Assembly (NCBI GenBank): GCA_903821875.1
Contig: CAIJMU010000024.1
Location: forward strand, 1-32,244
Direction of reading: 5' to 3'
Length of the DNA stretch: 32,244 bases
Source of the DNA: an uncultured Spirochaetota bacterium
GTDB lineage: Bacteria; Spirochaetota; Spirochaetia; Treponematales; Rectinemataceae
Shown: piece by piece, positions 1-32,244 of the stretch
How the letters are laid out: each line of letters starts with the position of its first letter
Position numbering within the stretch: the stretch's first letter is position 1
Translations under genes and position numbers: made by a program
Notes under the pieces: generated by a model
Databases searched by the model: none
Seen by the model: only the letters and a program-made list of their open reading frames with translations
Told to the model about the DNA's origin: nothing

Positions 1-629
1 GTGTAGACTTCCTGCGCGGTCTTCGCCGCCACCAAGGCGGCGCGGAGCTGGTTGTTCTTCAGCTTCGAGCTGAAGAAGCTGAGGGTCTGCAGGTAGTACG
101 CGTGCTGGTTGTAGGCGGCGGCGATCATGAACAGCAGCCGCACCGGCACGTCGTCCAGGGACTGGAAATCGATTATGTCGGCCTGGCTCACGCCCACCGA
201 CACCACGAGGTCGGTCACCGATGACAGGCGGACGTGGGGGATGGCGATGCCTCTGCCTATGGCCGTGCTCATGAGCTCCTCGCGGCGCAGTATCTCGGCC
301 ACGAGCTCCTGGCGGCTTTTTATCTGGGGCGCGCCGGCGAGGTTCTCGGCGAGGGCTATGAGTGCGTCGCGCTTCTTGGCGTGGCTCAGGAACAGCACGC
401 GGTCGGGCGAGAGTATGTTCTGGATCTGCACGACGCTGAAAACCGATGACGAGCGGTTGGACGACAGCCTTTCGTTGACCCAACGCTCGATCTCGGTTTT
501 CTTGAAGCGCCAGACTGTCCCGATCTTGCCCGAAGGGATCTCCCCTTTCTGTGCCCAGTCGTAGACTGTTCGCTCGGAAACGCGGAGGTAGCGCGCGACT
601 TCCTCAATCGTGAGAATATCGTCATCCAT
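1..629 (-). CDS. HTH (excisionase/MerR-like) fused to PTS EIIA type-2 domain, 3' end cut by window
   Basis: The frame is open from the ATG at 629 to the window edge (209 codons seen). Residues about 5-55 are a helix-turn-helix of the excisionase type (LTIEEVARYLRVSERTVYDW, then a GKIGTVWRFKK wing). From about residue 70 the sequence is a PTS EIIA domain of the fructose/nitrogen (PtsN) type, with the phosphoacceptor histidine in AIGRGIAIPHVRL. The fusion suggests a DNA-binding regulator whose activity follows PTS phosphorylation; such HTH-EIIA proteins are known in spirochaetes. The start is supported by an AGGAG about 10 nt upstream. It is transcribed away from the TetR operon and has its own promoter at 666-694. 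The target genes and the C-terminus are not visible. Confidence 0.88.
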   Translation of the reverse strand, partial: MDDDILTIEEVARYLRVSERTVYDWAQKGEIPSGKIGTVWRFKKTEIERWVNERLSSNRSSSVFSVVQIQNILSPDRVLFLSHAKKRDALIALAENLAGAPQIKSRQELVAEILRREELMSTAIGRGIAIPHVRLSSVTDLVVSVGVSQADIIDFQSLDDVPVRLLFMIAAAYNQHAYYLQTLSFFSSKLKNNQLRAALVAAKTAQEVY

Positions 630-665
630 GCGAAGGACTCCTGCATGTTGGGGTAATTCAGGGGT

Positions 666-694
666 ATTTTCCATTGTTTTCAACGCTATGTCAA
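666..694 (-). promoter_or_regulatory. Predicted sigma-70 promoter of the HTH-EIIA gene
   Basis: On the minus strand a perfect TTGACA (complement of 689-694) is followed after 17 bp by GAAAAT (complement of 666-671). This leaves a leader of about 30 nt before the ATG at 629. The spacing matches the other promoters proposed in this window. Confidence 0.55.
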
Positions 695-798
695 GCTCGG
701 CGAAGATAGCCAGCCGGTAGGGGCTCCAGGCTATGCTTCGGGCGGGGGCTGGGGGCAGGGGGGGCGGTCGGCCGGCAGGCTTGGCGCGCAGCTTCCTA

Positions 799-1449
799 TC
801 ACCGAGGCGCTGGGCTCGGTGCGCCCAGCGAGTCGACCAACAGGGCCACATAGCGCTGCCTGATCTGCCTTTCGCGGAAATCGACGCCGAACTGGCCCAG
901 GGGTATGGTCGACAGGAACATGGGGTGAACGACGCCTGTCATCAACTGGAGGGTCCGGAGCGCAAGTTCAACCTCGTCATCGCGGCCTGTGACCGCGCGC
1001 ACGAGCTCCATGATCCTCGGCCGGCCGAGGCCAATGACCCCGAGGAGGGCCCGTTCGTAGGCATTGGGCGCATCGGGATCGCCGGGGATGTCGGAGGCGA
1101 TGATCGCCTCGATAAGGCTCGTGAAGATGCCCGGGTACTCGTGGAACTGCTCGATGTAGAAGAGGAGGAAGCCCTCGAGCCTCGAGCGCGCGTCCCCCTC
1201 GCCCTCGAGGAGGGACTGGAGCCGCGCCGTAACGGGGGAAAAAAACAGCCCGAGGGCCTCGGTGACCAGGGCATCCTTCGTGCGGAAGTAGTAGTGCACT
1301 GTGGCGACGTTGACCCCTGCGGTCGCCGCAATGGCACGCACCGAGAGCTTCCCCGCAGAGGTCTTGGAGATGCACTCGAGGGCGGCTGCCAGGATGCGCT
1401 GCCTCGTGGGATCGGCTTCGCTGGAGTAGCGGCGTTTGGGGGCGCTCAC
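799..1449 (-). CDS. TetR/AcrR-family transcriptional repressor
   Basis: 216 residues, the usual size for TetR regulators. The N-terminal HTH lies at about residues 17-62, with the recognition region around GVNVATVHYYFRTKDALV, followed by an all-helical ligand-binding/dimer domain whose ligand cannot be predicted. The start is a GTG at 1449 preceded by GAGGG. It is the last gene of a four-gene minus-strand operon (membrane protein, DUF4412-like protein, secreted protein, this regulator). The three repeated palindromic sites over the operon promoter (4148-4182) are its natural candidate operator, so autoregulation of the whole operon is inferred. The domain call is strong; the operator assignment is inference. 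Confidence 0.9.
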   Translation of the reverse strand: MSAPKRRYSSEADPTRQRILAAALECISKTSAGKLSVRAIAATAGVNVATVHYYFRTKDALVTEALGLFFSPVTARLQSLLEGEGDARSRLEGFLLFYIEQFHEYPGIFTSLIEAIIASDIPGDPDAPNAYERALLGVIGLGRPRIMELVRAVTGRDDEVELALRTLQLMTGVVHPMFLSTIPLGQFGVDFRERQIRQRYVALLVDSLGAPSPAPR

Positions 1450-1487
1450 CTGCCTGCCCTCACCCGGCCGTCCTCACCCGGCCGCCC

Positions 1488-2228
1488 TCACTTGCTCAGG
1501 CCCTCTACGGATGCGGAGAAGAGGGCCCCGACTTCGAGGGTCGAGCCGAGGGCACGGAGGCGGTCGCCGGGAAAGACCTGGCAGTAGCGGGCGAAAAGCG
1601 AGCACGAGAGCGCAGGCATGATGGCCATGGTGAGGTTCGGACCGAAGCTCAGGGAGGACAGTCCCGTGCCCCCGGCATTGCCATAATTGCCAAGGATTCC
1701 GTCGGCCAGCAGCTTGATCTCCACCATCAGGGGTCGCTCGAGGGGGAGGTAGAGTGTCGGTGCAAGCTCGACCCGGCCATAGATGCCCGCGAAGTCGCTC
1801 GTGGCGCGGAGCTCGCCGTCGAGGCTGAGAATGTCACCGAAGAGGGGGAGGGAGGACCTGACAAAGGCCCCGAGCGCGCTCTGTCCCGCATTCGCACCAG
1901 AGCCGAGGAGAGCCGAGCCCTTGAAGCCTGCAGTCAGGCCGATTGTAGCCGCATCCCCGAGGTACTCGAAGGTGCCCAGGAGCTCCGTGTCCAGGGGCGT
2001 GAACTGGAGCCCGGGGAGGCCCCAGAGCAGCTTCCGGTCAGTGACTTCGAGCTTGAGGTAGAGGGATGCGGGAAGGTCCGCTCCCACGCTCGCCCTGCCG
2101 ACGAGCCTGCCCTGGACTTCCATGGAAGCAGGCACCGAGCCCTCGGCCCCGAGGTCGTAGCCGAGATCGAAGGCGAAGACGCCGACCCCCGACACACAGG
2201 CAATTATGAAAATAACAATGCGTTTCAT
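1488..2228 (-). CDS. Secreted protein of unknown function, possibly a small outer-membrane beta-barrel
   Basis: 246 residues beginning with a clear signal peptide (MKRIVIFIIACVSGVGVFAF). The mature part alternates polar and hydrophobic residues with many Gly, Leu and Ser and contains segments such as LFGDILSLDGELRATSDF, which would suit an outer-membrane barrel; no named family is recognised. It starts 1 nt after the stop of the DUF4412-like gene and precedes the tetR gene, so it belongs to the permease operon. Export to the envelope is well supported. The barrel assignment is only an impression from residue pattern. Confidence 0.8.
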   Translation of the reverse strand: MKRIVIFIIACVSGVGVFAFDLGYDLGAEGSVPASMEVQGRLVGRASVGADLPASLYLKLEVTDRKLLWGLPGLQFTPLDTELLGTFEYLGDAATIGLTAGFKGSALLGSGANAGQSALGAFVRSSLPLFGDILSLDGELRATSDFAGIYGRVELAPTLYLPLERPLMVEIKLLADGILGNYGNAGGTGLSSLSFGPNLTMAIMPALSCSLFARYCQVFPGDRLRALGSTLEVGALFSASVEGLSK

Positions 2229-2229
2229 G

Positions 2230-2922
2230 TCATTTCTTCTTCTTGAGGGCGTCGCTCATCTTCCCGTAGCCCTCGGGTACGGCCAGCTCCGAGTCGGCAA
2301 CCTTTCCCGCTTCGATGGAGAGTATGCGCATCTCGACAGCAGTGGCACCCGAGGCGTCCTTCGCCCAGGCACCCAGGGGGAAGAGTCCCTGGGCCACCAG
2401 GGACTTGGCCATGCGCCCGAGGAGGAGCCCTTCCACCGGCGAGGTCTTCTGGAGGCTGATGAAGAAGTTGAAGCCGGGCTTGAAGTCAGCGGTCGCCCAG
2501 ATGCCTGCCTGGGCCTTGGAGGCCGGGTCGTCGAGGACCCACTCCTCCACCTTGTGCCCGAGGATGCTATCCGACTTCCCCGACTTCTTGATCTTGACAG
2601 CGACCTTGTCGATCGGCGCGGTAAGCTGGCCGAGGGGAAGGGTCATATAGTACTTGTCCTTGGGCGAGACGATGTAGAATTTCTGGGCCTTGAAATCGAT
2701 GATCGGATAGCCGCCCGTGACACCGTTGACTTCGACTCCGGTCTCGGTCTTGGGAAGGATCTTGAAGCCCTGGGCCTTCATGTAGCCTATCGCCTCGCTT
2801 TTGAGGGTAGCCGAGGCCATCGACATGGTAACAATGCCCTCGAAGCTCTGGGCCGGGAGGGCGGCCAGGGTGGCACCGAGGGCGGCGGCGACAAGGGCTG
2901 ACCTCTTAATCCTGTCTTTCAT
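2230..2922 (-). CDS. DUF4412-like secreted protein
   Basis: 230 residues with an N-terminal signal peptide (positively charged MKDRIKRS, then an Ala/Leu-rich core ending near ALPAQS). The mature sequence starts with FEGIVTMSMAS and contains a short beta-rich body with a GHKVEEWVLDD segment (residues about 125-135) and a Lys-rich C-terminus. This layout resembles the DUF4412 family of exported proteins, whose function is not established. The start at 2922 overlaps the stop of the upstream permease gene in an ATGA junction, and GGGAG lies just upstream. The family call is from memory of its pattern, so moderate confidence. Confidence 0.78.
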   Translation of the reverse strand: MKDRIKRSALVAAALGATLAALPAQSFEGIVTMSMASATLKSEAIGYMKAQGFKILPKTETGVEVNGVTGGYPIIDFKAQKFYIVSPKDKYYMTLPLGQLTAPIDKVAVKIKKSGKSDSILGHKVEEWVLDDPASKAQAGIWATADFKPGFNFFISLQKTSPVEGLLLGRMAKSLVAQGLFPLGAWAKDASGATAVEMRILSIEAGKVADSELAVPEGYGKMSDALKKKK

Positions 2923-4133
2923 GGAGTACTCCCTTCGGATTGGGTTGAGGAAGGCGCATGGTCCTCCTGCTTTGCGCCGGAGCGGCCAGCGGCGTGGCCC
3001 CCTGAGCCGCGGCCTCCGTGGCCGCGGCCACGGAAACCGCGGCCAGAAAGGCCGGCGGCAAAGGCTGCAGAAAACAGGAGGGCCAAGAGGCAGGTGATGA
3101 GGATAGAAGCAGGCAGGAAGCTGCTACTCCTTCCCAGCTCCACGGCGAGGGCAGCATTGATCCCGTAGAAGGGGGGGAAGATCCAGGGCAGCCACTGCAG
3201 CCAGACCGGGAGGAGTTCGACGGGAAAGAGGAAGCCTCCGAAGAAAAGGGGGAGTATCAAATAGGGGATGACCGGGCTCGGGTGGCCCGGCTTCGAAGCG
3301 AGACCTCCCGCCAGGCCGAGGGCGGCGGCGGCCACCAGGAGGAGGAGGAGCACCAGGGAACCAAGGAAGAACTGCGATGGGAGGGCGGCGCCGAGAATGG
3401 CCGATGCCGCCCAGGAAAGGCAGAGGTACTCGAGCCAGCCAGCGAAGGCAAAGGAAAGGACCAGGACAAGGGCTGGGGCAAGGGGAGAAGGAAAGCTCAG
3501 GCGGCCCTCCTTTACGATCGAGGAGATGGCAAAAAAGGCAAATACACCCGTCAGTACCCAGGCGAGGAAGGCCAGGATGGCTGTCAACATGTAGCCAGGA
3601 GCGGGACCGAAGCCGAGTGCGAGGGACTCAAGGTCCAGGGGCACAGGCAGGCTGTCGGCCGAGAGTCCGCCGCCTGCCTCCGCCATGGTCGATAGCGCAG
3701 CCTTGGCGATGCCTGCCACGACAAGGAGCCGTGCCAGCGGGTTGTCCGAAGCGATCTCGAGCCTGATCTTGTTGGGTAGGACGTAGGTCGGATCATCGAC
3801 CTTGATCATCATGTCCTGCGTGAGCTCAGCCGGGAAGGTAAGCAAGACCCTGGCCTTGCCGGCCTTGAATAGGGCCTCGGCTTCGGCGGATGTCGCCAGC
3901 TCTGTGACCGCAAAGGCCTTCCGGTCGATGCCAGAGACCAGCTTTTCGGAAATGTTGAGGGGACCGGCCATTGGCATGTCAAAGCCCCTGTCCTCGTTGC
4001 TGACAACCAGGGGGTACTGGTGGAGGCCATTGGCCAATAGGAGTAGCAGCGTTGAAACAAGCACAAGGGGAGCGACCAGGAGGATCGCCAGGTGTTTTTT
4101 AGTCTTTCCCACGAGCAGCGGAACGTTCTCCAT
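2919..4133 (-). CDS. ABC-2-type membrane permease-like protein with Gly/Arg-rich C-terminal tail
   Basis: 404 residues. One membrane segment near residues 12-34 is followed by an extracytoplasmic domain of about 150 residues, then about five membrane segments from residue 180 onward. This is the architecture of ABC-2 permeases of the YhgE/Pip or DrrB kind, which export lipids, drugs or polymers with a separate ATPase. No ATPase gene is in this operon. After the last membrane helix the protein ends in about 35 hydrophilic residues rich in Gly, Arg and His (GRGFRGRGHGGRGSGGH and onward), which is unusual for this family. The start at 4133 has an AGGAGG five nt upstream. It is the first gene of the operon ending in tetR. 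Confidence 0.82.
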   Translation of the reverse strand: MENVPLLVGKTKKHLAILLVAPLVLVSTLLLLLANGLHQYPLVVSNEDRGFDMPMAGPLNISEKLVSGIDRKAFAVTELATSAEAEALFKAGKARVLLTFPAELTQDMMIKVDDPTYVLPNKIRLEIASDNPLARLLVVAGIAKAALSTMAEAGGGLSADSLPVPLDLESLALGFGPAPGYMLTAILAFLAWVLTGVFAFFAISSIVKEGRLSFPSPLAPALVLVLSFAFAGWLEYLCLSWAASAILGAALPSQFFLGSLVLLLLLVAAAALGLAGGLASKPGHPSPVIPYLILPLFFGGFLFPVELLPVWLQWLPWIFPPFYGINAALAVELGRSSSFLPASILITCLLALLFSAAFAAGLSGRGFRGRGHGGRGSGGHAAGRSGAKQEDHAPSSTQSEGSTP

Positions 4134-4147
4134 CTAAGCCTCCTCTT

Positions 4148-4182
4148 GATTCAATCTACTGATTGAATCATCAGATTGAATG
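4148..4182. repeat. Three 9-bp palindromic sites at 13-bp spacing: candidate TetR operator
   Basis: GATTCAATC (4148-4156), GATTGAATC (4161-4169) and GATTGAATG (4174-4182) start exactly 13 bp apart. The first two are each near-palindromes about a central base and are also inverted relative to each other across TACT. The third overlaps the proposed -10 box (4179-4184). Position and symmetry fit a repressor binding region controlling the permease-tetR operon. Confidence 0.6.
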
Positions 4183-4207
4183 TAGGACAGGCAAGCTCCG
4201 AGGTCAA
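4179..4207 (-). promoter_or_regulatory. Predicted promoter of the permease-DUF4412-tetR operon
   Basis: Minus-strand TTGACC (complement of 4202-4207), a 17-bp spacer, and TACATT (complement of 4179-4184). The transcript would begin within the repeated operator sites and reach the ATG at 4133 after a leader of about 40 nt carrying AGGAGG (complement of 4139-4144). Confidence 0.6.
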
Positions 4208-4234
4208 GAGGCGGCGGGTGGGTGGCGGTGGGGG

Positions 4235-6121
4235 CTATACGCGGGCTGAGTAAAGGTCATCCCGGAAGCTGATGTCGCAGGAAAAGCCCGTGTCGGTGGC
4301 GAAGGTCACCCTGCCCCGGAGCTGGTCCTGGATGAGGCCCACGACAGTCATGAGGCCGAGGCCCTCGGAGGCAAGGGGATCAGAGCCCGCGGGCATCCCC
4401 GCGCCACGGTCGGAGACGCGGAGCCTGATGAGGCCGTCCGTAGCCTTGGTGAGCCGGACGTTGATGAGGCCTACCCGGCCGCCCGGATAGGCGTGGGCGT
4501 ACACATTCGCGATGAGCTCGGTGAGGATGAGTCCGCAGGGCATGGCCGAATCGATGAGGACGGTGACCTTGTCGGCTACCATGGTGATGGAAAGGGGACG
4601 GGCAGAGCGGCCATATCGCTTGGCAACGAGGTCCGCGATCTTGAAGACGCACTCGTCGAGCTTGATGAGACAGAGGTCACCGGACTCGTAGAGCATGCCC
4701 TGGACGAGGGACATCGAGGCAATCCGCAATTGGACATCGGCGACCGCTGCCTGGAGGGGCTCGTCGCCGGACGGCCCCGAATGCAGGCTGAGATAGGACG
4801 AAACCAGCCTCATGTTGCCGATGCCGCGATGGTAGAGCTCCCGGGTCAGGGCTTCCTTTTCCGCGCTCTTTTGCTCGAGGTCGAGCACGAGGGCCTCAGA
4901 GGCCTCGAAGGCCTTCGTGAACTTCCTGACCAGGGACATCGACTGGAAGAACACGAAGCCCAGGAGTCCCCAGCCCGAGAGGACGGGCGTCGACAGCGCC
5001 AGGAGGGGCTTCAAGGTATCGTTCACTCCCGTCGCGAACAGGACGAGGAAGCCGCCGAAAAACAGCGCGGAGCCGGGTACGCGTCGCATGAGGGCCCGCG
5101 AAAGCACCCAGAGCCCGAGCGATCCGGAAGCCACGAAATAAAACTGGAATAGCGAGAATGCCTGCACGAAGATCCACGCGGGGAGGAGGAGGATGGCCAG
5201 GGTAGCCCCACCCGCCCCCACGATGATCCAGTAACGGAACCAGCGGGGGGCCGCCTCCCGCATCAGGTCGGCGAGGAAGAGGCCGATGATGAGGGCGCTT
5301 CCCATGAAGGTCGAGTAGGCGATGCGCATCTGGGCGTCCCAGGAGAGGCCGGGCAGCAGTTCGAGGAGGATGGAACCGCCATAGTAGGCCTGCCGGAGGG
5401 CGAGGAGGAAACAGGCGAGGGCGAACCACAGGGATTCCCGGTCGCTGCGCCTGAGCGCAAATAGGCATAAATGGTACAATCCGGTGAAGATGAGACTGCC
5501 CATCAGGATGCAGTCGGCTATCCTGGCAAGCTCGCGCTCGGACAGGAGGTCCCGGAGCCCCCCGAGGCGGGGCGGCTCGAGGATGCCGGCGACGGGATCG
5601 TGGAGGTTGGCGATGGCGAGGGTGAGGGTGTTGGAACCGGGCCGGGGGGGGAGGGACACAAGGCCTGGCTGCTTGTCCTCGACCACATGGGAAAGGTCGG
5701 AAGACCAGGAGCCGGAAGACCAGAGTACGGCTCCGTTCCAGCTGAGTTCGCAGGCAGAGTTGACCGGTGGCAGGGCGATGGCCAGGCCACCCTCCGGCAG
5801 GCGCTTTCCGAAATCGGGCAGGATCACTTCAAGCTCGTAGACCGCCGCAGCCCTGGCCTTTCCCGTAAAAGTCGTCCAGTTCGAGGGCACCGGCAGGTGG
5901 CGGTGGGTGCCCTCCGGATCGCCGGGCCAGCTGAAACTCCAGGTTCCCGAGAGCGTCACCGGAGCCCTGCCGTCCCAGGCCCTGAGATCCAGGAACCCTT
6001 CCCGTGGCATCGGGCTTTCCGCGGCAAGGCCCAGGGTCAGGGCCGCCGACAGGACTGCCAGCACAATCCACCGGCCACTTCCTGTCCCGGGTCCACGGCT
6101 CCCCGCGTCATAGAGCATCAT
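4235..6121 (-). CDS. 7TMR-DISM sensor histidine kinase (HisKA_2/HWE-like), second of a tandem pair
   Basis: Membrane sensor kinase of about 628 residues. An N-terminal signal/anchor (residues 18-35) precedes an exported jelly-roll-like sensor domain (45-190, SGTWSFSWPGD, PVNSACELSWNG), about seven membrane helices (205-400), a short coiled coil, a HisKA_2-type dimer domain with the phosphoacceptor His near residue 431 in ELYHRGIGNM, and a C-terminal HATPase (LTELIANVYAHAYPGG, SDRGAGMP, GLGLMTV). The usual H-box Asn pair is replaced by Ile-Gly, unlike its neighbour. The ATG at 6121 overlaps the stop of the upstream kinase by one base (TGATG); a TTG one codon earlier (6124) is possible. No response regulator is adjacent; the partner is unknown. 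Confidence 0.88.
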   Translation of the reverse strand: MMLYDAGSRGPGTGSGRWIVLAVLSAALTLGLAAESPMPREGFLDLRAWDGRAPVTLSGTWSFSWPGDPEGTHRHLPVPSNWTTFTGKARAAAVYELEVILPDFGKRLPEGGLAIALPPVNSACELSWNGAVLWSSGSWSSDLSHVVEDKQPGLVSLPPRPGSNTLTLAIANLHDPVAGILEPPRLGGLRDLLSERELARIADCILMGSLIFTGLYHLCLFALRRSDRESLWFALACFLLALRQAYYGGSILLELLPGLSWDAQMRIAYSTFMGSALIIGLFLADLMREAAPRWFRYWIIVGAGGATLAILLLPAWIFVQAFSLFQFYFVASGSLGLWVLSRALMRRVPGSALFFGGFLVLFATGVNDTLKPLLALSTPVLSGWGLLGFVFFQSMSLVRKFTKAFEASEALVLDLEQKSAEKEALTRELYHRGIGNMRLVSSYLSLHSGPSGDEPLQAAVADVQLRIASMSLVQGMLYESGDLCLIKLDECVFKIADLVAKRYGRSARPLSITMVADKVTVLIDSAMPCGLILTELIANVYAHAYPGGRVGLINVRLTKATDGLIRLRVSDRGAGMPAGSDPLASEGLGLMTVVGLIQDQLRGRVTFATDTGFSCDISFRDDLYSARV

Positions 6122-7986
6122 CAAGCGCGCAGCCTCGGCCTGTTGCTGTCGTCGCGGAAGCGGACTTCGCAGGCAAAGCCCCCAATTGTGGTAAACTCTA
6201 TTTCGCCGTGGAGCTGGTCGCGCGCGAGTCCGAGCACGGTCTGGAGGCCGAGGCCCCCCGTCTTTTCCGGGTCGAAGCCCTCGGCCACGCCGACGCCCCT
6301 GTCGGCCACCCGGAGGCTGATGAGCCCCTCCTCCGATTTCCGCAGCCTGACCTGGATCTCCCCCTCACGGCTTCCCGGAAAGGCGTGGGCGTAGGCGTTA
6401 GACATGAGTTCTGCCAGGATGAGGCCGCAGGGTATGGCCGAGTCGATGAGAACAGGCATGCGTTCCGAGTCCACAGTGACCGTCAAGGGGCAGTCTTCCC
6501 GCTTGTGGTTCCGGGCGACGATGCCGGCAACTGTGCCGACAAAATCGTCGAGATGTATCCGGCTGAGATCGCCCAGCTGGTAGAGCATGCGCTGCACGAC
6601 GGCCATCGAGCTGATCCTGTTCTGGATATCCTGCACCACCTTGGGAAAGCTGCTGCCTGCGACCTTCATCGCCCGGAAATCCATGAGGGCAGCGACCACC
6701 TGCATATTGTTGTTGCTGCGATGGTAGAGCTCCCTGAGCAGGCCCTGCTTTTCCGTGTTCATGCGCTCGAGCCTCACGGCATTGGCCTCCGAACTCGCCA
6801 GCGAGGCCGTAAAGCTCCGGATGAGCGACAGGGACTGGAAGAGGATGAAGCCGAGGAAACCGACGGACACGAGGTAGGGCGTAGGCAGGGAAAGGAGCGT
6901 CTTGACGCTGTCGTGTACCGAGGTTACCAGAAGGGCGAGGTAGCCGGAAAGGAAAAACTCTGCCCCCGAAATCCCTGCGGACAGGGAACGGAGGACGATC
7001 CAGAGCCCGATGAGGCCTGTTGCTGCAAAGTAGGCCAGCAAGATGAAAGAACCATGAACAAAGAGGCTGGCAGGAAGCAGGAGGGCAGAGAGGGTGTAAC
7101 CGCCCGCTCCGATGTAGAGCCAGGGCAGGAACCATCGGGGGACAGAGGGGCGCATGAGTCCTTCGAGGAAGAGCCCGACCAGGAGGATCCCCCCGGCGCG
7201 GCTGCCATAGGCTATCCTCATCTGGAGTTCCCAGTGGATCCACGGAAGGTTGTCGAGGAGGATATAGCCGCCATAGTCGAACTGCCTGAGCGCCAGGAGG
7301 AAACAGAGGAGGGAAAACCAGATCGAGCTGCGATCCTTGGTCCGGAAGAGGTAGAGCCCGAGGTGGTAGAGACCCATGATGAGGAGGCTGCCCGCCAGGA
7401 AGCCGTCCAGCATGCGGCTGCGCTCCCGCTCGCCCACGAGGGTCTGGAGGCTGCCGAGCCTCGGCGCGGCAAGTATGCCCGCAATCGGGTCGTGGAGGTT
7501 GGCTACGCGAAGGTCGAGGTGGTTGATCCCGGGGCGCGGTGGCAGCGACACAAGACCGGGGTGCACATCCTCGACAACCTGGGAGAGGTCGGCCGATACC
7601 CTCCCCGAACGCCACAGCAGCTCTCCGTTCCAAAGGAGTTCACAGGCCGAGTTCACCGGAGGCACTGCGATGGCCAAGCCTCCGGGCAGGGCCTCTGGGG
7701 AAAAATCCGGCAGGGCGATATCGAGGTGGTAGGTCCCCGAGCCGCGCGAGGAAGCGGTGGTTCCCGTCCAGTTCCCGGGCACATGGATGTCCCGGGGAAG
7801 GCCCGCGGCATCGGCATCCCACGACAATAGCCACATTCCCGAGAGATCGACTGCAGCTCCACCCTTCCACTGGGTCAGATCGACGACACCAGGACGAAGG
7901 TCGGGAAAGCCGGCCTGGGCAAGGAGACAGAGCAGGAGCACCGGGAGGGGCCTGGGGAGGGCGGGAAGGAAGGAATGTTTTCTCAT
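6121..7986 (-). CDS. 7TMR-DISM sensor histidine kinase (HisKA_2/HWE-like), first of a tandem pair
   Basis: 621 residues, colinear with the next kinase over its whole length. It has a signal peptide (1-28), an exported sensor domain (35-180, VNSACELLWNGELLW), seven membrane helices (about 195-390), HisKA_2 with His422 in ELYHRSNNNMQV, and an HATPase (LAELMSNAYAHAFPGS, ADRGVGV, GLGLQTV). HWE/HisKA_2 kinases normally phosphorylate stand-alone or output receivers; none lies beside this pair. The shared block structure (LHDPIAGIL / LHDPVAGIL, LLALRQ) shows descent from one duplicated gene. A promoter is proposed at 8066-8093. The start at 7986 has only a weak Shine-Dalgarno (GGGA). Confidence 0.88.
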   Translation of the reverse strand: MRKHSFLPALPRPLPVLLLCLLAQAGFPDLRPGVVDLTQWKGGAAVDLSGMWLLSWDADAAGLPRDIHVPGNWTGTTASSRGSGTYHLDIALPDFSPEALPGGLAIAVPPVNSACELLWNGELLWRSGRVSADLSQVVEDVHPGLVSLPPRPGINHLDLRVANLHDPIAGILAAPRLGSLQTLVGERERSRMLDGFLAGSLLIMGLYHLGLYLFRTKDRSSIWFSLLCFLLALRQFDYGGYILLDNLPWIHWELQMRIAYGSRAGGILLVGLFLEGLMRPSVPRWFLPWLYIGAGGYTLSALLLPASLFVHGSFILLAYFAATGLIGLWIVLRSLSAGISGAEFFLSGYLALLVTSVHDSVKTLLSLPTPYLVSVGFLGFILFQSLSLIRSFTASLASSEANAVRLERMNTEKQGLLRELYHRSNNNMQVVAALMDFRAMKVAGSSFPKVVQDIQNRISSMAVVQRMLYQLGDLSRIHLDDFVGTVAGIVARNHKREDCPLTVTVDSERMPVLIDSAIPCGLILAELMSNAYAHAFPGSREGEIQVRLRKSEEGLISLRVADRGVGVAEGFDPEKTGGLGLQTVLGLARDQLHGEIEFTTIGGFACEVRFRDDSNRPRLRA

Positions 7987-8065
7987 GCTTTCTGTCCCAT
8001 GCTATAAGGCGCCCACTGCGCCTTTCCCCCAATTGGCCATGCCCTGCGATATCTTTGACGAGGTG

Positions 8066-8093
8066 ATCCTACCCCACGCTGCCATCCCGTCAA
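8066..8093 (-). promoter_or_regulatory. Predicted promoter of the tandem sensor-kinase operon
   Basis: Minus-strand TTGACG (complement of 8088-8093), a 16-bp spacer, and TAGGAT (complement of 8066-8071), leaving a leader of about 75 nt. It lies in the 158-bp gap after the hybrid kinase gene, so the two kinases are probably transcribed independently of the chemosensory operon. Confidence 0.5.
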
Positions 8094-8144
8094 GGCGTAT
8101 AACTCAAAGATGCCAGGCCACTGCCTGTTTTCGGAGATTCCAGC

Positions 8145-10592
8145 TCAGAGCTGAAGGTAGCGGCCGATGGATGAGGTAGCGGTCGACAGGTGGCAGAAAA
8201 GCTCTGCTATGGCGGGATCATCGCAGCCGAGGGGCTCCCCCTCGGCAACGCGCTGCTCGAGGCGCTTCGAGGAAGCCTCGACGGCTGGTATGCCGAGGTT
8301 CGCGGAGGAGCCCTTGAGCCCGTGGAGGAGGCGCCGCGCCTCGGTAAAGTTGCCCTCCTCCAGGGCCGCGCGCAGGGCCGGGGGGAAGCCCACAAAGCTC
8401 GTCGCGAAGAGGCCCAGCATTTCGGCGAGGAGGGGCCGGTTGCCTCCCAACAGGAGGAGTCCGCCTTCCTCGTCGAGTCCCTCAAATTCCCCTATCCTGG
8501 ACGGCGCGACAGCTGCTGGTGGGGGGAGTCCGGGAGAAGGCCCTGTATCCCGCTCCGCCTCGTTTCTTCTGGCCATGCCACTGAGGTATTTGTCGAGCAC
8601 GAACAAGAGACGGACCATGTCGATCGGTTTGGTGATGACATCGTCCATGCCCTCGGCCAAGAAGCGCTCGATGTCGCTTTTCATGGCGTGGGCAGTCAGG
8701 GCGATGATCACTCCCTGGGACGACCGGGAACGGCGATCCGTGCCGGCGGCCTCGGCCCGCGCCTTCCTGATGCGCTTCATCGCTTCCACGCCGTCAATGC
8801 CAGGGAGGTTCACATCCATCAGTATCAGGTCAAAGTGCCGCGCCGAAGCGACAGATACGGCTTCCTCTCCGGTGACCGCAAAGCTCGCCTCGAAGCCATG
8901 GGATTCGAGCATGGCCTTGATGAGCTTGCGGTTGACCGGGTTGTCCTCGACGACCAGAATCCTGGCTTCGCAGCTGGCCGTGGGTTCTTCCCTCGTCGCC
9001 TTTTCCCCGACCGGGGTCTTGCTCCTCCGCTCGGGGCTCCTCCCGGGCAGGGCAATAAGGAAGCGACTGCCCTTGCCTTCCTCGCTCGAGACCTCGATGC
9101 GGCCACCATGGAGTTCGACGAGTTGCCTGGTTATAGGGAGCCCGAGTCCGGTCCCTTGAAGGCTCGCATCCGGCTGCCTGACCTGCTCGAAGAGCTCGAA
9201 GATCCGCCCGAGATTCCCTGCCGCAATTCCGATTCCCTGGTCCCAGACCTCAAGGAGGGCCATATCCCCCAGGCCCTGGGCCCGGAGGCCGACGGACCGG
9301 CCTTCTGGGGTAAACTTGATGGCGTTGGAAAGGAGGTTGTAGAGCATCTGGCGCACACGGATCTCGTCGGCATCGAGGATGCCGATGTCGGGAGCGACCT
9401 CGAGTTCGATCCTGACGCCCTTTTTTCTGGAAGCTGGCCTCATCGTCTCGACGAGCTTCTCGAGCAGGGGGAGGAGGTCGAAGGGCTTTCGGTGAAGGTC
9501 TATCTTGCCAGCCTCGATCTTGGAGAGGTCAAGGATGTCGCTGATCATGTCCATGAGGTGGTCGCCGCTCGTCTTGATATCCTGCACCCAGGTGCGCTGC
9601 TCCTCGCTCAGGGTCGAGGATCCAGTGGCCAGGAGCTGGCTGAAGCCTAAGATGGAGTTGAGCGGAGTGCGGAGCTCGTGGCTCATCGAGGCCAGGAAGT
9701 CACTCTTGGCCTGGTTCGCGGCCAGGGCGGCCTTCTCAGCCTTGATCATCGCCTCTTGTGAAGCCACACGCTCGTCCATATCGCTCAGGGTGACGAGGAA
9801 GAGCGGGGAGGCGCCATCGGTCTGGAGGGCCCCGATCTCGATGAAGACCCATTTCGGCCCGGCTTTTCCGGACGCGATGCGGGTGGCAAAGGAGGGGACC
9901 TCCCCCTCGGCCAGCAGGGTCTCGAGCTGCATCCGTACGCGGCTCCTGTCCTCTTCCACGACGAGGGAATCCAGGGGCTTCCCGACCAGGCTTGAGCGAT
10001 CGCTGGCCAGGTAGCCTCCCAGCGTCTCGTTGGCCTCGGAGATGATGCCTGAGCCATCGAGGGTCAGGTAGCCGACGGGTGCACGGTCGAAGAGCTCCCG
10101 GTAGCGCTTCTGCGAAGCGAAGAGCTTTGCCTCGCTGTCGAGGAGCTCCCGGTTCCTTGCGGCGAGCCTCTCCTTTTGCTCCTCCGACTCCTTGACCAGA
10201 CGTTTGTCTGTCCTCTCGAGTTCGAGGCGTTTTATCGCTGTCAGGATGGTGGCGCGGAGAAGGACGGGGCTGATGGGCTTCAGCAGGTAGCCGAAGGGAT
10301 CGGCAGACTGGGCCCGCCTCATGGTATCGTCGTCGGCGTGGACTGTCAGGAAAAGTACGGGCACTCCCTGCTCCCTTCGGAGCCGGATCGCCGTCTCGAT
10401 GCCATCCATCTCGCCCTTGAGTCCAATGTCCATGATCGCGAGGTCGGCAGTGCTGTGCGCCAGGGCCCTGAGAGCCACTTCGCCACGGGCTTCGCTGCCC
10501 AGCACCCTGCAGCCCATATCCTTGAGCATGTGCTCAAGGCGCTGCGCCGACAGGATGTCATCTTCTACGATAAAAACTTGCAACTGTTCCAT
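8145..10592 (-). CDS. Hybrid histidine kinase: REC-PAS-HisKA-HATPase-REC-HPt
   Basis: 815 residues with no membrane segment, so probably cytoplasmic. Domains in order: receiver (1-125, phosphoacceptor Asp55 in IMDIGLKG), PAS (155-275, FDRAPVGYLTLDGSG), HisKA (His305 in SMSHELRTPLNSILG), HATPase (NLLSNAIKFTPEG, DQGIGI, GTGLGL), receiver (543-670, Asp593 in LMDVNLPGIDG) and HPt (700-815, His757 in LHGLKGSSANLG). All phosphotransfer residues are present, so it can run a complete internal His-Asp-His relay and accept phosphate at its N-terminal receiver. It follows cheR by 31 bp and is the last gene of the chemosensory operon. CheA could be the donor to its first receiver; this is inference. Confidence 0.93.
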   Translation of the reverse strand: MEQLQVFIVEDDILSAQRLEHMLKDMGCRVLGSEARGEVALRALAHSTADLAIMDIGLKGEMDGIETAIRLRREQGVPVLFLTVHADDDTMRRAQSADPFGYLLKPISPVLLRATILTAIKRLELERTDKRLVKESEEQKERLAARNRELLDSEAKLFASQKRYRELFDRAPVGYLTLDGSGIISEANETLGGYLASDRSSLVGKPLDSLVVEEDRSRVRMQLETLLAEGEVPSFATRIASGKAGPKWVFIEIGALQTDGASPLFLVTLSDMDERVASQEAMIKAEKAALAANQAKSDFLASMSHELRTPLNSILGFSQLLATGSSTLSEEQRTWVQDIKTSGDHLMDMISDILDLSKIEAGKIDLHRKPFDLLPLLEKLVETMRPASRKKGVRIELEVAPDIGILDADEIRVRQMLYNLLSNAIKFTPEGRSVGLRAQGLGDMALLEVWDQGIGIAAGNLGRIFELFEQVRQPDASLQGTGLGLPITRQLVELHGGRIEVSSEEGKGSRFLIALPGRSPERRSKTPVGEKATREEPTASCEARILVVEDNPVNRKLIKAMLESHGFEASFAVTGEEAVSVASARHFDLILMDVNLPGIDGVEAMKRIRKARAEAAGTDRRSRSSQGVIIALTAHAMKSDIERFLAEGMDDVITKPIDMVRLLFVLDKYLSGMARRNEAERDTGPSPGLPPPAAVAPSRIGEFEGLDEEGGLLLLGGNRPLLAEMLGLFATSFVGFPPALRAALEEGNFTEARRLLHGLKGSSANLGIPAVEASSKRLEQRVAEGEPLGCDDPAIAELFCHLSTATSSIGRYLQL

Positions 10593-10623
10593 GCTGCGAT
10601 GTTCCCTCTAGCGGTAGCACCGC

Positions 10624-11469
10624 TCAGGCGGGCTTTTTCCTATAATACACTGCCCGAAGGTGGCGCATAGCTTCGAAACCCGTAGCCGTCCCAAGAAGCG
10701 ATTCGGTGGAGCCGATGATCAAGGCGCCATCCTTCTCGAGGACCCGTTCGAAGCGACCGAAAAGCTTCCGCTTGTCGTCCTCGGTGAAATATATTGCCAC
10801 GTTGCGGCAGAAGATCACGTCAAAATAGCCGAAGGATGCAAAATCCTCGAAGAGGTTCCAGCGCTTGAAGGTGGCAAAGGCACGGAGATCGTCGCGGATT
10901 CGATATCCTCCGTTCTCGACGATGAAGTGACGCTGGAGGAGCTCTGGAGGCATCCCCCGGACAATGTCGGCGGAGGCATAGAAACCCTTGCTCGCCTTGG
11001 CTATGGCGGAGTCAGAGATGTCTGTCGCAAGCAGCCGGATCGAATAGGCGGAGAGGTCGCCGAGAAGTTCCTTCAGCGCGATGAGGATCGAGTAGACCTC
11101 CTGCCCCGTGGAACATGCGGCGCTCCAGATGCGGAGCGCAACCTTGGCCTTCGGGCCGGCCAGCTTCCGCCTGGCGTCGATGAGCTCGGGCACGATCTTG
11201 AACTTGAGCATCTCGAAGGGCGAGGCATCGCGGAAAAAAGAGGTCTCCTGTGTCGTTATGCGGTCGATCACCCTGCGCGCGAGGGCCCCGGAGGCGTCGG
11301 ATTTGATGCGGTAGTAGAGTTCCGAATAACCCTTCAGCCCGAGTTCGCGCACGAGGGGCTCGAGGCGCGTCTCGATGAGGTAGCCCTTGGATGCGTCCAA
11401 CGCGATGCCGGTCAGGTCCCTGACCAGCTTCGCGTAGACAGTGAATTCCTCGGTGGAAAGTGCAGCCAT
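10624..11469 (-). CDS. cheR: Chemoreceptor methyltransferase CheR
   Basis: 281 residues, the usual CheR length. The N-terminal helical domain (1-85) contains RITTQETSFFRDASPFE. The SAM-binding domain carries WSAACSTGQEVYS, the LLATDIS strand, FCRNVAIYF and a GSTES segment near the C-terminus. CheR transfers methyl groups from S-adenosylmethionine to receptor glutamates. There is no TPR extension and no pentapeptide tether on the neighbouring MCP. It follows cheB after 2 nt and would oppose that esterase on the operon's MCP. Some normally strong positions differ (Ala for Gly in SAACSTG, Gln for Glu in TGQE), which does not by itself imply inactivity. Confidence 0.95.
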   Translation of the reverse strand: MAALSTEEFTVYAKLVRDLTGIALDASKGYLIETRLEPLVRELGLKGYSELYYRIKSDASGALARRVIDRITTQETSFFRDASPFEMLKFKIVPELIDARRKLAGPKAKVALRIWSAACSTGQEVYSILIALKELLGDLSAYSIRLLATDISDSAIAKASKGFYASADIVRGMPPELLQRHFIVENGGYRIRDDLRAFATFKRWNLFEDFASFGYFDVIFCRNVAIYFTEDDKRKLFGRFERVLEKDGALIIGSTESLLGTATGFEAMRHLRAVYYRKKPA

Positions 11470-11471
11470 GC

Positions 11472-12590
11472 CTAACGGATCCTTGCCATGATCTCGCCGG
11501 CGAGGCGGGACAGGGGCAGGACGTCATCTGCGAAACCCAGGGCAACTGTCGCCCCCGGCATGCCCCAGACGACCGAGCTCTCCTCGTCCTGCACGAGGAT
11601 CTCCCCCCCTGCCTTGCGGATGTCCCCCGCTCCCTTGGCTCCGTCGTTGCCCATGCCCGTCATGACGAGGGCGAGGGCACGGCCGTAGTACTGGCGCGCT
11701 ACCGAGCGGAAAAGGTAGTCCACGCTCGGCCTGCAGTTGTTCTCAGGGGGATCATCGGTGACACGGAGGACCTTGGTGATGGCGTCGGCGCCGAGATCCA
11801 CACGCATATGCCTGCCACCGGGGGCGAGGTATATACGGCCGGGCCTCAGCACTTCGCCGTTCTCGGCTTCCTTGACGGGGAGCTTGCCGCGATGGGTCAG
11901 GCTGTTGGCAAGGGAGGCAGTGAACAGGGCAGGCATGTGCTGGACTATGAGGATCGGCACGGGGATGTCGGCGGGGAGGGCGGGCACCAGTTCGAGGAGG
12001 GCGGCAGGCCCGCCGGTAGAAATACCAATTGCCACAATTTCGCAGGCTTGCCTGGCTGTCGGCCTTCGGGCCGGCGGCGCGCCTGCCGCCCCGCCCGGGG
12101 TGCCCGCGGCCATGCCCGCTGCAGGACGCGCGCCGAGGGGGAGGCTTGCCAGCTCCGGCCTTGCCTGTCCTCCCCCCAGTATTTTCCGTATCTCGCTGCG
12201 GCGGGCGAAGTTCTCGATCCTCGCACGAAGCTCGGCCTGGAAGTCTGCCCGCGAGATGGCTGCTCCGTCGGGCTTGGCGATGGCGTCCATGGCGCCGAGC
12301 TCGATGGCGCGCAGCGAGAGGTCGGCGCCCCGCGTCGTCAGCGCAGAGACCATGAGAAAGTTCCCCCCCAGCCCTGCCGCCTTCATGTGCTCGAGAACCT
12401 CTATCCCGTTCATCTCGGGCATTTCTACGTCGAGGGTCACCAGGTCGGGCTTGAGCATCGCGATGCGCGAAAGCGCTATCTTCCCGTTCGGCGCCGTGCC
12501 GACAACCCGCACGCCGGGAACCGATTCCGCGATGTCGGAAACGAGCTTCCGGTAGACGATCGTGTCATCGACGACAAGAATGGAAATCAT
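11472..12590 (-). CDS. cheB: Chemoreceptor methylesterase/deamidase CheB
   Basis: 372 residues. The receiver domain is at 1-125 with phosphoacceptor Asp54 (TLDVEMPEMNG). An Ala/Pro/Gly-rich linker follows at about 140-182, then the methylesterase domain with the catalytic triad Ser191 (GISTGGP), His218 (VQHMP) and Asp316 (TGMGNDGAKG). It removes methyl groups from receptor glutamates when phosphorylated by CheA, giving adaptation. The ATG at 12590 overlaps the stop of cheW in an ATGA junction and cheR starts 2 nt after its stop, so the pair is co-translated with the receptor and coupling protein. Confidence 0.96.
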   Translation of the reverse strand: MISILVVDDTIVYRKLVSDIAESVPGVRVVGTAPNGKIALSRIAMLKPDLVTLDVEMPEMNGIEVLEHMKAAGLGGNFLMVSALTTRGADLSLRAIELGAMDAIAKPDGAAISRADFQAELRARIENFARRSEIRKILGGGQARPELASLPLGARPAAGMAAGTPGGAAGAPPARRPTARQACEIVAIGISTGGPAALLELVPALPADIPVPILIVQHMPALFTASLANSLTHRGKLPVKEAENGEVLRPGRIYLAPGGRHMRVDLGADAITKVLRVTDDPPENNCRPSVDYLFRSVARQYYGRALALVMTGMGNDGAKGAGDIRKAGGEILVQDEESSVVWGMPGATVALGFADDVLPLSRLAGEIMARIR

Positions 12591-13084
12591 GCGATGGACA
12601 GGCTGCGCTTGGGATCGAGGATGGCGACGAGCATGTCGTCCCTCCGTAGCACGCCGACAAAGAGATCGGGGTCGGCGCCACGGAGATCGGCCCGCATCGG
12701 CTGGATCTCGGAGGCATCGGCTTCGATCACGTCCCGCAGCGCGGGCACCTGCACGCCGATCGCCTCGCCCCCGGCCTCCTCGATGACCAGGAGACGGGGG
12801 TCATGGGGCTCTGTCCGTGGCAGGCCGAGCTTTACCTCGAGGTCGATGACAGTGATGATGCGGCCGCGCAGGTTGACGACACCCATCACGTAGGGCGCCG
12901 CTCCGTAGGAACGAGTGATGCGGGGCAGCCTGATGACTTCCCCGACCGAGCGCGCGTCGTAGGCCATGAAGGAGTTGCCCGCAGCGAAGACGACGAGCAT
13001 GACGCTCCCCGATCCGGACGCCCCGGAACTATCCACCCCCACCTTTCCGTTGGCAGGCCTCCCGCCCGCATTCTCCGCGCTCAT
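12587..13084 (-). CDS. cheW: Chemosensory coupling protein CheW
   Basis: 165 residues. A Gly/Ser-rich N-terminal extension of about 26 residues precedes a single CheW domain (about 28-160) with the typical segments [28 protein letters not shown] and [15 protein letters not shown]. CheW links the MCP tip to CheA. The start ATG overlaps the MCP stop (ATGA) and its stop overlaps the cheB start, placing it in the translationally coupled core of the operon. It is one of three CheW-type domains encoded here, the other two being inside CheA. Confidence 0.95.
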
Positions 13085-14769
13085 ATCTTGAAGCGCTCAA
13101 CGAGACGCCTGAGCCCTTCGGAGAGCCTCGAAAGCTCTTCGGAGGACATCAGGACCTGCGCGCTCGAGGTGGAGATCTCTCCGGCGGCCTGGTTTACCTC
13201 GGTGATGTCCTGGGTCATGTTGTTGACAGCCTTCGAGGCCTCGGCCACGTTGCGGTTGGCGTCCTCGACACCGCGGGAAGCCTGGGCCACATTGGTCGCG
13301 ATGTCCCGGGTCACGGAGGACTGTTCCTCGATGGCAGCCGCAATTCCCGCGACGATCTCGTTCACCTGGCGGATGACCTCGGCCACCGAGCCGATGTCCT
13401 GCACGGCTGTGCTGGAAGAAGACTGGATGCCCTCGATGCGGGCCTTGATGTCCTCGGTGGCGGCGGCGGTCTGCCGGGCGAGTTCCTTGATCTCGTTGGC
13501 GACAACGGCGAAACCCTTGCCGGCCGCCCCCGCGCGTGCAGCCTCGATGGTCGCGTTGAGGGCCAGGAGGTTGGTCTGCGAGGAGATGGCGCTGATGGTT
13601 TCGGTCACCTTGCCGATCTCGCGTGCAGCCGTACCAAGTGTGTCCATCGTTCCCGAAACGCGCTTGGCGGAGTCGACAGCCTCGGCGGTGACCTTGCGCG
13701 CCCGCTCCGCGTTCATGGCTATCTCGCCGATCGTCGAGGTCATCTCCTCCGAGGCTGTGGCGACGGTGGAGAGGTTGACGGTCGTCTCTTCCATGGCTGC
13801 GGAAACGCCACTCATGTTGGTGCTCGTCTGCTCCGAGGCTGCGGCGACGCCGTTCGCCCTCGCGCTCGTGGATTCCGCGCCCATCGTCATCTGCTTGGAG
13901 ATGGAGGAGAGTTCGGTAGCCGCCGACGAGAGCGTCTGCACTCCCTCGTGTATCTTGCCGAACATGTCGCGGAGATTGGAAGAGGCTCCGTTCAAGGCCT
14001 CCGCCAGGAGGCCGACATCGTCTTTCTGGCTCACATCGATCTGCTTGGTCAGGTCACCGTCGGCCACCGCCTTCGCAAAGTCGACGCCCTTCCCCAGGGG
14101 CTTGACGATCATATTCGTCACAACCAGGCCGAGCACGATGGAGATGATTACGCCCAGGAGGATGATCACGATTATGATGACCAGGCTCGAGTTGGCGAGT
14201 TTCAGGTTGTCGGCTGCCGAGCTGGCCCCGAAGGCGAGATTGAAGTCGATGATGGCATTGATCTGACTGATGACGGGGGTGGCTACCTTGGCGACCACAT
14301 CGAGGAAGAAAAGCCTTGCGGCAAGCTGCCTGGCGGAAAAGGCGTCCTTCCCATTGCCGACGTAGATCGACTGGTACTCGGTCACCTTCTCGAGCCAGAG
14401 CTTGTAGGAGTCCTGGAAGGTGGCGAAGTTCTTCCTGTCCTCATCGTTCAGGAAGGACTTCTGGTAGGTTTCGCTGGCCTTCGCGACGAGCTGGAGGCTC
14501 GGATCTATCCTGGCCTTCGCGGCAAGCATGTCCTTGTCGTTCTCCGATATAAGCATGTCGCGTGTGGCCACTCGGATGTTCCCGTATTCCCGGAGGACGT
14601 CCACCATGATATCTATAGGCACTGTGCTGTTGTTGTAGGCGTAGCGATAGTTCGCGTCGATGGTCTTTATGTAGTAGATGCCGAAGCCGCCTATGACGCT
14701 GGCTATCAACGCCACGGCGATGAAGCTGCCCAGAAGCTTGGTCCGTATGCGCATGTCCGCGAATCTCAT
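13081..14769 (-). CDS. Methyl-accepting chemotaxis protein, transmembrane, 4-helix-bundle sensor
   Basis: 562 residues. Membrane segment 1 is at about 12-34, followed by a mostly helical periplasmic domain of the 4HB_MCP kind (35-195), membrane segment 2 (about 196-218), HAMP (about 218-272), and a long cytoplasmic coiled-coil signalling domain with the conserved tip [20 protein letters not shown] and a nearby [14 protein letters not shown]. It ends in RRLVERFKI without a CheR/CheB-binding pentapeptide. The ligand is unknown. It overlaps cheA and cheW by ATGA junctions, so it is the dedicated receptor of this system, although other MCPs could also join the array. Confidence 0.95.
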
Positions 14770-17700
14770 GAGATGCTCCTTGTATCGTCCGTTCCGTCCC
14801 TGCCGGCCAATATAGCCGCCACGCTCGCAAGGAGGGCGTCCTTGTCCAGTTTAACGAGGTATTCGCGGGCGCCGGCCGCGCGCAGGACCTTCTCGTCATC
14901 ATCGGAGGCCAGGGATGTGAGGGCTATGACGGGAAGCCCCGGAAATTCCTCGGCCAGCTTCTCGGTAAGCCCGCGGCCGTCGAGCCTCGGCATCTCGACG
15001 TCGGTCACCACGAGGGCGACTTCCTGTCCGAGCTCACGCACGAGGGCGAGGGCCTCGAGGCCATCCCTGCCTGCCCTGGCGCGGTAGCCGCCCTCGGTGA
15101 GGATCTCCAGTACCATGTTCCTGAAAAAATCGGAATCCTCGGCGAGCACCAGAAGGGGCGCGGTCGGGTCCTCGGTGGGAGGTTCCGATGCGGGCGCAGC
15201 ATCCCGAGCCTCCGCCTGGGACCCTGTCGTGCCAGGCCTGGCCCCCGTGACAGCGAACCACTCAGGCTTGAGCACGGAGAGGGCTCCCACCGGATCGATG
15301 ACCACCGTGGTCTGTCCCTGGATGACCGCCGTTCCAGAAACCCCGGCCTTGCGCATCGAACGTTCGTCGAGCACTGCCTCCGCCGAAACGGAGTCCACCG
15401 GCGGCGAGGCCAGGAAGCCGAAGTGGAAGCCCGCCGTGTGGCAGAGCACGCAGGCCTGGGCGCTATCGGCGTCCAGGGGCGAAAGCCCCGTGAAGGAACC
15501 CACGGAAAACACCGGCAGGGACAGGCCACCCACCCTGAGGAACAAATCCTTGCCAATTGGGTCTATATCGCCCTTTGTCACGCGGACAACGCGCTCGACC
15601 GCCTCGAGGGGCATCGCGCACTGCTCCGTGCTGCCGTTCCTGAACAATAGCCAGCCCTGGGCTGCGTCGGGGATTTCCTCGGGCTCTTCCTCGGCAGCGT
15701 GCTCGTCACCCACGCCGGTCAGGCCCGCCTTCAGGGCGAGACCGACCGGGTCGATGATGAGGGCGACCGCCCCGTCGCCGAGGATGGTGGCACCCGAATA
15801 CTCCTTGAGCGACTGGAGGTGACGGCCGAGGGGCTTCACCACGATTTCGGTGGTGTCGAAGAGCGCGTCGACGATGACGCCGTAGCGGAAGCCCGAGGAA
15901 CGCACCACGATGATGCGGTAGTCGCTCTCCACGCGGAAGCGGCGCTCTTCCTGGCTCCGGTCCGCGGCATGGCTTGTTTTTCCAAGCACGGCCGCCATCG
16001 CCTCGGAGGAGGGCGAGCGCCTGTCCTCGACACGATCGCGGCGGTCGGGAAGGTTTTCACCCGTAGCGGGGTCCTCGAAACTCCGTTCCATTCCGATCGC
16101 ATCGGCAAGGCGCACGAGGGGCAGGACCTCGCCCCGGAGCACCAGGACAGCGCGGTCGCCAACCCGCTCGATACGACGCTGCACATCGCCGGCGCGCACG
16201 TGGAGGAGCTCCGCGGCTGCTGCCTGGGGCAGGGCGAAACGCTCCTCGCCCACACCAGCCAGGAGGGCGGGGATAACCGACAGCGTGAGCGGCAATGTGA
16301 TGCGGACCTTCGTTCCCGAGCCGGGCGCCGAGTCGATCTCGATGCGGCCGCCGAGGCGGTCCACATTGGCCTTGACCACGTCCATGCCCACGCCGCGCCC
16401 CGAGAGGTCGGAGACCTTTGTCGCCGTCGACAGGCCTGGCAGTGTTATGAGGTAGAGCTTTTCCTTCGCCGACATCAGCGACACGCGGTCCTTGGCTACC
16501 AGGCCCATGGTCACGGCCTTCGCGGCGATGGCTTCCGCGTTGATACCCTTGCCGTCATCCTCCACGAGGACGAGGATCTGGCCCGCGACATGGGCTGCAG
16601 ACAGGGAGATCGTACCCCGCCTCGACTTGCCCGCCGCCACGCGAACCGCGGGATCCTCGATGCCGTGGTCACAGGCATTCCGCACGAGGTGGGTCAGGGG
16701 ATCGGAGAGGGTCTCGAGAAGGCTCCTGTCCAGTTCGGTGTCCTTGCCGGTGATACGGAGATCGATGTCCTTGCCCAGGTCGCGGGCGAGGTCGCGCACC
16801 GTTCGCTGGAAACGCGCGAAGAGGTTGGAGGCAGGCTGCATCCGCGAGCGCATTACAGCGGCCTGGATATTTGCCGTCACCGTGTTGAGGCGCTGGGCAG
16901 CTGCCAGGGTCGCGGCCGGGTTGGCCCTCCTCATGACATCCGACAATTCGTTCCTGACCAGCACGAGTTCGCCGGAGAGGTTCATCAGGTCGTCGAGCAC
17001 GTTGACGGAGACGCGGACGGTCTCGGTTTCGCTTCCCGTGGGAGCACCGGCACCTGCCTTGGCTGGGGCCAAGGAGGCCTCGGCCGCAGGAGCCGGCGCC
17101 GGGGCTGCCTCGGCCGTCCCGCTCCGCCCCGCCTGGACAGGGGCCGCCACCGGGGCGGCGCCCGCGTTTGAAGCCGCCACAAGGGGCGAAACCGGGGCGG
17201 CGCTCACCACGACGGGTGCCGCCGCAGGGCGGACTTCCGGAATCCTGAGCATCGTGATGCCGATCAGGGGAAGTTCGAAGCGGAGCGACACTTCGTGGAG
17301 GCTCAGGCCTGCGGCATAGAGAACGAAATACGGCACATCGTCGCCGAAGGTCTCGCTATCGAGGGTACCGACCGACAGGTAGTCCAGGGCGCTGTCCAGG
17401 ATTTCGCCAGAGTCGAGGAGGGCATGAATGACTGCCAACGGCGATTTCCCGAGGCGGTGCACGTCATGCACGAGGTCAAAGCGGAGAAGAAACAGCGACT
17501 TGTCCTGCTCCATCAAGCGTTCGACCTCGGCTTCCTCGGCTTCGAGTTCGCGGCTCGAACCGGGGGCGGCGAACTTCAGGATCTTCGGACGCTCGCTGGG
17601 CCCCTGGGCATAGGCGGCTGCAAGGCCGATCAGGCCGACCAGTTCGTCGGCGATATCAGCCTGCTCCGATTCCTCGGGCACATCGATGAGAGCCGACAGC

Positions 17701-18002
17701 CGGTCGAAGCCGCGGAGAAGTATGGTCACCACCTCGGGGTTCGGCGTCATCTTCCCGGTCCTGACATGCTCAAGGACATTCTCAAGCTTGTGGGCGAGTT
17801 CCTTGATCACCTTGAAATCGAAGAAGCCTGCTCCGCCCTTGATGGAATGCGCCGCGCGGAAAATCTTGTTGATGAGGGCATCGTCGCGTGAGACTCCCTG
17901 ACGCTCCAGTTCGACAAGGTCCTCTTCGATCGAGGCCAGATGCTCCCTGGACTCCTGGATGTACGATTGTACCAGTTCCTGGTCGTATTCCACCTTCGCC
18001 AC
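14766..18002 (-). CDS. cheA: CheA histidine kinase with two CheW-like domains and a C-terminal receiver
   Basis: 1078 residues, well above the usual 650-750. Domains: HPt/P1 (1-105, His52 in [11 protein letters not shown]), a P2-like region (about 165-255), an Ala/Pro-rich linker (256-325), P3 dimerisation (about 328-395), P4 kinase ([31 protein letters not shown]; about 400-570), P5 CheW-like (575-760, with an acidic/basic insertion at about 640-695), a second CheW-like domain (about 782-925), and a receiver (949-1065, Asp about 1001 in [12 protein letters not shown], Lys in YLVKLDKD). All catalytic elements are present. The start is a GTG three nt after the upstream stop. With no cheY in the operon, the fused receiver may serve as output or phosphate sink. 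Confidence 0.95.
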
Positions 18003-18005
18003 CGC

Positions 18006-18713
18006 CTAGCCGAGCTTCAGATGGCGGTCGAGGCGCATCATCTTGAAAAGGCCCACCAGGTCCTCGTTGGCGCCGGTCACCCGGAGTGAGCGCCCCTGGG
18101 CGACAAGGCTGTTGGCAGCCGCAATGAGGAGTCCCAGTCCCTTCGAGTCGATCATCCTCACCGCCGACAGGTCGATGGTGAACTCTCCCTGGCTGGCCGC
18201 CACGAGACTGCGGAGTTCCTCCTTCACGGCGGGAACGCTGGTCGCCACGATGTCAGCCCTCGGGTTCCAGCTCCCGGGGCCTGTGTTGTCCTGCATTGCC
18301 TGGTCCTCCCCGATGACGAATTCTGCGATGAATTTCCGTCCGCCATCCTCATAGTGATAGGTATCCGAATATTCCGAGATGAGGTGGATGCCGTTCCCGG
18401 AAGTTCCCGCCTCGCGGGAGAGTTCCCGAGAAAGCTCGACCTCTGGATCGAATCCGCAGCCAGCATCCTCCACCGAGAGCAAGAGCCTTCCCCCAGCCAG
18501 GGACAGCGTCACGTGCACGATCCTGGAGGGATCGAGGCCACAGCCGTGCTCGATCGAGTTCTGGATCGCTTCGCGCGCTACGAGCTCGATGGCAAAGCGC
18601 CGCTCCGTAACCCCGATCGCTGTGAGTCGCTGGTGGAGAAGCGCAATGAACTGCTTGACCGAGGCGTCCTCTGCGGAGAGCCCCAGATCAAGGAGGCTCA
18701 GGTCGGCCATCAT
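18006..18713 (-). CDS. RsbW-like serine kinase fused to RsbV-like STAS domain
   Basis: 235 residues. Residues 15-137 form a GHKL ATPase of the anti-sigma/RsbW type (N box EAIQNSIEHG, G1 VEDAGCGFDP, G2 SGNGIHLI). Residues about 150-235 form a STAS domain of the anti-anti-sigma type with the phosphorylatable serine at Ser190 (MIDSKGLGLL). Kinase and its usual substrate are therefore on one polypeptide. The ATGATG start (18713 or 18710) overlaps the stop of the PP2C gene, and cheA begins 3 nt downstream. The natural eraser of Ser190 phosphate is the REC-PP2C protein encoded just upstream. No sigma factor is adjacent, so the final target is unknown. Confidence 0.9.
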   Translation of the reverse strand: MMADLSLLDLGLSAEDASVKQFIALLHQRLTAIGVTERRFAIELVAREAIQNSIEHGCGLDPSRIVHVTLSLAGGRLLLSVEDAGCGFDPEVELSRELSREAGTSGNGIHLISEYSDTYHYEDGGRKFIAEFVIGEDQAMQDNTGPGSWNPRADIVATSVPAVKEELRSLVAASQGEFTIDLSAVRMIDSKGLGLLIAAANSLVAQGRSLRVTGANEDLVGLFKMMRLDRHLKLG

Positions 18714-19846
18714 GAGTCTATAGCCATCAGGAGGCGGTCATCGCCGACCGGCCCTGCCGGAAGTATGGAGCTGCGCACCGCGGCGAGGGCCTCATCCCGG
18801 GCCGTGGCGGAGGAAGCCGATACCGCGCGCTCGAGGCGCCCGAGCCCTGCGCTCCAGGATTGCCCGCTGTGGAAGTCCTCGAGCACCCCGTCTGTGTAGA
18901 GCCAGTAGCGGTCCCCTTCCTCGAGATGGAAGCTGCCCATCTGGAAGTGCGGTGCCTCGAAGGCTCCCAGGATGTCCCCCTCGGCCCTGAGGCTCCGGCT
19001 CTCGCCGCCCTTTGACACGGCCAAGGCCGGGAAATGCCCGGCACAGGCAAAGGAACCAGTGTCAGAAAGCCGGTTCAGGATGAGATAGAAAGCCGTGACG
19101 TGCTGCCCGTCATTGAGATTTCGCCTGAGCGCACGGTTCATGCTGTACATCGTCTCGCCTGCGGTGTTGAGCACCGAGGCGTTTTCCCGGAACAGGGCCT
19201 TGAGTACTGAGGCCTGGAAGGCCGACTCGATGCCATGGCCAGAAATGTCCGCCACAAGGTAGCCGTGGATGCCAGGGCTCAGCTCCACGATGTCGTACTG
19301 GTCCCCCCCAGCCTCCTCTGCGGCTTCGAAGAAGACCGAGCACTTTGCTGCCGGAAGGGCCTCGGCGTTGGTCAGGAAGGACTTGTGGGCGTCGCTCAGG
19401 GATCGCAGGCGCTCGGATTGCAAAGCTGCCAACTGGAGGGCCTGACGCGCCAGCTTGAGGTGGATCTTTACCCGGGCGACCAGTTCCTCGGCACTGAAGG
19501 GCTTCTGGACAAAATCGACGGCCCCGATCGATAGCCCCCGGATCCGGCTCTTCACGTCCTCGAGGCTCGTCACGAAGATGATCGGGCGCTCGGACAGGGT
19601 GGTAGTGGCGATGATGCGCTCGCAGAGCGAGAATCCGTCTCCGTCAGGGAGGATCACGTCGAGGAGGAGGAGGTCAGGCAGCAGTTCCACCGCCATGGTA
19701 TACCCCTCCGCGACGGTGCCCGCAATCCGCGAGATAAAGCCGTTGACCGACAGGATATGGGCCATTGTACTCGCCACCACCGGGGAATCGTCGACTATGA
19801 GGATAAGTGGCTGTTCTCTCGGGACGGCAAGGTTGCCAAATTCCAC
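18710..19846 (-). CDS. Receiver-PP2C (RsbU/SpoIIE-type) phosphatase, first gene of the chemosensory operon
   Basis: About 378 residues: a receiver near the N-terminus (VDDSPVV; phosphoacceptor Asp in LLLLDVILPDGDG; Lys in VQKPFSAEE), a short coiled coil, then a PP2C-type phosphatase with metal-binding acidic residues (EEAGGDQYD, ADISGHG, YTDGVLED, VGDDRL). It should dephosphorylate a STAS-domain serine when its receiver is phosphorylated. I place the start at the GTG at 19846, which has AAGGGGG just upstream. The ATG at 19876 and TTG at 19903 are in frame but lie inside the proposed promoter -10 and -35 boxes. Its stop overlaps the kinase-STAS gene start. Confidence 0.88.
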   Translation of the reverse strand: MEFGNLAVPREQPLILIVDDSPVVASTMAHILSVNGFISRIAGTVAEGYTMAVELLPDLLLLDVILPDGDGFSLCERIIATTTLSERPIIFVTSLEDVKSRIRGLSIGAVDFVQKPFSAEELVARVKIHLKLARQALQLAALQSERLRSLSDAHKSFLTNAEALPAAKCSVFFEAAEEAGGDQYDIVELSPGIHGYLVADISGHGIESAFQASVLKALFRENASVLNTAGETMYSMNRALRRNLNDGQHVTAFYLILNRLSDTGSFACAGHFPALAVSKGGESRSLRAEGDILGAFEAPHFQMGSFHLEEGDRYWLYTDGVLEDFHSGQSWSAGLGRLERAVSASSATARDEALAAVRSSILPAGPVGDDRLLMAIDS

Positions 19847-19874
19847 AAGGCCCCCTTGTTGCTGTGAGTAATCC

Positions 19875-19903
19875 ATTCTCGCAAATAAGCGGCATTCTGT
19901 CAA
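19875..19903 (-). promoter_or_regulatory. Predicted promoter of the eight-gene chemosensory/partner-switch operon
   Basis: Minus-strand TTGACA (complement of 19898-19903), a 17-bp spacer, and GAGAAT (complement of 19875-19880). Transcription would start near 19868, upstream of the GTG at 19846 and its Shine-Dalgarno AAGGGGG (complement of 19851-19857). Confidence 0.55.
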
Positions 19904-19928
19904 ATTTGCTTCGCATCACAGGTTCCCG

Positions 19929-20141
19929 ATGTGCATTGACGGCGACTGGCCGACTTCTTTCGCGCTCCGCATCCTGGCGGGCATCTGCCTCGGCGCCTGC
20001 TCGGCGATGTGGGTCCTCTGTGCTGTCTTGCTGGCCATTGCCTCGACCGTCTTCGTGGGTGACATCGCCGCCCTGCGCGCCCGGATGAAGTCCGTAGCCC
20101 AAGAGCTGCGCTTGGCCACGGCGGCTAGTCCAGGATCGTGA
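19929..20141 (+). CDS. Possible small membrane protein (70 residues)
   Basis: This lone plus-strand frame lies between the OmpA-family gene and the chemosensory operon, where neither strand holds another credible gene. It encodes about 35 strongly hydrophobic residues (about 11-45, rich in Ala, Leu, Cys and Ile) followed by a charged helix (ALRARMKSVAQELRLA). Third codon positions are mostly G or C, as in the neighbouring genes. An AGG lies 6 nt before the ATG. It would end 17 bp inside the 3' end of the converging ompA-like gene. No family is recognised; it could be a chance frame. Confidence 0.35.
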   Translation: MCIDGDWPTSFALRILAGICLGACSAMWVLCAVLLAIASTVFVGDIAALRARMKSVAQELRLATAASPGS

Positions 20142-21609
20142 TCTCCACCCGCCGGTTCCTCGCCCTGCCCTGATCGTCTGTATTAGGAGCGATTGGCCTC
20201 GTTGAACCGAGGCCCCTCCAGATGAAGCGCGAGGCGGGGATGCCCCGCTTCGAAAGGGCGTCGACTATGGTTTTAGCCCGCTGCTTCGACAGATCGAGCT
20301 CGCCCTGGGGCTTTCCCGCGCTCGCAGCGTGGCCCTCGACGAGGAAGCTGCGTCCGCCCGGGGCGGCGAGCAGGGCCTTCGCAATTGTGTCGAGCCTGCC
20401 GGACTCGCCGGGAAGGAGCTCCGCGGAGTCGGCCCTGAAGCGCAGGTCCAGGATGCGGAGGACCACTCCGCCCTCCCCCTCGGCGACCTCGAGGTCGGGA
20501 CCCGCGAGGGCGATGACCTCCAGCGGCGGCGCCGACAAGGGCGGCGGTGAAAGGCTCGCATCTGACGCAGCCGGGGGCGATGCGGAGGGCGGCTGAGCCG
20601 GGGCAGGCCTTGTCGGAAGGGCAGGATTTCCGGCGTCGGGTGGGATCCCGGGGGCGCCAGCCCTGGGGTCGATGCTTTTGGGCACGGGCAGGGCGCCGAG
20701 CTTGTCCTTGAGGATGGCCACAAGGCTCCCCCGGTCGCCCCCATCACCGCCCTTCCAGAACACGAGGTTCGAGCCCGACCTCCTCTCGCTGCCCCCCTGG
20801 GCAAAGCCGAAGGTCTCGTCGAAGCTGTCCCGGAGGAAGATCGGAGCGCCTGTGTGGGCATCGAGCCTGATGTCGAGGTCATGGCTCCCCTTCGCCGCCG
20901 CGAGTCCGGCAACCGGGCCCTGGAGGCGTGTGGCGAACTTTGCCCGTACCTCGATGGAGTCGCGGCCGAGGTAGGGGGACCTACCCGTGACGCGATACTC
21001 CGCAAGGAAGGGCAGGCGCAGGGCCTGGCCACGGAGGTTGACGAGCCGGGTGCCCGGAGCGACGAAAGAAGCTCCAATTATGAGGTTATCGGAGGCTGGT
21101 ACCCCTTCCTTCCAGCCTCCGGCGGGGAAGCCCCTGGGGTAGCTTGCCCCTGCGATGTCGAGGAGCCCCTGGAGGGAGGGTGCCCGTGCGCCGCCTCCGC
21201 TGCCTTCCGCGTAGTCGTCGCGGAGGCAGCCCAGTGCTCCGCTTGAGTAGCGCCCGCGCCCTGAGAGGTCGAGGCCCCGGGCCTCGGCTCTCAGGTCGCG
21301 GAGGGTCTCCTCGAGGAGGTACCAGGTGCCCGTCCGCGTGCCTCCGGGCTGTCCGGGGCCTGCTGCCTCGAGGGTAGTCCGTGTCTCCCCCCAGGCGTGG
21401 CCGACATAGGCACCGTCCACCCAGCGCGAGAAATCGCTCCGCTCCACGATATGGTCAGGCTCCGCGCTGACATGATCGGGTTCCTGTGCCTGCGCGGCGG
21501 CGGGTTGTGCCTGCGCGGCAGCGGGTTGTGCCTGCGCGGCGGCGGGTTGTGCCACCACCGCGGCCATTGCGGCAATGATACCAAGTATCAATTTATTAGT
21601 TAGACACAT
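20125..21609 (-). CDS. OmpA-family outer-membrane/peptidoglycan-binding protein
   Basis: 494 residues. A signal peptide (MCLTNKLILGIIAAMAAVVA) runs into three copies of a 7-residue Gln/Pro/Ala repeat. A large beta-rich body (about 50-300) is followed by a Pro/Ala/Ser-rich linker (about 305-355) and an OmpA-like domain (about 385-494; LRFRADSAELLPGESGRL, LDLSKQRAKTIVDAL, RARNRRVEITI) expected to bind peptidoglycan in the periplasm. The body resembles no family I can name. It overlaps the end of pgeF by 10 bp and is the last gene of the rluA-like/DUF5312/pgeF operon. Anchoring the envelope to the cell wall is the likely role. Confidence 0.85.
   Translation of the reverse strand: MCLTNKLILGIIAAMAAVVAQPAAAQAQPAAAQAQPAAAQAQEPDHVSAEPDHIVERSDFSRWVDGAYVGHAWGETRTTLEAAGPGQPGGTRTGTWYLLEETLRDLRAEARGLDLSGRGRYSSGALGCLRDDYAEGSGGGARAPSLQGLLDIAGASYPRGFPAGGWKEGVPASDNLIIGASFVAPGTRLVNLRGQALRLPFLAEYRVTGRSPYLGRDSIEVRAKFATRLQGPVAGLAAAKGSHDLDIRLDAHTGAPIFLRDSFDETFGFAQGGSERRSGSNLVFWKGGDGGDRGSLVAILKDKLGALPVPKSIDPRAGAPGIPPDAGNPALPTRPAPAQPPSASPPAASDASLSPPPLSAPPLEVIALAGPDLEVAEGEGGVVLRILDLRFRADSAELLPGESGRLDTIAKALLAAPGGRSFLVEGHAASAGKPQGELDLSKQRAKTIVDALSKRGIPASRFIWRGLGSTRPIAPNTDDQGRARNRRVEITILD
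21488..21550. repeat. Three tandem 21-bp units in the ompA-like gene
   Basis: Three consecutive 21-bp units (21488-21508, 21509-21529, 21530-21550) differ at one base (the middle copy has A for G). They encode repeated AQPAAAQ-type heptapeptides just after the signal peptide core. Because 21 is a multiple of three, gain or loss of units keeps the frame. Confidence 0.9.
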
Positions 21610-22466
21610 AGCGCGAGCATCCTGGAGAAGTGCTCCGGTCCCTCCCGGCGGAAGGAGCCGAGGGCAGGATCGCAGGAGGTGCAGGAGGCGACGGAGAGCA
21701 GGGCCTCGATGCCCAGGCGCCGCGCGATGCCCAGGTTGGCGGCCCTGAGGTCGAGTCGTGGACTGCCCTCCACCCCCTGGCCCTCCCGGACCACCGAGGA
21801 GGGTCCGAAGGCCGCCTCGAAGGCCACGGCGCGCTCCGGAGGCACCGTGTAGCAGCAGGCTCCGATGGCGGGCCCGAGGATCACCGAAAGGTCTTCGGAC
21901 CGCGTACCGAAGCGCTCCGCGAGGGCCCGGGCTGCCACCTCGAGGATGCCCGTCCCCTTCCAGCCCGAATGGAGGACGCCACGCGCCCCCGAAGCGCTGT
22001 CCCAGATCCAGATCGGCATGCAGTCGGCAACCGTGATACCCGTAGCGAAGCCTCCGGAAAGGGCTCCCGCCAGCAGGATGCCATCCCGCCCCTCGGAGCC
22101 GTCTGGCCCTCCATCACCGAAGTCGAGGCCCTGGAGGGAGGCTGCATCCCATTCGGAGGGCAGCAGCGCCGCCTGAGGGCGCTGAGGAACAGCCTCGATC
22201 AGTCGGACACGGCGGGTATGGTGGAGCTCCGTAGCCACCATTCGCTCCGGGGCGATGCCCAGGGCTGCAAGGAAGGCACGGCGCTCGGGGTTGGCTTTGT
22301 CGAGGAGGTAGCGCATGGAGCCGGCCGCGCGGAGGCTGAGCACAGCGCGGGGGCGCTGGGAAAGGGAAGCCGCCCGGGCCGTTGCGGGAATCGGAAAGAC
22401 GAATTCCAGGTGGTCGGGAGCCGCAGCCGCCTGCAAAGCCGCCCGCCCAGCCTCGGCCTCCCTCAT
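21600..22466 (-). CDS. pgeF: Peptidoglycan editing factor PgeF / YfiH (laccase-domain) family protein
   Basis: 288 residues. It has the family landmarks: a His pair around residue 82 (ATELHHTRRV), the Cys-containing GITVADCMPIWIWD, the His motif GVLHSGWKGTGILE, and LGPAIGACCYTV. The C-terminal part carries CTSCDP and SFRREG as in YfiH. The family was once called polyphenol oxidase; PgeF acts as an enzyme that corrects mis-incorporated residues in peptidoglycan precursors, and some homologues act on purine nucleosides. The start overlaps the stop of the DUF5312-like gene (ATGA). Placement next to an OmpA-type wall-binding protein fits an envelope role. Confidence 0.9.
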   Translation of the reverse strand: MREAEAGRAALQAAAAPDHLEFVFPIPATARAASLSQRPRAVLSLRAAGSMRYLLDKANPERRAFLAALGIAPERMVATELHHTRRVRLIEAVPQRPQAALLPSEWDAASLQGLDFGDGGPDGSEGRDGILLAGALSGGFATGITVADCMPIWIWDSASGARGVLHSGWKGTGILEVAARALAERFGTRSEDLSVILGPAIGACCYTVPPERAVAFEAAFGPSSVVREGQGVEGSPRLDLRAANLGIARRLGIEALLSVASCTSCDPALGSFRREGPEHFSRMLALCV

Positions 22467-24169
22467 GCTATTCCCAGCTCGAGTCCGGACAGCTCTTCAA
22501 GCAGGGCAATGGCTGTCTCGCAGGTAGCCCGCGTAGCATCGAGGGACTTGAGGAAATCACGGTTGGCGCGGCCGTCCACCGCCGAGAGATTCTGCAGCGA
22601 ATCGTAGCGACCCCCGGCCTCGCCCTTGAGCACTCCCTGAAGCACCCTCGTCATGGTGATGAGGGCGATTGCGGAATCCCGGAGCATTCCCTCAGCCTCC
22701 TCGTCGATGGCACGCCGCAGCGCTTCGATCTTTCGACGCCTTGAATGGAGAGGCGCAATCTCCTTTTGGGCCTGGACCCACGCCCTTCCATGCTCCCCAT
22801 CGGATCCGAGCTTCCCGTCGAAGGCCACAAGCCGCTCATGGAGCCTGAGCAGGCTATTGTAAGCATCGGTAAACTCGATCCGGTTGTCCTTCCGATAGAA
22901 CTCCCCCTCGAGAAGGAGAAGCTTGAGGGGGCGATTCATCTCATGGATGAAGGGCCCCTGGCTCAATCCCTCGAGGAGGGCCAGGGGCAATTCGTAGCGC
23001 ATAGGTGGCCCGTCGTTGATGCCCTCGCGGGCGATGTTGGCGAATACGGGCATCTCCCGGTTGCCAAGGAAGGTCCGGATCTCCTGGGCAAGCTCGCGGT
23101 TGCGGCTTTCGACCTTGAAGGCTTCCAGCTTGGCCTCGATGCGATCTTTCCAGAAGCTCCTGAAACTGAGGAACCAGTCCTCGCCTCCCGGGAGTTCCCT
23201 GGGCACGTAGGCCGGATCCCCGGCGACAATCCTGAGCATGGCGGCAATCGGAACCTTGGAATTGAAACTCCTGATGCCCTGGAGGGCCTCAGCCCCAGCC
23301 TGGAAGTCGGCACCCATGACCGACTCCGCATCGAAGTCCGGCTGTATCATGGCTTCCTGGGATGCGGTGACAAAGAGCGCCTCGAGGAGTTCCGTCGAGG
23401 GAGGGAGGGCGATCGAGTAGAGGAGGTCCCCGAGTTCGAGGAGGAGTTCGCGTGTGGAAGAAAAGCTGGCCCCGACAAAGCCGCCAGGCTGTTGCTTCCA
23501 ATGCCCCAGGAGTCGATCAAAGAGAAAGCCCGAAAGGCTCCTGAGGAACATGAGGCTGCGGAGGTCGGTGTAGATCGAACGGCGACGGTCATCCGTCATC
23601 GACCTGAGGATGTCTTCCCAGGCAGCGAGCACGATGGTCCTGGTCTCATCAATGCTGAGGCCAGCCTCGGTGCGGGTGAAGGGATCGGTCTCCGAGACGA
23701 TGCGACCGTGTATTTCAGGGAGTTGGATCGAGACGAGGCAGGCGATGAAGGCGCCCTTGTCCTGGTCGATGCTCCGCGCAAAGAGATCGGCGAACCAGCG
23801 GGCCGAGTCGCGGAGGCTGCGGAGCTGTACGGCGAAATCCTCGAGGAGAATGCCCCTTTTCCAGTCGATGAGGCCTGGACGCAGGGAATCGAGCTTGCCG
23901 ACCATCTGCTTGAGGACATCCTCGGTCTGCAGCTGTTCGACACTCTTTCCGCTGAAGAGTTTGCGGAAAAAATAGACAAAGCGGGACAGGAGGGTCAGAC
24001 CCTTGTCATCCTCCTCGCCAGGGGGAACCTTGCCGGTCGACGCCGAGTCGGGAGGGATGAGCGGCTCCATGGAAAGCCCGGCGCCGCGCCGGATCCTATC
24101 GAGGAGTTCCCTACGCTCCGTGCTGGATAGTTGGGCGGAGAGGGTGTCGAAAACTTGGGGAGCCGGCAT
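22463..24169 (-). CDS. DUF5312-like protein of unknown function
   Basis: 568 residues, mostly helical and charged, without a signal peptide; a short hydrophobic stretch (LLSRFVYFFRKLF, about residues 60-73) could touch the membrane. It resembles a conserved protein family of treponemes (DUF5312) whose function is not known; this match is from memory of the family and is moderate. It starts 3 nt after the rluA-like gene and overlaps pgeF by ATGA, so the three are co-expressed. No catalytic motif is apparent. Confidence 0.75.
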   Translation of the reverse strand: MPAPQVFDTLSAQLSSTERRELLDRIRRGAGLSMEPLIPPDSASTGKVPPGEEDDKGLTLLSRFVYFFRKLFSGKSVEQLQTEDVLKQMVGKLDSLRPGLIDWKRGILLEDFAVQLRSLRDSARWFADLFARSIDQDKGAFIACLVSIQLPEIHGRIVSETDPFTRTEAGLSIDETRTIVLAAWEDILRSMTDDRRRSIYTDLRSLMFLRSLSGFLFDRLLGHWKQQPGGFVGASFSSTRELLLELGDLLYSIALPPSTELLEALFVTASQEAMIQPDFDAESVMGADFQAGAEALQGIRSFNSKVPIAAMLRIVAGDPAYVPRELPGGEDWFLSFRSFWKDRIEAKLEAFKVESRNRELAQEIRTFLGNREMPVFANIAREGINDGPPMRYELPLALLEGLSQGPFIHEMNRPLKLLLLEGEFYRKDNRIEFTDAYNSLLRLHERLVAFDGKLGSDGEHGRAWVQAQKEIAPLHSRRRKIEALRRAIDEEAEGMLRDSAIALITMTRVLQGVLKGEAGGRYDSLQNLSAVDGRANRDFLKSLDATRATCETAIALLEELSGLELGIA

Positions 24170-24172
24170 CGT

Positions 24173-24985
24173 TCAATGGTACGGCAGTGAAGCGTTCTTG
24201 GCAATCGTAACTGTGTCCGCAGTGACGCGTTCCCGGCGTCCCGTGACCGGGTGGGGAAACTCGAGGGCAACGGCTTCTAGGGCCAGGGCCAGGCCGCCCT
24301 GGCCTCCATACAGGCTGTCGCCGAGGAGGGGCAGGCCTATCCACGCGAAGTGGGCCCTGACCTGGTGCCGGAAGCCTCTGGCGAGGCGGACGGATGCGTG
24401 GAGGGTCTGACCCCGGACCTCGGCTGCCTCGATCTCAGTTTGATAGAGCCTGGGCGGTGAGCCCCGGCGATGCGCTCCAGGGACCTTCTCGCCCGGGGCC
24501 AGGCAGGCAACACGCGCGCCTCCAGGCCCATAGGCACGGAAGCGGCACAGTATGGAGCCGCCTGCCGCGAGACCGGGCAGGGTGGCTGGGTAGGCAAGGG
24601 CATCAGCCCAGGTCCCCGGGTCGAGGCCCTCAGGGCTGCCCTGGAGGGGCTGCGAACCCGGCAAGCCACCAGGGCTGGATCTGGCTTCGAGCTTGTAGGT
24701 CTTGAGGACTGTCAGGGCATCCTGGGCTGCCCTGAGCCTGATGAAGGCCTCCTGGCTGCGCGCGAAAAGGAGAAGGCCTGAGGTTTCGAAGTCGAGGCGG
24801 TGGAGAAGTCCCGCCTCGGCCTCCGGCCCGCTGCCTTGGCCACGGCCAAGGTCGGGAAAGCGCTCCAGGACCCAGTCCACGAGATTCGGTCCGCCGCCGG
24901 CGCCGAGGGCTGCCGAGTGGAGGCGGTGGGGCTTCCATACAACGATGATCGAATCGTCGATGGCGACAATGCGAGGTTCGGCCAT
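24173..24985 (-). CDS. RluA-family pseudouridine synthase
   Basis: 270 residues from the ATG at 24985. The catalytic motif GLLHRLDFETSGLLLFAR contains the conserved Asp of the RluA family, and the C-terminus has RGFRHQVRAHFAWIGLPLLGD, the second family signature. The protein converts a uridine in rRNA or tRNA to pseudouridine; which one cannot be told. No S4 domain is present, and the insert at about 100-160 is Gly/Pro-rich. The frame is open further upstream to 25237, but those 84 residues are Pro/Arg-rich, unlike the family, and the ATG at 24985 has AGGA at the right distance. It heads the operon with DUF5312, pgeF and ompA-like. Confidence 0.9.
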   Translation of the reverse strand: MAEPRIVAIDDSIIVVWKPHRLHSAALGAGGGPNLVDWVLERFPDLGRGQGSGPEAEAGLLHRLDFETSGLLLFARSQEAFIRLRAAQDALTVLKTYKLEARSSPGGLPGSQPLQGSPEGLDPGTWADALAYPATLPGLAAGGSILCRFRAYGPGGARVACLAPGEKVPGAHRRGSPPRLYQTEIEAAEVRGQTLHASVRLARGFRHQVRAHFAWIGLPLLGDSLYGGQGGLALALEAVALEFPHPVTGRRERVTADTVTIAKNASLPYH

Positions 24986-25144
24986 GCGCCATCCTATCTG
25001 CAGGCAGCCCGCTCTGCCAGCGGAAAGGGGGGGACGGGGAGAAGGGGCAGCCCCGCCAGGGATGACAATGCGCACAGGCCCGGAGATCGGACATAAGGCC
25101 CGGAGCGAGGGCGGCCGATACTTGAGGGGCGGAGGACTCAATAG

Positions 25145-25795
25145 ATGCGGAAGAACTCTGGATCTGCAGGGCAGTGTGCGCGCAGGTTCGCTGCCCTGGT
25201 GCTGGTCTCCCTGGCGATGGCTCTCGTCGGAGCACAATCAGCCACGAAGGCGACGACGCCCCAGTCTACCCCCGCGGTTACCACCACCTCTCCGGCACCG
25301 GCCACCAGCTCAGCATCGGCTTCCATCGCGGCGGGCCTCCCCACGGGCTTTTCCGACATCGCGCTAGGAATGAGCCGTGACGAGGTCATCGCCAAGCTCA
25401 TGGCCAATCCGCTCTTCGCCTGGCGCGGCCCAGAGGATGTCTCCCTCCTGTCCTCACCCAACCAAAGCCTCATCGAGGTTGCTGGCCTCTCCTTCGTCCG
25501 CCGGGCCTTCTTCCAGTTCCTCGATGGCAAGCTCTGGGTCATCATACTGAACCTCGCCCCCGACCGCATCGACCACTACTCGGTCTTCGCAGACCTCTCC
25601 GCCAAATACGGCGACCCGGTCCGCCTCGACCCCCAGGCCGCAACCTGGGAAAGCGCCAGCGTCCGGATGGCCCTCGAACGGCCCCTCACCCTCCGCTACC
25701 TTGACCTCGGCGTCCTGGGAAAACTCAGGGACGCTGGCGCTGCCAGGGCTTCGGTCGAAGAGCTTGAGAGAAGGGATTTCCTGGGCGAATTGTAG
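25145..25795 (+). CDS. Secreted protein of unknown function
   Basis: 216 residues. An N-terminal signal peptide (basic start, then FAALVLVSLAMALVGAQS) is followed by a Ser/Thr/Ala/Pro linker (about 31-62) and a compact domain (about 65-216) with GFSDIALGMSRDEVIAKL, a tryptophan- and phenylalanine-rich centre and a YGDPVRLDPQ segment. The pattern suggests a small periplasmic alpha/beta domain; no named family is recognised. GGAGG lies upstream of the ATG. It is divergent from the rluA-like operon and precedes tatT by 97 bp. Its stop is followed by a separate promoter for tatT. Confidence 0.8.
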   Translation: MRKNSGSAGQCARRFAALVLVSLAMALVGAQSATKATTPQSTPAVTTTSPAPATSSASASIAAGLPTGFSDIALGMSRDEVIAKLMANPLFAWRGPEDVSLLSSPNQSLIEVAGLSFVRRAFFQFLDGKLWVIILNLAPDRIDHYSVFADLSAKYGDPVRLDPQAATWESASVRMALERPLTLRYLDLGVLGKLRDAGAARASVEELERRDFLGEL

Positions 25796-25857
25796 ACTTC
25801 AGGTCCTCCCTGCCCCGCCCTTCATCCCGCACGCGGGCAAGCCTGCAGGCCCGCGAA

Positions 25858-25886
25858 TTGACACTCTGGCGGCCTTCGCCCATAGT
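25858..25886 (+). promoter_or_regulatory. Predicted promoter of tatT, six bases before the start codon
   Basis: TTGACA (25858-25863), a 17-bp spacer and CATAGT (25881-25886). Only GGGCCC separates the -10 box from the ATG at 25893, so the transcript would begin at or next to the start codon. Confidence 0.5.
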
Positions 25887-25892
25887 GGGCCC

Positions 25893-26858
25893 ATGAAACG
25901 GCCACTTCTTTTCGCATCCGTTGCGGTTTTTCTACTCTCCTTCAATTCCTGTGTCATCTTCCAGGCCGCCCGGGCAGTGCAGGGCATTCAGGACGCGCTG
26001 ACAGCCGAGTCTGATTTCGGGCTCGCCGCAGGGGCCCTGCCGACCCTCATCAAGGTCCAGGAAGGCCTCCTTGCAGCCAGTCCCGAGGACCAGGGAACCA
26101 TCGTCGGCACAGCCCAGCTCTACATCATGTACGGCAACGCCTTTGTGCAGGGCCCCGCCCAGGACCTCCCCTCCAGAGAGTTCGAGAAAAAGCGCTCCGA
26201 GGACCTCCGCGCCCGGAACCTCTACCGCCGCGCCTTTGTCCTCCTCGAGCCAGCGCTGAACCGGAAGGCACCAGGCATCGTGGAGACCTTCCGCAAGGGC
26301 CAGACCGACAAGGACGGCCTTCCTGCCGGCGCCAAGGCCATGCTCGCTCGTTTCGGCAAGGCCGATGTCGCCATGATGTACTGGTCGGCCGCCTCCATTC
26401 TGGCAGCCTTCTCGATCGACCCCCTGGACATGCGCGAGTCCTCCATCGTGAGCCTCGCCAAGGCCTTTCTTGACCGGGGCCTCGAACTCGATCCCGCCTA
26501 CGACAACGGCACGCTCCAGGATCTCGCGGTTTCAGTCTACGGCTCCTTTCCGCCTGAACTCGGCGGCGACAAGGCCAGGGCCGAATCTGCCTTCAGGAAG
26601 GGCATGGAAATCACCGGAGGCAGGTCACCCGGCCTCTACGTCACCTATGCAGCCACGATCTGTGTACCCAACGACGACTACGCGGGCTTCAAGAAAAACC
26701 TCGACGCCGCCCTCGCCATAGACCCCGAGGCCAATCCCAAATCCCGGCTCATGACCCTCATAACCCAGAACAGTGCCCGCCGCATGCTCGCCCACGCCGA
26801 GGACTACTTCCTCTCCATCCCTGGGGATGGAGCCGTTCCGGACCCATCCAACCAATGA
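25893..26858 (+). CDS. tatT: TatT-like TRAP-associated TPR lipoprotein
   Basis: 321 residues. The signal peptide ends in a spirochaete-type lipobox (LLSFNSC, Cys20). The rest is all-helical with TPR-like pairs, including QLYIMYGNAFVQGPAQ, YWSAASILAAFSIDPLDM and AKAFLDRGLELDPAYDNG. This matches TatT (Tp0956) of Treponema pallidum, a trimeric periplasmic lipoprotein with a hydrophobic pore that pairs with a TRAP P subunit. The P subunit follows 38 bp downstream. The start is chosen because the signal peptide begins there; the frame is open upstream to 25701, overlapping the preceding gene. There is no clear Shine-Dalgarno, in line with the promoter sitting directly before the ATG. Confidence 0.85.
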   Translation: MKRPLLFASVAVFLLSFNSCVIFQAARAVQGIQDALTAESDFGLAAGALPTLIKVQEGLLAASPEDQGTIVGTAQLYIMYGNAFVQGPAQDLPSREFEKKRSEDLRARNLYRRAFVLLEPALNRKAPGIVETFRKGQTDKDGLPAGAKAMLARFGKADVAMMYWSAASILAAFSIDPLDMRESSIVSLAKAFLDRGLELDPAYDNGTLQDLAVSVYGSFPPELGGDKARAESAFRKGMEITGGRSPGLYVTYAATICVPNDDYAGFKKNLDAALAIDPEANPKSRLMTLITQNSARRMLAHAEDYFLSIPGDGAVPDPSNQ

Positions 26859-26896
26859 CGCTGTCCCGCCGACGACACCACGACAAAGGACCCTCC

Positions 26897-27889
26897 ATGA
26901 AACGCACAATTGTTTCCATCATCGCCCTGGCGACCCTCGCCCTTCTCCCCCTCGGCGCGGAGGTCAACCTCAAGGTCGCCGCCTTCGTGCCCCAGAACAG
27001 CCCCTGGGATGCCGGATTGAAGCGCCTTGCCGCGGAGTTCGAGCGCATTTCAGGCGGCCAGGTCAGGGTCACCTTTCCGCAGAGCCTGAAGGGCGCCAGC
27101 GAGTCCGACATGATCCAGAAACTGAAGATCGGCCTCGACGGTGCCCTCCTTTCGACCTCGGGCCTCGCCCAGCTCGACAAGGATACCCTGTCCATCTCCA
27201 TGCCCTCGGTCATCGCCAACGATGCCGAACTCCACGCAGTGCTCCAGGCTGTCGAACCCATGATCAAGGCCGCGATCGACAAGAAGGGCTACACTGTCCT
27301 CCTGGTCACCCGCGCCGGCTGGGTCAGGCTCTACGGCCGCTCTCCGGTCAACACACCTGAAGATGTGGGGAAGCTCAAGGTCTCCGTGCCCCAGGGCGAC
27401 GAGCTCATCGAAAGCCTCTTCCAGAGCCTCGGCTCCAAGACCGTCAAGGGTGACTTCACCCAATTGTTCCTTCAGCTCCAGACTGGCGCCGTCGACGTCT
27501 TCTACACCAGCCCCGTGATGGTCGCCGGCCTCTGGTCCCAGTTCAAGGGCAAGGTCAGCTACATCTCGCCGGCTCCCATCGCTCCCTACATCGCCGCCCT
27601 CGTCTTCAGCAAGAAGGGCTGGGAAAAGGTTCCCGCCGAGTTCAGGCCCCAGCTCGAAGCCGCTGCCCAGAAGATCGCCGCCGACATGGAAGCCGACGGC
27701 GCCAAGATGGAAAGCGACGCCCTCGCCAACCTCCTCAAGGAAGGCATGAAGATGCCCACCCTCACGCCCGAGTACGCGAGTGCCTGGGGCCGGGTCTACG
27801 AGAGCAGGCCCCAGCTTTTGGCCTCCTTCTCGCCGGATTTCATCGCAACAGTCAACGCGGCTGTAGCCAGGGTGCGGGCGAAGAAGTAG
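26897..27889 (+). CDS. DctP-like TRAP transporter substrate-binding protein (P subunit)
   Basis: 330 residues with a signal peptide cleaved near residue 21 and no lipobox. The DctP family fold is clear (ASESDMIQKLKIGLDGALLS, GWVRLYGRSPVNTPEDVGKL, LQTGAVDVFYTSP). It should bind a solute in the periplasm and pass it to TRAP Q/M membrane subunits. Those subunits do not follow; the next gene is rnhA. In most family members the segment after PEDLKG carries an Arg that clamps the ligand carboxylate; here the sequence is LKVSVPQ, with Ser163 at that place. The ATG at 26897 has AAGGA upstream; an ATG at 26855 overlapping tatT would disrupt the signal peptide. Confidence 0.88.
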   Translation: MKRTIVSIIALATLALLPLGAEVNLKVAAFVPQNSPWDAGLKRLAAEFERISGGQVRVTFPQSLKGASESDMIQKLKIGLDGALLSTSGLAQLDKDTLSISMPSVIANDAELHAVLQAVEPMIKAAIDKKGYTVLLVTRAGWVRLYGRSPVNTPEDVGKLKVSVPQGDELIESLFQSLGSKTVKGDFTQLFLQLQTGAVDVFYTSPVMVAGLWSQFKGKVSYISPAPIAPYIAALVFSKKGWEKVPAEFRPQLEAAAQKIAADMEADGAKMESDALANLLKEGMKMPTLTPEYASAWGRVYESRPQLLASFSPDFIATVNAAVARVRAKK

Positions 27890-27909
27890 GGGTGGAAGGA
27901 AGGCGTGCA

Positions 27910-28356
27910 ATGGAACCAATTGTAATACACACCGACGGCGGCTGCTCAGGCAACCCCGGTCCCGGGGGCTGGGCCTTTGTCCTCGCTCAGGGCGCCCTCG
28001 AGGTCATCGGCTCAGGCGGCGAGGCGAACACCACGAACAACCGCATGGAGCTCCGCGCCGTCATCGAGGGCCTCCTCGAGGCCGAGCGCCGGGCCACCGA
28101 TGCCCCCGTAGAGCTGGTCACCGATAGCCAGTACGTCAAGAACGGCATCACTACATGGATCATTTCCTGGAAGCGCAATGGCTGGCGCACGGCCTCCAAG
28201 GCCCCCGTCAAGAACCAGGAACTCTGGGAGGAGCTGGATACCGTGTCCGCCCGCGTGAAGCCGCGCTATTCCTGGGTAAAGGGCCACGCCGGCCACGAGG
28301 GCAACGAGCGCTGCGATTCCCTCGTACAGGTAGAGATCGGGAAGTTCAGGACCTGA
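27910..28356 (+). CDS. rnhA: Ribonuclease HI
   Basis: 148 residues, typical for RNase HI. The four acidic catalytic residues are present in order: Asp in HTDGGCSGNPGPGGW, Glu in NNRMELRAVIEG, Asp in LVTDSQYVKNG, and Asp in GHEGNERCDSLV, together with the flexible-loop His (GHAGHEG). The basic handle region (SWKRNGWRTASKAPVKN) is also there. It degrades RNA in RNA-DNA hybrids, for example Okazaki primers and R-loops. The ATG at 27910 follows a GGAAGGA; a GTG at 27892 would add six residues and lose that site. It lies 20 bp after the TRAP gene and converges with the decayed Rpn gene. Confidence 0.95.
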   Translation: MEPIVIHTDGGCSGNPGPGGWAFVLAQGALEVIGSGGEANTTNNRMELRAVIEGLLEAERRATDAPVELVTDSQYVKNGITTWIISWKRNGWRTASKAPVKNQELWEELDTVSARVKPRYSWVKGHAGHEGNERCDSLVQVEIGKFRT

Positions 28357-28380
28357 GCCGGGGCTCTCACCCTCCCGCGC

Positions 28381-29090
28381 TTACAACTCCTCGATCTCCA
28401 CCGTCGAAAGTCCTGTCGCCTCCGCGATGACTGCAGTTGCAACGCCGAGCCGCTTCAGGTTCCGGGCAGCGGATAGGGCTTTGTCGCGCTCGCCATCTGC
28501 CCGGCCCTTCTTCTCGCCTTCCTGCATACCTTTCTTCTCGCCTTCCTGTATCGCCTCCGCTATCTCGGCATTGCGGGTCCATTCGTAGTCCTGGCGGCTG
28601 TCGTAAAGGATGCGTTCACGGTCCTGAAGTTTGAAGGTCGACATGATTTCAAGTGCCTCCTGCACGTCGGCGTCTGCCATCGATTCGGGCAGATCCTCTG
28701 GATCAAGCGTGTCACCCTCGGCAAGGAGGGTGAGCCATTTCCTTAACCCAGGACCTACACTATCCCAGTCAGGCCCCTTCTTCAAGTTGCGGAAAACCTC
28801 CAGTTCAATCGTGAGGATCAGGAAGTTCGGCGACAGGGTGTGTCCGGTCCTGCAGCAATGGGCTTCGAACACATGGAGCCAGGAGCCGTCGCCGAAGTGC
28901 GCCTCTCCGATGATCCAGATGGAGATGGCTGGACGATGGACGGCATATGAATCGCCCTTTCTGATCTGGCTGGTGTAAAGCTTGGACCAGGTGGTGAGCA
29001 TGCGGTTGTCCAGGGCAGATCCTTGTGGTCAATTGAACCGAATATTTTTTTAAACACGATATCAACGGTTGGTTTGATGCCGATTTGCAT
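28381..29090 (-). pseudogene. Decayed Rpn-family (PD-(D/E)XK) recombination-promoting nuclease
   Basis: A good start (ATG at 29090 with GGGAGG upstream) opens a frame encoding the family N-terminus IGIKPTVDIVFKKIFGS followed by DHKDL. Near 29015 the reading jumps to another frame that gives the middle and C-terminal parts: TTWSKLYTSQIRKGDSY, then RPAISIWII, ending in the typical charged tail with two QEGEKKG units (about 28500-28560). Roughly 60-90 residues expected between these parts, including the nuclease catalytic Asp/Glu/Gln, are missing. Internal deletion plus frameshift makes an active nuclease unlikely. A truncated 206-residue product starting at 29001 could still be made. Confidence 0.8.
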
Positions 29091-29193
29091 GGTGGTGCCT
29101 CCCACCGCCAGTACGCCCGGAGGTGGCAGCGGGAATTCAAAATCAAAGAAAAAATCGATAGAAAAGAACAAGGCTGAGGGTCAAACCCCGGGT

Positions 29194-29622
29194 TCAGGCA
29201 CTGAAACCAACAAGTTCCCTTATGCTCAATGGCGCGATAATGGATAGTCCCGGATGGGAGGGATAGTCCAGAAGGTCCCTATCGCCACTCACAAAATGGA
29301 CCGCAGCGGTGGCAAGAGTCAGATCGATGAAGACCTGGTCATGGCCGTCCCGGCAGGGCGGCAGTCCAGGATCGGAACCCGGATTGGGCGCTGTCTCGCA
29401 AAAAGGCAGAATCTCGGCCAGCAGCGACTTTTGCTCCGAGGCTGACAACTGGAACTTCGGATAGCTCAGGACTCGCAAAAGCTCCAAGGTTGTTGCCGAA
29501 CAGAGTACAGGAACAATCATCCCTGAGTTCCAGGCTTCCCGGAGCCACAACCACTGTTCCCTGCGGAAGAGAAGTGAAGATACGAGAGTATTCGTATCAA
29601 GCACGATCCGCAGGGGCTTCAC
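29194..29622 (-). CDS. PIN-domain toxin of a type II toxin-antitoxin pair
   Basis: 142 residues of the 'putative toxin, PIN family' kind. The acidic residues expected for the metal site are visible: Asp9 and Thr (VLDTNTLVSSLLF), Glu in TTLELLRVLSYPKF, Asp in RDGHDQVFIDLTLA, and Asp in VSGDRDLL. PIN toxins are metal-dependent ribonucleases. The GTG start overlaps the antitoxin stop (GTGA), so synthesis is coupled to the antitoxin. All core residues are intact, so the toxin is probably functional. Confidence 0.88.
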   Translation of the reverse strand: MKPLRIVLDTNTLVSSLLFRREQWLWLREAWNSGMIVPVLCSATTLELLRVLSYPKFQLSASEQKSLLAEILPFCETAPNPGSDPGLPPCRDGHDQVFIDLTLATAAVHFVSGDRDLLDYPSHPGLSIIAPLSIRELVGFSA

Positions 29623-29822
29623 CGACGCGCCCAGGCTACCGCGTCATCGATATCCCCCTCGCTGATCCCCATCTCCTCGAGCTTGGCCCGTACCTGCTCG
29701 GCTGCGTCAAGATTTACCGGAACAAGGACTATCTTTTCGCCTTCCTTGCGAACATCGAAGTAGAGGCTCTCGAATTGCTTGCTTTTCGCTTTTGGAATCG
29801 TGATCTGACTCTTGCTGGTCAT
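29619..29822 (-). CDS. AbrB/VapB-like antitoxin partner of the PIN toxin
   Basis: 67 residues. The N-terminus (MTSKSQITIPKAKSKQFE) resembles the swapped-hairpin DNA-binding fold of AbrB-type antitoxins. The C-terminus (KLEEMGISEGDIDDAVAWAR) is an acidic helix of the kind that blocks PIN toxins. It immediately precedes and overlaps the toxin gene, as expected for the pair. No good Shine-Dalgarno lies directly before the ATG; a GGAG sits instead before a three-codon frame that ends at this start codon. The inverted repeat at 29851-29873 may be its operator. Confidence 0.8.
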   Translation of the reverse strand: MTSKSQITIPKAKSKQFESLYFDVRKEGEKIVLVPVNLDAAEQVRAKLEEMGISEGDIDDAVAWARR

Positions 29823-29850
29823 CTAGGCTATCATGGCCTATCTCCGATTT

Positions 29851-29873
29851 GTAAGAAAGCAAGATATTCTTAC
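29851..29873. promoter_or_regulatory. Inverted repeat upstream of the PIN antitoxin gene, candidate operator
   Basis: GTAAGAA (29851-29857) and TTCTTAC (29867-29873) are perfect 7-bp inverted arms around a 9-bp spacer, about 30 bp upstream of the antitoxin start. AT-rich symmetric sites in this position are common autoregulation sites of toxin-antitoxin pairs. Confidence 0.45.
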
Positions 29874-29970
29874 CATTGCGTCAAGGCTGGGCCAGAGAAG
29901 CTGAGTCGTCCCGCCAATCAGCGTACTCGCAGGGCAGCCTCCCCCACGGCCGCGCCCGCCTTCCAGGAGT

Positions 29971-30189
29971 TCACCAGTGCGGAGGGCGGACGTTGCCGGA
30001 TACAGCCTGCTCCGAATCCGCCAGGAGCTCCCTGAGCTTCGCTGCCATCTCCCTCTGGAGTTTTTCCGAGCGCTCGAGCCGCGTTGAAAGCTCATAGACA
30101 GCCTTCGAAAGCTCGTCGATCGTGCGGTCTTGGTAGCTGGCCTTCGCCTCAAGAGCTTCGAGGCGGGCTTTTTGTTCGTTTATTTCCAT
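29971..30189 (-). CDS. slyX: SlyX-family coiled-coil protein
   Basis: 72 residues forming one long heptad coiled coil (ARLEALEAKASYQDRTIDEL, then LSTRLERSEKLQREMAAKL) and ending in PPHW, close to the PPHY end typical of SlyX. The family is widespread, its role not established. It lies between two toxin-antitoxin pairs but is not clearly part of either. The Shine-Dalgarno is weak. Confidence 0.75.
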   Translation of the reverse strand: MEINEQKARLEALEAKASYQDRTIDELSKAVYELSTRLERSEKLQREMAAKLRELLADSEQAVSGNVRPPHW

Positions 30190-30266
30190 CGTGCGCCTTT
30201 AGCTATATCGGATTGTCATAAGCTTTTTCACGTCGCGCCCAGGCTGGCGGAGGAGCTTGCCTAAGC

Positions 30267-30686
30267 CTACACCCCTACCAACTCCACACCGAAAACTTTC
30301 TCCAGCCGCTTCATGGTCTTCAGCGTGGGATTCGCGGTCTCGGGGTTTTCGAGCTTCTGATAAACCTGATACTTGACCCCAAGCTTGTCAGCCACCTCAG
30401 TCAAAGTCATGCCAGATTCCCTGCGTTTAGCGCGGAGCCAGAGGGCGAAGGAGACGGAGGGCGCGGGCTCGATCATGACGGCACTTTCGAAAGGAGAAGG
30501 CTCATTAAACTCGAGGCCGCGACTGATTACGGACATGATATAGCCAGAGAGCGCGTCTTGGGCCATGAACTCCGCTTCTTCCCGCGTTTCGCCGAAGGTC
30601 AGGCAGCCAGGGAGATCGGGGAATGAAACGTTGTAGGCCTTGTCAGCATCGTCCCATTCAAAGAGCGCTGGGTACGCGGTTTTCAT
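30267..30686 (-). CDS. hicB: HicB antitoxin with C-terminal HTH
   Basis: 139 residues. The N-terminal partly degraded RNase-H-like HicB domain (1-65) contains FEWDDADKAYNVSFPDLPGC and TREEAEFMAQDAL. Residues about 80-139 form an XRE-type helix-turn-helix (SGMTLTEVADKLGVKYQVYQ, then LKTMKRLEKVFGVEL). It should neutralise HicA and repress the operon through the HTH. The ATG overlaps the stop of hicA (ATGA). The proposed operator lies in the hicA promoter at 30875-30888. Confidence 0.92.
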   Translation of the reverse strand: MKTAYPALFEWDDADKAYNVSFPDLPGCLTFGETREEAEFMAQDALSGYIMSVISRGLEFNEPSPFESAVMIEPAPSVSFALWLRAKRRESGMTLTEVADKLGVKYQVYQKLENPETANPTLKTMKRLEKVFGVELVGV

Positions 30687-30862
30687 GTGAGACCTCCATC
30701 CTTGAGTAGCTTGTTGAGCGTTCCTTTCGGAATGTCCCGATTGGCATGAACTGGAATGGAAATCGTCATGCCGTCAGGCTTCATGACGTGATGGCTGGAC
30801 GAGATATGATCGAGAACCCACCCAGCCTTTTCGAGGCGCTTGACCGGTTCCCTGCCGCTCAT
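30683..30862 (-). CDS. hicA: HicA toxin (59 residues)
   Basis: Translation of the minus strand from the ATG at 30862 gives a complete 59-residue HicA: VKRLEKAGWVLDHISSSHHV, then a short MKPDGMTISIPVHANRDIPK segment, then GTLNKLLKDGGL. The double-stranded-RNA-binding-like fold and the catalytic His of the SSHH motif are present, and the IPKGTLNKLLKDGG end is diagnostic. HicA is a translation-independent mRNA interferase. It is followed by hicB in an ATGA overlap. The start lies 6 nt after the proposed -10 box, with only GGGG in between. Confidence 0.92.
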   Translation of the reverse strand: MSGREPVKRLEKAGWVLDHISSSHHVMKPDGMTISIPVHANRDIPKGTLNKLLKDGGLT

Positions 30863-30868
30863 ATCCCC

Positions 30869-30897
30869 ACACTACACCCTGCAAGGTGCAATGTCAA
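30869..30897 (-). promoter_or_regulatory. hicAB promoter with embedded palindromic operator
   Basis: Minus-strand TTGACA (complement of 30892-30897), a 17-bp spacer and TAGTGT (complement of 30869-30874). The spacer contains CACCCTGCAAGGTG (30875-30888), which is symmetric apart from one pair of positions, as expected for a HicB binding site. Confidence 0.55.
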
Positions 30898-31161
30898 AGT
30901 GTGAAGTACGCTTTCTGCAAGCCACGACATTGGATCGCCGGATTGGAAAGAGGAGGAGGTCCATGATCGGGTTGGGCGAGACCTGGCATAGGAACACAGG
31001 CCGGGATACTAGGATAGTACGGGCTCCACTCTTCTTGCCTTCGAGCGCGAGAAAGGAACCGCGCAAACAGGTCTCGGCAAAGAAGGGAGCGGTCTATTGC
31101 CCGAGAGTGCTGACTTGCCCTATCAGCTTCCCTGCTGAATACGTAATTCCTTACCCAGTAA
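30898..31161. other. Intergenic stretch between hicA and tRNA-Arg
   Basis: About 264 bp in which I see no credible gene, RNA or repeat. A plus-strand frame runs through it but has no family resemblance and continues across the tRNA and hairpin region. Confidence 0.5.
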
Positions 31162-31235
31162 TGAGACCAGCCCGGCTCGAACGGGCGACCTGCGGCTTAG
31201 AAGGCCGCTGCTCTATCCAGCTGAGCTATGGTCCC
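31162..31235 (-). tRNA. tRNA-Arg (anticodon UCU)
   Basis: A 74-nt cloverleaf on the minus strand. The acceptor arms GGGACCA and TGGTCTC pair with one G-T. The anticodon stem GCGGC/GCCGC closes the 7-nt loop CTTCTAA, giving anticodon TCT. The T arm has GCCCG/CGGGC around TTCGAGC. The discriminator is A, and CCA is not encoded. It reads AGA codons. Confidence 0.95.
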
Positions 31236-31240
31236 TCGCC

Positions 31241-31460
31241 AAGGAGGAAGCCCGTAGGCTTCCTCCTTGGCGGGACGAATTGCTGCGCAATTCGTCTACC
31301 CTCCACCAAAACTCCGCTAGCGCGGAGTTTCCTGTTCACGTGAAGTTTCGCTACGCGAAACTTCATAGATCACCCGGAAGCCCCTAGGCTTCCTCCTTGG
31401 CGTGACGAATTGCTGCGCAATTCATCTACCCACTATGAAAACTTCACGCTCCGCGAAGGG
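31241..31460. repeat. Cluster of about seven hairpins with a 56-bp direct repeat between two tRNA genes
   Basis: Perfect stems: 12 bp (31241-31252 with 31257-31268), 10 bp (31274-31283 with 31287-31296), 9 bp (31309-31317 with 31322-31330), 11 bp (31341-31351 with 31355-31365) and 7 bp (31376-31382 with 31387-31393). Further imperfect stems lie at 31404-31426 and 31442-31458. Loops are 3-4 nt. The segment 31246-31301 recurs at 31376-31431 with three mismatches. There is no coding frame of note. Confidence 0.9.
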
Positions 31461-31486
31461 CATCCCTGTCACAGGCCTGAACGATA

Positions 31487-31559
31487 TCGGGAAGGCGGGG
31501 ATCGAACCCGCGATCTTCAGGTCCCAAACCTGACGCCTTAGCCGCTGGGCTACTTCCCG
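31487..31559 (-). tRNA. tRNA-Pro (anticodon UGG)
   Basis: A 73-nt cloverleaf on the minus strand. The acceptor arms CGGGAAG/CTTCCCG pair perfectly. The anticodon stem TCAGG/CCTGA closes the loop TTTGGGA, giving anticodon TGG. The T arm is GCGGG/CCCGC around TTCGATC. The discriminator is A and CCA is not encoded. Confidence 0.95.
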
Positions 31560-31568
31560 CGAAGCGAA

Positions 31569-31597
31569 AGCTAAAACGCGCACGGAGGCCGTGTCAA
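31569..31597 (-). promoter_or_regulatory. Possible promoter of tRNA-Pro (and tRNA-Arg)
   Basis: Minus-strand TTGACA (complement of 31592-31597), a 17-bp spacer and a weak TTAGCT (complement of 31569-31574). The distance to the tRNA 5' end (31559) would leave a very short leader. Confidence 0.4.
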
Positions 31598-31615
31598 GGC
31601 ACTCGATGTTTTTGC

Positions 31616-31644
31616 TTGACAGCCCATTTTACCCACCCTACCAT
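31616..31644 (+). promoter_or_regulatory. Predicted promoter of the EF-G-like gene
   Basis: TTGACA (31616-31621), a 17-bp spacer and TACCAT (31639-31644). The leader of about 55 nt carries AAGGAG (31694-31699) before the ATG at 31705. It diverges from the tRNA-Pro promoter. Confidence 0.6.
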
Positions 31645-31704
31645 GGCTATGCTTCAGCCGAAACGCCGCATATTGGCTTTCTTCATTCCCTACAAGGAGC
31701 TTCT

Positions 31705-32244
31705 ATGGCATTCAATACCGACCTCATCCGCAACGTAGCCCTCGCAGGCCACGGTGGGACGGGCAAGACTACCCTTGTCGAACACCTCTTGTTCCAGGCA
31801 GGGGCCATTGCCCGTCCAGAGACCATCGAATCCGGCAAGACCACGAGCGACTACGCCGATGAGGAAATCTCAAGGAAGATCTCAGTCCATGCTTCCCTCA
31901 TGCACGCCACTGTCGGCGACCGCAAGATCAATTTCATCGACGCCCCGGGATCCTCCGATTTCGTGGGAGAGGTTGTCGTAGCCCTCCGTGCCTGCGAGAC
32001 TGCCCTCCTCCTGGTCGATGGCCGCTCCGGCGTCCAGATCGAGACAATCAAGCTCTGGCGTGCCCTCGAAGCCCGCGAAGAGCCTCGAATCATCTTCGTC
32101 TCCCGCCTCGACGAGGAACGCGCCTCCTATGAAAACTCCCTCGCCGACGTGCATGACAAGTTCAAGGTCAATCCGGTGGCCATCACAATTCCCATGGGTG
32201 AGGGGCCAGGGCTTAAGGGCATCATCGACATCCTGAACGAAAAA
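31705..32244 (+). CDS. Elongation factor G-like GTPase, 5' part
   Basis: 180 codons are seen, open to the window edge. The GTPase domain has the P-loop GHGGTGKTTL (residues 15-24), a G3 motif in NFIDAPGSSDFVGEV, and the following VVALRACETALLLVDG as in EF-G. The G4 position reads FVSRLDEERASYE, where canonical EF-G has an NKxD motif; here it is SRLD. Together with GVQIETIKLWR this suggests an EF-G-like paralogue, many of which do not carry out normal translocation, rather than the main fusA product. AAGGAG lies 5 nt upstream of the ATG. The remaining domains lie outside the window. Confidence 0.9.
   Translation, partial: MAFNTDLIRNVALAGHGGTGKTTLVEHLLFQAGAIARPETIESGKTTSDYADEEISRKISVHASLMHATVGDRKINFIDAPGSSDFVGEVVVALRACETALLLVDGRSGVQIETIKLWRALEAREEPRIIFVSRLDEERASYENSLADVHDKFKVNPVAITIPMGEGPGLKGIIDILNEK

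What the first reader, a model, noticed from the sequence alone, without database searches (positions are those of the whole stretch)
8145..19903. Chemosensory array operon fused genetically to a partner-switching module and a phosphorelay
Eight genes on one strand, joined by ATGA overlaps or gaps of 1-31 bp, encode REC-PP2C, RsbW-STAS, CheA, MCP, CheW, CheB, CheR and a REC-PAS-HK-REC-HPt hybrid. The operon has adaptation enzymes and a receptor but no cheY, cheX, cheC or cheD. A simple reading is that CheA phosphorylates the receiver of the PP2C, which dephosphorylates the STAS serine, so receptor signals are turned into a partner switch; CheA or its receiver may also feed the hybrid kinase. 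That would be a chemotaxis-type array controlling gene expression or another cell function rather than the flagellar motor. Each domain is seen directly; the wiring is inference.
Basis: partly seen in the sequence, partly recalled or inferred. Interest (0 to 1): 0.85.

Follow-up and report, generated by a model that had tools for sequence, protein, structure and literature searches.

The report
Chemoreceptor array wired to partner switch
In a spirochaete, one operon encodes a chemotaxis-type sensing array together with a phosphatase, kinase and antagonist of the kind that often switch sigma factors, so it probably controls gene expression or another function rather than swimming; the arrangement is conserved in relatives, and a similar link is already known in Shewanella.

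Summary
Observation confirmed: eight co-directional genes encode REC-PP2C, RsbW-STAS, CheA, MCP, CheW, CheB, CheR and a REC-PAS-HK-REC-HPt kinase. Correction: the first gene probably starts at GTG 19846; TTG 19903 lies in a promoter-like site. Gene order is conserved: a CheA segment that Pfam does not name, used as tracer, found 13 genomes; in 11 of the 12 whose upstream side is on the contig, REC-PP2C, RsbW and STAS directly precede cheA. The exception is the weakest match. A separate flagellar-type cheA lies elsewhere in the genome. Best reading: a non-flagellar array whose CheA phosphorylates the PP2C receiver and so sets the RsbW/STAS switch; the target is unknown. The hybrid kinase follows CheR in 2 of 5 readable genomes, and in one its first receiver has lost the phosphoacceptor, so feeding it is not a conserved step. 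RsbW and STAS are fused in 6 genomes and split in 5; all 6 fusions keep the old STAS start codon with a Shine-Dalgarno-like motif, so free STAS may also be made (unproven; one control does not support it). Shewanella Che1-CrsR/CrsA is the known precedent: a new variant of a known kind.

The parts
19875..19903 (-). sigma-70-type promoter-like site TTGACA-17-GAGAAT, overlapping the TTG that the mechanical ORF uses as start
   Evidence: 10 of 12 matches; shuffle mean 0.1 in 501 bp; a consensus match, not proof
18710..19846 (-). REC-PP2C (SpoIIE-type) phosphatase, probable start GTG 19846; receiver acceptor residues and PP2C acidic residues intact
   Evidence: Pfam PF00072 E 6.7e-22, PF07228 E 4.2e-30; start; residues:
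18006..18713 (-). RsbW-type kinase/anti-sigma domain fused in frame to a STAS antagonist domain with DSKGLG serine
   Evidence: Pfam PF13581 E 1.1e-16, PF13466 E 4.4e-13; closest solved chains SpoIIAB and TM1442
18006..18296 (-). possible second product: free STAS (96 aa) from internal ATG 18296-18294
   Evidence: ATG at the start-codon position of split STAS genes; retained in 6 of 6 fused genes; not shown to be used
18304..18311 (-). Shine-Dalgarno-like GGGGAGGA before the internal ATG
   Evidence: dG -11.0, the best of 148 ATGs scored in the operon and better than the gene starts scored; not unusual against synonymous recoding (P 0.17)
14766..18002 (-). CheA: Hpt - unnamed segment - short P3 - P4 - CheW-like domains (read as two) - REC
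   Evidence: Pfam; Hpt His, ATP boxes and REC residues intact
17217..17585 (-). CheA segment P2x, ferredoxin-like in the model, perhaps a divergent P2 docking domain; used as tracer
   Evidence: no Pfam hit; AF2 pLDDT 78, pTM 0.68; Foldseek 1u0s CheA P2 E 0.12, prob 0.95; VIA Z 5.9, tied with unrelated folds
13081..14769 (-). chemoreceptor (4HB_MCP_1 - HAMP - MCPsignal)
   Evidence: Pfam
12587..13084 (-). CheW
   Evidence: Pfam PF01584 E 1.3e-26
11472..12590 (-). CheB (REC - methylesterase)
   Evidence: Pfam PF01339 E 3.1e-65
10624..11469 (-). CheR
   Evidence: Pfam PF01739 E 2.6e-52
8145..10592 (-). REC-PAS-HisKA-HATPase-REC-Hpt hybrid kinase; not part of the conserved core
   Evidence: Pfam; follows CheR in 2 of 5 readable genomes

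Best explanation
A chemosensory array of the 'alternative cellular function' sort, not the motor system. The 4-helix-bundle receptor, CheW and CheA form the array; CheB and CheR adapt it (inferred from family knowledge). CheA-P1 phosphorylates the receiver of the PP2C phosphatase (inferred; the main claim), with the receiver on CheA's own C-terminus acting as a sink or brake (inferred). The phosphatase removes the phosphate that the RsbW domain puts on the STAS serine (inferred from SpoIIE/RsbU-RsbV-RsbW biochemistry, recalled). Unphosphorylated STAS then occupies RsbW and frees whatever RsbW holds, most likely a sigma factor; no target gene is in the operon. RsbW-STAS is made as a fusion, possibly with free STAS from an internal start. 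Whether phosphorylation turns the phosphatase up or down is unknown. The hybrid kinase is a lineage-specific extra input.
For: Operon anatomy with ATGA overlaps. P2x-type CheA in 13 genomes (7 of 390 order, 3 of 392 phylum, 7 of 394 class genomes, overlapping draws); REC-PP2C, RsbW and STAS directly upstream in 11 of the 12 whose upstream side is on the contig. Acidic pair, acceptor Asp, T/S and K kept in 10 of 10 visible PP2C receivers; STAS Ser and RsbW N-box E and N in 11 of 11. CheA is the one kinase present in all 13; the hybrid kinase is not found after CheR in 3 of 5 readable genomes. The genome's other two cheA clusters show no PP2C, RsbW or STAS in the stretches taken; the C108 CheA has Pfam P2, H-kinase_dim over 125 aa against 59 aa here, and beside it a CheW-CheR fusion and CheX; an extended P3 marks chemotaxis CheAs in spirochaetes (PMC10703414, passages). 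Precedent: Shewanella che1 holds CrsR/CrsA, a partner switch on RpoS (PMC9855816, passages; PMC6482189, passages).
Against: No phosphotransfer data. The docking segment is not shown to be a P2. In Pseudomonas the homologous REC-PP2C protein HsbR is phosphorylated by an HPt protein (PMC6482189), and this operon ends with an HPt. Histidine-kinase genes also lie upstream of the PP2C within the fetched stretch in G474 and G717 (same strand) and in G001 and G702 (opposite strand), so other donors are near in some relatives. One weak match, G784, has the CheA type with only a STAS-like gene that lacks the serine. G736, G702 and G717 have a CheY-like receiver by the PP2C that may be CheA's main target there. 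REC-PP2C alone is no marker: 8 of 10 close REC-PP2C matches had no cheA in the fetched stretch. G702's PP2C is shortened and lacks the TDG motif; G716 reads TDC and G428 SDG. The sigma factor is not identified: 7 Sigma70_r2 matches in the genome, none in the window.
Confidence: 0.6

Rival explanations
1. The HPt of the hybrid kinase, not CheA, is the donor to the PP2C receiver (as HptB is to HsbR in Pseudomonas), or both donors converge on it; CheA would then serve mainly CheB and its own receiver.
For: The operon ends with REC-PAS-HK-REC-HPt; HptB phosphorylates HsbR in P. aeruginosa (PMC6482189, passages); histidine-kinase genes lie near the PP2C in G474, G717, G001 and G702 too.
Against: The hybrid kinase follows CheR in 2 of 5 readable genomes; the other 3 (one genus) have a receptor gene there, while PP2C-RsbW-STAS-cheA stays together in 11 of 12.
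Confidence: 0.22
2. CheA passes phosphate to the first receiver of the hybrid kinase, as CheA3 does to CheS3 in Rhodospirillum centenum, and the output leaves by the HPt; the partner switch is a side branch.
For: The window's first receiver has the acceptor residues (read by eye); precedent PMC3868531 (abstract and section 12 read).
Against: In G463, the only other genome in which I found this gene after CheR, the same receiver has Ser for the acceptor Asp and Arg for Lys (read by eye); the gene is not there in 3 of 5.
Confidence: 0.08
3. The array acts on motility through a distant CheY and the partner-switch genes are merely neighbours or set the expression level of flagellar genes.
For: Motility-type cheA and cheX exist in the genome; G736, G702 and G717 keep a CheY-like gene by the PP2C.
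Against: Adjacency conserved in 11 of 12; CheA here has a short P3, unlike the spirochaete chemotaxis type (PMC10703414); no cheY in the window operon.
Confidence: 0.07
4. Compatible with the best reading up to the last step: the switch controls a protein other than a sigma factor, such as a diguanylate cyclase (as SiaC-SiaD or HsbA-HsbD) or the receptors themselves.
For: Such targets are described or proposed (PMC9239204, passages; PMC6482189, passages); no sigma gene is in the window.
Against: The RsbW domain is closest in sequence to SpoIIAB among solved chains, though that does not fix the target.
Confidence: 0.25

Closest known systems
Shewanella oneidensis Che1 with CrsR-CrsA (PMC9855816, PMC6482189; passages read)
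   Same: One locus holds a chemosensory system and a REC-PP2C-kinase/STAS partner switch; proposed output is release of a sigma factor.
   Different: There CrsR joins REC, PP2C and kinase in one protein with a separate antagonist (CrsA), and the locus has cheY and cheD. Here REC-PP2C is separate, the kinase is fused to STAS, CheA has two CheW-like domains and its own receiver, and there is no cheY or cheD. I did not compare the two by sequence.
Pseudomonas aeruginosa HptB-HsbR-HsbA (PMC6482189; passages read)
   Same: A receiver controls a PP2C that sets the phosphorylation state of an antagonist.
   Different: The donor is an HPt protein fed by hybrid kinases; the paper's text has no 'CheA' or 'chemosensory'.
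Rhodospirillum centenum CheA3-CheS3 (PMC3868531; abstract and section 12 read)
   Same: CheA with C-terminal receiver and a receiver-bearing hybrid kinase in one che cluster of alternative function.
   Different: There the output is CheY3; no partner switch in what I read. Here the hybrid kinase is not conserved.
Borrelia burgdorferi CheA1 (PMC10703414; passages read)
   Same: A spirochaete CheA that is dispensable for chemotaxis in vitro and affects gene expression through RpoS.
   Different: There the effect is on RpoS stability; the authors write that no anti-sigma factor had been found in that organism.
Leptospira LvrB-LvrC (PMC13269768; passages read)
   Same: A spirochaete phosphorelay feeding an RsbW-like domain; LvrC (9qih) is among the best fold matches of the RsbW-STAS model.
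   Different: REC is fused directly to the RsbW-like domain; no PP2C, STAS or chemosensory array in what I read.

Membership tests
PP2C/RsbW/STAS partner-switching module | RsbW-type kinase with N-box E and N | tested here: met
   REAIQN in the window; E and N kept in 11 of 11 genomes; Pfam PF13581. That these residues define the box is recalled
PP2C/RsbW/STAS partner-switching module | STAS with phosphorylatable serine (DSxGLG type) | tested here: met
   MIDSKGLG; DS kept in 11 of the 12 STAS rows, all but G784, which has no PP2C or RsbW beside it
PP2C/RsbW/STAS partner-switching module | PP2C (SpoIIE-type) with metal-binding acidic residues | tested here: met
   PF07228 E 4.2e-30; motifs intact in the window; in relatives the TDG motif is missing in G702, TDC in G716, SDG in G428
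PP2C/RsbW/STAS partner-switching module | phosphorylation of STAS by RsbW and a bound target such as a sigma factor | not testable with these tools
   no target gene in the window; 7 Sigma70_r2 matches elsewhere
Chemosensory system (MCP-CheW-CheA core) | MCP, CheW and CheA together, here with CheB and CheR | tested here: met
   Pfam, all over cut-off
Flagellar (F2-type) spirochaete chemotaxis operon | CheW-CheR fusion, CheX, Pfam P2 and extended P3 in CheA | tested here: not met
   absent in the window; present on contig C108 of the same genome. That the fusion, CheX and P2 define F2 is recalled; the extended P3 is from PMC10703414
Shewanella Che1/CrsR-CrsA type | REC-PP2C-kinase in one protein, cheY and cheD in the locus | tested here: not met
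   kinase is separate from REC-PP2C and fused to STAS; no cheY or cheD
CheA P2 (CheY-binding) domain for the unnamed CheA segment | match to Pfam P2 or a clear fold match | tested here: inconclusive
   no Pfam hit; 1u0s at Z 5.9, tied with unrelated folds

The most novel reading that the evidence does not exclude
A rare but phylogenetically spread spirochaete signalling device in which a chemoreceptor array sets a partner switch whose kinase and antagonist are one gene that yields two proteins: a tethered RsbW-STAS kinase-substrate and, from an internal start with the strongest ribosome-binding site of the operon, free STAS. Frame changes at the same junction have repeatedly turned split pair and fusion into one another without loss of the STAS start, so the fusion would tune the RsbW:STAS ratio rather than abolish free STAS.
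Probability: 0.35. Interest if true: 0.65.

Novelty: new variant of a known kind. Interest (0 to 1): 0.52.

Why it matters
Many chemosensory clusters have no known output. A conserved operon that places the presumed output (PP2C, RsbW, STAS) directly beside its CheA gives a concrete, testable wiring for a non-motility array in spirochaetes, where Borrelia CheA1, dispensable for chemotaxis in vitro, also acts on gene expression. The fused and split forms of RsbW-STAS are a natural experiment on whether kinase and antagonist must be separate proteins.

Tried and rejected
REC-PP2C as tracer: too common. Of 10 close matches in 9 of 392 genomes, only the window and G333 had cheA beside it in the fetched stretch.

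A cis-docked RsbW-STAS model: AF2 gave good domains (pLDDT 83) but pTM 0.56, so I draw nothing about domain orientation. The unnamed CheA segment as a P2 domain: fold look-alike only. Absence of other families from that list says nothing.

Synonymous-recoding control for the internal Shine-Dalgarno: P 0.17, 0.21, 0.43, 0.03, 0.46, 0.45 for G000, G001, G474, G428, G736, G702. So the codons are mostly not chosen beyond what the residues give, which weakens the internal-start reading. What remains is the retained ATG in 6 of 6 and the rank of the site among ATGs (fraction at least as good 0.007, 0.013, 0.074, 0.019, 0.058, 0.074; n = 148, 75, 27, 159, 276, 258). G736 and G702 are close relatives and not independent.

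More relatives in the family of G736: 3 of 8 genomes match, none new; G694, 97% complete and of the same genus, has no match, so the system looks accessory. The P2x searches scored at most 10 or 11 first-look candidates per genome, so some members may have been missed.

Literature searches listed nothing that, by title and start of abstract, describes this operon or an internal STAS start; some listings were capped (82: 15 of 191; 86: 10 of 19; 44: 17 of 19). Subscription papers are mostly missing, among them the 2018 review on partner switches with divergent inputs, which I know only from reference lists.

Changed on re-checking: neighbouring kinase genes in four relatives and the G073/G784 downstream order were added; for the former I moved the best reading from 0.62 to 0.60 and the HPt rival from 0.20 to 0.22.
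Full report
What is there. The window is contig C24 of a 4.68 Mb, 193-contig genome, taken as a spirochaete from its relatives: the two near records with this operon that bear a genus name are MAGs deposited as Treponema sp.. Eight minus-strand genes run from about 19.87 kb to 8.145 kb: REC-PP2C, RsbW-STAS, CheA, MCP, CheW, CheB, CheR, hybrid kinase. Four junctions overlap by 4 bases, the others are 2, 3 and 31 bp. The mechanical start of the first gene, TTG 19903, is the TTG of a promoter-like TTGACA-17-GAGAAT; GTG 19846 has the better ribosome-binding site. The catalytic residues that I looked at are intact in the window.

Is the link real? CheA carries, between Hpt and P3, a segment of about 120 aa that Pfam does not name (here P2x). 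Searching with it gave 7 of 390 genomes of the order, 3 of 392 of the phylum and 7 of 394 of the class; the draws overlap and the union is 13 genomes (G000, G001, G008, G073, G333, G428, G463, G474, G702, G716, G717, G736, G784). Reading the neighbourhoods, the contig shows the upstream side of cheA in 12; in 11 the order REC-PP2C, RsbW, STAS, cheA holds (in G716 the contig ends within the PP2C). The twelfth, G784, is the weakest match (E 2e-12) and has only a STAS-like gene without the serine. G073's contig ends in cheA. Downstream, MCP, CheW, CheB and CheR follow in G463, G428, G736, G702 and G716, with extra receptors in each; G073 has CheW, CheB and CheR without a receptor between; G784 has CheW, then its contig ends; the contigs of G001, G008, G474, G333 and G717 end in or just after cheA or the MCP. 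Residues: receiver acceptor set kept in 10 of 10 visible PP2C receivers, RsbW E/N in 11 of 11, STAS serine in these same 11 (not in G784), CheA Hpt His in 12 of 12 visible. In the PP2C, G702 is shortened and lacks the TDG motif, G716 reads TDC and G428 SDG.

What it is not. The genome has two more CheAs. On C108 lies cheA with Pfam P2 and a long P3, a CheW-CheR fusion and CheX, the motility type; the window's CheA has a short P3, and an extended P3 is reported as the mark of chemotaxis CheAs in spirochaetes (PMC10703414, passages). On C26 lies a third cluster with a REC-REC-nucleotide cyclase after CheA. So the window array is likely one of several with non-motor outputs.

How it likely works. 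The kinase found in all these operons is CheA, and, apart from CheA's own and CheB's, the receiver they share is that of the PP2C. I therefore infer CheA to PP2C-REC transfer, then dephosphorylation of STAS and release of RsbW's partner. The hybrid kinase follows CheR in the window and G463 but not in G736, G702 and G716 (one genus), and in G463 its first receiver has lost the acceptor Asp. Against a CheA-only view, histidine-kinase genes lie on the upstream side in G474 and G717 (same strand) and G001 and G702 (opposite strand). In G736, G702 and G717 a CheY-like receiver precedes the PP2C, so there CheA has a further possible target. The target of RsbW is open: seven Sigma70_r2 matches exist in the genome, none here. 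The genome has 12 SpoIIE and 10 STAS matches in all, so cross-talk with other switches cannot be excluded.

The fused gene. RsbW and STAS are fused in G000, G001, G474, G428, G736, G702 and split in G008, G463, G333, G717, G716. On a tree of PP2C, RsbW and CheA (12 genomes; columns with 40% gaps or more dropped) the state changes at least four times; two inner nodes are weakly supported (46 and 44), so the number is approximate. In all six fusions an ATG stands where split STAS genes start, with a Shine-Dalgarno-like motif 5' of it; in the window it is the best of 148 ATGs scored in the operon and better than the gene starts. Against this, synonymous recoding shows the motif is largely given by the residues. 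I regard free STAS from the internal start as plausible, about one in three, and unproven.

Known or new. A chemosensory locus with a partner switch is known in Shewanella (che1 with CrsR/CrsA; PMC9855816 and PMC6482189, passages); phosphate flow from CheA to a hybrid kinase is known in R. centenum (PMC3868531, abstract and one section); [quoted passage not shown] The different protein layout, a different phylum, no cheY in the operon, the RsbW-STAS fusion and its conservation make this a new variant of a known kind. The literature searches listed under Tried and rejected did not bring up this operon.

Noticed in passing
L005 (G000:C26) 6727-16066: A third chemosensory cluster of the same genome: dCache MCP, double-CheW protein, CheA-REC and a REC-REC-adenylate/guanylate cyclase, then a WG-repeat protein; suggests an array with a cyclic-nucleotide output.
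   Followed up: partly
window 4235-7986: Two tandem 7TMR-DISM HisKA_2 kinases downstream of the operon on the same strand, 158 bp after it; alike by eye.
   Followed up: no
L127 12055-12420, L128 11634-11999, L126 2327-2713: CheY-like single receivers directly upstream of REC-PP2C in relatives; L127 also has a CheX-like gene nearby.
   Followed up: partly
L128 10746-11633 (G702): REC-PP2C shortened, TDG motif missing; may be inactive or an assembly fault.
   Followed up: no
L069/L070 (G463:C74) 19748-23134: Hybrid kinase after CheR whose first receiver has lost the acceptor Asp (pseudo-receiver), with a longer middle part than in the window.
   Followed up: partly
L010 8757-13619 (G001); L023 5102-9974 (G474): Large histidine-kinase genes near the PP2C: a 1620-aa open frame with HK, REC and Hpt on the opposite strand in G001; an HK-REC gene and a REC gene just upstream on the same strand in G474.
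   Followed up: no

Follow-up and report, generated by a model that had tools for sequence, protein, structure and literature searches.

Organization of the locus

The window (the whole stretch of 32,244 nucleotides analysed here) carries on its minus strand a gene that joins a kinase domain to a STAS domain and belongs to a chemosensory operon. The features considered in this work are as follows.

18710–19903, minus strand: REC-PP2C (SpoIIE-type) phosphatase gene, overlapping the fused gene by 4 nt (Pfam)
18006–18713, minus strand: fused kinase–STAS gene, 235 amino acids (open reading frame list and Pfam)
18333–18677, minus strand: RsbW/SpoIIAB-type GHKL kinase domain, residues 13–127, with Glu48 and Asn52 intact
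18304–18311, minus strand: Shine–Dalgarno-like sequence GGGGAGGA, 7 nt before ATG140, duplex dG -10.8
18294–18296, minus strand: in-frame ATG (Met140) at the domain junction, within the disordered linker; candidate start of a free 96-amino-acid STAS protein
18027–18251, minus strand: STAS_2 domain (RsbV/SpoIIAA-type), residues 155–229 (Pfam, model and fold match)
18144–18146, minus strand: codon of Ser190, the expected phosphorylation site (sequence)
14766–18002, minus strand: CheA, with Hpt, dimerization, HATPase and CheW-like regions and a C-terminal REC (Pfam)
13081–14769, minus strand: methyl-accepting chemotaxis protein (MCP), with 4HB, HAMP and MCP signal domains (Pfam)
12587–13084, minus strand: CheW (Pfam)
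11472–12590, minus strand: CheB (Pfam)
10624–11469, minus strand: CheR

Read along the minus strand, the order is REC-PP2C, kinase–STAS, CheA, MCP, CheW, CheB and CheR. The last five occur together, as expected of a chemosensory (che) gene cluster, and the three components of a partner-switching set are also present: a kinase, a STAS domain and an adjacent PP2C/SpoIIE-type phosphatase, which adjoins the pair in relatives too. The first-pass annotation had correctly linked the fused protein to the REC-PP2C. It had also seen no sigma factor nearby, and the window proteins covered by our Pfam scan include none; the co-encoded cognate sigma factor that would accompany control of the RsbW/SpoIIAB type is therefore lacking from that set, although a target may lie at a distance. 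Directly downstream of CheR lies a hybrid histidine kinase gene (8145–10592, minus strand; PAS, HisKA, HATPase, two REC stretches and Hpt), whose product might serve the REC-PP2C as a second phosphodonor. Two neighbouring 7TMR-DISM histidine kinases with HisKA_2 domains (4235–7986, minus strand) possibly result from a tandem duplication.

The genome to which the window belongs (4.68 Mb in 193 contigs, 97% complete) contains two more CheA-type loci, as well as several more SpoIIE/STAS/HATPase_c_2 loci (L237–L241, on contigs C72, C127, C76, C124 and C9), so such cassettes are common in this organism. Two of these additional loci look like PP2C–kinase fusions, as judged from a shared open-frame length, and others are separate genes.

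The fused kinase–STAS protein

The proposal that a kinase and a STAS domain lie on one polypeptide is confirmed by Pfam, by AlphaFold and by fold matches, at the coordinates first given and on a strand that had not been stated and that is the minus strand. On the 235-amino-acid open reading frame, HATPase_c_2 (residues 13–127, E 1.1e-16) and STAS_2 (residues 155–229, E 4.4e-13) both score above the curated cut-off. Glu46 and Asn50 of SpoIIAB align with Glu48 and Asn52, and the kinase Glu, the Asn and the glycines of the G1 and G2 motifs are invariant in the alignment of family kinases (9/9), so that this GHKL domain of the RsbW/SpoIIAB type has its catalytic Glu and its Mg-binding Asn. Ser190, described from the outset as intact, is the serine of 'MIDSKGLG', the position that holds the phosphorylated serine in SpoIIAA and RsbV; the Asp-Ser motif is invariant in 10 of 10 STAS proteins, and the fused protein has a phosphorylatable serine after the conserved Asp.

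The AlphaFold2 model of the full fused protein, built from a 16-row alignment, resolves two domains with confidence (mean pLDDT 90.6; pTM 0.62), joined by a disordered linker at residues 137–144 (pLDDT below 50); with this pTM it gives no confident arrangement of the kinase relative to the STAS domain. The model matches SpoIIAB (1th8, VIA Z 18.1), the RsbW domain of Rv1364c (3ke6, Z 15.2) and the STAS protein TM1442 (Z 14.2). The STAS part (18027–18296, minus strand) is short ahead of its first helix compared with RsbV and SpoIIAA, the model showing only two-residue strands there.

Fused and split relatives

Spirochaetota and Desulfobacterota repeatedly carry a module that consists of a REC-PP2C, a kinase, a STAS protein and an Hpt-bearing protein or CheA, in which kinase and STAS are either split or fused. 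The pair is preceded by a REC-PP2C and/or followed by an Hpt-bearing protein in G001, L092, G087, G005, G058 and L096, and the same context is found in L097, L107, G586, G519, G483, G481 and others; several genomes have a full CheA with a REC domain as the Hpt protein, and Desulfovibrio-like ones a shorter protein. Fused genes are present in G001 (same genus as the window), L092 (the Treponema sp. SZUA-426 MAG) and G087, and a search of Desulfobacterota, the phylum of the Desulfobacterales MAG L097, yielded those of G481, G737, G519, G483 and G446. The genes are split in G005 (same family), G058, L095, L096, L097, L107, G586 and others. On a 28-row IQ-TREE phylogeny, parsimony counts at least five changes between the fused and split states, and the fused trio that includes the window is sister to the split G005 with a support of 100/99.

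In G481, one of the genomes that the Desulfobacterota search had yielded, the Hpt protein encoded after the fused gene (L245:6201–7319, plus strand) has an Hpt domain at residues 9–108 and a STAS_2 domain at its end (residues 283–360); Hpt and STAS are thus also joined there. In the fused proteins L214, L215 and L222 (of G519, G483 and G446), which have no linker Met, DSVSLS replaces DSxGLG; the genes of G519 and G483 still lie between REC-PP2C and CheA.

The domain junction and a candidate internal start

In the split sister G005 the end of the kinase gene reads GGAGGGagccaggcATGA and the STAS start overlaps the kinase stop (ATGA overlap), while the window reads GGGGAGGAccaggcaATG, in frame, at the matching place; the two junctions are one base apart. 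From this comparison we infer that a small indel erased the frame break and left the ribosome-binding site and the start codon in place. The fusion thus looks like read-through of two old neighbour genes with the start signal of the second one retained. Since the fused junction has no stop codon, coupled re-initiation is lost.

Split STAS proteins start at a Met that aligns with Met140, and a fold of its own is predicted for the 96-amino-acid piece that starts there (pLDDT 85). An in-frame Met occurs at the exact domain junction in six of the nine fused homologues, each time behind a strong Shine–Dalgarno-like sequence (duplex dG -10.8 in the window's genome, -10.3 in G001, -8.3 in L092, -8.1 in G087, -10.8 in G737 and -12.1 in G481); the linker is otherwise variable among fused genes, yet these two elements are kept in six diverged ones. 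By Shine–Dalgarno strength the junction ATG ranks second among the 125 internal ATGs of the window operon, and the sequence ahead of the gene's first codon is far weaker (-1.8 only, versus -10.8). In a count that covers the genes of the studied operons other than G737, which also form the only background, a dG of -8 or lower is found at 7 of 175 internal Mets, five of the seven being junction Mets; away from the junction it is found at 2 of 170. Comparing 6/6 junction Mets with 2/170 other Mets gives a Fisher p of 7e-10, or 4e-7 when the spirochaete trio is counted once (four lineages), values that assume independence and a threshold of -8 picked after the junction values had been seen. When synonymous codons were shuffled, with the residues before the junction fixed, an equal strength was often reached (P 0.14, 0.32, 0.55 and 0.06, not significant), and this test by itself therefore does not establish selection on the junction nucleotides. 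Moreover, the linker Met is absent from three closely related fused proteins among the nine (G519, G483 and G446), and the REC-PP2C/CheA operon context, checked in the first two, is retained despite this; a free STAS is therefore not required everywhere.

Because the conserved junction Met carries a strong Shine–Dalgarno-like sequence, initiation inside the fused gene at Met140 is likely, and both a kinase–STAS fusion and a free STAS are probably made from it. The earlier description of the two domains as covalently linked may be incomplete, since the junction Met and its Shine–Dalgarno-like sequence suggest a free STAS as well.

Proposed working of the switch

In partner switching, a kinase phosphorylates a serine of a STAS protein, a PP2C phosphatase reverses the reaction, and which partner is bound depends on whether the serine is phosphorylated. 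We propose, with a probability of roughly 0.58, that the locus is the output stage of the chemosensory operon, in which overlapping partner-switch genes have become one frame that gives both the fusion and a free STAS. By analogy, the mechanism is most likely a partner switch similar to HptB/HsbR/HsbA, placed under a chemosensory CheA. Signalling through the receptor, CheW and CheA would cause the CheA Hpt domain to phosphorylate the REC domain of the REC-PP2C; the activated phosphatase would take the phosphate off Ser190, and the kinase, using Glu48, Asn52 and ATP, would restore it. Which partner the STAS domain binds would then depend on its phosphorylation, as it does for HsbA. Since the adjacent Hpt sits in CheA, chemoreceptor signals probably set Ser190 phosphorylation, and membership of the genes in such an operon, a point that the first-pass annotation had not used, suggests the input of the switch. 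The products would be the full-length kinase–STAS protein of 235 amino acids and, via Met140 behind its Shine–Dalgarno-like sequence, the free STAS of 96 amino acids; with two products, an exchangeable antagonist would remain available. That, in a family of partner switches tied to chemosensory systems, repeated fusion of kinase and antagonist genes has retained the ribosome-binding site and start of the antagonist, fusion and free antagonist being made at a set ratio, is to us an even bet; if true, one antagonist is held in cis and another is free to exchange.

It is possible, although we think it rather unlikely, that the fused form is the sole product and that switching takes place in cis or from dimer to dimer; the STAS domain would then shield the face of the kinase as long as it is unphosphorylated. 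Rv1364c does act as a single chain that autophosphorylates its own antagonist domain (PMC7693655), three fused relatives lack the linker Met, and the result of the synonymous shuffling does not demand selection on the Shine–Dalgarno-like sequence. Retention of the junction Met and of this strong sequence in six diverged fused genes with variable linkers argues the other way, as does a model in which the domains have no confident arrangement (pTM 0.62). The at least five interchanges of fused and split states in an unchanged gene neighbourhood would also fit a neutral fusion, in which a frame break was lost between genes whose products bind each other and kinase and STAS act in trans as in split relatives; we consider this improbable, as the window's genus and L092 have both kept the fusion across about 46% divergence, and the possibly retained internal starts suggest a role for a free antagonist.

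Phosphorylation is not part of the action of some GHKL relatives, and the kinase activity considered here is predicted from sequence, so the HATPase domain might be an ATP-dependent binding module only, an RsbT-like activator or inhibitor and not a serine kinase of the STAS domain. The invariance of the kinase Glu, Asn and glycine motifs in nine relatives and of the STAS Asp-Ser in ten, together with the presence of a PP2C near the pair in every locus examined, makes this very improbable. Finally, the single base that separates the window from the split G005 junction could raise the suspicion of an assembly or frameshift artefact joining two genes in a MAG. We rejected this explanation and consider its probability negligible, because G001 and L092 carry the same open fusion at 53–54% identity, the in-frame join being thus common to three diverged genomes and present in other lineages besides.

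Comparison with known systems

Contrary to the starting premise, known systems do not always keep kinase and antagonist apart: the fusion recurs in this family, and Rv1364c of Mycobacterium tuberculosis has a PP2C, a GHKL kinase and an antagonist on one chain, the antagonist domain being autophosphorylated and reportedly also autodephosphorylated (PMC7693655). The protein studied here resembles Rv1364c in joining kinase and antagonist on one polypeptide, and the kinase folds match. It differs from it in its candidate internal start and in its phosphatase: Rv1364c has a sensor and the PP2C on the same chain, whereas here the PP2C is a separate open reading frame, bears a REC domain and lies in the che operon, which sets this locus apart from single-chain switches of the Rv1364c type. 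RsbW3 of M. smegmatis was considered as another kinase–STAS fusion and rejected, because what is described for it is an N-terminal extension only.

In the HptB–HsbR–HsbA system, an Hpt protein and a REC-PP2C drive a switch in which phosphorylated HsbA pairs with HsbR and the unphosphorylated form with FlgM (PMC6482189). We propose here the chain of control, from Hpt through REC-PP2C to a STAS antagonist, that is found in this system of Pseudomonas aeruginosa and in CrsR/CrsA of Shewanella (PMC6482189). However, HsbR unites REC, PP2C and kinase in one polypeptide and the STAS protein is free, whereas here the kinase sits on the STAS chain; the locus would therefore work like the HsbR type without being a member of it. 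The adjacent Hpt is also, unlike HptB, part of CheA in a chemosensory cluster. The RsbU/RsbV/RsbW and SpoIIE/SpoIIAA/SpoIIAB systems of Bacillus have the same three domain types, with SpoIIAB the matching kinase fold, but consist of separate proteins and have a sigma factor as target, whereas none is seen near the gene here.

CheA-L and CheA-S of enteric bacteria are a known case of one frame that yields, by internal initiation, a longer and a shorter product. The short form CheA-S is functionally unrelated, and internal initiation in the present case is a prediction.

Several features set this locus apart from known systems: just two domains are fused and the REC-PP2C is a separate protein of a che operon, the fused state has been gained or lost repeatedly, and the start of the STAS gene is retained. 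Our open-access literature search on partner switching with chemosensory, CheA or STAS terms found nothing on point, and no paper linking chemosensory arrays to serine-phosphorylation partner switching via an adjacent Hpt and REC-PP2C, a link that the model would establish. The locus also offers a testable case of a partner-exchange switch that survives fusion of the kinase to its substrate, for which the split and fused relatives are natural controls. Among proteins of other architecture, the Leptospira response regulator LvrC, which has a GHKL domain (PDB 9qih), matches the kinase domain through its residues 134–295 (Z 16.4); LvrC is a receiver-type protein, and its aligned part shows no STAS domain.
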